Below are positions 1-64,000 of a stretch of DNA of 64,000 nucleotides, piece after piece. A model generated the notes under the pieces. It searched no databases and had not been told where the DNA came from. It saw only the letters and a list, made by a program, of their open reading frames with translations. Position numbers and translations under genes: made by a program. The stretch's first letter is position 1. Every line of letters begins with the position of its first letter. Origin of the DNA: Haematococcus lacustris (taxonomy: Eukaryota > Chlorophyta > Chlorophyceae > Chlamydomonadales > Haematococcaceae); assembly GCA_030144725.1 (NCBI GenBank), contig JASKMD010000030.1:6504155-6568154 (forward strand), written 5' to 3'.

Positions 1-1797
1 TTACGCTCGCACAGCTTGCCACCTTCCACACGGTCGCGCCCGCCCACATTCTCCAAGGGAAGGATCTGAGTGGGGCGAGCAGGGGGTGGGACAGGGGGTG
101 GACAAAGGGACGCGTTCAGGGAATGGGGCAAGGTGAGGGGGCCCAGAGGTAGGGTAGGGAGGGGTGGGGAGCAGGGGGGTGGGGCAGGGGGTAGGTGAGG
201 GGCAGTGCCTGCCTAGCTGCACCTGCCCTGACTGGAAGGTGGGCTGCCCAGCCGCCAGCCCACCACGCACCACAAAGACCACGTGTTGCAGCTGCGCCAT
301 CAGGGCATCCCCTCGGGCACCGCCACCCAGCACTGCCTTGACTGCCTCAGGGTCTGCCAGAGTATGAAGCAGCTGCAGGCCCAACTCAGAGCTGATGTAC
401 TCCCGTCCGTGCTCCCCAAAATCCTGCACAAACAGGAGAAGAGGGGTATGCGAGGAGTAGGAATGTAGGAGGCTAGTAGCAGCGGAGAAGGAGAGGAGTA
501 GGAGGGTAGTAGCGAAAAGGGGTGAAGGTGAAGAGCCTGGGTGCTTGACACTGCTACTGGTGGGAAAGCAAGAGCATTGGCTAGAGCTGAGGCATTGGAG
601 CTGTGAGAGTAGGAGCATGGCTAGGTGAGCAAGTGAGGTGATGAGGTGCAGGGTGGGCATAGGCAGATGGTGGGCATGGCCGCATGCCATGTGGCCTGCT
701 TGCATGCTCCCAACCATGGCCCAACTGCCCCGCCCATGCATTTGCGACAGCTGCCTGCCTGTATATCACCACTGCCCAGCTGCCCGCTTGCATGAGAACT
801 ACAGCTGCCTGCCTGTCTGCTTCCTGAGTAGCACCCGCTGCCTGTGGGCTCACCATGAGGATGCGCGCCCTGCTGCTGCTATTCGTGTCTAGGCCACCCA
901 GCGCCACTGTGACGACCTGCAGCCGAAGCCGCAGTCAAGCCAGGGGCTGCCCAGCAGCCTTATGGCACTACATGCTCCCAGCTGGCAGTGGGCAGCAAGC
1001 TGGTGCAGAGCTGCTGGCAGGGTACTATGTCACTGTTTGCGTCTGTTATGCAATCCAGGATTTGTGCATTTTTCGCACAAGCTGCTGGCGCGTGCAGGGC
1101 GTTGTGCTGGAGGCAACGTGTTTTATCAGCTTGACAATTGAAAGGAACACGCCCTGGACATGAAGACATGTCCTGCTGTTTGCTGGCTTGCTGCTTGACT
1201 GCTGCGGGCCACTGCACTGGCCAAGTGCATCTTGTAGCGTGCCGTGACGATGGTAGCAATGGATGCAGGCACTGTGAGGGTGGCAGCTTCAGAAGCTGCC
1301 GGTCTATTTGTGGGTTGAAACAGAGGGGGGCAGGGTGGAGTCCATTGCCATCCACGGAAATGCAGGGCGCAGACCCTGTCCTGGCCCAATCAGGTGGACC
1401 TCCAGACTGCCGCTGCTCCTCACACCACAGCAGCTGGCACCTTCGACTCACCCTGCAGTGCTTTCGACTTTTTTCATGATTTCCCAGTCTATTGGGTCAT
1501 TATCCTTAGTGACAGTGCAGGGGTGCCAAGGAGGTTGTGCCTGCAAGGCTCGAGTGCCTACCAGCTAGCCAGGGGATCTTTCCAAGGGTGGACACTGCCC
1601 TTAGCGCTGGGTCCTTGCTGTGTGAGGATGCTGAGAAAGGAGCTGTCAAGCCTACAGCCAAGGCCTTGGATGCTGCCTGTATTGGATGCTGCCTGCTCCT
1701 GCCTGGCCACAGCTGGCTACCAGGCACTGGTCACCTGCATGTCGACTGCGTAACCCTTGTCCTCTGCATGCTTCACTTCAATCTGCACCAGCCACAT
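1..1797 (-). CDS. 3' part of an unrecognised multi-exon gene running off the left edge
   Basis: Several minus-strand blocks look like exons with good splice sites. The best is 423-223 (67 codons, phase 0 at both ends, from tgtgcag to a GTGCAG donor), encoding DFGEHGREYISSELGLQLL and continuing to PTFQSGQ. A second, 916-854, encodes VVTVALGGLDTNSSSRARIL plus M and is followed by GTGAGC. A third, 1797-1735, reads MWLVQIEVKHAEDKGYAVDM plus Q before GTGACC. The edge itself (about 52-3) may code for NVGGRDRVEGGKLCER. The helical, leucine-rich character would suit an alpha-solenoid protein, but I do not recognise the family. Joining these blocks into one gene is inference from shared strand and spacing. 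The ORFs on the other strand here are shadows. Confidence 0.4.
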
Positions 1798-1974
1798 GCA
1801 AGGTACGAGTAAAGGTAGCACATGCAGTGCAGCAGCTCAGCGTCTTTGCCGCCGTGAAGAATGCCTGCCTTGGCCGTTCCCAATATACACCTGCATTGTC
1901 TTGGGATTTGCTGCCACAATGTCCTGGACTTCCTTCAATAGCTCGGCCCTGCAAAGGACGGGCGCGCATTCCAG

Positions 1975-2409
1975 TCAGGAGCAACTTCGCACAGCAGCTG
2001 TCGAGCAGCTGTCGAACTGTATCGCACTTGTGATGATAGATGCCGTAGTTTGGCTGCGTAACCTGGTGTTGAGCTCGGAGCCTCCGTGAAGCTTTGGCAC
2101 TAGCAAGTGGCGGGCTTGAGGAAAGGCAAAGGAGTACTGCCAGAATGCTGCTGAGTGCAGGCCAGGGGGCAGGTCCTCGAGCGCGAGGCATTGGGACAGG
2201 CTCTTTCTGATTAAACCGGCAAGTTCGCTCGCATGGCGAGGAGTCGGTACGGCGGTCTCGCCTAAGGGTTGAGCATGACTCGGTGCATTAGGAGGTACAC
2301 GCACACCCTCACCATCGGGAGGTGCACTTATTGTCCATGTGCTGTCCATGTGTTGTCCATGTAGCCAGGCGTATCCTGTATCCCTATCCTGGGCCCCAGA
2401 CCCTCCCAA
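1975..2409 (-). repeat. Transposable-element remnant
   Basis: A minus-strand open frame here (NYGIYHHKCDTVRQLLDSCC and onward) is followed at 2370-2400 by the word CCTGTATCCCTATC, which also occurs at 26784-26797 in the 3' region of another element remnant. The segment 2037-2066 (tagtttggctgcgtaacctgg) resembles 40748-40775, just beyond the end of element copy A. These shared words identify it as dispersed-repeat material rather than a host gene. The family is not certain. Confidence 0.35.
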
Positions 2410-2888
2410 CTCTGTTAATGGCTTTTACACAACCTTGTCATGCATGTCCCGGTGCCGAGACGTGTGCGATAGGCGTAGCACCGTGCGGCATGCGATGACC
2501 GCTTAGTCTTCTATACGCCCGTAATGCCAGGAACCCCGTAAACGAAAAAGTGCGCCCACCAATCAGCCGGTCGCTCTCACCACATCGCGCAGCGCAAGTC
2601 AGCTATGGGAGTGCTTCGCAATACCGTGGTGGACTCCTAGCGCTCTAAGGGCAAGTACAGCCGGCGCTTGTGATTCCTCCCGGCTCAATTAACCCGACAG
2701 TGTTTCCTGGATGTAGACGCGCACCCAGTTCTACTTCTGTGAATGCTTACTCGTTGATGGGCCTTACGCTTACATATACCTTCCATTTCAAGGTCAGCAG
2801 CCTACACCAAGCTTGCTATGTTGCTGTTGATGAGTATGCCATATGAAGGAGAGTGACCTGCCCTTGCTACCACTCTCAATGTAGACAA
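2410..2888. other. No gene seen
   Basis: About 480 bases with no convincing exon, RNA gene or tandem repeat. It lies between element remnants and is probably decayed repeat or intergenic DNA. Confidence 0.5.
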
Positions 2889-3435
2889 AGCATAGGTAAC
2901 CAGGCAGTTATCCACTTCGTGCATAGCTACCCCCATCACCATCTTTGGCTATTGTTGCAGGAGCCCTCTTACTAGCAACACCACCACCACCACTACCACC
3001 TCCACCACTACCTCCTAGCCTACCACCACCACCCAGCCCAGCCCTCCCACTCCCCCCCTCCCTCCACCCCCTCCTTGACATAGCAGCCCTCTCCCTACAC
3101 TACCCAGCAGCCAAGAGCAAGCCCCCTCTCCCTGCTACAACCTGCTAGTAAGTTACTTTAACGCAGCATCGCTTTGCCCAAACCTGCCCTGCCCTGCACC
3201 ATGTGCCTACCACCACCCAATCCTAGTCTCTACACCCATGATGGCATCCTCAGCCTTCAGTCCCAGCCTTATAGTTACAGCCATAGAGTTATCCACCGTA
3301 TGCATAGCTACACCCCTACACCACCATTGTTGCCAACTGTTGCAGGATTTACCCAATCTCAGCCGCTACCACCACCACCACGATCACCACCACCTCCTAG
3401 CCTGCCTCCACCTACCGCTCCAGCTCAGCCAGCCA
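2889..3435 (+). repeat. Diverged tandem duplication of a C/A-rich, proline-coding block
   Basis: Two similar blocks follow each other, about 2895-3148 and 3283-3435. Each has a gttatccac..tgcatagctac start, a ttgttgcaggag/ttgttgcaggat splice-acceptor-like site, then runs of CCACCACCA and CCTCCTAGCCT. The second block leads into the coiled-coil ORF at 3440, so these may be duplicated upstream exons of that gene. Confidence 0.5.
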
Positions 3436-3439
3436 TCCT

Positions 3440-4002
3440 ATGGGTGGTCTCAGCAAACGCACCAAGGCCGGTAGGGCCAACCGTGCTCTGGGGCTTGCTC
3501 TTGCAGCAGCAGCTCAGCAACAACAAACTCTCATGTCTGCTGCCACAGAGGCAGCTGCTGCCACAGAGGCAGCTGCTGCCACAGAGGCAGCTGCTGCCAC
3601 AGAGGCAACTGCTGCCACAGAGGCAGCTGCTGACACTGAGGCAGAACTTGAAGAGGCCAGATCTCAGCTTCGCTCATGCCAGAGTGTGAACATGCGCACC
3701 GCCACCGACCTCCAAGTGTGCCAAGAGCAATTGCACCGGTCCCAGCGCGCGCTGCAGCAGTCTGAGAACGAGGTGCTTGCCTTCACTTTGCTGCGGCCTT
3801 CACTTTGGCACAGTTGTGGGGCCTTGTTGCTGCGGCCTTCACTTTGGCACAGTTGTGGGGCTACATCAACTTCTACAAGATCCCACCCAAGCACCGACCA
3901 GCCCAAAAGACCTTGTTGCAGAATCTTCGACGCTTTGTGAAGCAGCACATTGAGCAGCGTACCAAAGCAGCTCTTTCCTCAGGCCCAGGGTGTGTTGCCT
4001 AA
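3440..4002 (+). pseudogene. Coiled-coil protein ORF broken by a non-triplet tandem duplication
   Basis: The frame starts MGGLSKRTKAGRANRALGLA, runs through five or six 18-bp repeats coding for TEAAAA (about 3542-3640), then a short coiled coil (ELEEARSQLRSCQSV and on to RALQQSENEVLAFTL). At 3791-3862 a unit containing gcggccttcactttggcaca is present twice and throws the frame. The frame after it reads AQLWGYINFYKIPPKHRPAQ and ends in SSGPGCVA and a stop at 4002. Removing the extra material would rejoin LAFTL to AQLWGY, so the two halves are probably one damaged gene. The composition suggests an element-encoded protein; I do not recognise the family. Confidence 0.5.
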
Positions 4003-5165
4003 GGTCACTCTCCCTTTTTGTAGTTATGTGATGCCTGGTGCTTGCTTGTGTAGCTTGGTCAAGCTATGGCAGCCATGTGCCATATTGTGTCATATTGTGT
4101 TGCGCCATGAGATGGTGCGATGTGGTGGCACGGCGGGGGAGTGCATTTGGACGTTGCAGTTGCCTGGGAAGGGTGCTTGCAGTCCCAACCAATGTGGTAT
4201 GCACGTCGTGGCATGCATGACACAAATTGTCGTTAAAGCAAAGGCTCCTGCATGTTTACACATCCTAGGCTGCCCCCGCCTCCCCTCCCTCTAACCATGC
4301 TAGTACAGGGACGTCTAAATGAGAGGGCAAGGGGTTTGGCAGTGGCACCTGGGCCACGGCATTCTGGTAGAGGCAGCGCATGCAAGTGGTCAACGTAGAT
4401 GTGAAAAGTGGTGTTGCCAGGGGGCTTTAGCTGTGGAGTGTAGAGGCCTTGCCTTGCCATGGGGTGCGAGTCGGGCCAGGTGGGAGGGCATGGTGAGCGA
4501 GGGAGTGCATTTGGTATTAGCACCGTGGACCGAACCACATGTCTCGGTGGCGATGTCCGAAATCGCTTTAGCGACAGAACGAAGACTGTGCATCTGCACA
4601 CATGCTCTAGCTACAACGAATACGGGGCGTAGACAGCGAAACGAGCAGAAAAGGCGTGAGTATGAAGGGTCCCGCGGTCAGTTTGACTATCAGGCCAGAT
4701 AGTCTACTGTAATCAAAGGTGAAGGGGGCACATAGTGTCTTGTTGAACCGTCTTACGCGTGACAGCGCGAGCGACACAAATGACGAGTGAAAGGTAATCG
4801 ATGCTAAGAAGTATGCAGCTGTCCTAATCGCAACATAAGTAGTGGTGTGGGTGCGTTAAAGAGGCATTTCAGCTTCTTAGGTTTCAAACTCGCGATTTCG
4901 GCCATCGCAACACAAAGCGCGACTGCACACATACTTGGGTTTGCGTCATCACAGCGTCATTAAGAAGGTCGAGGGTGGAGGAGGCGTGCATGGTGATATC
5001 TGCCCACAAAATGTATGCCAGGTTCACGCCCAGGTACTGCATCATGTACAAATTCAATAGAGCTGAGAACAGGCATTACGTGTAGCCAAGCGAGTCCTCT
5101 ACACACTGGTGTGTTTCGATGCTCAATCGGCATCCTGAGCGAGAAATAAACCTCGTGTAAAGGAC
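4003..5165. other. No gene seen
   Basis: No exon chain with coherent splicing is visible. There is some GTG/TGG-rich sequence at 4020-4600 and more balanced AT content from 4700. It is probably old repeat sequence leading to the element remnant that starts near 5170. Confidence 0.45.
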
Positions 5166-5169
5166 ACAC

Positions 5170-5552
5170 CCTCTTTTCAAGAGAGTTGGGAGGCTCTGAC
5201 CTGGGGAGCCCCTACACTTCTCCACAACAGGTAGTGACTGGTGGTTCTATGTGTCCGCAACCTAGATGTGACCCCAGGTGCTCGAGCCCTACCCTAAGCA
5301 TGCTCTCGCTCTCACACATCCCCTCTGTCATGTTTCTTTGCTTGTTTCATGGGACGTTACTACTATGATACTACTGCTCCCGCTAGTGCCACAGCTGCCA
5401 TTCCCGCAGCGCGCGCGCACGCGCACTGACTCTCGGCTTGGTCTGCCTTGCTTCGGCAAACTGATCAGCTCTCGTAGGCGCGGCCCGGGCCCGGCCGCAC
5501 AGCGGCGAATGTTAAGCGCGGCTGACACGTCCCGGTCGTAGAACCTGGCCAT
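5170..5552 (-). mobile_element. TnpB/Fanzor-like element, family 2, C-terminal and 3'-end remnant
   Basis: On the minus strand, 5552-5328 encodes MARFYDRDVSAALNIRR followed by CAAGPGPRLREL. DRDxxAALNI is the RuvC-III signature of TnpB/Fanzor nucleases, with the catalytic Asp in the RD pair. Downstream in the element (lower coordinates) are the conserved words TCACACATCCCC at 5313-5325 and GAGCCCCTACACTTCTCCAC at 5206-5225. The latter can pair around a CCCCTACACTT loop with one G.A mismatch. RuvC-I and the rest of the protein are missing, so this is a 5'-truncated relic. The 27.0 kb copy has the same AAGPG-(R/P)-REL tail. Confidence 0.6.
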
Positions 5553-6455
5553 ATGGCCCTATAGCAAACTGTCGAGCACTGCCTGCATACTGCAAGCTTT
5601 TACCAAAGCCACAATCTCCTTAGCAATCCTCGCCTCGACCACAGCGGAGGCTACAACCGCGCCCGCCTCCACATCCGCAGTGGGTTGAGAGGCACCCCCT
5701 TCAGCAGGATATAGAACTCGCATTTCTTCACATGCCAAGAATTGCCCTTATGGCCTCCCTGTTCACCTGCTCCTCAGTTAGTTCTGGCTGAGCATCGAAG
5801 TCCTGGGCCACCTTGCTGGCCCGAGGCATTGAACCGGCACAGCAACTGATCACTTCGTGTAGCCAGGTGTACACGGACAGGCTAGCAATATGAACCGTTT
5901 CAGTAGTTGAGGACAACGCCCTTGTAAAAAAAACGTCCCAATGGTCAAGACCCCAGCAGGCTCATGGCTGACGGTTCAGGCGGCACAAGCTACAGTTGAG
6001 AAAGAGCTCCATGCATAGTCATGTAGAATCCAGACCTCATGGCCCCATGCACTTGCCTCACCTTGTGTAGGCACTGACATACATGACACCCAAGATTTCC
6101 TGTTCATGTTATGACTGGGTAGGCAGGCTGCCACTTCATAGAAGGTGGTGAGTGTCAATACAAAAATGTTATACATTAGTAAGCCATGCCATGTGGCCAC
6201 TCAACAGGCATTCGGGCACTCGCAAAGGCTGACAGAACCACCCTTTGCATGAGGTGCATGCACATGGCACCTCTATTCCAGCTGTGACCCCTGCATGGCC
6301 CTGGTTGCTCCATCTACACAGCTCCTGCCACCGCCTGGCAACCTACTCAGCCCCCTTGTCCCTCACTAGGGCCTCCATTTGAGGCCCCTGCTGGGGGCTT
6401 CCAGCCTGCAGCCTGCAGCCTCCTCAAACAGCCAGGGCAGCCAGGGTCAACCTAC
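5553..6455. other. No gene seen
   Basis: No supported exon. The right part (6240-6455) probably holds the 3' UTR of the minus-strand gene that ends at 6456. Confidence 0.45.
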
Positions 6456-8718
6456 TCAGTCACTGTCTTCTGACATGATCAACCGCCTTCCCAGCCGGCT
6501 GCTGCTATGAGCCCCACCGCCCTGCAACGCCCCCATTCCTGCATGGGGCATGCCAGCAGTACCACCTCTAGGCCCAGCCCCACTACTCAGGTCACTGCCC
6601 CTCCTGGCCGGAGGCTGTTGATGCACTGGGTAATGGTGTGCAGCTGGTCCCTGCTTGTGCCCATAGCCCCCATGGTGAGCGTGGGGGTAGCCACTGTGTG
6701 GGAGGCCTGCCATATGGTGTGGATGGTACTGCTGCTGGGGTGGGGGCGGTGGGGGCGGTGGCAGCTGCTGCTGTTGCCGGCTCCAGCCATGGTGGTGAGG
6801 CTTGACCCCAGCATAGCTGCTGTGCATGTGGCTGTGGGCCTCCATGTGGCCTGGAGGGGGTCCTAGTGCTTGGTGCAGAGGCCCGGGACCCCCATTCATG
6901 TCACTGAAGCGACGTCGTACCATGCCCTGCCCCATGCCCTCCCCTGCCCCTCCCAGCCCCCCACCACCCCCTGAAGTGGCACTGCTCTGGGACAAGTTCT
7001 CAACACGGACGCCGTGCACGAACTGAGGGCCCTGGGAGGTTGTGGGGGGAGGAGCAGAGGGCTGCGAGGGGCCAGGGGCCTGCTGTGGCCTAGCCTGGCC
7101 TGCCTGACCTACTCCCAGGCTGCCAGGCCCGTTGGGTGCGCCTTGCATCATGCTTGCATGGTTGTGGGGGTGCGGGGGGGGCTGCTGGGTGTAGTGTAGC
7201 TGGGGTGTGTGCATGGAAGCAGGTGGTGGCGGAGGTGGGGGGTACAGAATGGTCGACACGGCTGGAGCTGGCTGCTGCTGCTGCTGTTGGTGCTGCTGCT
7301 GGTGCTGCTGCTGTTGGTGTGTGAGGTGGCGGTGAGGCAGGGCGGGTGTGAAGCCAGTGGCCCCTGGTGGCCTGCGTGCCACAGGACCCTGCTGAGCCTG
7401 CTCCCACTGCTGACCCTGCTCCAGCGGCTGCTCCGCCGACCCAGTGCTTGCCGCCCCATGTGGGGCTGGCTGGCTGCTATCCCTGCTGGTCACAGCCCCC
7501 TGCTGCCCTGTGCCTGACCGAGGGTCCCTGGCAGCCTGCAGCCCCGTGACCACAGCCTGGCTTGCTGACACTGTGGGGTGGAGCTGAGGCGGCGGGGGCA
7601 GCCTCGCCCCTTCTGCTGCAGGCAGGGTGGCTGCAGGTGCAGTCCCTGGAGGAGTCCTAGCGCTGNNNNNNNNNNNNNNNNNNNNNNNNNNNNNNNNNNN
7701 NNNNNNNNNNNNNNNNNNNNNNNNNNNNNNNNNNNNNNNNNNNNNNNNNNNNNNNNNNNNNNNNNNNNNNNNNNNNNNNNNNNNNNNNNNNNNNNNNNNN
7801 NNNNNNNNNNNNNNNNNNNNNNNNNNNNNNNNNNNNNNNNNNNNNNNNNNNNNNNNNNNNNNNNNNNNNNNNNNNNNNNNNNNNNNNNNNNNNNNNNNNN
7901 NNNNNNNNNNNNNNNNNNNNNNNNNNNNNNNNNNNNNNNNNNNNNNNNNNNNNNNNNNNNNNNNNNNNNNNNNNNNNNNNNNNNNNNNNNNNNNNNNNNN
8001 NNNNNNNNNNNNNNNNNNNNNNNNNNNNNNNNNNNNNNNNNNNNNNNNNNNNNNNNNNNNNNNNNNNNNNNNNNNNNNNNNNNNNNNNNNNNNNNNNNNN
8101 NNNNNNNNNNNNNNNNNNNNNNNNNNNNNNNNNNNNNNNNNNNNNNNNNNNNNNNNNNNNNNNNNACTTCTCGAAGGGGCCTCGCCGCCCTCACGCCCAT
8201 TGCTTCCTGGGCCAGCACTACGCTTCTCTCTCTCGCGGGATTCCCGCAGCTCTCGCTCTTTTGCGGCCAACTGAGCTTGCAGCGCCTCCACAGTCTTTTG
8301 CAGGTCCTCGGGACAACCTCCCGTCTCCATTGCCACTCGCGCAGAATCTACCTCCCCCGATGGGTTCATTGACAGTCCTGTACCGCAGAAGGGTATCCAG
8401 GCTCACGGCAGCCTCTCCTCACAACCGTACACCAACGTCGCTTCTCAAAGCTTTACCCGCAAGCTTAGCGCACAACTCCTCCGCTTCTTTCCACAGCCGG
8501 CGCACTACACCCAATTCCAAGCGTTGCTCAGGCGAATGCGGGAACTCGACCGCACTTCCACACGCCAACCAATAACCACGGACGTCCTCTGACGCTAGGC
8601 TCGGGCAGAAACGCGCTAGACGGACCCAGTCGGGTTCGGCACCATCGGTCGGAAACCACTGTTGCGTTCGTGGCAATGGTGTTCCAAGTGTGCCTACACA
8701 GATCAGGGCGTAGTCCAT
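6456..8718 (-). CDS. Intrinsically disordered Gln/Pro/His-rich protein with a short coiled coil
   Basis: The main open frame runs 8369-6456 and is interrupted by the 500-N gap at 7666-8165, so its true length is unknown. Its start, MNPSGEVDSARVAMETGG, leads into a coiled-coil segment (DLQKTVEALQAQLAAKEREL). After the gap come QQQQ tracts, polyproline and HPHNH-type histidine repeats, ending SRLGRRLIMSEDSD. An upstream frame at 8718-8419 (DWVRLARFCPSLASEDVRGY and on to LAGKALRSDVG) looks like a preceding exon. A donor at GACGTTG|GTGTAC and an acceptor at cggtacag|GACTGTCAATG would join them in phase. If so, the ATG at 8369 is internal. No catalytic domain is visible. The low-complexity make-up suits a scaffold or RNA/chromatin-associated protein, but this is only compositional inference. 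Confidence 0.6.
7666..8165. other. Assembly gap (500 N)
   Basis: Exactly 500 N, a fixed-size scaffold gap inside the coding region of the disordered-protein gene. The real gap size is unknown, so the reading frame across it is not reliable. Confidence 0.98.
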
Positions 8719-8865
8719 CTGCCTGGGTATCGAACCCAGCCTCAGAACACCTCACCACTCACACATTTCTCACAGGGGACTTGTCATGTCACTTGAGACC
8801 TTTCAGATATTCGACCGCATGCGATCTTACTCAGCATGGTCACGTAACAAGGCCCGTGCAGCTCA

Positions 8866-9745
8866 CCGAAGCGAAGCTAGCGGGCTGCTCGGGCTGACGT
8901 GCACCTGTGCCGGGGCGGGCGGGGGTGCTGGGAGATAGGGTCGCGTTGTGCCGGAAATGGCCTGCTTAGTGGGGCTGTGATCAGAGAACAGCTATCGCGC
9001 TCAGCGGCCCTGCGGCATGGACGGGCTGAATTATTTGAATTTCGGTGGGGCGCAGGACCCCCCTTTGACATGTGTTCTAGTGCTGCTGATATGCTTGAGA
9101 GTGCTGGTATGGTTTTTGGGCTGTCCTTGCACCACAACAGCGTGCAACTCGTGTCTCGTCACCCCATGTCAGTTTTTTACTTTCTTGACAATTTTTCAGA
9201 GTCCAACCAGGACGTCAAATGATAAACTGCCAGTTCTGTGCTGCTCCTTGTGTGGGCTTCAAACGTCTAATCAGGACAGAAGCGCGATGTCATCATGTGT
9301 GGGCCGTTTCATGAGTGGGCGGTCAACTTTTTTCCCAGCTCAGTTTCTACATGTTTTTGACCAATTATTGCTGCGCGTGGTTGCTCGGAAGTCACAGGCA
9401 TCAATGATCAGAGCATCCTGTGCAACCTGCAATTTCGCAACTTGGCAGCAACTTGCACATGGCACAGGTTCATCAGCAATCCGCCGTCGCGGTCACGCCC
9501 CCAGCTTGGGAGATGGTATCGATGCGTGTTGGGACGCAGCAGCACTGTCGCGTGCTGACCTGAAAATTTGAATTGTCCGTCGCGGGTTGGGGCCAGCCAC
9601 CCGGCAAATCGTTGGGGCTGGCTGCACTCTAGTTAGGCCATAAGCAGCTCATCGCACCAATCGGCGGCCTCATCCGTGCAGAAATGAGTAAGAAAGGTAT
9701 CTCTTGAGCCACGGGGGTGCAGCCAATGGCGGGGGTGACCTTGTA
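8866..9745. repeat. Dispersed repeat, copy 1 (copy 2 at 27448-28165)
   Basis: This stretch aligns in the same orientation with 27448-28165. Shared words include gctagcgggctg, ggcgcaggacccccc, gcttgagagtgctggtatgg, ccaaccaggacgtcaaatg and gagccacgggggtgcagcc. It carries insertions relative to copy 2 near 9440-9560 and 9590-9640. No intact ORF exists on either strand. It is probably an old non-coding or decayed transposable element. Confidence 0.75.
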
Positions 9746-9799
9746 CTTCTTGTCGTCCACCATCCCATCCACCCACCCATCAGCCGCCTGGCCCTTGCA

Positions 9800-10430
9800 C
9801 CTGTCCCAGCCCGGGTCCTGGTCTTAGGCCCAGTGCCTGCTAAAGCTAGCCGTGAACATTGAATCAATTTACACTCTTCCCAGGGCGAAGGGCATCAATC
9901 AAATGAAGGGCATCAACTCCTGAACCCCCATGCTACACCAAAGTAAAGCACGAGTTGTGCACACTTCCTACCTAATGCACACTTCTGCTCAGCCTTCTGG
10001 TGTGTGTCTGTTGCCACAGCCGTAGTAGCTCCAACCACACACATCCCCTTTGTTAGCGGTAACATATTTTATGTTGTTGGGATTGTCTTGAGCTGTAGCA
10101 ATCAGGTGGCCCGAACTAACAGAAAGTGACAGGCTCCGATTAAATACTCTTTCCCGACCCAAAACAAACATTGTTTACTCTTCCTTGATGCAAATGTTGC
10201 AGCGAAACACTGTTTTCTGTTCATGTATACACTCCGGACAGCCATCCCTTGCATACCATGTCAATCCTCCGTGAAACACACACATCTTGTTCAGGTCATC
10301 AAGTCAAGCCACCCGGTCACCAAGTCAAAGCCACTATGCAAGGGCACTGTCACGATGCAACAAGTCACCGTCTGGACTAGATAGGGCACTGAACCTCCCC
10401 ATGAAGTCATGGTGCTCTTGTGGTTGCTCA
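9800..10430. other. No gene; element-end word near 10040
   Basis: No exon is seen. At 10037-10054 the sequence CCACACACATCCCCTTTG matches words in the family-2 element ends at 5313 and 26914, so a decayed terminus may lie here. Confidence 0.4.
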
Positions 10431-10509
10431 CAGTGCTGAAATAACTCTTCATCCTCCTCTAAACACTCAAACTTGCCCTAACAGTCGCCCCATGCCGCAG
10501 CCTTGGCCA

Positions 10510-11200
10510 AGGCCCCGACCTCCGTGCCCGCCTCGAAGCAATACCCCGCTACCTCTCTTACACCAACATGGTGGACCACGTCGCATTCGGCAACATCCCC
10601 ACGCTTCTCTTCGCTGGTAGGCTCAAGAAGTCAGTGTCCCTGGCCCGGGCAAGGGTTCTAGTAGGTATCAACGACCACCAACGCAAGTTTGGGGTGAGGG
10701 GGCTTGGTGGTGAGCACCAACCAGCGTGGTGCAGCGGCTGTGCACCTATGTACACCGCATGGTGTGCGGGCTGGAGGTCAGCTGGCTGGTGGGGGAGGGT
10801 GGGGTGGTGGTGACTGAAGCCATGCAGGCTGAGGTGGCTTTGCAATGGGGCCTGCTCACCTCAGCCTGCATGGCTGGAGTCACCACCACCCCACCCTCCC
10901 GCAGCAGCCAGCTGACGTCAAGGCCGCACACCATTCAGCGCACATAGGTGCACTGCCGCTTGGGCCACGCTGGCAGGTGCCCACCACCTAGCCCCCTCAC
11001 CCCAAACCTGCGCTGGCGCTCGTTTGTACCCACCATGACCTTTGCCCCGGCCAATGGCACTAACTTCTTGAGCCTGCAAGCGAAGAGGTGCGTGAGAATG
11101 TTGTTGAAAGCTGTCTGTAGCGGCTCACCGACGTGGTCCACCATGTTGCTGTCAGAGAGGTAGCGTGGGACTGCTTCGAGGCAGGCGCGGAGGTCTAGAT
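10510..11200. repeat. Large imperfect inverted repeat (arms about 330 bp, spacer about 20 bp)
   Basis: The left arm, read on the plus strand, begins gacctccgtgcccgcctcga and includes acatggtggaccacgtc and atgcaggctgaggtg. The right arm, read on the minus strand from about 11200, begins gacctccgcgcctgcctcga and contains the same words. The arms meet around 10836-10856. Both encode diverged versions of one protein (…IPRYLSYTNMVDHV and …VPRYLSDSNMVDHV; LKKSVSLARARVLVG and LKKLVPLAGAKVMVG; FGVRGLGG in both). This is two head-to-head copies of one element segment, able to form a long hairpin or cruciform. Confidence 0.8.
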
Positions 11201-11665
11201 GCGCAGCCAGCACGGCAGCGACTGCTGCGCTCGGCCGAGTGTTCTCGCCGTCTCCGGGCAGGCCGCGTCACAGCTGCGGGAACAAATTCACTTCAGGTCC
11301 GGGATAGCTGCCTGGGAAACTAGGATGTCCGTGTACACGGGCTGGCCTTGCTCGTCAAGCTGGTCGGCTGCGTGCAGTGTAAACAAGTCCCGCACGAAAA
11401 AACCCAGCAGCAGGCTGCCGAGCACTGCCCGCTCGCTGCAGGCCTTCACTCGTGCCAGCACAACGAAGCTTACATTTTCGGCCATGAAATGTATTGTTCC
11501 ACACGCGGGCAGCGCGGGCCTCTCCGGAAGCCTTCCTTCTGCGCTGTGCCTCGGTGAGTTCCTCGTCCTGTAGTGTCTCGTCGCGTTCGAATATGTCGAA
11601 GCCGGGTCCTCCGGTTCTGGCCTAGGCCCACCCACGCCGGTTCGTCTCTTCTTCCTCGCCATAAA
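10935..11665 (-). pseudogene. Element-encoded protein, N-terminal part (broken)
   Basis: A minus-strand frame starts near 11659 with MARKKRRTGVGGPRPEPEDP. It continues through PACGTIHFMAENVSFVVLAR and HAADQLDEQGQPVYTDILVS to IPDLK and a stop at 11288. The next frame (from 11213) reads MLAAHLDLRACLEAVPRYLS, DSNMVDHV, then the segment shared with the inverted-repeat arm. The basic, NLS-like start and helical middle would suit the N-terminal half of a transposase or element nuclease. It could belong to the family-1 element described at 39440 and 49440, but no copy here joins the two halves, so that link is inference. Stops and frame changes make it non-functional. Confidence 0.4.
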
Positions 11666-11699
11666 CTGTAGCAACGCGAGGCAGCTACAAAGGCTGGGA

Positions 11700-12846
11700 A
11701 TTTCATGTTTGTCAACAAATGTCTACACATGCTTACACATGTCCAAACTCCAAACACATGTCCAAACACATCCAAAACAAGCAGCAGCCATTCAAGTCTC
11801 TGTCCAGCAGCAGTAGGGCTTGACAGTCGCGCTGGCCCGCTGCGCTGCTAGTTTATAGCTGCGTTGTCACGAGTGCTAGCTTAATGGAAAACGGCTGGCA
11901 CGGCACTCGTACGAAGAACACCCTGCCCTCTGCCCAGCAGCCATACGAGGCTGGCGGCTCGGCGGTGTAAACCACTATTCACAACACAAACAAAAACAAT
12001 ACCCTGCCTACTGCCCACTCAATAGCCTGGCACTGGCACTGCCTGGCATTGAACGTATTTGAGAAAACCATTTGCGCTCGCTAGCCATCACTTCGCCTGC
12101 TCATGCTCACATAGCATGGGTGCAGACTTGTTTACCTACCGTAGCAGGGCACACAGATGAGCACACAGTCGGCATCACGCCTTACCTCAGGCCTTGCATG
12201 CCATGACTACTACGACTAAATGAATCAACACACATCAACCCAATCCCAACTTTTCCAAGTGTGCAAGCATCTGCATGACAGTCACAGCCCCAACAATGGC
12301 GAAGTGCAGAGCAAGCGAGCTCGTGTTGCAGCACAGCCTTGTCGGGCCTCCCTGCCTCTAGTCATCGACCCTGCAGTCCCCAGCCCTAGCATTGCCACCA
12401 TCTTCAGGTGCGGGTAGACCTGCAGGCGAGCAGACATAATCATATTCATCGTGGAGCAAGCTGCTATCTGTTGGTGATCTCACTCAGCTGCAATCGAGCG
12501 GTGGCAGGCGAGCCAAGCTGTAGGAGTGGCCACCATGTGGCATGCCTTCTACTTGACGCATGGCTGTAAACTCTACTTTGTTGTGTGCCTGCCATTTGCA
12601 CATGCCTTGTATGTGTCAAGGCAAGTTGAGGTTAGCACCCAACTGTACAACTTACTGCAACCGGGTGTTGTGCCCTTGGTAACACACAGCCCACCCTGCC
12701 CCACTCCTCTGCTGCTCCCGCACTTGCTGTCGCCTCCAACCTAACCCTGATGCCTGTGTCCTGCCTTGCTGTCTCTCTGCTGCCATGCTGCTGCCGCTCT
12801 ACTGCCACTTTGCTCCCACTGCTGCCACCGCTGCCGGCTGCAGCAC
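11700..12846. other. No gene seen
   Basis: About 1.1 kb without a supported exon. Its right end is the intron or downstream flank of the small minus-strand exon at 12847-13005. Confidence 0.4.
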
Positions 12847-13005
12847 CTGGCAGCCCACCTGAACAGCCTGAACACTCGAGGCTGGCGGCCTGTTGACACC
12901 ACGAAGGTGGCAGCAGAGACGTCCACACGCTTGCTGGTGTACACTCCATACGCCCCCCATGAGTCACTCTTGCCCCTGCGCATCACACCCAGCAGGACAA
13001 TGCAC
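12847..13005 (-). CDS. Candidate exon of an unrecognised gene
   Basis: Bounded by ccacag on the upstream side and GTGCTG after GCCAG. The best frame reads CIVLLGVMRRGKSDSWGAYG, then VYTSKRVDVSAATFVVS and RQPRVFRLFRWAAR. No neighbouring exon could be joined with confidence. The hAT element at 13320 is inserted just upstream of it in transcription order. Origin (host gene or older element) is undecided. Confidence 0.35.
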
Positions 13006-13311
13006 CTGTGGCAGAAGGGCTAGGCAAGAAACGAGGGTGACATGGGCGCATGGAGGGTGGTTGATTTCTTACTGGTACTGCAACCCTTTGCTGTGATGCC
13101 GCTTGCAGAACTCCCTCATTTTGGGTCAAGCTAGTGACCAGTCAGCAGCACATCACACAGGCAGCTGGACTGGTTGGCTGGGCAGGCTGGGCAGGCTGGG
13201 CAGGCAGATAGGGCGGTATGCAGGCATATGTGTTGCGCACATCTGGTTGAGGCTGTCTGGCCCATGCCTGAGTCAGAGCCTAAGGCACATGCGCACACAG
13301 TGGGGCGTGGC

Positions 13312-13319
13312 GTGCTGGC
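13312..13319. repeat. Left 8-bp target-site duplication of the hAT element
   Basis: GTGCTGGC, identical to 14769-14776 on the other side of the element. Confidence 0.92.
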
Positions 13320-14768
13320 CAGTGTTTTTTTTTTAACGCTATATATAGCGATCGCTATAAAAAGCGACATTTCAGAGGGCTCCGTGCGCTATGGATTGGA
13401 CCCCTTGCGGACTGTGCTATAGCGCATCGCGTTATAAAAAGTGAACTTTGTACTGCAGCCGCAGCTCGGCTAAGAGCCGCAATTTGGATAAGCGCCGCAG
13501 TCCCGATGGCTGAGGGCCGTGCCCGCCGAGGGTATAGCGATGGTGCCTACTTACAAGCCAGGGCACACGGTAGCCAAAGCCGTGCCATCTTTGTCGAGGA
13601 CCTTATGCAGGAGGTGGCCTTGACGGCCAACAAGATCACTGACATGTACTCAGGCCCCTCCCCCTTCTCTGCACTGGACTTTCCTGAGCTGACAGCCTTC
13701 ACCAATGTGGCAGGACCTGGCAGCTGCCTGGTGTACAACGGCTCTGGCCATTTGGCATTGCAGCCGCATGGGAGTGGCAGTATGACAGTGCAATCAGATG
13801 AGGCTGACAGTGACAGTGAGGATGAGGAGGAGGTAGGCAGCAGGCAGGCAGCAGCAGACATGGAGACAACGTTTGGTGAGAATGAAGAGGAGGAGGAAGG
13901 CAGTGAGCTAGGCAGTGAGCCAGTGCAGCTGTACGCCATCCCCCCAAAAGGGCGCCGCGCTGCTTTAGTGCCAGCCAGTGACTTCCAGCAGCATGTCGAC
14001 AGTGCCAAGCAGGAGCTGGCAGCAACAGCAGATGCTGTGGTACGTGACCTACACAGCCGTTTCCTCCCACCGGAGCATGCCTAAGGACTGGCTGTTGTGT
14101 ACGCCCACTACTGGGACAAGCAGCCCAGCGATGAAGACTTCCTTGAGCGCCTGGCCATTGTCAAGGCCCGGTACTGCATGGACGCGACCCTGGCCAATGG
14201 CCAACAAGCGCCAGCCTTGTTGGACCAGCAAAAGCTATCTGCCCAGCAATCAGCATTTGTGGAAGTCATGCGCTGCCAAGCTGAACACCGTGTGGAGCTA
14301 AGCTCAGCAGCAGCCAACCCAGCCAAGGAGACCACCAAGTTGTGGCGCTACCTGGCTGGCCAACCCATCACCAAGGCTGACATCTTGGAGTACATCAAGC
14401 TGGCAGAGCTTGCTCTGGTCATGACACCAGGCTCAGTGGAGGAGGAGCGCATGTTCTCAGACATGGCTTACCTCAAAGATGACACCCGCAACAGGCTGCA
14501 AGAGTGCCACTTGAATGTGTGCGCCTGTGTCTTCAGCAGCAATCAATTTGACACATTCCCAGATGAGCGTGCCATTAGCAAGTGGCTGGATAACGCTGCT
14601 GTGCGTGGGCGCTACCGCCTTTGATTGGGCCTATTGCTTTGATTTGACATTTTTGTTTTGCGCTATGGGGCCCAATAGGGTCGCGCTATGAACATGACAG
14701 TCCCAATCTCAGCCATGACACTTTGTGCTATGAAATTGGAAAGAGGCCAAATGAAAAAAAAAACACTG
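13320..14768 (+). mobile_element. Non-autonomous hAT-superfamily DNA transposon with intact ends
   Basis: The element starts CAGTGTTTTTTTTTT at 13320 and ends with the exact inverse, AAAAAAAAAACACTG, at 14768: a perfect 15-bp terminal inverted repeat. It is flanked on both sides by GTGCTGGC (13312-13319 and 14769-14776), a perfect 8-bp target-site duplication, the hallmark length of hAT insertions. Near both ends, subterminal copies of a GCTATA/GCGCTAT-like motif recur (13337-13365, 13387, 13418-13440, 14661, 14684, 14727). At 1449 bp it is much shorter than an autonomous hAT element and encodes only a C-terminal transposase portion. The perfect duplication suggests a fairly recent insertion mobilised from elsewhere. 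Confidence 0.93.
13506..14624 (+). pseudogene. hAT transposase, C-terminal portion with one in-frame stop
   Basis: A single frame of 373 codons is interrupted once, by TAA at 14082-14084 (…RFLPPEHA, stop, GLAVVYAHYWDKQ…). The first part has an acidic stretch (DSDSEDEEE, ENEEEEEG). The second part contains the hAT dimerisation signature: LALVMTPGSVEEERMFSDMA followed by YLKDDTRNRLQECHLN. In the family, this C-terminal alpha/beta block mediates dimerisation. The N-terminal BED zinc finger and most of the DDE RNase-H core are absent, so the product could not cut DNA. It might still dimerise, or the ORF may be only a passenger. The stop could also be an assembly error. Confidence 0.8.
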
Positions 14769-14776
14769 GTGCTGGC
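14769..14776. repeat. Right 8-bp target-site duplication of the hAT element
   Basis: GTGCTGGC directly after the terminal CACTG; it matches the left copy exactly. Confidence 0.92.
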
Positions 14777-15191
14777 ATGAAGCGGTCCTGACTAGGGCTA
14801 GGTCCAGACCCACCACTCTGCTCCACTCCTTGGACACACCACGCCTTGAAGTTTATGAGTTGTTGGGTCAGTTGGGAGTCAGTTGGGTCAGTTGGGTCAA
14901 TGTGCATTGCAGCAATGCTGACGGGCAAATGTCATGCAGTGATGATGCTGATGCTGACGATGATGATGGTGATGATGACGCCGACTTGAGCCGTGTGACT
15001 GTGATGGTGATGAGGGCAGGCAAACATGCATCCAGCCTGGCTTAGGCGCTGGGGCGCTGCTGCTGCTGCTGCTGGTCAGGCGGTGATGAACAGCACATGC
15101 GTGCCTCCATCATTCCTCAGCCATCACCACCCAGACCCCGCTCCCGCCCTGCCCCACACAGGCCGTGTGCTTATCTGGAGCCAGGTCTTAC

Positions 15192-16230
15192 TGGTAAAGC
15201 CAGGTCTGCTGGGCCTGTTGGCAGAGCCGTTCAAACTGCCAGCTGCCTCCGTCCAGCTGCAGATGCCCCACCACCTGCACCAACACATCCTTGCACCAGG
15301 AGTCGCTTAATGGCCCCAGCCCTAGCCCCAGCCCCAGCCCCAGCCCCAGCCCCAGCCCCAGCCCCAGCCCCAGCCCCGCCAAGGAAGAATGCAGCATGGC
15401 TTCCACTATGCACACAGCATGAAGGTGTCTAGGAGAAGCATGAGAGCCAAAAAGCAGGAAACGCATGTGCTGCTCTGTTGTCAGCAGCAGCAGCACCATA
15501 TCATTGCGCTCACCAAGCATGAGATCATGAACCCCTAGTCTCTATGCTTGATCAGAGGGCCACTGGCACTGCCAGACCACCCTGCCTGCTGCCCTGCCTG
15601 CTGCCCTGCCTGCTGCCCTGCCTGCTGCCCTGCCTGCTGCCCTGCCTGCTGCCCTGCCTGCTGCCCTGCCTGCTGCCCTGCCTGCTGCCCTGCCTGCTGC
15701 CCTGCCTGCTGCCCTGCCTGCTGCCCTGCCTGCTGCCCTGCCTGCTGCCCTGCCTGCTGCCCTGCCTGCTGCCCTGCCTGCTGCCCTGCCTGCTGCCCTG
15801 CCTGCTGCCCTGCCTGCTGCCTGCCTGCTGCCCTGCCTGCTGCCTGCCTGCTGCCCTGCCTGCTGACCCTCATGGTTGTTGTTAGGTGCCGTTAGCGCCC
15901 CAGGTGGGCCCCTGGTCTCTGCTGCTGCCCCTCACCAGCAGGCCAGCTGGGCCACAGGACCATCAGGGTAGCTGATGCATCTCAGCACCCCAGAGCAGCC
16001 AGGCACCAGTGCCACATGCTGCCGCTGACGCACCTACAGTGGCTGTTGCCTGATCTGCTGTAAGAGAAATGGTGGTGAATGTGATGGTGTCAGTGGATTG
16101 AGGAGTTTAGAAGTGGTGGTTGTGATGGTGGGTTTGGTGCTGCTGCTGCTGCTGGTGGCGGTCAGGGCGCATCACACTGCACACAACCCGCACCTTGAAC
16201 TCTTCAGGCGCACCGGACACCATGTCAAAC
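15192..16230 (-). CDS. Unrecognised multi-exon gene with a (Gly-Leu)n repeat expansion
   Basis: Exon-like blocks on the minus strand are 16230-16194 (FDMVSGAPEEFK, GTGCGG donor), 16033-15936 (VRQRQHVALVPGCSGVLRCI, SYPDGPVAQLAC, GTGAGG donor; phase agrees with the previous block) and about 15527-15192. The last reads VHDLMLGERNDMVLLLL, TTEQHMRFLLFGSHASPRHL, IVEAMLHSSLA, then about ten GL dipeptides from a GGGCTG hexamer run, then DSWCKDVLVQVVGHLQLDGG and QFERLCQQAQQTWLYQ before a GTAAGA donor. The 12-bp minisatellite at 15584-15865 lies in the intron between the second and third blocks. The join to the third block does not close in phase as I read it. I cannot name the family. Confidence 0.45.
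15309..15377. repeat. CAGCCC hexanucleotide tract
   Basis: About eleven near-perfect copies of CCAGCC/CAGCCC. On the minus strand this is GGGCTG, in frame as Gly-Leu repeats between coding segments of the gene at 15192-16230. Confidence 0.9.
15584..15865. repeat. 12-bp minisatellite, unit CTGCCCTGCCTG
   Basis: About 22 tandem copies, nearly perfect, with a few shortened units at the right end. The reverse complement of the same unit recurs at 24254-24388 in a UAH intron. Long ORFs that cross it in several frames are artefacts of the repeat. Confidence 0.95.
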
Positions 16231-16712
16231 CTGCATGGTGGAAGCCACATGCTGCAATGCTTGCATCCCATGCAACCCATGCCTTTAATCAATGCGCTGG
16301 GAAGATGACGATGGCTGACCGGCAGTTCTTCTGCTTCACGACTTCAGTGACAGGACCCGAGGCAGCAGCAGCGAGTGGCAGCAGGTGACAGATGGCAGCA
16401 GGAAGTCAGCAAGAAGCTGGGAGCAGCAGCAGGCAACTGCCTCGTGACTCACCCTTCCCCTTGCATTGAGAACCTGTCTGCCTCTGGCGATGCATTTTCA
16501 GCCATGCGTTCAAATCGGAGCGTCACGTGGAGCCGGCTGCATGGAATGCAGCAAACTGCAAGTTGGTTGCTTCTGTTGCAACCCATGTCAACAAACAACC
16601 CGCCATGATCCAGCTCTCCATGCGGGATGCTGCTCTTCACAAACAAACCCTGCCCTAAGTGTCGCCCTAAAACTTAACCCTGGCCTGAACCCTGACCCAA
16701 ACCCACACTTTG

Positions 16713-18984
16713 CTAGAAAGAGGGGGATAAAACAGGCAGGCTAGGCTGAGATGAGCCTGACGTGGCGATGCAGAGGCTGCTCAATGCCCCACCCAGGTCC
16801 GTCACCCACTTCATGGACTCCCCTCTTAGGCTGTACTCCTGCAGCTGCCACACAGAGGAGGTGGGGCAGGTGACGCTGCGGGTGAGGGGCGCCATGTCGG
16901 TGAGGCACACCTGCAGCCACCACACAACCATGACGCCCTCCCACTCCTCCTCCCCCTCCTTTCCCTCCTCCCCTTCCTCCCCCTCGCCATAAGCCTGATG
17001 CCCTCCCCCTGCCACCTTGCTCCCTATGCCCTCCCGGCCCTTTGCCCCCTCTGCCACTTGGCCCGTTGCCCCTCCCCTTCCCCTCTCCTCCCCTCCCCAG
17101 CCCCAGCCTGCCCCTGGGTGGCGTCCGCTCACCTCAGGCACTGGGTCTGTAGCCCACAGGTTGATGAGAGCCCGGGCAGCTTGGTGCACAATGCCTGGGG
17201 CATGGCTGCCGTCCAGCTTGTCTGACAGCAGCTTGCCCATGCGGCTCCCCACCTGAAGATAGGAGCAGACAGCAACAGAATGGCCGGTTATATAAGCCAT
17301 GGCAGAAACAGCAGTGTAGTTCAATGCCAATGATGATGAAGCTTCAAGGAACTCTGATTGCAACACGGCCACTGTGAGGTGCTAGTTGACAGCAAGGTCA
17401 GAGTAGGGTCTGGTTACAAATCAGACAGGTTGGCAGCCTCAGCCTTAGCCTCAGCCTCAGCCTCAGCCTCAGCCTCAGCCTCAGCCTCAGCCTCAGCCTC
17501 AGCCTCAGCCTCAGCCTCAGCCTCAGCCTCAGCCTCAGCCTCAGCCTCAGCCTCAGCCTCAGCCTCTGCTGCCCGTGCTGCCCTGCCCTGCAGCCAGGCC
17601 ACCCACCACCAGCAACACCTTGGTGTCAGCATCGCCCTGCGCAAGGTTAGCCAACACCTGCAGGGCCAGGGCCAGGGCAAGCACAGGGCCAGGGCCAGGG
17701 CCAGGGGCCAGCACAGGGCCAGGGGCAGGGGCTGAGGGCCAGGGGCAGGGGCTGAGGGCCAGGGGCAGGGGCTGAGGGCCAGGGGCCAGCACAGGGCCAG
17801 GGGCAGGGGCTGAGGGCCAGGGGCCAGCACAGGGCCAGGGGCAGGGGCTGAGGGCCAGGGGCCAGCACAGGGCCAGGGGCAGGGGCTGAGGGCCAGGGGC
17901 CAGCACAGGGCCAGGGGCAGGGGCTGAGGGCCAGGGGCCAGCACAGGGCCAGGGGCAGGGGCTGAGGGCCAGGGGCCAGCACAGGGCCAGGGGCAGGGGC
18001 TGAGGGCCAGGGGCCAGCACAGGGCCAGGGGCAGGGGCTGAGGGCCAGGGGCCAGCACAGGGCCAGGGGCAGGGGCTGAGGGCCAGGGGCCAGCACAGGG
18101 CCAGGGGCAGGGGCTGAGGGCCAGGGGCCAGCACAGGGCCAGGGGCAGGGGCTGAGGGCCAGGGGCAGGGGCTGAGGGCCAGGGGCAGGGGCTGAGGGCC
18201 AGGGGCCAGCACAGGGCCAGGGGCAGGGGCTGAGGGCCAGGGGCCAGCACAGGGCCAGGGGCAGGGGCTGAGGGCCAGGGGCCAGCACAGGGCCAGGGGC
18301 AGGGGCTGAGGGCCAGGGGCCAGCACAGGGCCAGGGGCAGGGGCTGAGGGCCAGGGGCCAGCACAGGGCCAGGGGCAGGGGCTGAGGGCCAGGGGCCAGC
18401 ACAGGGGCTGGGAGCTAGCTGGTGGCCTAAGGCTGGTAGACCTTAGACCCCTGACCAGCCTGCACCGCCACCTTCACAATGTGTGATGCCCCTGTGACAG
18501 GGCCAGATTCATTGCTGCCATTCAAGTCAGTGCGAGGTGACCTGCCCCCGCACCCCAGTCACCCCTGCCACCCCTGCCACCCCTGCCACCCCTGCCACCC
18601 CCCTACCTGCAGGGCCAGCTCCACCACTGTGGCACTCTCGTTTGCCAGCAGTGCCAGGAGGGAGCGCAGCCCATCGCCTTGCACCACCACCTGCCTGCAT
18701 TGAGGCAGCAGGGGCAGAGGCAGGGCGCAGCAGCAGGGCGAAGTGGGGGAGGGCAGGCAGGGCGAAGCAAGGGGGGTATAGCAGGTTGATGCTGGTCAGT
18801 CCGGAGTCAGTTACCCTGTCCATTCCCGTACTGCCCACACTACTTGCCTTGCTGCAGCTGTAGGCCCACTTCAGGCTGCAGCAGGTTAGGCTGGCTGGGC
18901 AGGGTCAGGCTAGGCACGGAGCCTACAGCAGCTCAGCATGATGAACCAGAGTAGCAGCAGTGGGGCAGAGGCAGGCTGAGCAGC

Positions 18985-19030
<46 letters not shown>

Positions 19031-22000
19031 CTCACCGCCTGCCCTTGTCACAGGTGTTGTCTGTACAGAGGCCCATGTAGCGAAGGGCTAGCTGCAGCTC
19101 AGCACGATGCAGGGACCCGGACACGGAGCGGGGGTTGTGGTGGTCCTTCAGCCACTGCAGCAGCTGCACCGCAAGCTGCCAGCCCTGCGGCAAATCACGC
19201 AAGCAGCAGGCAGCGGGCAGCAGAAAATGGCAACAGGCAGGCAATGCGTATAAACAGCAGGCAGCAAGGCAGCAGGCAACAAAGCAGCAGGCAGCGGATA
19301 AACGGCAACAGGCAGTGGGCAGCCCTGACCTGCTAAGGTCTGCCTCCCTGCCTGCCTGACAACCCCTTCGCTCGGTTGCTTGCTCGGCCCACGCCAGCCT
19401 CTCCCTCCTGAGGGGTTGGTCCACTCCCCCAAGCCCCGCCTCCCGTATCCTGATCAAGCTACCCAAGCAAGCTGTGGCGTGTCCGCTGGCAGACTGGTGA
19501 GAAAGACTGCTGGCTGCTTCTTCGCTTGTTTCCCACCACAAGAGTGATGAGGCAGCATATGGTCACACTGCTGCAGCAGTCACGTTGTGGTTCTACCCTA
19601 GACAGGGCCTCCAACTAACGATTACCAGCCTTATCTTTCAGCTGGTACAGTATATGGAGTATATATATATGTATAGAATTGTATATACATGTACAATACT
19701 ATACATATATATATATATGGAGTATCTTTCAGCTGGTACAGTATATGGAGTCACAAGGTCACATTTGTCACCAGTGCGTGCTTGTGGTGCAGTAGCATGT
19801 GATGTAAAGGGATGCGTCTTGTCGCTGAGGCCTGTGGTAGGCTGTGGGGCCCTTCATCACGCTGCGACTCACCAACGCCCTGTCCTTGCAAATGCGGCGC
19901 CACTCGTTGTTCGCCAGGGGGCCCCTGTGGCCAGGGCAGCTGGGGAGAAGCTGCTCGGCAGCTTCTCCCCAGCTGCTTTCTGACAAAGCGTCCTTGGCAA
20001 TGCTTGGCTGCCCCTCTGGCTGCACCAGCCCTGATTCAGGGTGGCTGCTCCTGCTGCCTGTGTCCATAGGGTGCGTGCCCACATTGTTGCCCACACTGAT
20101 GCTGCTGCTCCTGCCATTGCTGCTGCTGCTGCTGCCAGGTGGATGTTGTTGAAGCAAGGGGGGCTGTGGCGCTGTAGAGGTATGGACATGTGGTAGTGCA
20201 AGGCTGGTGGTGGGAGGGCAGCTGGCCACACTGCCCCTCATCACGTCCCCCTGATAGGGATCAGGCAAGGCAGTTGCAGCTAAGGGATATGATGCGATGT
20301 GCACAGCTAAGCACCACCATCCCTATAACGCAGAGAAAACATATGAGCAGCAGCAGCAGTGACAGCAGCAGTAGTGACAGTAGCAGCAGTGACAGCAGCA
20401 GCAGCAGCAGCAGCAGTGACAGCAGCAAGAGCAGTAGTGACGGTAGCAGCAGTGAAAGCAGCAGAACACACGAGGGGTTAGGAATCACAGACCCACAGCG
20501 CTGGCCCGCCTACCTGGTTCATGGTGGGTGGGGTAAGGTGGGGTGGGTGAGCCCCCAGCCCCACAGCTGCCTGATTGCTGAGTTCACCAGCCACCACGGC
20601 CGTGGCCCCGAGCATGTTGGCATCAGGGGCTTCCCAGCCTGCTTCCCCGCCAGGCTCTGACCTTCCTGAGGGTTGCACTGGAGGCAGCACCACCTGTAGG
20701 CACTGTGCCATGTTGCTACCAGCAGCAGCAGGGGGGGATGTGCGGCTGGGGGCGGGGCCGGGGTCAAGGCGGACAGATGAGCCTGGGCCTGAGCCTGGGC
20801 CTGAGCCTGGGCCTGAGCCTGGGCCTGAGCCTGGGCCTGAGCCTGGGCCTGAGCCGGGCGTGGCACAGGTTGCAGCCTGCCCTCCCCTTTCACTTGACAC
20901 TTGTTGAGGAGGTGCGGAGCAGCCGGGGATGGACACCCCTGTCAGCTGTGGGTGACGCCCAAAGTGCCCCATGGCTGCATGGGCATTGGACCAGCCCGGC
21001 TTGCTGCTGCCTCCGCCACCGCCACCAACCCCGCCGACCAAGCTGCCGGTGTTGCGACCGGCGCTACTGCGACCGGTGCTGCTGCCCGGGCTTGAGCCAA
21101 GGTTACCCGGCGAAGAGTTTTTCGGCGGCGATCCCATGCCCGGCAGCTCAGCCAACAGGCAGGTGTCGAGGCGGATCACGCTGTGAGGGTCACTCGACGT
21201 CACACCCCAGTCGCGCCGGCATCGCATCTCCCACCCAAGCTCGTCGCTATTAACGACCTGCTGCAGGCGCCAGCAGGTCTGCGGCCACGCAGGCAACGAG
21301 ACAACTTCTGGCAAGTCTTTCTTTTCTGCTCGTTCTAGTCTGACATCATGGCTAGCTCATTGTCATCGTGTACAGCTGCGGGCAGTAACTTGTAATGCAT
21401 GAATGACAGAGCAAGTCACAGAAATGCCATATGCGGCAAATGTCCATGTGGGCACATGTTTGCATGTGTTTGCATGTGTTTGCATGCACTCCCCTCCCAC
21501 CCAATCATACCTGAGCAAGGGCACAGGCACTGCTGCAGTCCTGGCGTTGGGCCAGCATTGTAAGGCAATCGTCAGGAAGGTCCAACAGCTGCCTGTCTTT
21601 GACCACTTTGGGGGCTGGTACGGTAGGGGACTGCAGTGGCAGAGGTGGTAGGCAGGGGGTGGTGTGCAGGAGGCGCAGGGAATAAGGAGGAGGGGTTGGG
21701 GGCAGGGCAGGGGTGGGATGGCCGGGGTTAGGGGCAGGGGTGGGTTGGGGCTGGGGAGCAAAGAGGATGAGGTTGAGCCCATGCTTCTCCCCACCCTGAT
21801 TTGCTCCTCCTCCATGCGCTGCATGTTGGCCATGGATTGGTTGACACTGGCCATGTGCAGCTGGATGGATGCGGCTCGGGCCAGGATCTCTGCGGTGAGC
21901 CGCTTGGCACGCAGCACCTCATCCATGAGGAGCCTGTGAACCACAAGCTGTGCGGGACCATCTATGCATGAGCCCTCCTACCCCTGGCTGCAGGGGCTAG

Positions 22001-22822
22001 TCAGGCAGGCCAGGTACTTGCCAGCAGGGGCCCGAGGACGCCAGACCAGCCACAAGGCAGCACACTCATTGCAGCAGGCCAGACTAACAAGAAATGAAGA
22101 AAGAAATGAAGAAAGAAAGGAAGAAAGGAAGAAAGACTACACCCTCGCCATCGGGCCCTCCCACCAGCAGCAGATCAGCCTGACCTGATGAATGACCAAG
22201 GTGTCACCTGGTCTCAGGGCCCTGGCTTGAGTCAAGAGCTAAAGTGCGCTGCAGCAAGGGTGGTACCGGCTACGCTGACCCTGCACAGCAAGCAGCGCTT
22301 CTTTGACCTGCTGCCCTAGCTGGGGTTAGGGTTAGGGTTAGGCACCTGTTAAATGGTCTGTTTAAGGGGCTGTTCCAGCGGGAGGGAAGGCAAGTGCCAG
22401 ACAGGCTAGGAGTGGATGAGTGAGTATGGTTGCTGCTGGAGCCAGTGCAATGGATGTGACGGCAAGGTTGCAGGCCACCCTTAAGAGTATGGAGTTGGCC
22501 ACATGCCTGCTTACAATCAAGATGACGAGTTCTGGGCAGGGGGTCTAGGTGGTATCAGGGAAGACGTATGGGTGCCTGGAGGAGAGCAACACACAGGCTT
22601 GCCTCCAAGCACGTCCAGGCGTGCGTTGTGCCCAGGGCGGGAGCTTGAGCAAGAGGATGGTCGTACCTCCATGCGGCACCTCGATTGGTCAAGTTCACGC
22701 GCTATAAGAAAGTCCAGATAATGCATCGTGGAGAAGTCCGATCCCTGGTCTCCCAAGGATAATCTTGGACAGGGGGTATTCGGACATCTCACACATTCTT
22801 TCGCGAAAACATCGAAGGCCAT
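16713..22822 (-). CDS. F-box protein with ARM/HEAT-like repeats
   Basis: Transcribed leftward. First exon 22822-22667 begins MAFDVFAKECVRCPNTPCPR. Exon 21933-21795 is helical (DEVLRAKRLTAEILARAASI). Exons 21588-21511 and from 21278 join in phase to give an F-box: LLDLPDDCLTMLAQ, CSSACALAQ|TCWRLQQ, VVNSDELGWEMRCRRDWGV. Low-complexity G/S/P sequence follows, then EWRRICKDRAL (to about 19873) and GWQLAVQLLQWLKDHHNP (19190-19040). ARM-like exons come last: LRSLLALLANESATVVELAL (about 18688-18610), VLANLAQGDADTK (17657-17619), IVHQAARALINLWATDPVPE (17252-17133) and 16910-16713 (SVWQLQEYSLRGESMKW, stop). F-box proteins usually recruit substrates to SCF ubiquitin ligases; substrate unknown. At least one exon between 22667 and 21933 is unresolved. 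Confidence 0.65.
17432..17567. repeat. AGCCTC hexanucleotide tract
   Basis: About 22 copies of CAGCCT/AGCCTC in an intron of the F-box/ARM gene. Confidence 0.95.
17690..18405. repeat. 38-bp minisatellite, unit begins GGGCCAGGGGCAGGGGCTGA
   Basis: About 17-18 copies of a 38-bp unit, with two places (about 17735-17780 and 18150-18200) where a 19-bp sub-unit is iterated instead. It lies in an intron of the F-box/ARM gene. The three apparent 250-316-residue ORFs here are repeat artefacts, since 38 is not a multiple of 3 and all minus frames stay open. Confidence 0.95.
18985..19030. repeat. AGC trinucleotide tract
   Basis: About 15 near-perfect AGC units ending beside the splice donor of the exon at 19190-19040 of the F-box/ARM gene. 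Confidence 0.9.
19635..19752. repeat. AT-rich duplicated block
   Basis: The words TCTTTCAGCTGGTACAGTAT plus ATGGAGT occur at 19635 and 19724, flanking an AT dinucleotide-rich and partly palindromic core (gtatatacatgtacaatactatacatatatatat). This stands out against GC-rich surroundings, inside an intron. Confidence 0.8.
19936..19976. repeat. Perfect 19-bp inverted repeat with 3-nt loop
   Basis: GCAGCTGGGGAGAAGCTGC, loop TCG, then its exact reverse complement. It lies within the predicted coding exon that ends in EWRRICKDRAL. Confidence 0.95.
20343..20462. repeat. AGC-rich (GACAGCAGCAG) tract
   Basis: Irregular AGC and GACAGC repeats in an intron or low-complexity region of the F-box/ARM gene. 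Confidence 0.85.
20779..20856. repeat. 12-bp repeat, unit GAGCCTGGGCCT
   Basis: About six copies. On the minus strand they read in frame as (GSGP)n within the low-complexity part of the F-box/ARM gene, or lie in an unrecognised intron. Confidence 0.9.
22322..22344. repeat. Interstitial TTAGGG-type telomere-like repeat
   Basis: GGGGTTAGGGTTAGGGTTAG: three units of TTAGGG in a minus-strand intron. Too short to be a former chromosome end on its own. Confidence 0.6.
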
Positions 22823-23063
22823 GCCGCAATCAGTGGCAACTAGCAGCAGCTGTCGTTTGAGCTTATGGCGAGTGCTATGATACAGGTTCTGGGTTTCACG
22901 CTTGCGGCACTCGCGGTGTGCGTCGTTGGCGACGATGGCAGTTGTGCGGGCTGCGCTGGTAGTTGCAGTATCAGTTCACTCGGACATGCAAACTAGGCAT
23001 CGGCTACCTCCGCCGCAGGCAAGAGCACGCCAGCAGTGCAAGCTGACTACTCACTCGTCTTAG
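22823..23063. promoter_or_regulatory. Shared divergent promoter region (F-box/ARM gene and UAH)
   Basis: Only 241 bp separate the two start codons, which point away from each other, so core promoters and 5' UTRs of both genes must lie here or overlap exon 1. I see no clear TATA box. Confidence 0.55.
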
Positions 23064-26000
23064 ATGGCGCCAGGAAGAGCGGCATCGCATTTTCGGGCAA
23101 GTGCTGTCCATGTTGCGCTGGCCGTGTTTGCGCTGACCGTGACCACCTTGGCCGACTTGGCCTCTCCCGTTCTGACGGTTGCAGACCTCCCGGGCTTTAC
23201 ACGCAGCGTATACCAGCGCGACCATGCTCTGATCACGCCGGAGAGCCGCGTGTGGTCGCCGCACCCGGGCTGGTAGGCTTGCACACAGCCCATGCCACGG
23301 ATGGCGCCACCACCAGCTTACCGTGCACGAGTCGGACATCGACACGGACAAACACCAGGCTAGCAGTGACTGTTATCACTATAAACACACAACCATCACC
23401 CCACCCCACCCTCCCCTACTCAATGCCCCACTACACACGTCTGAATCTTTCTGCTGTGATGTCGCAGGACGAACTCGCTGACATCACACCTGATGTCTCC
23501 TGCCAGCGGTGCCAGCTTCTCTATGTTCTTGGCTGTGATGCAAGCCGAGGGCTCAGCGGCGCCTGCAGTCAGGAGCAGCGTGGAACGGTGGGGTGCTCCA
23601 TCCAGCAGCAGCCACTCAGCCCTGATCAGCCTCAATCAGCCCTGACAGTGATCAAGCCCTGGTCAGCCGCAGCAATATATAACTGTTTCAGCCCTAGTCA
23701 GCCCCAATCAGCCCTGACACTGACTCAGACCTGCCATAGAGCCTGTCCAGCACCCTGGCTTGAGCTCTGTGTACTGGGCACTGACCGGACCCGTCATTGC
23801 AGGCGGCCAATGGTTTGAGACAGTAGCACCTACCTGGCTGCCCCTGGCCCACTGCTGCCACAACCTGCCGCCTCCCGCAGCAGCACCAGCCGCAGCAGCA
23901 CCAGCAACACCAGCAGCACCAGCAGCACCAGCAGCACCAGCAGCACCAGCAGCACCAGCGGCACAAGCAGCAGCAACCATGCCAGACCCCGCCCCCTGCG
24001 CGACCCCGGCCCCTGCACGCCCCTGCTGGTCCAGGTTTGTGCTGGTGATGGAAGGCGAGGCCCAGGTGGCTGGCCCTGAGGCAGACACCGTGCAGCTGGC
24101 TGCAAACCATTGGGTCTACTTCCCACCCAACACCACGGCCCGCCTCACCAGCTCCTCCGGGGCGGGGCTGCTGGTGTGGGAGCGTGTCTATGCGGCACAG
24201 GTGGGCAGCTGCAGTGGGCAGTGTCCAGGGCTGGGCAGGTGCAATGTTTCAAGGCAGGCAGCAGGGCAGCAGGCAGGGCAGCAGGCAGGGCAGCAGGCAG
24301 GGCAGCAGGCAGGGCAGCAGGCAGGGCAGCAGGCAGGGCAGCAGGCAGGGCAGCAGGCAGGGCAGCAGGCAGGGCAGCAGGCAGGGCACATTGATTCTAC
24401 ACATAGCAACAGCTGCGGGCTCAGGCAGCGCAGCAACGTTCATTGGCCCTGTGCGATGCTGGCGCTTGGTGCAGGGCTCGCCTGCCTTTCAACATGGTTT
24501 CGTCGATGACTCGCCACTTCTGGCCACGCCAGGAGAGGTGTTCCAGCTGCGTAAGCTCCTGCCTCAAGTGTGTGATCACACATCCTGATGGCTGGCTGGC
24601 TGGGATGCCCCCCTCCCCCTCCCCCTGCATCCCCAACTCCTTCCCTGCACTTGCACCCCCTCCTCTTCCACCTCTACATCACAAGCTGAGCAGCAGCTGT
24701 GTATCTTGACGCAGACTCTAGACTACGATTTCAACATTCATGTTATGGACTTCCAGCCTGGGGAGCACCTCCACGTCAAGGTGTGACGCTAACCAGCTCT
24801 CACACCTCCCTGCCCCGTCCCCACCCTGTCCTGATGCTGCCTGTGCCCACCCCGTGTGCTGCCCCATCACGGCCCCTGCTGCTGGTGCCACCACCATCAC
24901 CAGGCTGACAGCTGGCTGCATGCCAGAAGATCATCATGTAGCATGTGCATACCATGCATGGCAGTGGTGGTGGTGGTGGCAGTGGTGGTGGTGGTGGCAG
25001 TGGTGGTGGTGGCAGTGGTGGTGGTGGCAGTGGTGGCAGTGGTAGTGGTGGTGGTGGTGCAGGAGATCCACTACAACCAGCATGGACTGATGCTCCTGGA
25101 GGGCAAGGGCATCTACCGCCTGGCAGACAACTGGTACCCGGTGCAGGTGCGGCCTCACAGCCAGCCAGGGCCAGCCACTGCTGTCCACAGCCAGTCACAG
25201 CGCTAGGCATGGCATTCTCCAGCAGCAGCCAGCGGCAGCCAGGCTCGCCTGCGCCCCTGCCTTGACCACATGTCAGCAGTGGGCACCCCACCATCAGCGA
25301 AGCCAGGCTGAACTCCAGATCCAGGTCCAGCTGGCTCCTGCAGCCCCATACATAGCACCACTGCCATGTGCTGCAGGCGGGTGATGCTGTGTGGATGGCC
25401 CCGTATGTGCTTCAGTGGTACGCTGCCCTGGGCTCCACCAGGACCAGGTGAGGATGCGGATGAGACGGTCTCAAGGTGGAATTCAGGCTGAGGATTGAAT
25501 CCAGGGCCAGGGCAGGGCAGGGGCAGGGGCAGGGGCAGGGGCAGGGGCAGGGGCAGGGGCAGGGGCAGGGGCAGGGGCAGGGCAGGGGCAGGGGCAGGGG
25601 CAGAGGAAGGGGCAGAGGCGCAGGGGCAGGGGCAGGGGCAGGGGCGCATAGGCAGGGGCAGGGGCACATAGGCAGGGGCAGGGGCACATAGGCAGGGGCA
25701 GGGGCACATAGGCAGGGGCAGGGGCACATAGGCAGGGGCAGGGGCACATAGGCAGGGGCAGCGGCAGCGGCAGGGGCAGCGGCAGCGGCAGGGGCAGCGG
25801 CACATAGGCAGGGGCAGGGGCACATAGGCAGGGGCAGGGGCACATAGGCAGGGGCAGGGGCACATAGGCAGGGGCAGGGGCACATAGGCAGGGGCAGGGG
25901 CACATAGGCAGGGGCAGCGGCAACGGCAGGGGCAGCGGCAGGGGCAGCGGCACATAGGCAGGGGCAGGGGCACATAGGCAGGGGCAGGGGCACATAGGCA

Positions 26001-26258
26001 GGGGCAGCGGCAGCAACTTGCACACCAGCACTAGGCACAGGTGGTGTGGGGAGTCAGCTGATGCAGAATGTGTGGTTCCTGCTGCGATCAGAATGATGCC
26101 ATGCTACACACAGTGCACAGAGAGAGGTGGAGGGGGGGTGCCGAGGGCGGGGCCATGTCTCTGACACCTTGTGTGATGGACCAACCATGCCCTGTGTGTG
26201 TCCATGTGGCAGGTACATCATCAACAAGGACACCACGGTGGACCCCCTGTTCTCCTAA
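23064..26258 (+). CDS. UAH: (S)-ureidoglycine aminohydrolase
   Basis: Converts (S)-ureidoglycine to (S)-ureidoglycolate and ammonia in purine/allantoin breakdown; plant homologues act in the ER. Eight exons close in phase to 284 residues: 23064-23272, 23468-23587, 24035-24200, 24475-24567, 24715-24780, 25063-25146, 25377-25447 and 26213-26258. Family blocks in order are [104 protein letters not shown] and [14 protein letters not shown]. The bicupin metal ligands are visible as the E-x-H-x3-H of EIHYNQH plus the Gln of VLQWY. Length fits the Arabidopsis enzyme (about 298). A hydrophobic N-terminus ([15 protein letters not shown]) suggests a signal peptide. Introns 3, 5 and 7 carry tandem repeats. 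Confidence 0.95.
24254..24388. repeat. 12-bp minisatellite, unit CAGGCAGGGCAG, in UAH intron 3
   Basis: About 11 copies. It is the reverse complement of the minisatellite at 15584-15865. Confidence 0.95.
24962..25056. repeat. GTGGTGGTGGCA-type repeat in UAH intron 5
   Basis: GTG/GGT triplets with interspersed GCA, ending just before the acceptor of exon 6. Confidence 0.9.
25508..26008. repeat. GGGGCA hexamer and 20-bp minisatellite in UAH intron 7
   Basis: It begins as about 15 GGGGCA units, then changes to a 20-bp unit (GGCAGGGGCAGGGGCACATA) repeated about 14 times, with two patches of GGCAGC. It fills most of the 765-bp intron and makes spurious ORFs on both strands. Confidence 0.95.
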
Positions 26259-26770
26259 CCCCCCGCCCCACGCAGCCAGTCACACTGACCTCACGTTCAG
26301 CTTCAAACCCCAGCAGCGCTCTCGCTTTGGGTCACAGCTGGAGTAAAGCCATCAAGCAACCTTTTAGCTGACGGCTGAGAGAAGATGGACCACTTGCACC
26401 ACTGAAGCCTTCAGCCGTAAGGCTACTTGGCCGCCCCTCCCCTCTGTCGGCTGCTCGCGCAGTGAGGCAACCTCACCACAGCAGGAGTTTTGCCCTGATT
26501 CCCATGCACCAAGCGTACTGCCATGAACCTGCTGGACTCGACCCTGGTTTACTCAAACCTTTAAGGAAGAGTGGTCGAGCAGGCACACTGTCGGATACAC
26601 ATTGGCTGCATGGGTGACGTCCTCGGACGGCCTGCATCGGTTTGAATTGTGTTTTGAGTTGTGCATTACGCCTCGCGACACTGAAGCTTTCGATACGTGG
26701 CCCCGATTGTGTTTGTGTGCTGGACTTGACGTACCGGTATCATCATACGCATACATTACGTATACATTGC
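26259..26770. other. UAH 3' UTR and intergenic sequence
   Basis: No further gene. A short inverted word (gctgacggctgaga…) lies about 110 bp after the stop. The family-2 element remnant begins near 26780. Confidence 0.5.
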
Positions 26771-26779
26771 GCGACTCAG

Positions 26780-27180
26780 GATGTCCTGTATCCCTATCTT
26801 CCTGTGGAGCCCCTACACTTCTCCACAGGAGGGACCGGTGTGTGTCCCTAACCTAGGTCCCTAACCCTAGGAGTCGATAGAGCCCTATCCTACCCTATGC
26901 ACACTCTATCGCACACACATCCCCTTTGTAAGGGGCAATTGAATTGTTTGTTTTTTTAGGCTCGTGGCATGATACACATGTCGCTATCGCTGCCGCTGGT
27001 GCCGCCGCTGCCACTTCCGCAGCAGTCCTCTGTCGCGCACGCACACCCACTCCTGGCCTGGTCTGCCTGGGTTAGGCATGGCGGGGCGGCCCCACCAGCT
27101 GCTGAGCTCGCGGGGGCGGCCTGGCCCGGCTGCAATGCGGCGGATGTTCTGACTTGGCGCTGGCGGCGGTCAGCCTAACT
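26780..27180 (-). mobile_element. TnpB/Fanzor-like element, family 2, C-terminal and 3'-end remnant
   Basis: The minus strand from about 27150 reads SQNIRRIAAGPGRPPRELSS, WWGRPAMPNPGRPGQEWV and RGLLRKWQRRHQRQR, then a stop. NIRR-x-AAGPG matches the family-2 fragment at 5328-5552, where it directly follows DRDVSAAL; here the DRD itself is lost. Downstream in the element come CACACACATCCCCTTTG (26914-26930) and a strong hairpin: TCCTGTGGAG (26800-26809), loop CCCCTACACTT, CTCCACAGGA (26821-26830). The word CCTGTATCCCTATC sits beside it. This is a decayed, 5'-truncated copy. Confidence 0.6.
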
Positions 27181-27447
27181 GTCCGAGGCATTACGATTAC
27201 GTCTACGCTGTCTGTTTCGCTGCATTTTCCTAACTAAGTGTGTCGCTGGTTGCCTTCGATGTCCTGGTTTTCCTGTTTCTTTCCTGGTTTTCCTGTTAGT
27301 TTTATGTTTATTTAGTGTATTTTGGGATCCAGACGGGGCTAGCACCGATCAAGCCCCACCATTGCGCGACTCAGAGGTGATATTGAGCAGCCGGTCACCC
27401 CTGATGCACCCCTGAGCGACTCTTGCGCAGGGCGGTGCAGCTCATCA

Positions 27448-28165
27448 GCGATGCTAGCGGGCTGTTCGGGCTGATGTGCACAGGTGCCGGGGCGGGCGGG
27501 GGTGCAGGGAGATAGGGTCGCGTTGTGTCGGGAATGGTCTGCTTAGTGGGTCTGTGATCGGCGAACAACTATCGCGCTCAACGGCCCAACGGCATGGACA
27601 AGCTCGATTATTTGAATTTCTGTCGGGCGCAGGACCCCCCTTGGCCTGTGTTCTAGTGCTAGTGCTGATGATATGCTTGAGAGTGCTGGTATGGCTTGTG
27701 GCTGTCCTTGCACCACAACAGCGTGCAATTCGTGTCACGTCACCCCAAGTCAAATTTCCATGAATGGGCACTTTTCCGGCCGGTATAACTGTCCAACCAG
27801 GACGTCAAATGATGGACTGCCAGTTCTGTGCGACTCCTTATGTGGGCTTTCAACCTGTAATCAAAACAGAAACGCGTTGTCTTCATGTGTTGGCCGTTTC
27901 ATGTGTGGACGGTAAACACTTATATCAGTTCAGTTTCTACACCTTTTTGACCGATTTTTGTTGCTCGTGGTTGCTGAAAAGCCACAGGCATCAATGATCA
28001 AAGCATCCTGTGCAACCTGGCAGCATGAAAATTTGGAATGTCCGTAGCGGGTTGGGGGCCGGGCCATAAGCAGCCCACCGCACCAACCGGCGGCCTCATC
28101 CGTGCAGAAATGAGAAAGTTCTTGTCTCTTGAGCCACGGGGGTGCAGCCAATGGCGGGGGTGACC
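27448..28165. repeat. Dispersed repeat, copy 2 (copy 1 at 8866-9745)
   Basis: Same orientation as copy 1 and more compact. It lacks the extra blocks seen in copy 1 near 9440-9560 and 9590-9640. No intact ORF. Confidence 0.75.
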
Positions 28166-28285
28166 AGCTGCAGAGGTGCTCCTGGGACGTCGGGCCGTTT
28201 TGGGCCAGTGCCTGTGGTGGTAATGGCTGGGAGTATGCACCTTAAGCCTGTTGGGGTGGGTGTGGGAGGGGGGAGGGGGACGAAA

Positions 28286-28568
28286 ACAGAGGTCAGCAAA
28301 TGTCAGCCGGGAGACGTGTCAGCGTGAAGGCTGTTACAAGGCCTCACAGGGCTGGGGGCTGTTCATAGCTGAGCTGACCCTTTTAGTGAAACAAGTGAAA
28401 AGAATCATAGCATGGTACAACCACACATCCCAGTCCTTGTCATGGTTCTTAAGGCTTGTACAAACTATGCAGATCATTAGAGAGAGTACCCTAACACCAC
28501 CCACACACTTGTGCAGAGAGTGACCCATAAACAGAGGTCAGCAAATGTCAGCCAGGAGACGTGTCAGC
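28286..28568. repeat. Segment flanked by about 39-bp direct repeats
   Basis: AACAGAGGTCAGCAAATGTC plus AGCC(G/A)GGAGACGTGTCAGC occurs at 28286-28324 and 28530-28568 with one mismatch. Between them lies a minus-strand scrap of the family-1 element. Confidence 0.85.
28346..28395 (-). mobile_element. TnpB/Fanzor-like element, family 1, short internal fragment
   Basis: The minus strand reads TKRVSSAMNSPQPCEA, matching TSRVSSIMNSPQPCE of the copies at 39.4 and 49.5 kb, nearly identical over about 39 bases. It is cut off on both sides. Confidence 0.7.
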
Positions 28569-29025
28569 AACATCAAATTCCCTGCTGCTGTGCCTTGTAA
28601 ACAAGTCATCCTTTCATTCCTCAGACCGCTGCCTGGGGCAGCTACCTTGTGTACAGAGCAGGTGGCTGCTAGCTGGTTCCTCTCCGCTGATCACACAGCA
28701 GGTATGGGTGGTGCAGGCCGTGAAGGCTGCCAAGCAGTGTCAGCAACCCAAGCAGGGACGCCCTGCTGCCACTCACTAAACAGCATAGCGGCCCGTCCAG
28801 CAGTCAAGCAGTGATGGCTAGCGCCCTTGGATGACGTGCGTTGAATGGCAGCAGCAACGACAGCCAAGTGTGTTCAGCACATTGCGCAAGGCATCCTTCT
28901 CCGGTGTTAGTTGACACCCCAAAGCCAAAGGTGCCTGACACCAAGGCAGCGAGACACTCCTGACTTGGGCTGAAACACATCTTGAGCACGGCTGGCCAGC
29001 AGACAAAGCACCATGGTCCTTCCTG

Positions 29026-30894
29026 TCAACGCTTGCCGCGCACACTCTTCATGTGGGCACTCCTGCCCCTGCCGCTCCCGTTCTCAGCCCCTAAACTCTG
29101 ACCAGCTTTGCTGGGCTTTGCGGCAGCCCCTCCCCTGGCGCTGCGTCCGGCTCTTGCTGACTGGGCTGGCCCCTTCTTGGCTGGTGGAGGCTCGTCGCCT
29201 TTGCGGCTGGGTTTGGCACTGCCATCATCAGATAACGCCTCGGAAACCGCGCCCTCTGACTCAGTCGCCTCTTCAGCCATTGGCTCGCTGCCTGATTCAC
29301 TTTGAGAGGCGCTGTTGTCAGGCTTCCTGCTGCCCTCCTTCTCTTCTGCCTCCTCGTCTACTGGTGCCTCCTTATCTGGCTCATCCTCTGCTGCCTCCTC
29401 TTCTGCTGCCTCCTCTCCTGATGCGTCCCCTCCCACTGCCTCTTTCTGCTTCGCTTCCTTCTCTGCTGCCTCTTCCTTCTTCGCCTGCTTTGCTGGTCTG
29501 GAACGCTTGCTGCCAGCTCCAGCTGCAGCTCTCTTACTGACAGCTTCCTTGGCAAGCGGCACACTGGCCTTGCGAGCGGCATCAGGAGCAGCTGCCCCAT
29601 TGGTTGCTCCGCGCTTGCCTGCCTTGGCATTGCTGGCCTGCAGGAGGCAGCCAAGAGCGAACCCCCAAGAGCTTGCAGCCTAGGTGTCCTTGGTGGCGCT
29701 CCATACATGCCAGCCATGGCTGCAATGACATCATCACTGCTGCCAGGCTTGCAGGCATGCCGCCTCACCTTGACCTGGGTTGGCACAGTGGCATCGCCAG
29801 TAAGGTTCACATACTTGCCCAGCTCTGCCCAATCGTCATCAATGGTCAACAGCTCCATGGGGCTCGCCACTTCCCCATCCTTCCATTTCTGGTGGGGCTT
29901 GATCAGACGCCACATGCCACCATCCAGCACACGAGCTCGCCTGATTTTACTCGCCTGCAGTGTGTGAGGAGGGCATAGATGAGTGGTGTTTGTGGCACAT
30001 GCAGGGCAGCACTAGCAGGCCATCAGTGGCGGGCATGACCGGCCTTACCGCAATTCGCTCAGCACCAGTGTCATGAAAGGGATAGCTCACCTGGGAGCAA
30101 TACAGCATGGGCCAACAAAGTGAGCCTACTAAGCATTCACCATCTGTGCTTTGCTCCACATGGCTGTCTCAGTTGCATGCCTGACCATAAGACGCACTAA
30201 CCACATAAAGGCCGCCTTGAAGCCCCTTGGACACTCGCCCAACCCAGGCGCATGGGTCAGAGCCACTGCCGTTGTATATCTCACAAAACTCGCCAGGTTG
30301 CAGAGGATACTCCTCCTCGCCATACTCTACTGGCAGGTCATTTGATGACAAAGTGTCCTTGCTGACCTCCTCCGTTTCACCTGCACCACGTTGGGTGCTA
30401 CATTAGATGCCAGTCCAGAGCTTGCACTCCGCCACAGTGCTCATTCAATTTTCTGCTGCAAAATGCGCTATACAGCAGTGCTCCATCACGACAGGCAAAC
30501 AGACGGGTGCTACAATGCAAGCGACTTGCCATTGTCGTATCTCACGACGTATTTGCCGCCAGGTCTGACCGCTTTGACCTTGACTGCGTGCGTATCGTCG
30601 CACATAGTTGACACGTCGGCTGCATTGGCATTACCTACGTGCTTTTGCGGGCCTTACCCGGCCAGTAGGCTCCTGCGAACCCCGTCTTGTCCTCATCGTC
30701 GGTGGGCTCCCACCAGCATCTCTACGCGGTTTGCGTGGCACAACGCAAGGTGGGTCAGGTGGGTTATCTACGTAAGTGAGCAACGAGGCAAAGGGGCTGT
30801 GCTCGCGACCCACCATGGCCTGCCCAACGATGATGCGATTTGGAGTACCGCTTTGCGGCTTTGCAGACCCCTTCCTAGCGCCTTTTCCTGGCAT
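29026..30894 (-). CDS. FMRP/agenet (Tudor-like) domain protein with KEKE-type tail
   Basis: Clear minus exons are 30361-30202, 30090-30049, 29954-29769 and 29637-29026, all phase-compatible. They give QPGEFCEIYNGSGSDPCAWV, GRVSKGLQGGLYV|VSYPFHD, TGAERIA|ASKIRRARVLDGG, then WAELGKYVNLTGDATV. The last exon is a 203-residue Lys/Glu/Ala-rich tail (EEAAEKEAKQKEAV…) ending SAHMKSVRGKR. The E-(I/V)-Y…W..RV...G.Y.V.Y…E.I....+R pattern matches the agenet/Tudor fold of FMRP, which binds methyl-lysine or peptides. Upstream, a frame with VKAVRPGGKYVVRYDNGKSL (to 30514) may be a first Tudor unit. The possible N-terminus MPGKGARKGSAKPQSG (30894) is in another frame, so an indel or a later start (MCDDTHAVKV) must explain the join. 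Nuclear function is inferred. Confidence 0.7.
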
Positions 30895-31149
30895 GTTGGG
30901 ATGGCTAGCGAGACCCTAGCCCAAGTTGAACGCGGAGTGCACGTTGAGATACAGGCAGCCGGGAAAGCGGGTGTCGGGGTAGCGCGGCGCGCCCACCTCA
31001 GGCTCCGGAAAATATAAAAGGGTGAATGTTTTCAAAAAGAAAAGAGGACGAAAGAGGCAACACCGTGGCACCCTTCCAGTAAATCAATAGAGTCGTGGTA
31101 GCTTTGCTCTGTATCCCGCTGACCCGGGTGCTTCAACCTTCCAAAGTCA

Positions 31150-31325
31150 AGAATTGTAATGGGCAATGCAGAGAAACTTATGTGTGAACAAGGTTATGTT
31201 TATCGGCCGACCTTCGCAAGTGGGTTGGGGTAGGAAACCAGGTATTAGTACCGGCTGTAGGTCGCAGTTACTCGATTACAGATAACACAGCCCCTACACT
31301 CCAGTAGGGTAATTGTGTGCTGAGT
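31150..31325 (+). mobile_element. TnpB/Fanzor-like element, family 1, isolated 3' end
   Basis: Aligns with the 3' non-coding ends of the 39.4 and 49.5 kb copies: ttggggtaggaaaccaggta, ttagtaccggctgtaggtcg, cagttactcgattacagata, acacagcccctac and gtagggtaattgtgtgctga. No coding part is attached. It ends with the hairpin CCCTAC-ACTCCA-GTAGGG (31292-31309). Confidence 0.75.
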
Positions 31326-31499
31326 TGGTGCTGGCTCGTAAGGCGCTCGTCCTGACTGCTTTCGTCTCGCCGTCGACGGGGAACCATATAGGTCTTAGCC
31401 TATGCCTGCCACCTACACGTTCAGTACTTATAAGTGCCAATACACCCTTTGACCCTCACTGCGAGCCTCACTGTGAGACCTCCTGCTGCTTTTCTAAAA

Positions 31500-32190
31500 C
31501 ATAGCAAGGGCAATGCCCCAGTCCAGCCTGCCTCCCACTTCTAGCTTGAGCTTCTGCTCCTATGCATCCACGCTGTGAAGCCTCCACTGAGGGGTTACGT
31601 GTCGCAACAAGCTTGGTGAGCACATATACCCACTCCCTGGTCTGGCCCCACTTCGGCGTGACTGAGCAATCAGCCTACCTACATGGCCTACAGGGCCCAG
31701 GTCCAACTTTACAACAATCAGAAGTAACAATTGATGCGGCGTACACGTCCCGGTTGTAGAACCCTGCATGAGTGAAGGAGAGGCTATAGCTCTTTGGACC
31801 TGCTACATGTACATGCTGCCCATGCACATGTCTATGTATATGCTACATGCCCAGGTACAAGGTACCTGCCCCTTCACATGCTAAATGCCCATCCCACACC
31901 GAATGTGCATCTTGCTAGGGTGTAAATCTCTATGTTGCTCACGATTGTTCACTCTTGTGTGCCACGCACTGGCAATGTCAGCAAATCACAGTATGATGAA
32001 AGATGGGCGTACTTCACAGAAACCAATTCATGATGTGTACCGTGTCCTACATAGGCTTCATGATGGAGCAGCATGCTTCTCCACCAGCAACAACATGTCA
32101 TGTGTTAGTGTGGGCTCAGGCAGGTAGTTGCCTAGCACACACAGGACCATGCAGCAGCCATGCCTTGAGTGTGGCTGTGCCTGAGTGGTG
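31500..32190. other. Mostly no gene; includes a family-2 scrap at 31735-31772
   Basis: At 31735-31772 the minus strand reads GFYNRDVYAASI, matching RFYDRDVSAALNI of the 5.3 kb remnant. Otherwise no supported feature; 31800-31880 has repeats of acatgc/tacatg. Confidence 0.45.
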
Positions 32191-32195
32191 CTGAC

Positions 32196-33266
32196 CTGCA
32201 GCAGCTGCTCACGTCCAAACAGCTGCAGCCGCAGCATGCTGCCCACACGCCTCCTCACACTGTCTAGCAGCAGCTCACGCAGCCAGGAGGGGCAGGTGTG
32301 GGAAGCAGTGCACCCCTTCCCCTCCCGCAAAACACCCAGCAGCAACAGTCACAAGCACAACAGGATGGGGTGAGCTATGTCTGTGTCTGCTTACATAAAT
32401 GTCTGCCATGCCTGCCAAGCAAAGTTGAGCAAGGCCCCCTCGCTGACGGTTGATAGGAGTTACAGGGAGCAAGGTTCGGGTGAAGCCTAAGAGCGAGCTA
32501 GGGGTGGTGCGCTGGAGGAATGTACGATGCATGGCTGTGTGAACATCAACATAGGACGCCTTGTGCCGTGTGCCTTGCATATGGTGCTGGGATGGCTGCC
32601 AGGCGTACTGTGGGGCACCCCACCAGACCCCTCCCTGTCTTGCCATGCCCATGGCTTCATGCTGACTGCAGCTCGGAGGGCATCCAGCACCCCTCAGCCG
32701 GGCAGGTGGCTGGACCGGGGCTGTAACTCAGCATCAAGCCTGCAGCGTGCCGGTAAAAGCGTGGAGCGGCCCCTGGAGCTGTTCCACTGGCCTGACCGGA
32801 CTCCATTGTGCCACTCAGGCATAGTACAAGGCGAGCAGCAAGCCACTGTATGACCAGCCGCGCTAGGTCCCTCAGCGTGGGCAGCGGGTATGGGAGGAGC
32901 AGAGGCCGGCTGCAGCAGAAGCACGGCAGCTGAGCCAGGCCATGCCCCGATTGTCATGGTGCGCTGAACAGCACAAACCACTTGTTTGTGTTTGACAGCT
33001 AGCCTCTGGGTGCCTGTGAACATGGCCTGTGGGTCAGGCAGCTGCCACGGGGTGTGGTAATGAGGTGCTGCCAAGAAAGGAGTCTCCAGCTCGGGTGCAT
33101 TCCCTGAAGACAGTTCGCAGGGCACAGCAGCAGGTCGTCCTCCTGTATGGCTTTGTGCCCAGGCTGGTAGGGCCCTCGTGGTCAAGGTAAGCCCCTTGAC
33201 ATGAAGAGTAAGAGCCACGAGAGGCCTTGTGAGACATGAACCCGCGTTGATGCCTTGCATACGCAT
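32196..33266 (-). CDS. Candidate exons of an unrecognised gene
   Basis: Block about 32318-32196 (minus) reads SHTCPSWLRELLLDSVRRRV, then GSMLRLQLFGREQLLQ before a CAG|GTCAGC donor. A second block, about 33180-32880, reads PAAVPCELSSGNAPELETPF, TPWQLPDPQAMFTGTQRLAV and KQVVCAVQRTMTIGAWPG. The two are separated by the family-1 fragment at 32690-32850 on the opposite strand, so that fragment may sit in an intron. I found no family match and no complete exon chain; the gap at 33501 may hide the start. Confidence 0.35.
32690..32850 (+). mobile_element. TnpB/Fanzor-like element, family 1, C-terminal fragment (dead)
   Basis: Reads PQPGRWLDRGCNSASSLQRA, then ERPLELFHWPDRTPL. It matches the tail of the 51.0 kb fragment (PQPGRWLDRDCNAALNMQRI). 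The catalytic Asp of DRD has become Gly and NAALN has become NSASS, so this piece cannot encode an active site. Confidence 0.75.
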
Positions 33267-33500
33267 TCAGTTCACAGCTGGCAATGGCGCATCGACCTCG
33301 TACCTGTGAGACACACCTGTGAGGCCTGCCCATGCACTCGGGCCTCAGGGCTCAGGGCTTACAAGGGTTGGACACACGTCCGGGAAAACGCATGCATCAA
33401 GTACGAAAGCATACATGGTCCACGTGGCCACAAGAGGAAAGATCACCGCTGCTGGGCGGAGTGAGTGAGCAGGAGTACAATGCAGGGGAGAGCCTACATC

Positions 33501-34000
33501 NNNNNNNNNNNNNNNNNNNNNNNNNNNNNNNNNNNNNNNNNNNNNNNNNNNNNNNNNNNNNNNNNNNNNNNNNNNNNNNNNNNNNNNNNNNNNNNNNNNN
33601 NNNNNNNNNNNNNNNNNNNNNNNNNNNNNNNNNNNNNNNNNNNNNNNNNNNNNNNNNNNNNNNNNNNNNNNNNNNNNNNNNNNNNNNNNNNNNNNNNNNN
33701 NNNNNNNNNNNNNNNNNNNNNNNNNNNNNNNNNNNNNNNNNNNNNNNNNNNNNNNNNNNNNNNNNNNNNNNNNNNNNNNNNNNNNNNNNNNNNNNNNNNN
33801 NNNNNNNNNNNNNNNNNNNNNNNNNNNNNNNNNNNNNNNNNNNNNNNNNNNNNNNNNNNNNNNNNNNNNNNNNNNNNNNNNNNNNNNNNNNNNNNNNNNN
33901 NNNNNNNNNNNNNNNNNNNNNNNNNNNNNNNNNNNNNNNNNNNNNNNNNNNNNNNNNNNNNNNNNNNNNNNNNNNNNNNNNNNNNNNNNNNNNNNNNNNN
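33501..34000. other. Assembly gap (500 N)
   Basis: Exactly 500 N. It probably hides 5' exons of the proline-rich gene that follows, or the start of the minus-strand gene before it. Confidence 0.98.
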
Positions 34001-34338
34001 CATGGCACGTATCACTGTGCTACAGGCTGCTGAGTATGAATCTTGATTGCTCAGTCGGGGTAGGGCAATGCTGAAAGGCCTGGTCGCCAGCACAGCTACA
34101 CTGTGCGCCATTGGGCTTTCCCTGCCTGCTGGAGGTTGAGAGCTGAAATGTAGCCCCTGCCTAACCATCTGCCAAGGATCCCACACTGGCGTCTCAATTG
34201 CCACTCACCACGCTTGCTCCAGGCTAGCACAAGCTGGTAGGCTTATTACATACAGCAGCAGTACCGGCTCAAACGTATCTTACAATGTCAGGGTTTGCAC
34301 GCGGATAGCATCACTTCAGCATCAAAACACCAGCATGA

Positions 34339-37300
34339 TTGCACAAGTCATCAGTTTGCCCACTTGCATGCTGCAGGAAGCCTGCTGCCCCACATGCACC
34401 AGACGCCCAGCAGGTCTACAACAACAGGCCATCGCGCCCTGCATCCCAGACAGCCAGCTCCGTTGACCCACCCCAGGCACAGCCCCCATCAGCTCACAGA
34501 CAGCAGGTCCATGCAGCCTCGGGTTTGAAGAAGAAGACACCTCCCATGCCCGCATTCCTCCGAGCAGCTGTGACAAAGCCTTGCCTTGCCATTGAAGGTC
34601 CTCCTACAGCTGTGGATAGTGGCTTAGCCTGCTCAGCAGACATGGCTTGCTCTGCAGATGGTTCAGACGCCCTGCAGCTGGAGAGGCCAGGCACTGGTGA
34701 TGTTTGTGCCGCAGCAGACCAGCAGCAAACCACCTCCTCCATAGATGCAGGCACACAGCAACAGCCGCCTGCAGCTGCCCCAGCAGGAGAGCCACTGCAG
34801 CCTTACCCCACACTGCCACCACCAGAGGCATCTTGGAACAGTGAGTCAGACACATGGCACCTGGCCAGCTATGCTGCAGCGGGAGCACCCATTGAACCAA
34901 CACAGCCGCCCCTGCCCAGCAGCCTCAGCCTGGGCCATCCCAGCTCCACTGAGACCTGCTCAGCCAGCAATGAGGTTGCGCTGTCTGATGCCTCAGACTC
35001 AGTCCGTGGTCCCACCCTCTGCGGCCAGCCAGTGTCAGTGAACAGTTCAGCCTGCTCCGTTTCAGCTGCCGAGCTTGTTGAGCGCTCAGCAGATGAGCGG
35101 TACGAGGAGCAATGTCTAACGGCACAGGACAGCGTTTACTACACAGGCCTCATGCCAGGCTCGTCCACTGCCAGCTCTCAGGATGAAGTTGGCTCTGCGA
35201 TGCCAGCAGCAGTGCAGCCACAGCCTACCAGCTGGCCATCCAGCAACAGCTTGAATCAGTTTGAGCAGTCCCAGGTTCAGCCAATGGTGGCTCATGCAGT
35301 GCAGGGTGGGCTGGAGGGGTGTCCGCACTCCACACATGACTTCTATTCTCACAGTCAAGGTCGGGATAGCTGCACTGCCCAGCAACAGAATGGTAGCCCT
35401 GCACCTGAACAGCCTGCTAATGCTGAGCACGTGATGGAGCCTGCTGCTGCCACAAGCGACGTGGGAATGCTGGAGTCCATGCCGCCAGAACAGCATGGCC
35501 AGGAGGCAGATATTCCACCCGAGCAGGATTGCCAGAGTTTTGGTGCAGATGGGTCTGGGGCCGCATCCTGTGCCGCTCAGCCCTGGACAAACGTGCTGCT
35601 GCACCAGCCAGCCACAGCCAATTCAGCTCCTGATGCAGCATGTGAGCACTCCTTTGACTTCCACAGAAGCAACCCAGGCCAGGTCACTGGTGGAGCAGCC
35701 CCTGACAGCCCCGAACAGGCTCCTGCTCGACAAGTCCATCATCATCAAGGCATGCGCAGCTCAGTGGCAGAACGAGCAAAATGGTTCCAGCAACAGCAGC
35801 AGCAGCCCAGTCCAGCAAACCCTCCTCTACCTCGCGCACGTCCAGTCTGCGTGCCTGAGCCCCAAGCCTTGAGCAGGCCTGCTGCTGCAGTGGCTGGGCC
35901 CACTGTGGTCTGGGCCAGCCCAGGCCTCACTGCCCTGTCACCGGCTTTCATCCGCCCAGGTGCCCACCCCATGCAGCCCCGACCATCAGCTTTAGCCCTC
36001 CCTGATCATCCAGCCAGCAGCCAACCAGCGTGCAGCAGCCAGCAGCTGCAGCAGCAGGAGAGCCAGCTCCATGGCCAGTATGAAGCCATGGACTGCCAGG
36101 CGCAGCTGATGCCAGGGCAGCAGCTAGTGACCCGCTCCCCTCGGGGCCAGGCCATCTCCACTGGGGGCCTCATGGCCCAGGAGGGCCCCAATCCTATGCA
36201 ACAAGCTACGACGCAAGCTGGACAGCGCTGGCTGTCAAGCCCTGGTGATGTTCATGCCAACTCCGACTATGCAAGCTGTTGTGCACCTGGCCAGCAGAGC
36301 AGCAGGGAGCAGACGCCTGAACAGGATGACAGGCGTCCACAACGAGTGGCCATGCCAGGTGCCAGCCCAGCACTCAGCATCACTGACTCTGCCTCCTCCC
36401 ACCTGCCGCGTGCAGTGCCGACCCGGCAGGCAGGGGCAGGCTATGGAGGCGTTGCCGCCCACTCCATGCCACCACCCATGCATCCCCTCCTGCCCTCAGC
36501 TCGCCCAGCTGAGAGCGCATGGGATGCCAACCCTGCTGGCAGGCAATGGCCATCCCAGCCTCATGCAACGACCACCCAGTGCTGCGCTCCTGACGCCACA
36601 TGCCAACCCGCAGCACCCCCCATCCTGGATGGCAGCAGCCGGCGTTGCACGAGTACATCATCAGCTCCTACCACCAAGTTTGCCCCCTTTCTGCCATGTG
36701 ACAAATACACATACCCTGCAGCTGCTCTGGACCCTCCAGCAGCACGATCAGTAGCAGACCCTCCCGTGCCTGCTGAAGCACAGATGCCTGGCCAACCCAG
36801 GCGGTCAGTTTCACCGTATCAACGCCAGATGTCCATTCCCGGGATCAGCCCCGCAGCCCTGGCCAGCATGGAGGGTCAAGAGGCTGCGGGTATCAGGGTT
36901 TGCTATGATCCACCAGGGCATCCCCTACCAGTTGCTGCTGCTGCCCAGCACCCCTCCTTTCCGCAAGTAGCTGCTGGACACCGCCAGCATGCACCAGCAA
37001 CCTCGCAGCCAGCCGTTCAGCCAGCTGCTGCAGCTCTGCACGTCAGGCGCCCATCCATCCCTGGCATCAGCCCAGAAACCTTGGACGAGCTGGAGCTGGG
37101 TGGACAGCTGGCAGACAGATATGGAGCCAGCTCTCCCAGTGGCCCGGAAATGGTGATCACTGGGTTCCTAGGCGTGCCACACGCCAGCCTAGCTGACCAA
37201 CCTGCGGGCAGGCGGCCTGCTGGCTACGGCTGGACAGAGGCGGAGCACCCTCAGGGCCCGGCTGGACCCAGGGCAGTGCCCCTTCCCCACCCCAACCATG

Positions 37301-38883
37301 AGGTGCATGCAGTCAGCTGCAATACTGGCCTCCCATCGCCGCCGTCCACCACTCATCGCCTCTTGTCTATCCCTGGCGTCAGTCCAGCTGCTTTGGCTGC
37401 CATGGAGGGACCTAGTTTGCAGGCAGGGGGCCAGCCCATATCCCAGCCTGCCGCAGCGGGGCTTGTTGCTGCACGACGGCAACAGCTTTTACATCAGTCT
37501 GCACAGCAGCAGCAGCAGAGGGCACCCATCCCTCAGCCCCAGCATGCTCCCCCTGCTGCCCCAGCACAGCACTGGCAGGGCATGGCTGGACACAGCAAGC
37601 AGGGACCAGAAGCAGTTGAACGCACCCGCTCAGTCTCACCCATGGTCAGGCCACTCACGATACCAGGCGTCAGCCCAGCTGCCATGGCTGCTATGTCTGA
37701 GCCGGCTCCACAGTACGCAGCTCAACACAGATCGGGGTACTCTGAGCCAGTGGCGAGCAGGGGCCATGCACCTCCTGGTGCCATGCAACCTAACAGTGGG
37801 CCTGGGAGGCAGACACCACCCTGGGAGCAGCACCCAGTACACCAGCCACCACAGCCTCCACCCATACATCAGGGCCAGCAGCAGCTCCCTCCCTACCCCA
37901 CGCATCGTCCCTGCGGCATCGTGTCTGTAGCTGGTACGGCCAGTACATCAGCGTCCCAAGCCTTATCAGCAAGGCACTCCGAGCTTGCAGCCACTGATGA
38001 CATGGGGCAGCAGCGCTGCCAGCCCCACGTCAAACCTACTGGTCCAGATGTTTTGCGGCCGCCAGCGGTGCCACCGCAAGCTGCAACCACCAGGAAGGCT
38101 CCTCCTCCTCCTGGACCTCCTCCACCACCCCCAGGGCCTCCCCCTCCTCCCCCTCTTCCACCTCAATTGTCTGGCAGCGCACTGCTCAAACGCTCTCTCG
38201 CAAAGGGTTGCCGCGATAGTGATGACAGCAGCGTCAGCTTGGCATCGTCTCAGTGAGTCAGTGCACCCTCCTTGGCCAAAGCTTGTCTAACAGTTGACGA
38301 TGATACACAGCTGCAGCTGTCTGCTTGCTGTGCTCGCTGCTCTTACTCAGTAGCCATCATTACTGTTGTTCTTTTTGATGCTGTGTGGTTTGCTTTGCCT
38401 GCCTGGCTGCTATGCACTGCTGCTGTACCTTTCGACCTCTGGGCAATGTCCCCAGAAGCCAATGTATGATGCGTGTATCACATGTGGGTAGTATGCTCAT
38501 ACTGCAGGGGCATGGCTGACGTCCTCGCAGCCATCAAGCAGCTGAACCTGCGCGGTGGGCCCATGGCAGCATTGCGAAGCCCTAGCATGAAGGCCACGCC
38601 AAGCCCTAGCCGTGCGGGAGTCGCTGCACAGCAGTCCCAACCTCTCCGCCGGAACTCCGCTGCCGCGGTACCCGCCCCGGGGATGCCGGGGACTCCCGGG
38701 AGTACCGCATCCTTTCAAGACGCGGTGAGCCGTGGGCCCACCCCTTCCCCGCCGCCCGCCGTTTTCTCACTCGCCTCCGCGGCTGCTGCCAGAGCGCGCG
38801 GACAGCTACAGGCCCAGCAGATGTTGCAGCGGGTCAGGAACATGCACACGCAGGATGACTCGGATGGCGAGTGGGGCGCGTAG
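34339..38883 (+). CDS. Large proline-rich protein with four SIPG(I/V)SP motifs
   Basis: A 3.9 kb open exon ends at 38252 (…SVSLASSQ) with GTGAGT and joins in phase to 38508-38883 (MADVLAAIKQLNLRGGPMAA… to DDSDGEWGA and stop). The 5' end is uncertain: the frame is open from 34339, but an acceptor at gctgcag|GAAGCC (34377) and the nearby gap suggest missing upstream exons. Composition is Q/P/A/S-rich and disordered. Four repeats share (S/T)IPG(I/V)SPxx(L/M), near 36835, 37050, 37370 and 37660. A PPPPGPPPPPPGPPPPPP run precedes ALLKRSLAKG. Polyproline followed by LLxxxxxKG and DVLAAIKQLNLR resembles, weakly, the proline-rich/WH2 layout of actin regulators; I would not name it on that. TGTAA at 39039-39043 fits as its poly(A) signal. 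Confidence 0.7.
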
Positions 38884-39430
38884 AGCAGAGATATTTGACC
38901 TTGCCGGTGCTTGGCTGGTACAGGTGCTGCTTTGAGCCTGGCACGTGGATAACAGGATGCTTGTCATAGCTAGGCTTGGTGCGGCTGGTTTGCAGCCGAT
39001 GCTCATGAATAGTTCTACAAGTATCAACACAACTGCATTGTAAAACGTGTTGCCTCTTCTGCCACCATGGCATCATTGCAACAATAACAAAGCATGCAAG
39101 AGGTATTGCGTGACCCGCTCAATATCACTCAATTTGCCAGGTTGGTAATGGGCATACCAGGTATACCAGGTTAATGGTAGTGAAAGTGTAAGGCATTATT
39201 TCAAGTACGCCACACGCTAGTCGTTGCCGCTCACCACACCCTGTGCACTAACAAGCAGATGGCAGTGATTGGCGCTGGGAATCGAACAAGCTAGCTATGT
39301 AAACTGTATAGCTTGTGACTGATGTGGAGCGCGCCCCTGCTGTCAAGCAACCTCTTTGCAGCCTTTAGTCCCTCAATCTGTGGCTCTGCTGTGTAGCCCA
39401 GCCAATGTAACTGTTGCCATGTAAGTCGCG
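38884..39430. other. 3' UTR and intergenic sequence
   Basis: Contains the TGTAA at 39039. No gene seen before the element copy that begins near 39440. Confidence 0.5.
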
Positions 39431-39439
39431 AGAGTGAGA

Positions 39440-40735
39440 GTCGCAGCTTCAGGGGTGTGGCGTGCGGATGGCTGCTTGCAAGGCCTCTACAGGAGCAAGC
39501 TGACCAGGAGCCAGGTGCAGCATGACAGCGGCCTGATCCAGGCTCGACACAACACTCAGCGGTGGAATGACAACATCAAGCTCGAGCTGCAGCACCTGGC
39601 AGCAGCCACCCCAGCAGGCACCTCCCTGGTGGTCATCCAGCGGCATGTGGCCGTCACCCTGGCCACCTGGGATGCAGTGTGAGGGGAGTACCTGCATCCC
39701 AAGTGGGCTGAGCAGAAGATGAGGCTGCATGGTGCGCAGGAGAAGGTCCTGGAGCGCTACTTCAAGAAGGTGGGAGTGCCAAGGGTAGGGGGGGAGGGGC
39801 AGGACCAGAGGCTGATGACTGCCCCACATGTGACCTGCTAGGTGCCATGTCCCCAGTCCTGCCAAGGATGTCATGCGCGGTGTGTGCCTTGTGTGCCATG
39901 CAGTTGGAGGAGGAGGCAACCAGCGTGTCCCAGCAGCAGTGGGGGACCCGCAAGCAGCTGGTGGTGTTCTTTGGCAACGCAGGCATTGGCACCCGGGGTG
40001 GGTGGGGGGCCAAGGCCGTGCTGCAGGCCTGCCGCAAAGTGGTGGAGAGGCCCAACAGCGGCAAGCCAACAGACAGGGTGCTAGGCAAGGTGGTGACAGT
40101 GGATGAGTTCTGCACCAGCAGGGTCAGCTCAATCATGAACAGCCCCCAGCCCTGTGAGGCGGAGTTGGACAGCAGCAAGCCCACCAGGCTTGCAGGCTGG
40201 AAGCCCCAGCCAGGTCAGGTGCAGAACCGCTTGTTGCAGTCAGCCTGGAGCAAGCGGTTTGTGGCGGCAGTGTGGGGGCTCATGTGGTGCCCTTGGCTGG
40301 TCCAGGCCACCCCTGGGGACCTTGGCAAATGGGTGGACAGGGACTGCAACGCAGCCCTCAACCTCCAGCGGGCAGGGGAGGCCAAGTGGCGCCCACTGGA
40401 GCTGTGCAGGTGGCCACACCGAGCAAGGCTTCCAGCCAAGGGCAAGGAGTACCCCGCACTGGGCTATAAGAAGCTACGAGACCGAGCCCCAAGGCCCTAG
40501 CCCAGCAGCCTGTAGCACAGTAGCATGTGTGCACCGCGCAATGCTGAAGCTGTTGCTTACATCCGAGCATGTGTTTCATGCCAACATCGATCGCCTGACC
40601 TTTGCAAGTAGGTTGGGGTAGGAAATCAGGTATTGGTACCGGCTGTTGGTCGCAGTTACTCAGTTCGGATTACAGACAACACAGCCCCTACCCGTTACCC
40701 GTTAGTAGGGGAATAATGTGCTGTCAAGCAAAGAC
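39440..40735 (+). mobile_element. TnpB/Fanzor-like element, family 1, copy A (5'-truncated)
   Basis: Starts just after the RuvC-I position (VAASGVWRADGCLQGLYRSK). Coding blocks are 39440-39769 and 39904-40500, separated by an intron (GTGGGAG…ATGCAG) shared with copy B and joined in phase FKK|LEEE. Landmarks are QRHVAVTLATWDAV, HPKWAEQKMRLHGAQ, KQLVVFFGNAGIGTRGGWGA, VVTVDEFCTSRVSSIMNSPQ, GLMWCPW, WVDRDCNAALNLQRAG and LPAKGKEYPALGYKKLRDRA. The order (FFG…G…VDE-TS…DRDxNAALN) matches Fanzor/TnpB RuvC domains, with Glu of VDE placed as in the rearranged Fanzor site. A Trp codon has become TGA at 39680-39682 and RuvC-I is missing, so it is dead. The 3' non-coding end runs to about 40735. Confidence 0.75.
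40500..40720 (+). ncRNA. Candidate guide-RNA (omega-RNA-like) 3' region of the family-1 element
   Basis: About 220 bases after the stop of copy A are conserved in copy B (50690-50885), and the last 170 in the solo end at 31150-31325. They finish in a hairpin: CCCCTAC (40685-40691), loop, GTAGGGG (40705-40711). In TnpB and Fanzor systems the guide RNA comes from the element's 3' end next to or overlapping the ORF. Conservation and the hairpin are seen in the sequence; transcription and guide function are inference. Confidence 0.4.
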
Positions 40736-40924
40736 ACATTCGATGCAGTAGTTTGGCATCGTAACCTGGCCAGGTGGCCTGGCATCCATCCAACCTAACC
40801 CTCCTGCTCATCCATGATACCTCGAGATGGTGTCACGTGGTAGTGCACTGCTGCAGCTGTCAGAAGCCACAACAATACTTAGGCTGCGTGTACTCAGCTG
40901 TGATAGCAAGGCAGCGGTTTGCAT

Positions 40925-40929
40925 TTACA
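40925..40929 (-). promoter_or_regulatory. Poly(A) signal TGTAA of RRP36
   Basis: TTACA on the plus strand, 64 bp after the RRP36 stop. TGTAA is the usual signal in chlorophyte nuclear genes. Confidence 0.55.
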
Positions 40930-40992
40930 CTTGTGTTCGTAGCAGGCTCATACAGTGCCAGCGCTCCGACCTGACTTCCTGCTGAGCTGGGC

Positions 40993-42795
40993 TTAGGCGT
41001 CGTTGCGACCGTCCGGCAGGTGGCGGTGATCCTTGCTTGCATTGTGCTTGCGCCGCTTCTCCATGAAGCGGTCCAGCTTTCCAGAGGATTGCAAGGCCTC
41101 GAACCTGCGCGAGCAGAACCAGTGCCGGTTGTACCACGCACATGGCACATGAGGTTGCCCTGTCACAGAGTAAGAACCCAATTGACGAGACCCGGCAGTT
41201 TCTCTGTTGTGACCATGTTCATCACATGCATTGGTGTCAGCAGCAGCAGTGGCGACAGTGGCTGGCAGGAAAGGGCCCATGGCAGGGGGCTGCTGATATC
41301 ACAGCTGTTGGCTCCGCTGGCAAACGCCACAGTGCCATGCATTTCACTGCCCAAGGGTGCGGCCTATGAAGTGCTCCAGGCATCAGTGCGCCTCCTAGCT
41401 GTCGGATGGTGTGCTGGAGGACATGGGAGGCTGGTTCACGGCAGGCACCGGCTAATGCTGGCCAAGGAAACAGAAGGCAGCGGCAGCGCCCTCCCAGACC
41501 CACTTTGCCACCAACTCCAGTTTGCGCTTGTCGCTCTTCTTGAGGAAGAAGGGTGCTTTGCCGGCCGCAGCAGCCTCCTTTTGCTTTGCCTGCAGCTCAG
41601 CCAAGCAGGGGCTGCTGCCATGTGAACGCGCCAGCCTCTCATCCCATCATGTGGGAGTGCAGGCATCGCATGTCTGCACCTCTATAGCACTTCATGTTCA
41701 ATACTGCACCCATGGGACGTGTACAGATATAGGGTTGGGGTGAGGGTGAGGGTGAGGGTGAGAGTGACCCACCCAGTGATACTTCAAACACCCGCAATTG
41801 CAATGGTACAACTGTGTGGACTCAAGGTACAGGGTGCCTTTGTCCGCATGCACAGGGTGTGTGTTGCCCCAGGATCGCCACTGCTCCCTGGGCCACCTTG
41901 CCTGGCCAAGGCAAGCTGCAGGTGTGGTGCAGACGCCAGGCCCCCTGCCCCTACCTTGACTGTGTGGTCTAGCTCTGATCTCTGCCGCCGGGTCCGCTCC
42001 TGCTGCAGGCGGGAATCCAGCCGTTGAAGTTGCAGTGACAGCGCTGCCTTTGTCTGTGGGTTGCGCTCAGCCTGCATGGTAGGCAAGGTTATACTTCATC
42101 ATCATTATAAATGCCAGGTCATCATCGTCATCATCTGTGTAGGCTATGAAGCTCTTCATTATCACCAGAATATGGCATGGCAACCCCCATGTCTTGTAAG
42201 CAACCATTGCCAGTAGGGCTGCAACAAGTGGCAGCAAACAACAAACCCATCATCAATAACTGCCAGCACCCACCTTCATGGCAGTACGCAGCACGGCCCG
42301 CTCACTGGGCATTACACTGTCGTATAGGAAGGCATAGCGCCGAGCCGCTGCCTCCTTCTCCCCTGGGCGGCTGGGTTCAAACCTCGGATCCTTCCCTTCC
42401 CTGCAACCACAGCATGTTTACATGCACCATCCTGCCGCCCATGCACCGCCATGTGTTGCCATGCACTGCCATGCATTACAAGGGAGCCTCACAGCAAGGT
42501 TCACTGCCGCTGCGGAAGTGCTCCATGAGGCATGCAGGCTTGGGTCACACACACGCCTTGACGCTGTGAACGCAGCACTCCTCACCATGAAGGTCATCTA
42601 CACATAGTTCCAATCACACTTTCCCTTGCGTCACTCACTTGCGAACAGGTGCAACGACCTCGCGAGCTCGGGACACTGGACGCTTGCTGGACATCTCCTG
42701 CAGGCGGCAGCACAAGCGCCAGGCCGAGCTTGATCACACTGCAACCCTCGTCAGCATCGATGACGGCAGCAACCCTCGTCAGCGTTGGTGGCAGC

Positions 42796-42828
<33 letters not shown>

Positions 42829-44229
42829 GTTCTCTTTTCGCATGCCTTATGATGTGTCGTCAGCGCCGTACAGCATCTGATGAACAGGGTTTGCTGCAGT
42901 GCTAGTGACAGATGCATCAAGAAGCAGGTATAAAGTGCTGTGCCAGCAGCTCAAAAGCATGGAGCAGGTGGTCTGGTGAAGCATCTCTGCACCCCCACCT
43001 ATCTCAAGCCTGGTCACACTATTGTCAACATTCAGGGTGAGGGAGGGGCCTCCTGTTGATACAGATGCTGGTCAGCGCACCCAACCACCTCACTGGTCAC
43101 ACTTTGGGCCTGTGCTTGTTAGCACGCTTGAAGCTGGCTTCCTGCTGCTTGGCGGCCTTGGCAGCTGCCTTGGCCTGCTCCTGTGCAGGACCAACGCCGT
43201 CACTGCGTGCCAGCAGCCGCTCCTCAAAGGGCAGCTCTTCTACCTACTCACAACCAACCAGTGGCACAGCATGGCGGTGGCTGGGCTTGGTCAACAGCTG
43301 CTGCTCCTGCAGTGGAACTTGGCTGCTGCTGGCTCGATTGGTAAACAGTCACAGCCCCAACCAATCTGCTAGCTATGCTGCCACTGTCGCAGGCAGTGCT
43401 GGATCACAAGCATGATGACGAGTTGCTGTAAGCAGCAGCCACACTCTAGCACCTGGCGATATGGACTGCTTATCACAGATTTGGCTTGCAGTGCCGAACT
43501 TCTGTGCTGTTACATGTGCTGCTGGCAGTCTGCTGTGCTGCAGTCATGCCCTGCCACTGAGCAATGAGCATGATGTGATGGTGTGTGCCTAGAAGCAACA
43601 GAAGGCCGTGACAATTGCGTGGTGCATAGCACGTACCTGCTGCTGCAGGGACAGCTCTGCATCTGCTTCAGAGTCAGCCTCACTGTCATCCTCGTCCTCG
43701 CCTGCGTCAGCCTCCTCCTCATCATCTCCAGCAGTAGGAGCTGCTGCTGACTTCACACGAACAGGCTGTGCCCCCGGAATGCTGCTTGGTACTGCCCTTC
43801 GCTGCCTGGCTGCAACCTGCTGGCCCAAGCCGCCCTCATGATCGCTGTCTATGCTGTTTTCGTGGGTTTGAGGTTCTTGCACAGCTGTTCCTTTTGCTGG
43901 GCGCCTGCTGGCTTCTGCCTTGCTTGGCGGCTGAGTATGCTCTGACGTGTCATTGCTGCTGTCCGACAGGTTGCCATCTTCGTCTAAAGGCCCACACTCC
44001 ATGCGCTGCAAGGCTTTCCTAGACAATCACGCCAACATACCGTGTTAGCAGACTGGCAGTGAGCCAGCAACAGTCATGGGCTTCACCTGTAATGGGCGTC
44101 CTCTATTGTCTCCGAACGCTTTCTTTCGGACTGTATTGCTCCTTTCGCCGCAACGCGTGCGCGGGTCGGAACTGATGCATGCCCGGGATGGCGCGCCTTA
44201 GTGGCGCCCCTCTGCTTCCCAAGCTTCAT
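40993..44229 (-). CDS. RRP36: rRNA-processing protein RRP36 homologue
   Basis: Nucleolar factor for early 18S pre-rRNA cleavages in the 90S pre-ribosome. Eight minus exons close in phase to 388 residues: 44229-44087, 44018-43637, 43243-43103, 42697-42639, 42400-42274, 42071-41955, 41589-41504 and 41104-40993. The acidic N-terminal half (DDEEEADAGEDEDDSEADSE) is longer than in animal or yeast forms (about 260-300 in total). The conserved core follows: LPFEERLLARSDG, SFKRANKHRPK|EMSSKRPV, SRAREVVAPVRKEGKDPRFE, YAFLYDSVMPSERAVLRTAM, KAPFFLKKSDKRKLELVAK and the C-terminal GKLDRFMEKRRKHNASKDHR plus HLP. These match the family blocks FKRANKNRP, SSKRPV, DPRF and KRRKKNA-KDHR. It is divergent from the AAA ATPase gene 314 bp away. 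Confidence 0.95.
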
Positions 44230-44543
44230 TCTAGAGGCGTCAAAGGTGCACGAGTTGTGCACAGCAAGGTGAACAAGTTATGAGCACCACCATGTGTAAA
44301 AACATTGGCTGTGCATGCGGGGTTCCACATTCACGGTGAGCGTGCCCTGTCACCCCCATGTGTGGTAAACATGCGAGTAAACTGAAGCACACCCACCACC
44401 AGCACAAGGCAGGCTCAAACCTGAGGCTAGCTCTGGTGGTGTACCAAGGTGACATTCGAACGGCGCCCAGCCCGTGCGATGCAGCCGGGTTAGTACTGAG
44501 ACACGCTCCCCATCCAATGTAATCCAAGGCGACGAGATATACT
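44230..44543. promoter_or_regulatory. Shared divergent promoter region (RRP36 and AAA ATPase)
   Basis: 314 bp between opposed start codons. Nothing else is encoded here; no clear TATA box. Confidence 0.5.
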
Positions 44544-47500
44544 ATGTCGGCAGCTGTCTTGGGACTTGCTGACCGCTTACAAGACGTCCTCGATGCCGCG
44601 GTACACGCGCTTGAAGCTGAGCAGGATAACAATACGGACACGGCGCTACGCAGTTACGCCCAGGTGGGCGCTGGTTAGCCTGGCGCGCGGTGCCGCACTT
44701 GCGCTCCTCTAGCAACCGCTTCAGGGGCGGATGCGCGCGTACTTGAACAGCATCCGCGGATCTCCGTGCAGGTGAAGGCTCGTCTCTGCTGGGTGAAGGA
44801 CGAGGTGGCACTTCTGGACCCTGTGGAGCTGTTCTTGCTTGCCTCACAACAGAGCCCATGCGAGAGCCTTGCGGCTCCATTGCATTTTGGGATGCCTCAC
44901 CTGCTAATGTCTCCACCGTCTCGAACATCAGAGCTGCTCGAAACACTGCAGCAGTCTGAGGTCATGGCATTGCTCATGGAGGTGTGCAGTAGCTTGCAGG
45001 CGACGTGCGATGCTCGCATCCAGGCAAGTGGCATGCCTACAAAGCAAATGCAGCCATCTCTTGTTGTCTGGGTGTACGAGTGTGTGCTCTGCCACTGCAC
45101 TGTGCACAGGACCTCCAGCAAACCGACCCCCCAGCCTCACCACCCGCCAGTCACAGAGCCAGAGTTAAGGAAGAGCAGGCAGCTGTGAAGCAGCACCAGC
45201 TGCAGCTGCCACCTTGCCCCCATCCCCTTGCTCGGCCACCCACAGGCTCATACCCCTTGAGAGAACCCCTTGTCATCAATGACACACCCAACAGCACAGC
45301 CACCCTGCTCAACGTTTTTCAAAGCACTGGCGTCACAACTTCTGCTGGGCATCCTTCTCCAGCATGGGCTACCCCTCACATGGCTGCTCTCCACTGCCCC
45401 AGCCCCCATCCGGAAGCTAGCACAGCGCAGGAGCATCACTTTGATGTGCAAGCCATGCAGTGCAGCCCTGCTTATGCAGCACAGCCCGCAGGCCATCCTG
45501 AGCACTTGAGGTGTAGCCGAGAAGGCAGCCTCGACCCTGACGCCGCCCTGCTGCAACCTCATCAGCAAGGGCAGCAGGGGCATCCCCAGCAGGAGCATAG
45601 CTGCCTGCTTGTAGCTGGTGCCAAGGCAGCAGGCATGTGTGAGCAGGAGCTGTCATCAGCAGACCCCGTGTTGAAGGAGCTCATACAGCAATGCCGGCGA
45701 GATGTCTGGGGTAGCCTAGATGACTTGGCAGGTTTAAGGTGAGGTAGGCTGTGTGCACCACTGCTGCTTCTTCATGTAAGGAAGACCAAGCAAGGGTGTG
45801 TTATGTGCTGAGCTCATGTCTGTGTGCACCTCTACAGTGAAGTCAAGAAGGAGCTGAAGCAGGCAGTATTCTTGCCCCTACGCTACCCTCACTTGTAAGT
45901 TGTAATCGCCAATGGTCTACCTTCTTCTGATGCTCATGCTCATGCCAATACTGTCAATGCACTCATTGCTGCTGATGGTGGTATTAATGATGGTGGTGGT
46001 GATGGTTTGTGTCATGCACACTTGCTGCTGGAGTTGCTGAGCCTGCTTCACTGTCAGCCATTGGGCCGTTGAGCGTGTGGCACATGGTAAAGGAAGATTA
46101 TTCTTCCCTGTTGCAGGTTCCAGGGGCTCAGAGCTCCTCCTAGCAACTTCTTGTTCTATGGACCCCCTGGTACGGGCAAGACCATGCTCGTTGAGAAGGT
46201 GCGACCTCAGTGGGCATGAGGCGGATAAAAGCAGATCCATGTCCAGCCCAGCCCCTGCATAGAGCAGTCATAGAGCAGTGTTGCCAGCGTAGAGCTGCGT
46301 AGAGTGCGTAGAGCTGTCATAGAGCAGTGTTGCCAGCAGCAGCAGCACTGATAAACACACAGCCAGCAAGCATCGAGCGTTAACATTGCTACAGCAATTG
46401 ACTAGTAGGATAGCTGGATGATGTTTTGACATTGCGACGATGAGAAACAGCATCTGTTTCACAATTCTTTTGAGCCTCACAATCTCCCTCGTCAGCCCAG
46501 CGGGCAACAAGCACCAACGCAATTGGTAGAATTAGGTCTCCTTGTTAGGGGTGGTGTTATGTCTGTGTGGAGTTATGTCCCCACACGCATGGCATGGGCG
46601 CCTTTCACCTACACTATTGCCTGACCCCTGTGGCAGGGCTGTAGCCTAGGATTGGCATGACTGACATGCCTGATGGTAGCTGATGACAGCTCAGAGGGGT
46701 ACACACTACTGTGACACAGGCAGCTGCTGCTGGGCCCTGGGTGGGCTTGGTAGCCTTGGCCTTACCCTTGCCTGTGCCCCTTTGCGTCAGGTCAAGTAGT
46801 TCGGGCAGTTATAGCTTTGGCAGTGCCACACCATGCCTGGATGAGTGTCAGCCCCTTGGTCATGTGAGGCATGGAGGCTGGTGGTTTGCTGCATGTTAAT
46901 CGATAAGTGTGTGGGCAACCCTCTGCTGCTGGCTTTGCATCCAGGTGGCCGCCCAAGCTGGGCTTACACTGCTATGTCTGCCACCAAGCGTGCTGCTCAG
47001 CAAGTGGAGTGGGGAGAGTGAGAAGACCTTGCGTGCTGCTTTCAAGGCAGCCAAGCTGCTGCAGCCTTGCGCCATCTTCCTTGTAAGAGTACTTGCAGCT
47101 TTAGCTGCCTTGCTAAGTGATATGACGCCCCCTGACGTGCCTGCCATGTCTGATGCTTGCCTCATGCCAGTTCACTCGACCTACGCACGGGTTTTTGCTC
47201 TTGGCAGGCCTTGCTGCGGTGCTGTATCGAGCTGTATGCCCACTCCACATTCCGCACAGGATGAAGTAGATAGCTTGGCGCCGCAGCGTGGAGCCTCTGG
47301 TTCGTCCGGCGAAGACGCAGCCAGTCGACGTCTCTTGACCGAGCTGCTAATCCAAATGAGCGCCCTGGCAAGCAGCGCGCAGCGGCGCACTGCCACGGGC
47401 GCCTCTCCTCGACAGAGCCCCGCCACAAGCGACGCGACGAAGCGTACCAGCCAGAGCGCACGCGAGGGGCATGGAGGGTGCAGCGTCCCGGCTAGCCGCA

Positions 47501-49068
47501 GTGCCGGGTCGGCGAGATCTCTGCCTGCGCGCCGAACAGGCGCAATGCTGCCGTTGGATGCGGCAACCCTCACCCGGCCGAGCGTGTACATATTCGCAGC
47601 TACCAACCGGCTGCAGGTGACTGGGCCTGTGACTCATGTGACTGGGCCTGTGGCTCGAAAGATGGACTGGGTCACTGATGGTCGAGAGCCCTGGGAATCA
47701 GGCCCGTGGGTGATTCTCCCTGCACTGAGCCGAGAGGCTTGCACAGCTGCATGTGGGGTCCCACCGGACTGACTGCCTGGCCCCGCCTGCACGCGAACCC
47801 ACGCTATGCATTGCACGGCACTGTGCTGCACCGAACAGCTTAGACTCTGCTGAGACGTGCTGCGCATACTCAGGATTGTGACACCGCCCTGCTGCGTCGC
47901 TTCGAGCGCCGAGTGCATGTACCTCTGCCTGACATCCCTGCTCGCGAAGCTTATTTCCAGGTGAGCTGCAACTGCATAAGCACTGCTGGACTTGAGGTGT
48001 ATGAAGGCATGTCGAGTTTGATATATTTCCTGAGAGGCCACACTGCACATTTATTCCACACTGTATCTACTGGCATACAGTCCGCTTTTGTTATTGCTAC
48101 AGTATTACTAACATTCTTGAGAAGTAAACTCTGCTGCAGCTGCATGCCACAGCGTGCATGACCCTAGGGTCATGCATTTGCCCAGCTGCAGCATAGCTCC
48201 CACCCGTTCTTTGGAGCCCTGATCTTCTTCCTCGCTTTACCTTTTTGCTGGTGGTCCTAAACACTACCTGAATCCATACTCATACGATTGAAAAGATGGA
48301 ATAACGAAACACAGAGGCACTGGCATCTGTTATGCACAAGTTATGTCAAGCCCTTGTCTATACAATGGTAGAAGGACAATGATTGATAGCAATGATGCCT
48401 CTGCTTCCAGGTTACATACAGTCACAGCCCAGCCTTGCGGCACACATGAAAGTGAGGCCTTGCTCAGGCGTTGTAAGTCGCTATCAGTCACGTGCTGCCT
48501 GGCTGGTGCTGCCATGGCCTGTGCAGAAGGTGTTGAGCAAGCCTGAGCTGGCCCATGACATAGACCTGGCGAGCTCTGGGCCAGGGTCCAGCATGGCCCA
48601 GCTGCTGGCGGCCTCACAGGGTGAGTTCTTCAGAGCGCGATGTCTCTGTGCCTGCTATTATGAACGCCATGTGTCATGATGATGTAGCACTAGACTTCCT
48701 CAGCCCCAGCCCTTGCTGCCCAGGTCTGATGGGGCTGTGCTTGGGTCAGGGCCAGGGCTTGCTGCTCTATCTGTACAGGCTACAGCTGCAGCGACCTGGA
48801 TGTCATTGCCCGTGAAGCTGCCATGGCTCCGGTGCGGGAGGCCATAGATGGCATGGAGGAGGGAGATGACCAGCACGGCGCCTTGCAACCAGCAACATCG
48901 CAAGCAGCAGGTGCAGCCGTGGCGGCAGCCTTAGGAGAGGGATTGCCTGCCAACTCAAGCGAGGCGATGCACTCGTGCTTGAGGCTGCTATGCCTCCAAG
49001 ACTTTCTCGATGCATTCGCGAAGATCAAGCCAGCCGCACTGGACCAGGCCTTGGCTGGGCAACCTTAG
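44544..49068 (+). CDS. MIT-like/AAA ATPase (katanin/spastin/VPS4-like clade)
   Basis: Exons 44544-44663, 44772-45023, 45110-45738, 45838-45894, 46117-46198, 46945-47082, 47260-47616, 47874-47960, 48527-48620 and 48779-49068 close to 701 residues. The N-terminus (MSAAVLGLADRLQDVLDAAV… ALRSYAQ) is MIT-like helical, which in this clade recruits ESCRT-III or microtubules. The AAA core has GLSEVKKELKQAVFLPLRYP, Walker A GPPGTGKT (exon 5), LLSKWSGESEKTLRAAF, Walker B AIFL|DEVDSL, sensor 1 YIFAATNR, arginine-finger region ALLRRFERR and GYSCSDLDVIAREAAMAPVR. Oddities: intron 2 has a GC donor (CAG|GCAAGT), and about 75 low-complexity residues are inserted between Walker B and sensor 1. A 30-nt microexon at 48422-48451 would also keep frame but is not needed. 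Exact subfamily is unclear. Confidence 0.88.
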
Positions 49069-49163
49069 TAAGGTGTCAAATGGGAAGTGAATTTTGTGGA
49101 TCGGCCAGCTTCTGCTTGAAGCTTGATGGGTAGCACAATTGGCATGGTCAGCATCAGTAAGTT

Positions 49164-49168
49164 TGTAA
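49164..49168 (+). promoter_or_regulatory. Poly(A) signal TGTAA of the AAA ATPase gene
   Basis: TGTAA 96 bp after the stop codon, in the sense direction. Confidence 0.5.
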
Positions 49169-49439
49169 TCAGAGCTCAGTGGTGGGTTAGCGCAGTGGGG
49201 GGTTTAGTGGGGGTCAGCAGTTTCCGCAGTTGCATGTGTTTGCATGGGGCATGGCTTCTTTGCATGTATGAGCGTGTTCCTTAGCGTAGTTTTGATTGTT
49301 GTAGAACAATAACTGCCATATCTTGGTTCCGTCACGCAAGCTAGCTAATGATTTTATGCTGCTTGTGGAGACTTTTCAGTATAATTCTTGTATTGAGCGT
49401 TTATAGTGTCCGCTGTCACACCAACCCCGTCAACAGCCG

Positions 49440-50890
49440 TTGCTTTTTATCACACGCCCTTAGCTGCTGGCTAGGTCCCGGCCTGGCTGACGAGCGGGCG
49501 TTCCTGTTTGACCCAGCCACTCAGATGGGCATGGGACTGGACCCTGGTGCCATCCAGGCAGTCAGCGCAGCTTCCGGGGTGTGGCGTGCGGATGGCTCTT
49601 GCAAGGCTTCTACAGGAGCAAGCTGACCAGGAGCCATGTGCAGCATGACAGCGGCCTAATCCAGGCTCGACACAACACTCAGCGGTGGAATGACAACATC
49701 AAGCTCGAGGTGCAGCACCTGGCAGCAGCCACCCCAGCAGGCACCTCCATGGTGGCCATCCAGCGGCATGTGGCCGTCACCCTGGCCACTTGGGATGCAG
49801 TGTGGGGGGAGTACCTGCATCCCAAGTGGGCTGAGCAGAAGATAAGGCTGTATGGCGCGCAGGCAAAGGTCCTGGAGCGCTACTTCAAGAAGGTGGGAGT
49901 GCCAAGGGTAGGGGGGGGAGGGGCAGGACCAGAGGCTGATGGCTGCCCCACATGTGACCTGCTAGGTGCCATGTCCCCAGTTCTGCCAAGGATGTCATGC
50001 GCGATGTGTGCCTTGTGTGCCATGCAGTTGGAGGAGGAGGCAGCCAGCGTTTCCCAGCAGCAGTGGGGGGCCCGCAAGCAGCTGGTGGTGTTCTTCGGCA
50101 ACGCAGGCACCTAGTGGTCCCCGAGCTCGGTGGGGGGCCAAGGCTGTGCTTCAGGCCTGCCGCAAGGTGGTGGAGAGGGCCAACAGCGGCAAGCCAACCG
50201 ACAGGGTGCCAGGCAAGTTGGTGACAGTGGATGAGTTCTGCACCAGCAGGGTCAGCTCAATCATGAACAGCCCCCAGCCCTGTGAGGAGGAGCTGAACCG
50301 CAGCAAGCCCAGCAGGTGTGAGGCGGAGGTGGACTGCAGCAAGCCCACCAGGCCTGAGGACTGGAAGCCCCAGCCAGGTCAGGTGCAGCACCGCTTGTTG
50401 CGGTCAGCCTGGAGCAAGCGGTTTGAGGCGCAAGTGCGGGGGCTCATGTGGTGCCCTTGGCTGGCCCAGGCCACCCCTGGGGACCTTGGCAAATGAGTGG
50501 ACAGGGACTGCAACGCAGCCCTCAACCTCCAGCGGGCAGGGGGAGGCCAAGTGGCGCCCACTGGAGCTGTGCAGGTGGCCACACCGAGCAAGGCTTCCAG
50601 CCAAGGGCAAGGAGTACCCAGCATTGGGCTTCAAGAAGCTGCGAGATCGAGCTCCCAAGGCCCTAGCCCAGCAGCCTGTAGCACAGTAGCATGTGTGCAC
50701 CACGCAATGCTGAAGCTGTTGCTTACATCACAACATGTGTTTCATGCCAACATCGATCGCCTGACTCTCGCAAGGGGGGAGGGGTAGGAAATTAGGTATT
50801 GGTATCGGATGCTTGTTGCATACAATCAGCTCGGATCACAGATGACACAGCCCCTACCCGTTGCCCGTTAGTAAGGGAATAATGTGCTGA
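49440..50890 (+). mobile_element. TnpB/Fanzor-like element, family 1, copy B (RuvC-I present, several lesions)
   Basis: Closely similar to copy A but begins further upstream, with DERAFLFDPATQMGMGLDPG and AIQAVSAASGVWRADG. D of GLDPG (codon 49540-49542) is in the position of the RuvC-I catalytic Asp. The rest follows as in copy A: KLTRSHVQHDSGLIQARHNT, KWAEQKIRLYGAQ, the same intron (about 49892-50027), KQLVVFFGNAG, VTVDEFCTSRVSS, GLMWCPW, VDRDCNAALNLQRAG. Lesions: a one-base loss near 49594, replaced sequence with a stop near 50110, Trp to TGA at 50494-50496, and an extra G near 50540. Relative to copy A it has an internal duplication (CEEELNRSKPSR / CEAEVDCSKPTR). It is not functional. The N-terminal part before DERAF is missing or too decayed to see. 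Confidence 0.78.
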
Positions 50891-51036
50891 GCCCAACAAG
50901 CATAATGAAACAAGAATAATGTGCGGAACCCACCCACCGGGGTCACCCCTGACTGGTCACATGATTCAGCCTTTGCGTCAGCACTAGCTGACCGCCCGTC
51001 ATACAGCCAGTTGCTTGGCCCACATAATGCATGTGA

Positions 51037-51249
51037 ATGGGGCTTTGCCTGCCCGTGGCTGCCAGCAGCTCTTCGACCGACTCGACGCACCTGACACACG
51101 CACCACAGCCCGGCAGGTGGCTGGACAGGGACTGCAATGCAGCGCTGAACATGCAGCGCATTGGTGAGAGGTGGCGCTCGCTGGAGCTGTGCTGGTGGCC
51201 GGACCTGCCAGCTCTGCCAGCCAAGGGCAAGCGTCAGGCAATGGTCTAG
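51037..51249 (+). mobile_element. TnpB/Fanzor-like element, family 1, C-terminal fragment D
   Basis: Open frame ending PQPGRWLDRDCNAALNMQRI, GERWRSLELCWWPDLPALPA and KGKRQAMV. It keeps the RuvC-III DRDCNAALN signature and the LPAKGK tail seen in copies A and B, but nothing upstream. Lies about 150 bp after copy B and 380 bp before PETC, in the same orientation. Confidence 0.75.
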
Positions 51250-51628
51250 GTGGTAGGCGCCCTCGCCATGTGCATGTACCATGTGCATGGGGACATAACT
51301 CGACATCCTGAGTGGTCTCTAGTGGCACCTAGTGGTCCCTAGAGGTCCGACTCACATGGCGAGGGACGCGAGAGGCTGCCAGCAGAATGGTAATACAATG
51401 ATTGTGGCGCTCGAAGGCAAATCAATGGCTGACTAAGTTAAGGCTCTTTCGAGCTTTTATGGCTGTCGACGGGTTGCCACGGCAGTTCAGGTAGTGAACT
51501 CTGCATTTCCTATTCGGCAGTAACAAAACCTCATGTTCACCACACAAACACACTTTAAAATCAAAGTGGGAGCCGTGCACCTGCCTACACCGACGTAGCA
51601 GCGTTTCATTACCTCAAACTCTGACCAA

Positions 51629-52827
51629 ATGGCTGTTTCCGTGTCATCTCGCACCGCTGCTGTCCGCCCAGCTGTGAGCGCTCCTCGCCGAGTGCGCAGC
51701 ACCGTGGTGCGCGCAGCCACTGTCGCTGGCGATGTGCCTGACATGGAGAAGCGCAATGTTATGAACCTGATTCTGGCAAGCGGCGTGGGCTTGCCCGTTG
51801 CTGGCATGGCAGTGCCCTTCCTGTCGTTCTTTGTGCCCGTGAGGTAACCCAGCAGCATCCTCGTGGCCAGCCACGCGTCGTGGGACCTCTGGCTCAGCCT
51901 GGCCCGTTAGAAAGTATAGCAAAGGTAGTAAAGGAACGCACCTCTCCTACGTGCAGCGCTGGAGGTGGTGCTGGTGGCCAGGCAGCTAAGGACGCACTGG
52001 GCAACGACGTCAAAGCCGCTGAATGGTTGAAGACGCACCCAGTTGGCGACCACAGCCTCGCCCAGGGTCTGAAGGTGCTGCAATCTTATCCTGTTCGTTG
52101 ATGCCTTTCTATAGCTGGCTTACGATCGGCCTCGCGCGTTGTTTACAGGGCGACCCCACCTACCTCATCGTCAACAACGACGGCAAGATTGAGAACTTCG
52201 GCGTGAACGCAGTGTGCACCCACTTGGGCTGCGTGGTGCCCTGGAACGCGGTGGGTGATGTACACTGGTACTCTGGCCCTTGCATGTGCCATCATCACCA
52301 TTTACCCTGTGCACTGCACCTCATGGGTGTCACTCCGGTGTACACTGCAACATTGCAGGCTGAGAAGAAGTTCAAGTGCCCCTGCCACGGCTCCCAGTAC
52401 AACGGGGAGGGCAAGGTTGTGCGTGGCCCTGCACCCCTGGTGGGTTACACAGCCCAGAGTCTTGCCTGCCTGCTCCCTGGCAGTTGCTTGTGGGACACCA
52501 AGTATGGCTCATACTGTTCATGTGCCTGCAGTCTCTGGCGCTGGCGCATGCTGACATCAACGACGCCGATGTTGTCATCTTCTCCACCTGGTGAGCTGCA
52601 ATCATTTGTTTACATGGGGTGCTGGTCGATGCTACCGTAACTTCGGCCACAGTAGACCTAGCACAGCTGCTTGACACACGTCTGCACAGCTGTGCTGGGT
52701 TCATTTTTGCTTGGCCATCAATGTGATGTGCAGTGTGTTTTTGCTGTGTGCGACATCACTGCGTGGGGCCTAATTTTGCAGGAAGGAGACTGACTTCCGC
52801 ACTGGCGAGGCTCCCTGGTGGAAGTAG
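51629..52827 (+). CDS. PETC: Cytochrome b6f complex Rieske iron-sulfur protein, plastid precursor
   Basis: Carries electrons from plastoquinol to cytochrome f in thylakoids. Six exons close in phase to 206 residues, as in Chlamydomonas: 51629-51843, 51957-52074, 52149-52250, 52359-52439, 52532-52590 and 52782-52827. The transit peptide ([20 protein letters not shown]) is followed by the membrane anchor ([20 protein letters not shown]), a glycine-rich hinge (SAGGGAGG), [17 protein letters not shown] and [11 protein letters not shown]. The two 2Fe-2S motifs are CTHLGC (exon 3) and CPCHGS (exon 4), with the disulphide cysteines included. The end, [13 protein letters not shown], is the family C-terminus. 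A partial copy of its last exon and 3' UTR lies at about 55250-55345. Confidence 0.98.
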
Positions 52828-52889
52828 GCGCCAGTGGCATGCACAGCCAGCATTGGTAGCATGGGCAGCCTAGCACCCAGCATGGTGGC

Positions 52890-54080
52890 AAGTGCCGCTC
52901 TGTGGACAGCTCAGGCTTTAGGCATCCTCCTGCCAATGGGCCAGGACGCCTACACCAGCTATGAGCAACAGGTTTAATGACAGCAGTGGTCTGCAGGAGC
53001 CTTAGCTGCCCCCTGCAGCTCGAGGGGCGGTTAATGTGCATGGGCAGCGCGACAAGCAGCAAGGGCAGTCCAGGGCATGTACTGCTCCGTGGCCATATTG
53101 AATGCATAAGTCGCAAGAGGGTAAGTAACTGGGTGTCGTTTTTCTCAGTATGAGATGATGTGTATGCCCTGTATGGCACGCAAGGGAGGAGCAACTGGAT
53201 GACTGCAGTGTGCAGCCCTGTATGCCACCATAACATGACATGACATGCCATGACCATCCTTGCACGTGTTGCCTGTCCAGCACAGCAGTGATTGTTGCGT
53301 CAGCGATATTTTGATGGCACCCAGTTCCTTGAGTTCTTTTTCATGGGCCACCACTTGTCGGTGTCGTTGGTTGCGTTAAGCGGCAAGGTCTGTCTACGTC
53401 CGGTCCGCAGGAAACGTGCATCACAGCATTACGCGTTAGCTGCTTGGCTGTACTGCGTCCGCTTCCTGTCACGATGCTGACCTACATGCAGCAGACCATA
53501 TCAAATCTCATGAATGTTTTATGAGGCTCCAGTCCTCAGTCCCATTCTAGCCCAGCCCCGTACTTGCCCATCGTAATGACATGTTATACTCTGCTACGTG
53601 ATGATATATTGTAAAACCATCATATTGCAAGCTCTTACTCCAGCGACACGCTACCTATCAGGACCCCTAAGCTCTACATTGAAAATCAACAGTCTGATGG
53701 TTTATAAGCTCGTTGTACGGCCATGAATGCACTCTGAAGGTGACTGAGAATATGCAACATATGTAGTGGTGTGCTGTCGTCTTTTTGCGTCACATCGCTG
53801 CGATTCATGTGTGCTGCACCGGTAAGCTAATCGCCAGCAATCCCATACCTTGCTCGGCTCCTGCGCCTGCTACGTTGGCAAGCCGCAACCGGCCATCGCG
53901 TCACACGTCCCGCGGCCCCCGATTTTGGGGCAGCTAGCCTCCACATCTTGGTCTTCCCAATGACGCTCTACTGAATGAGCCAGTGACGTTGCGCGACGTG
54001 CTTCGAAGTACGCGCGCATAACATCGACTTGTGATTCAAATCTGGGCGACGACCCTAGGTCTCATAGTCGCATTGCACGG
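52890..54080. other. PETC 3' flank and intergenic sequence
   Basis: No supported gene. Composition becomes more AT-rich at 53480-53800. A TGTAA occurs near 53609, too far from PETC to assign with confidence. Confidence 0.5.
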
Positions 54081-54215
54081 TGCAGTGTGCACGACGCCGA
54101 TGTCGTCGCTGGCGATGAGCTCAGTTCCAGTGTCGCCGCGGAGAATAGCCTTGGCTCCTGTCCGGGTTGTCAGCACAGCCTTGGCAGAGGCCGAGACAAG
54201 CTGGCCGCCATCAGC

Positions 54216-57200
54216 ATGTCTAACAATGCCAGCGGGCCCCTCCGTCGTCCCCCCACCTCCTTTGATGAAAAATACGGCGCCGCGCAGCTTGCTGCACGCT
54301 CTGACGAGCTGCACCGCTTACTTCGACCAATGCCCGACTTGTTACGGAGCGAGAAGCAGCAGCAGGTGCGGGGGTTACCGCGGCCATTTGTCGCGATACT
54401 TGCAAAAGCATAAAATGCCACCTTCCCCACAGCCCTCCCCAACCTCCTTATCAACGTGCCTCATGCTTCAGCCGCAGGCGGTGCAGGCGCTGTCTTTAGC
54501 CACCTGGATGCTGGTGCTGTGGTGTTGCAGGGAAGCTTGCCTGGTGCTCCTTGACACAAGCGATGATCACGCCGGCTTGCCTGGTGGACTCCCCAGCTGC
54601 TGTGGTCCTCGCAGGACGCTGTTCTGCCACCACTGTGACAAGCCCACAGGCCGTAGCCTGCTCCAGATCAGGCGCAACACACACTGTGATGTGGGTGTTT
54701 AGCCCAGGCGGTGGGCACAGGGGGCAGGGGCAGGGGCAGGGGCAGGGGCAGGGGCAGGGGCAGGGGCAGGGGCAGGGGCAGGGGCAGGGGCAGGGGCAGG
54801 GGCAGGGGCAGGGGCAGGGGCAGGGGCAGGGGCAGGGGCAGGGGCAGGGGCAGGGGCAGGGGCAGGGGCAGGGGCAGGGGCAGGGGCGGGGCAGGCATAT
54901 CAGCACGAGGCGCAGGCGGTGGGAAGAGTCAGCTGAAGCAGGTAGTGTGGTTGCTGCCGGGCTCGGAATGATGCCATACTACACACAGTGCACAGAATGA
55001 GGCACAGGGGGTGCCCCATTGGTGGGGTGTGCATCATTGACCAGTAGGGCTGGCTGCTGGCTGCTGGCCAATGCCTGTGTGCTGACTAGCGCCAGGCTGC
55101 AGCAGCCCACCATCGCCACGCTTGCCCGCCGCTGGGCCATCAGCTTGCAGGCCCAGGGGCAGGGGCAGTGGCCAGCTGGTGGGTCAGGGCTATTGGTTGA
55201 TAGGGACGGTTGCTGGCTGCTGGCAGCTGGCTGTGTGCTGCTAAGCAAGGCTCCCTTGTGCAAGTAGGTGGCAGTGGCAGGCACAGCCAGCATTGGTAGC
55301 ATGGCTAGCCTAGCACCCAGCATTGCGCGCCAGGCAGTGGCCAGTGTCGCTCTGTTAGCTGCTGGCCATTGGCTGTGTGCTGCTCAACGCAGGTAGTGCG
55401 TGCATCCGACCTTGCCCCCTTGTACCCAGAGACAGGCATTCAGACGTACAGCATCAACTGCCACCGGGTCATCTTCCTCAGGCCACGGCCAGGCGTGAAG
55501 TGAGTCAGCACCCCAGTCTGTAACCCTAGGGAAGAGTGAGCAGCTTATCAAAACAGATGCACTGCTGAACCAGCGCCCAAAGTGTGTCACAGCTGGCCTG
55601 TAGCGCAGGGTTTTGAGCTTGCATGCTTGTGTGGCGCAGGATGCTCCCTTACGGCTCCTCCCCCAGCGGGCAATGCCTGGTCTGCACCCGGTCCTTGCTG
55701 GAGCCTGCCTGCTGCTTCTGCTGCCTCTCCTGCAAGCTGGTGCGGGTCAGCATAGGGGTGACCCAGGCAGCGGCAGATGCCCAGGGGGAGGCTGTGAGCT
55801 GTCCTCACCCTCACCCTCATCCGCACCCGCACCCGCACCCGCACCCGCACCCGCACCCGCACCCGCACCCGCACCCGCACCCTAGCCAAACATGGTGCTC
55901 CTGCCAGTGCGTGTGATGCTCGCCGCTCTCGCTGTGATGGGTCAGCTGACTACCTAGACCTGCCAGCCCCTGCGCCACAGCATCCAGGGAGCAGGCAGCT
56001 GGGCGCCCCCTCCCACCACTGCACCGCTGTCCCCAGCACTGTCATGCCCCTTCTCCTCCCTCTACCTCATCCCCACATCGGTTGGGGTGGTTGTCTGACC
56101 TAAACATGTATTTCCTCCCTTTCACATTTTTGTCTCGTTCATAATTGTCTGTTTTCAATTGATTTTCCATGATCAGCCTTTACATTATGGGACAGGTGCC
56201 ATGGTAGCATCACTGCCGCATGTGCTGCACGGCTGCAGGTCTTTGAGGAGTGTGGCTGCACCCACGCCCCCTCCCTGCCCCAGCTGCCTGTGCTGGAGGC
56301 CCTGGGGGTGCCTAGGTGGGTCTGCACTGCGGCCTGCAGGTCAGGGTGGGGGGCAGCAGGCGAGGAATAGGGAGGGTTGGGTTGGGGTAGGGTTACCGCC
56401 TCACTGCTGCGTACTCAGGACCAGGCACAGCCAGCCTGACAGCAGAGTGGTACACAGTAAGTTGCCTAACTATGGTCAATCATGCGCATCGCATTGTCTT
56501 CTAGTTGTTGCTAGTTTTGGTCGCGTCATGTTTGCGTGATGAGTGTGGTGGTGACATCTCCTGTTTGCAAAAATGTCGGCCAGAACTAGGCAAGTTACTG
56601 GGTACCGCAGCAGTGGTACCCCTTGTGTGTCACCCATTGCTCATGTGCATCGCCACGCCCAGCAAGGACCAGTTGCAGGGGGCACTAGCACCAGCACCAT
56701 CCTCCTTCGACCCTGGCATCACACCGTGCGTGTCATTCTGCTGACTGCACCGCTGCCCGCCGCCCGTCACGTCACGCGCAGGAGTGTGACCAGCTGCTTT
56801 GCCAGAGCCGTTCCTGCCGGCAGCCGGGGTGGGGAGGCAGTTGCACGGCGCAGGAGCACCGGGTGCCAGGAGTCAGGTGGTGGTGGTGCAGGAAGGCCCA
56901 GGGGCAGCTCCCTCTCCGCTCGGTCCAGCCCTCCCGCACCTGACCCTGACCCTGACCCTGACCCTGACCCAGCACCCAGGTCTCAGCGGCTGAGGGAGGA
57001 TGGGTCATGGTCAGCCGGACCCCTCACCAGCTGCTGTGGGGTTGATGACAGTTGGGCAGTTAGGTTGGTTGGGAGGCACGCACCCCAGCACCAGGCCCCA
57101 GCCCCAGCGGGAGGGGTGAGCAGCTGGCGCATGCAGACCCATGGCCAGGGCGGCAGCAGTGAAGGGCTTGCCCTGGATGGACAGGGGAATGTCAAGGGGT

Positions 57201-60200
57201 CAGAGCCTGGGCATGGGGAGAGGCTGCGAAATGGCCAAGGCAATGCGGGCAGTAGACCGGGCAGCTGCTGTGGGTACCCCCCTGCCCTGGGCTCGACAGC
57301 AGGCTGTGGTGATGCAGCTGCTGCTGAGGGTGCCCTGAGCCTGCAGCTTCTCAAATGCGGGGCTCTGGCAATGGCCCCTGCCCCTGCCCCTGCCCCTACC
57401 CCTGGCCTAGCCCCAGCCCCCCTCCCTGGCCCTGACCCCGGCCCCGGCCCTGACCTTGGACATGGCGCCCAGGCCCGGGCGCCTGCCCAGCATGGGGTCA
57501 GCAACAGCAGCAGCACCAGCCACGTTAGCTTAGGCCCGGGCAGTGGCTTTGAACAGCTGCCCACCCCCCCAGCGGGTGAAAGTGTGACCCTGGGCAGTCA
57601 TAGCAGCAGCTGCTGCAGCCAGCAGGGGGGCCTGGGCGAGGCTTCACTGACTCACGCCTCAGGCTTGCCAATCCAGGCAACCCGTCCGGTGAGCCGCTCT
57701 GCCCCGGTTGCCACCCCATGCCTCCGCCATGCAGCCATGGCCACCGAGCCTGCCGCCCCTACCCACATGGCAGTGGGGCACGCCCCTGCTGCCACGCAGC
57801 TGCCAGGGTCGGAGCCTGCAAGTGGCCTGGTGGTTGAGTCTGTTGCTGAGGCCCACCACCGCTTCCTGAAGCTGTGGCTCAGCCAGCCTCAGGGCAGGGG
57901 CTGGCCTGGGCGATGTGTTGAGACGCCGTCGGCCCTGGGGCCCAGCGCTACCAGCGGCAACAGCAGCAGCAGCAGGGGGGGCCAACCAGCGGGTGAGGAT
58001 GCGTGTCTGGCTACTGGTTATAGGTTTGGGGCAAAACGTGGGGCAGAGGGCAGGGGAGGGAGGGGGAGGGGCCAGGTGGGCAGTGAGGTGCTGTGGGGCC
58101 CTCATGGGGCCAGCCAGGCTGCTGCTGCTGCTCTGGGGGCGAAAGGGCGGCAGGGGTGTCAGGGTCGGCAGGGGCAGCAGGGGCAGCAGTTGCTTGCTAC
58201 AGCCCATCAGCAGCAGGGCCTTCACAGCAGTGCATTTCAGCGACAAAGCCAAGACCCTGAGCACAGCAGGACACAGCAGCAGAGTGAGCAGCAGCAGGGG
58301 GGCCAGCAGCAGGGGGGCCAAGGTATCTCCCCACCCCTGTCAGGTGAGGCCCTGTGTGCAGGCCGGCCTGCAGTGCTGCTTGGGGTGCGTGCGCTCACCC
58401 TTGGCCGCAGCACCAGCCTGCCTGAGGCCGCACAACTGGAGCAGCTGGTGTCAGTGCAGAGGCCGGCAAGGGCTGTGGAGGGGGTGGCAGACGGGGGTGA
58501 TGAGCCGGCCACCAGGCCTGCGGGCCAGGCTGGGGGGGCGTGCTGGTGCCTAGTGCAGCAGCAGCAGCAGCAGCAGCAGCAAGAGGAAGAGCAGCAGCAG
58601 GGTGCTTGCAGCAGGCATGAGGGTGGGACAGCTAGGCTGGAGACTGATGGCAGGGATGATGGGCAATGCCAGGGCTCAGGGCCCCTGCCCGCCACACCTG
58701 GCCCGGCCAGCACATCACCACCCAGCCCCACCCATGACGTGCTGACCCGCCCTCACCCCACACTTGCATCATCCAACCCCAGCCCAGCACCTGATCCTGA
58801 CATCCCTGACCCTGTGCCCACTGCTGCTGCTCACTTGGACGCTGCCACATACCCCACCCCTGACCCAGCTCCTGCTGCCCAGCCCCCCAGCCAGGCCCCG
58901 CATCCAGCAAGACACAGCCCCCCCACCCAGGCCCTACCCCCCCCCCCTTCCCTGCACCCACACCCCACACCCCCTACCACCACCCAGGCCGCCGCCCACT
59001 GCCATGGGCAGGACATGGAGGGTGTAGCCCATGCAGCCTGCGCTGGTCCCCCCCAGGGTGCTGACAGCAGCAGCAGGTCCCTGGCTGAGGTGGCTTCCAC
59101 CTTGGTAGCAAGACTGCGGCGCACCACCAGCCTGCCCTCCTCCCTGCTGCCCTGCGCCCCCCGCCTGCCCTCCGCCCCCCCGCCTGCCACCAGCACCCTC
59201 CAGCTGTTCTCCATCCACAGCGACAACGGCCCGGGGGGGGCTGGGTCTGCCCAGGGGGTCCTAGCCCCCCCTCCCCTCCTGCCAGTCAGGCCCAGCTGCA
59301 TGCTCCCCCATGCCCTCCTGCCCCCCACAGGCCCCATGCACCCCGCTGCACTTGCCCCTGCGAAGCTGTATTCAAACGGTCACACAGGCCTCACACACAC
59401 ACACCCTACCCTCATGGCCTGCTCACCTCTTACCCAAGCTGCAGCTGTGCACAAGGTGGGGGAGAGCAGCAGCAGCAGCAGGCAGCCCCACCATGCCCTG
59501 CCCCCCCACCCCCTCCTGGTGAAGATGTCAGTGGCTGCCAGGGTGCCTGAAGCTCATCCCAGGGCAAGGGGGGCAGGGGCAGGAGCGGGGGCAGGGGCAG
59601 GAGCGGGGGCAGGAACGGTGCAAGAGGCAGGGCCAGGGTCAAGGTCTGGGGCAGAACCAGTGGCAGGGCAAGGGCCAGGGGCAGGTCCAGGGCCGAGGGC
59701 AGTGCAAGGGGCAGGGGGAGGGGCAGGGGCAGGGCAAGGGGCAGGGTTAGGGACAGCTGGTTGGCCTGCACCCATCACCTGCATGGAGCAGCAGCAGGTG
59801 GGGGAGGTCCGCAAGCCATGCATATCCAGGGGGGGGCCCACCCTACAGTGGCCCAAACCCTGGCGGGGTTCCCTACCCCCTGCCGCACCCCTCCCTGCTG
59901 CTCAGCCACCCCTTTCCAGCTGGAGGCCTGTTGTGATGCCTGCTGCTGCCGCCATGGCTAGCTCCCCCCCTCAGCTGTGGCAGCAGCAGCAGCTACCCAA
60001 TACTGGGCATGCAAGCAAGCGCCGCATGGTGATGCATGGCGGTACTGCTTCTGTGCAGCCATGCAGCCAAGGGCCCACTGCCCTTGACAACCAGCCTTGC
60101 ACGATGCAGCTGCCCATCAGCTCCGAGTGTGACCCACGAACTCCTGGGTGTGACCCCGCTCCCTCTTCCACCCACATCCAACTAAGTCAAGCGCTTGAAC

Positions 60201-60437
60201 TGAGAGCCCAGCGCTGGGCTAAGCTGACTGGCGCTGCCCAGCTGCTAGCAACAGAGCCTCACACTAGTGTGACCAGTGTGACCAGTGTGACCAGTGTGAC
60301 CGAGATCAACTCTGCCCACAGGGGGCCGGCCTTGCCAGCCAGTCTGATGCCCCCCAGGCAGCAGTCACATGCCCCCTGCCCCCCTCCCCTCGCCCATCCT
60401 CCCACCCTCACGCACCCCTACCCCCCTCGCCAGGCCA

Positions 60438-60468
<31 letters not shown>

Positions 60469-61081
60469 CACCCCACCCGAGGCGGCGCCCTGCCTAGCCT
60501 TACCCCCTCCTTGGCTGGCTCAGGGGGCCCCCATGGGGGGCAGGGGTGTGGGGCCTGCTGGTGGCCCTGGGTCTGGGTCCTGCTCCCCCCCCAATCTGCC
60601 CCTGCCTGGCCTGGGCCTTGCAGCAGCGTGCCACACCCCACAGCAGCAGCTGCTACCCAGCTTCCTCCTAGACACACTGGGGGAGTCAGCGTCAAGCAAG
60701 AGCATGGCGGCTGCCGGGGGGGTGTCCAGGTCAGGCAGGCAGGGAGGGGGCTTGAGCAGGGCAGAATGCAAGCGGCAGGGTCTCAGAGCCGGCCTTGGGG
60801 AGCTGCTGGGGGAGGGGCTGGGCACCCTCCTCCTCAGCCCCGCTGGTGAGGGGGGTGCTGGCAGGGGCAGCTGGGCAGGAGACGACTTCTGTTACAACAC
60901 CCCAGGCCAGAAATTGTGGCAGCATGGCACTGGCAAGAGCATGGGCCATGTGAAGGGCGGCGGTGCCAGCCTGCCCCTTGACATGGAGCTGGAGGAGGTG
61001 TGGGCGGCAGGTCCAGGACAGCAGCAGAAGATGAGTGGCCGCAAGAGGGCAGCCCCACCCCGCCGCTCCCCCCTGGGGTGA
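54216..61081 (+). CDS. PLATZ-domain zinc-binding protein with a very long low-complexity C-terminus
   Basis: PLATZ proteins are plant/algal zinc-dependent A/T-rich DNA binders. Exons 54216-54365, 54478-54690, 55393-55499, 55640-55739, 56239-56315 and 56782-61081 close in phase to about 1648 residues. The PLATZ core reads CHHCDK, RSLLQIRRNTHCD|VVRASD, ETGIQTYSINCHRVIFLRPR, then C-x2-C-x11-C-x3-C in GQCLVCTRSLLEPACCFCC plus LSCKL. The first zinc motif is degenerate. The 4.3 kb last exon is Q/P/G/A-rich and ends GRKRAAPPRRSPLG, resembling the basic RRKG-P-RxP C-terminus of plant PLATZ proteins, which are usually about 200-260 residues. An in-frame ATG at 54087 is an alternative start. Hidden introns in the last exon cannot be excluded, but it is open throughout. 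Confidence 0.82.
54720..54892. repeat. GGGGCA hexanucleotide tract in PLATZ intron 2
   Basis: About 28 uninterrupted copies of GGGGCA on the coding strand; strong G-quadruplex potential. The same hexamer opens the repeat in UAH intron 7. Confidence 0.97.
55250..55345 (+). pseudogene. Partial duplicate of the PETC last exon and 3' UTR
   Basis: Matches PETC 52807-52900: gcaaggctcccttgtgcaag, then TAG, gtggcagtggcaggcacagc, cagcattggtagcatggcta and gcctagcacccagcat. It lies in intron 2 of the PLATZ gene, same orientation, 2.4 kb away. Only the GEAPWWK-stop region and trailing UTR are copied. Confidence 0.8.
55806..55882. repeat. ACCCGC hexanucleotide tract in PLATZ intron 4
   Basis: About 11 copies of CACCCG/ACCCGC preceded by CCTCACC units. 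Inside the intron after the C-x3-C exon. Confidence 0.95.
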
Positions 61082-63192
61082 TGCGGAGGGGGCTGTGTGC
61101 TCTGCAGTCGCGGCTGCAAGCGGACGTGATGGGGGGGTGCTGGCCCTTGGGAGGGGAGGGAGAGGAGGCTAGGGGAGGGGCAAGTGGAGGGCTAGTGCTC
61201 TGCCTCCCATGGCAGCTGCAGGGGGTGGAGGTGGTGGGGGCGTGCGGTGACCACAGCTGACCAGAAAGGTCAGCAGCTGGACTGCTCATAGCGGTTCAGT
61301 GCAGCTGCTGAGTAGCTGCCCTCACCTGGCTGCTTCATGCTCATGGCTGACATGCATGCAGCTCAGGGCGGAAGGTAAAAGAAAAGAGCTAAAGAGGCGA
61401 AAGAGGCCAAAGGCTATAGAGAAGGCAGCTAAGGCTGAAAAGTGACCACTAGTACACAGCATGGTGTGACCACAACTACCCAGCGTTGTGTGACCATGAC
61501 CACCCAGGTTAGTGTGACCACAGGCATCCTAGGTAGTGCGACCATGGCTGTCAAGAAGGTGAGAAGTATGAGAGGCACCACCACATCTGTATAGCTGGGA
61601 GGTAGGGCAGCTATAGGTAGTTGGTTAGTTGGGATGTGGCAGTCATCATAGCCAGAAACTCTTTCCCCTGGGATGGCTTGTGGTGGATAGGGCGTCATGT
61701 CCTGCCCAAAGTGATCGGCTGTGCATAGGGACTGGCGACAAGGAGCATGGGCCATGCGTATCAGCTGTGCATAGCGAGCGGTGGCATGGAGCATGGAGCA
61801 CGCTTGTCTTGGATGAGGTGGGCTGTGCATGCATGTAACCGAGGTTGGAAAGCACCAAATGCATCCTATAGGACGGCACTCAAGCATGTTTGCATGAGTC
61901 CAGAATGCCCTGCAATCATTGTATTATTGTGGAATTGTGCATGCATCGGCAGGTGGCGAAGCTGCTGCACCTGTGATTGGCCATGTTGGTCTGCTGTGTG
62001 CATGGCAGATGGAATGGGCATGATGGTGGAGTAATGTGTGATGGTCATGTGTGATGGTTATGTGTGATGATCATGTATGTGTGGTAGAGGTAGGGAGCTG
62101 GGTCGAAGCAGCCGACTTTCATGGTTATTGCCAGATATGTACATAGCAGCATGGAGGAGAGTAGATGGCTGGATGGGTGGTTTTGCATGCGTTAACCGAT
62201 GATGTTATTGAGCATGCGGCCAGCACATGTCGCTGGCTGGTAGTACTGGCATGACATTGGCGTCAACATTGACATTAGCATTGTTTTCTAAGCTTCAACG
62301 TCGCTTGCATTGCCATGGTGTAAGGCGGTAAGAGGTTGCTAGTGTTGGCTGGGATCTGCAACCTATTAACCATGCGCCTCCGCTCCTCCTTCTCCTTCTC
62401 CTGTGCTTGGGGGTTGGTGTTTTCCCCATCTTGGCTGGTGGCACCACATGTAAACAATGCACCACGTGATGATGATGCGTATGCTTGGGTATGTGAGCAC
62501 CATCTGCAAGGCCGGTTGAAGCGCACAGGCTTGGCTTGCACCAGGGTGGGTGTGGGAAACAGGGTGCATGGATGAAGAGCAACCAAGGAGCAGTCGTAGT
62601 TTGCGCAGACTAGTCACGACAACCCCCCTGTTAAACCTGCATCAAAACAGCTCGAGCTGCGTACATCATTGTGGCCTTGCCACCTCATCACCGTCCCCGC
62701 CATTACGTCAGCTTCCTCTCTATGATGCATTTTACAAACGACGCAGACGAGACATGCTGCAACAGTTGCTGATAATCAGCTAGTATAAAGCGCAATTGTG
62801 ATGAAAGCGACACCGTGTACGTCACTCCCAAGAGGATTAAGTGTCTCAATGGCCAGGCGTGAAGTCCAGATGAGCACCAACTCTCACTCGTTGTGCGACC
62901 ATCGCCAACCGGCCGCGGAGGTCGAGCGCTGCAAGCTAGCTCGCCGCAGGTGCGTACTGGGCCGCGCCTCACACCCTCACCGTCCCCGCAATGGCAGCTG
63001 TAACCAGGTAAGGTGTTCAGCGGTACGAGGCACGGCGAGCACAGCTTGTCAACCAAGCTCCGCACGGGTCACAAGGAGGTCGCCGCGGCCTTCGCTCTAA
63101 GTCGCCCGTATTACAGCGAGACTCTGCGTGGCATTGCGCTGTCATATGCGTCGCTGCGATCGAAGTCGCCACGACCGAACCCATCTCTTGCC
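61082..63192. other. Convergent intergenic region (PLATZ and E2 3' ends)
   Basis: No coherent exon chain. Contains a cluster of GTGTGACCA-type words at 61460-61545 (also TGTGACCAG x3 in the PLATZ exon at 60272-60300) and tgtgatgg repeats at 62035-62075. Both flanking genes point into this region, so it should hold their 3' UTRs. Confidence 0.5.
63111..63115 (-). promoter_or_regulatory. Poly(A) signal TGTAA of the E2 gene
   Basis: TTACA on the plus strand, 78 bp beyond the E2 stop codon. Confidence 0.5.
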
Positions 63193-64000
63193 TCACATCA
63201 CCAGCTGCTCTGGGTTCTCAATGACTGCCTTGAGCGTCTGCAGGCAGGTGGTACACACCCCAGCGTCAGCAGGCTAGCACAGCTGGGCGCATTGGTGAGC
63301 GAGCAGCCAGTCCCAACACCAGGCAGGTGACCAAGACTGACACCAGCACCAGGGGCAAGGGGAACTAGCAGGGCAGGTAGCAGGGAGGAGGAAGGAGGGA
63401 GAAACAAGGAAAAGGGAAGGGAAAGGGGGTCAAATGGAGCAAGCTCGCCCTGACTTCTCCAGCTGTCTCCCCTTTCAATGCCTTATCCGTTGCTAGAGCT
63501 TCAACCCCTTCTCTTCGAATCTCAGCCCGTTCTTCTCTCCCGTCCTTCCCCTCTCTTCCCCTGTTTTCCTCCCCTGCCATCTCCAGTCGTGCCACTGACC
63601 CTCACTACCCACCTGCAGGAACTCTGCTGCCTGTGCGCCATACACCAGTCGGTGGTCAGCAGTCAGGTTCACAGTCATGACCTTCTTCACACCAATCATG
63701 CCATCCTCAGTAGCCACCACAGTGGGCTTGCTGGCGCCGATGGCAATGATGGATGCGGTCCCTGCACAGGTGCGCACCACAGCAGCTGAGAAGTGCTCGG
63801 ATGATCAAGACCACCTGCCACACACATGACTGTGCCAAGGAGCCATTCAGTTCCTTCTTTTGAAACTTTGAAACTTTGAACCTCATGGACATCATGGACA
63901 TCACTGACACATGCAGTCACGCTTCCTGACAACGTGTGTAGTGTAGGGCAGCACTGCCTCCCTGTGCAACCCTGGCTGTGGGACATGAGCCCATGTGGCC
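63193..64000 (-). CDS. DLA2: Plastid-type pyruvate dehydrogenase E2 (dihydrolipoyl acetyltransferase), 3' end
   Basis: The last two exons are visible, and the gene continues past the right edge. Exon 63761-63613 encodes TASIIAIGASKPTVVATEDG, MIGVKKVMTVNLTADHRLVY and GAQAAEFLQ. Exon 63237-63193 encodes TLKAVIENPEQLVM and the stop, joined in phase. This is the end of the catalytic acyltransferase domain; E2 transfers the acetyl group from lipoyl arms to CoA. DHRLVYGA with Tyr where mitochondrial E2 has DG, and the FLQTL…IENP ending, are typical of the plastid enzyme. The gene symbol follows the Chlamydomonas name and rests on this similarity. The intron is 375 bp. Plus-strand ORFs over 63013-63330 are antisense shadows. 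Confidence 0.88.

Follow-up and report, generated by a model that had tools for sequence, protein, structure and literature searches.

The window, meaning the whole 64 kb stretch of Haematococcus lacustris DNA analysed here, contains two larger copies (A and B) and five smaller scraps (Table 1), which are remnants of a high-copy interspersed mobile element of this alga. Fanzor proteins are eukaryotic cousins of the CRISPR nucleases, and an earlier note on this DNA had assigned the pieces to a Fanzor/TnpB-like family; a relation to Fanzor1 is borne out by sequence, whereas prokaryotic-type TnpB features and a C4 zinc finger are not found. The fragments placed by that note near 51037, 32690, 31150 and 28346 all correspond to scraps of the element, and one more was located on the reverse strand. 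A search of the 64 kb window against Rfam gave no match.

Table 1. Element copies, scraps and associated features in the window.
Feature	Position	Strand	Remarks
Scrap, RuvC-II region	28341–28388	-	48 nt
Scrap of the A/B subfamily, 3′ end	31202–31322	+	Terminates in hairpin and TGCTG
Scrap, last exon like that of the second subfamily	32671–32820	+	56% to P0176 656–705
Scrap, last exon	34087–34176 (about)	-	Additional to the fragments listed earlier
Copy A, left target-site duplication	39338–39350	+	13 nt, first bases TGCTG
Copy A, additional 5′ sequence	39351–39402	+	Separates the duplication from the recognisable element
Copy A, element 5′ end	39403–39442	+	L034 positions 32–71, numbered from the L034 left duplication
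Copy A, internal-to-3′ portion	39442–40723	+	L034 positions 2193–3471, same numbering
Copy A, retained GT-AG intron	39770–39903	+	
Copy A, last exon	39904–40500	+	Bears KQLVVFFGNAG, VDEFCTSR and DRDCNAALN
Copy A, conserved 3′ non-coding tail	40502–40723	+	Terminal hairpin CCCCTAC/GTAGGGG; last bases TGCTG
Copy A, right target-site duplication	40719–40731	+	TGCTG common to duplication and element end
Copy B	49479–50889 (about)	+	5′-truncated, frameshifted; has GLDPG, VDEFCTSR and DRDCNAALN
Scrap of the second subfamily, last exon	51100–51231	+	88.9% to P0176 662–706
3′ non-coding sequence following this scrap	51233–51380	+	Strong hairpin, z -3.25

Element copies and their insertion footprints

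Copy A is an insertion at 39351–40723 flanked by a 13 nt target duplication, from which an internal deletion has taken out the N-terminal exons and GLDPG. Its junction at window position 39442 (position 2193 of L034, an open copy described below) lies just 3′ of GLDPG, and the copy therefore encodes neither the N-terminal half of the protein nor its first catalytic Asp; it also has an in-frame stop at 39680–39682. Copy B carries frameshifts and stops, among them after GNAGT and before VDRD, and sits in a segmental duplication, which replaced a rejected reading in which copy B, L003 and L007 had inserted independently and shared a 3′ flank; a target duplication was looked for around copy B and none was found. 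The two copies align in six blocks of 89–96% identity over about 1.3 kb. The motifs KQLVVFFGNAG, VDEFCTSR and DRDCNAALN occur in the same order in both, in keeping with the earlier description, but GLDPG, which had been attributed to both, is found within the window only in copy B. Since copy A lacks the first Asp and the N-terminus and contains a stop, and copy B is interrupted by frameshifts and stops, neither encodes the protein that the two had been thought to share, and the window copies of the element are dead.

The family is far more frequent than chance would allow. A search of the protein database returned 935 matches at E ≤ 1e-3, and all 120 of those listed came from H. lacustris; a scan of its genome yielded 2284 first-look candidates, and the 40 that received a score each had 93% identity or more. 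The family was also run against viral contigs, where no relative was found. A full-length copy with all three catalytic acids, which the earlier note had proposed to seek in the genome, is represented by L034, which has four exons, measures about 3.46 kb and is open where checked (3458 bp of element, the figure of 3471 bp also counting the 13 nt left duplication).

Insertion of the element is accompanied by target duplications of 11–17 nt that start at GCTG. Repeats of at least 12 nt were found at nine of 37 ends, compared with eight of 1332 mismatched pairs. Among 31 ends, eight had a flank-only repeat of 9 nt or more, and exactly GCTG directly precedes six of these eight. Element copies are truncated at the 5′ side and show variable 5′ filler, and the 3′ tail is conserved and structured, ending in a hairpin followed by GCTG; 97.2% of the cells of the tail structure are paired, and double-change cells number 18 versus 5.6 in shuffles.

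Relationship of the encoded protein to Fanzor1

As in Fanzor1, the RuvC-I motif is DPG (D in 76, P in 80 and G in 77 of 84 aligned proteins), the RuvC-II Glu is repositioned into VDE-x-R-TS (E in 165 of 181 proteins) and the RuvC-III Asp belongs to RD (175 of 179). The earlier suggestion of a Glu shifted next to TS is thereby upheld, the segment aligning with VDEFRTS of Fanzor1. Relative to the median site, conservation of the catalytic D and E is not higher, whereas that of the RD Asp is. When 31 H. lacustris proteins are aligned together with 14 Fanzor1 proteins of the L051 type, Asp356, Pro357, Gly358, Arg671, Asp672 and Asn674 are invariant, and Val539, Asp540, Glu541, Arg543 and Thr544 nearly so. 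DPG combined with the repositioned Glu is given as a fingerprint of Fanzor1 in PMC10711439. Because the family has DPG and a Glu adjoining TS, it does not conform to the prokaryotic-type TnpB pattern, in which D-hydrophobic-G is combined with a Glu about 50 residues before the zinc finger. Two of the four cysteines of the zinc ribbon are left (kept in 173 of 182 and 157 of 165 proteins), and replacement of the first CxxC, noticed earlier in the window copies, proved to be family-wide, with Ser in place of the first Cys in 172 of 177 aligned proteins; the C4 zinc finger that the Bao and Jurka motif has between TS and RD is likewise absent across the family.

A Fanzor1 HMM was built from L051, nine close relatives from metagenomes and parts of the SpuFz1, PpFz1 and GtFz1 chains, 13 sequences in all. 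Of 191 proteins of H. lacustris it matched 59 at E ≤ 0.01, with a best value of 3.2e-8, and it matched none of 1146 shuffled or reversed decoys, E being computed for 191 sequences. Precomputed Pfam assignments place PF26935 on three of the 191 listed H. lacustris proteins and, among 1183 Fanzor1 homologues, on each of the 120 listed. Taken with the collinearity of the DPG, shifted-Glu and RD motifs, to which TDGVS and RP segments can be added, these matches support a relation to Fanzor1, and the family is classed as a divergent Fanzor1-related lineage and not as a canonical member.

Profile searches, a kind of check envisaged earlier, were positive for family proteins with the Fanzor1 HMM, but for copy A PF07282 reached 12.2 bits, below its cut-off of 26.3. 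Against the Fanzor1 reading stand the failure of PF07282 to match anywhere in the genome at E ≤ 0.001, the outcome of the PDB searches, an hhalign probability of only 29% in spite of an E of 5.8e-4, poor fold predictions and the unexceptional conservation of the catalytic D and E. Just two of 14 H. lacustris proteins and window frames scanned, P0126 and P0170, were slightly over the PF07282 cut-off, and both bear extra partial copies of this domain. No Fanzor was retrieved from the PDB with a 14-sequence family profile or, by sequence search, with copy A, P0176 and the family alignment A1, the last giving two chance-level matches; an NCBIfam scan returned nothing above cut-off, and BLASTP of P0186 versus one L051-type Fanzor1 reached only 26.6 bits, in the TDGVS segment. 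The AlphaFold models, with pLDDT values of 41.8 and 36.8, are too low in confidence for judging a RuvC fold, and Foldseek with the first of them gave no match with E ≤ 0.001.

Comparison with known systems

The sequences of SpuFz1 (PDB entry 8gkh), PpFz1 (9cf0) and GtFz1 (9cer) have in common with the H. lacustris family a TDG-type segment, an RuvC-I Asp-Pro motif, a Gly before RuvC-II, the repositioned Glu before TS, the RuvC-III motif and the order of these motifs. The family departs from these characterised Fanzor1 proteins in an insert of low complexity (PSGSSPAA repeats) ahead of RuvC-I, to which its second subfamily adds one rich in Lys and Pro ahead of RuvC-III, and it is too divergent from them for its profile to find a match in the PDB set. 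The zinc finger of SpuFz1 is CCCC, as reported in PMC10432273, in contrast to the two cysteines of the H. lacustris family. This suggests that a Fanzor1-related lineage can shed half of its zinc ribbon yet reach very high copy number, spreading in this way within one alga and with clear insertion footprints. Surveys based on zinc-finger regular expressions, such as those quoted in PMC10711439, should miss the family, since its sequences are without the required CxxC pairs.

At the level of the element, the closest likeness described is to CRe-1, CRe-2 and CRe-3 of Chlamydomonas reinhardtii, which Bao and Jurka (2013; PMC3627910) present as Fanzor1 elements and non-autonomous Helitron2, with duplications of about 7–19 nt after TTTT-like tetranucleotides and ends matching known Helitrons. 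Judged from these descriptions, both are green-algal elements with a multi-exon Fanzor1-type gene, subject to 5′ truncation and internal deletions with the 3′ end intact, and both have duplications of varying length and additional sequence inside the 5′ duplication. The H. lacustris duplications instead have GCTG at their start, and no partner Helitron turned up in two 9 kb stretches. Among the papers listed in a literature search, mostly outside subscription journals, none dealt with a Haematococcus Fanzor; the one naming both, PMC12636532, speaks of a Fanzor of Auxenochlorella, encoded by its most abundant repeat, to which the present family, again by description, may be likened as an abundant green-algal repeat with a Fanzor protein.

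Proposed copying of the element and possible function of its protein

The window holds dead copies of a high-copy element whose open members, of about 3.5 kb and four exons, probably encode a divergent Fanzor1-related RuvC protein and are probably copied in trans. By analogy with Fanzor1, we infer that this protein may use a guide RNA and act as a nuclease: it would bind the RNA of the 3′ tail, flanking sequence would serve as the guide to cut or nick DNA, and a zinc ribbon of two cysteines would operate in the process. The element would not move by itself, and the most likely means of its copying, on the model of CRe-1, -2 and -3, would be Helitron2-like one-ended rolling-circle replication from the 3′ hairpin. 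The 3′ hairpin, 5′ truncation and variable-length duplications are those of non-autonomous Helitron2 elements of the CRe type, but GCTG stands where a TTTT-like tetranucleotide would be expected. The genome has 18 matches to Helitron_like_N proteins, seven of them strong. An element-like 3′ end was absent from the 9 kb stretches of two of these 18 matches, beyond which it may lie, and one stretch shares only a 118 bp match of 68% with element positions 223–340.

Alternatively, an element encoding the same Fanzor1-related protein could be copied via RNA by LINE-type machinery, the 3′ end UGCUG of the RNA pairing with the nicked target strand (CAGCA) and priming cDNA. This route would place GCTG at the duplication and leave 5′ ends that are truncated and carry variable filler, and it agrees with the GCTG that opens the left duplication in six of the eight flank-only cases, with the truncated and variable 5′ ends and with the 11–17 nt duplications; it is nevertheless unlikely, given that the intron, which a spliced transcript would lose, is kept in all 31 readings (22 places) and that neither a poly-A nor a microsatellite tail was seen at the element ends. 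We also doubt that the protein has ceased to be a nuclease and persists as a Fanzor1 relic, decaying in its catalysis or repurposed, that the element carries along. The reduced zinc ribbon, the unexceptional conservation of D and E and the death of both window copies are what such a relic would display, but L034 has an open frame and all three acids, 38 of the 191 listed proteins contain the three strict motifs in order and, for one cross-subfamily pair, dN/dS is 0.51 in frame versus 0.81 and 0.95 in shifted frames. With a pN/pS of 0.52 in frame, compared with 0.61 and 1.03 in the shifted forward frames and 0.64–1.03 on the opposite strand, the signal of selection is weak, a point against the main reading.

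It is very improbable that the repeat protein is unrelated to Fanzor and bears its DPG, E and RD motifs by chance: such a protein would account for the lack of PDB matches, the PF07282 score of copy A and the lack of a usable fold, but the absence of any decoy from the profile matches speaks strongly against it, as do PF26935 on three members and the collinear invariant motifs with their TDGVS and RP segments. Extending the favoured reading of a Fanzor1-related protein, a rather long shot is that GCTG, present both at the 3′ end and at the targets, is the target-adjacent motif of a zinc-ribbon-degenerate Fanzor1 lineage and the tail its guide scaffold, in which case RNA-guided cutting at GCTG sites would contribute to the choice or rescue of the sites where the element inserts. 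Both guide RNA and mobility are open to direct testing in an alga, thanks to the open copy, the GCTG target and the conserved tail.

Relation to Fanzor1

On sequence, the H. lacustris family to which copies A and B belong is filed as a divergent Fanzor1-related lineage, since DPG and the repositioned Glu, described as the Fanzor fingerprint (PMC10711439), are present in its proteins but the C4 zinc finger that forms part of Bao and Jurka's motif is not. Ser takes the place of the Glu+7 Cys in 172 of 177 proteins. Of the four zinc cysteines, two coincide with retained cysteines in a joint alignment with Fanzor1; this alignment shows DPG, one Gly, two Cys, a Trp and RD-x-N without variation and VDE-x-RT with almost none. 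Few family members share the C of VDEFCTSR seen in copies A and B: R is kept in 164 of 180 proteins and C occurs in 10. By homology, the element protein may carry out RNA-guided cutting.

The zinc-ribbon model PF07282 gave copy A 12.2 bits against a cut-off of 26.3, which was barely exceeded by two proteins, both with repeated domains, and matched nothing in the genome at E ≤ 0.001. No Fanzor was found in the PDB with the element-family profile. The Fanzor1 L051, which comes from a viral contig in public data and serves as a bridge, matches the characterized nucleases PpFz1 (9cf0; 4.5e-35), SpuFz1 (8gkh; 2.8e-34) and GtFz1 (9cer; 4.4e-23) in the PDB, and has 1183 homologues, among which all 120 of those listed carry Pfam PF26935, a model also present on the H. 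lacustris proteins P0127, P0137 and P0186. Profile–profile comparison aligned RuvC-II to RuvC-III with an E of 5.8e-4 and a probability of only 29%. A Fanzor1 HMM built from 13 sequences, ten of them close to one another, was run against 191 H. lacustris proteins and 1146 decoys. It matched 18 proteins at E ≤ 1e-4, 28 at 1e-3 and 59 at 1e-2, with no decoy at any of these thresholds, then 110 proteins versus one decoy at E ≤ 0.1 and 169 versus three at E ≤ 1; being close relatives, the 191 proteins do not count as independent tests.

Green-algal Fanzor repeats are already known from earlier papers (PMC3627910; PMC12636532). The literature searched yielded no account of the present family in Haematococcus, and the parts examined of the 2023 Haematococcus genome paper, which puts transposable elements at 50.8%, do not name it (PMC10400597).

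Copies in the genome and in the window

The reading frame of copy A matched 935 proteins at E ≤ 1e-3 and a second protein search gave 689 matches; in both, all 120 of those listed are from H. lacustris. In the genome searched (308 Mb, 597 contigs), where the window occupies C176:6504155-6568154, a 411-bp probe returned 2284 first-look candidates, and all 40 that were scored are at least 93% identical. The long copy at locus L034, elsewhere in the genome, spans 3458 bp from the left duplication to the end of GCTG (positions to 3471 count in 13 nt of that duplication) and has four exons, open where checked. All three strict motifs occur in order in 38 of 191 listed proteins. A coding minisatellite of PSGSSPAA-type units, variable in copy number, lies directly before RuvC-I (L034 oriented 3786-7243; proteins P0017, P0033 and P0044).

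Compared with the L034 copy, copy A is an insertion with an internal deletion that has removed its N-terminal exons together with the first catalytic Asp; GLDPG, which the earlier note had placed in both copies, is found in the reading frames of B but not of A. Six blocks align between the two copies at 89-96% identity. The segmental duplication includes the stretch around copy B, which is therefore probably older than that duplication.

Element pieces and other features of the window, and exons of the L034 copy (L034 positions numbered from the left duplication)
Feature	Window position	Strand	Remark
Copy A, 5' piece	39403-39442	+	L034 positions 32-71
Copy A, internal-to-3' piece	39442-40723	+	L034 positions 2193-3471
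Copy A, in-frame stop	39680-39682	+
Copy B	~49479-50889	+	match to L034 begins at position 2106; frameshifted
Scrap	51100-51231		second subfamily
Scrap	32671-32820		second subfamily
Scrap	31202-31322		element 3' end
Scrap	28341-28388	-
Scrap	34087-34176	-
Segmental duplication	48500-52000		~91-93% identical to two places on contig C166 (L003/L031, L007)
Hairpin, second subfamily	51233-51380		strong, z -3.25
Open frame	34339-38256	+	1305 codons, Pro/Gln/Ser-rich; could be a host gene exon
Reading frames	52023-52640		presumably Rieske iron-sulphur protein-like, by motif
Runs of N	7666-8165; 33501-34000		exactly 500 each; probably assembly gaps
L034 exon 1			begins MKGKKRKG, basic; presumably resembles a nuclear localization signal
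L034 exon 2			3' edge approximate
L034 exon 3			long; TDGVSV and GLDPG
L034 last exon			VDEFRTS and DRDCNAA

Many copies look like young pseudogenes, and there is weak support for maintenance of the protein by selection. Over codon positions 1:2:3, a set of 35 distinct copies has 17:15:19 shared and 54:57:65 single changes. In frame, pN/pS is 0.52; shifting the forward frame gives 0.61 and 1.03, and the opposite strand gives 1.03, 0.86 and 0.64. For one pair across the two subfamilies, dN/dS is 0.51 in frame versus 0.81 and 0.95 shifted. Conservation exceeds that of the median site at the RD Asp, and not at the DPG Asp or the Glu.

Element ends and copying

The end pattern was located at 29 of 31 loci. 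The copies finish with a hairpin, in which CCCCTAC or CCCCTGC is matched by GTAGGGG across a loop of variable length, then a short spacer and usually TGCTG, beyond which the sequence differs between loci save for shared flanks (L002/L010, L006/L019, L011/L012, L014/L023 and B/L003/L007), so that not every copy is an independent insertion. Flank and upstream sequence share a repeat of 12 nt or more at 9 of 37 ends, a set including some that are not true ends, versus 8 of 1332 mismatched pairs. With flanks alone, a repeat of 9 nt or more is found at 8 of 31 ends, one likely to be due to chance; GCTG lies exactly before the left repeat copy in six of the eight and is displaced by one base in another. 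The target duplication of copy A is TGCTGTCAAGCAA, and none was found for copy B. In several copies, extra sequence ranging from 19 to apparently hundreds of nt separates the left duplication from the element.

The consensus fold of the 3' tail has 97.2% of cells paired, with 18 double-change cells versus 5.6 in shuffles (0/500), a figure inflated by relatedness. A predicted outer helix would join the terminal GCTG to a CAGC close to the stop codon, and shows no compensating change. In the second subfamily (window 51233-51380; L043, L033 and L044) the 3' tail is a different one, and by eye some copies also appear to finish in GCTG.

For the Chlamydomonas reinhardtii Fanzor1 elements CRe-1, -2 and -3, Bao and Jurka (PMC3627910) describe truncation at the 5' end, duplications that are short and vary in length, and a 3' hairpin that stays intact, all of which are shared by the H. 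lacustris element. According to the same paper, CRe duplications follow TTTT-like sites and the ends are common with Helitrons (PMC3627910), whereas the site of the H. lacustris element is GCTG. No Helitron with the same end as the element was found in two 9-kb stretches; Helitron_like_N proteins gave 18 matches in the genome, seven of them strong and none with an internal stop. Copying by LINE-like annealing would account well for GCTG but not for the retained introns, which argue against copying from spliced mRNA; the intron before the last exon is missing from none of the 31 readings, which come from 22 places and include nine re-cuts.
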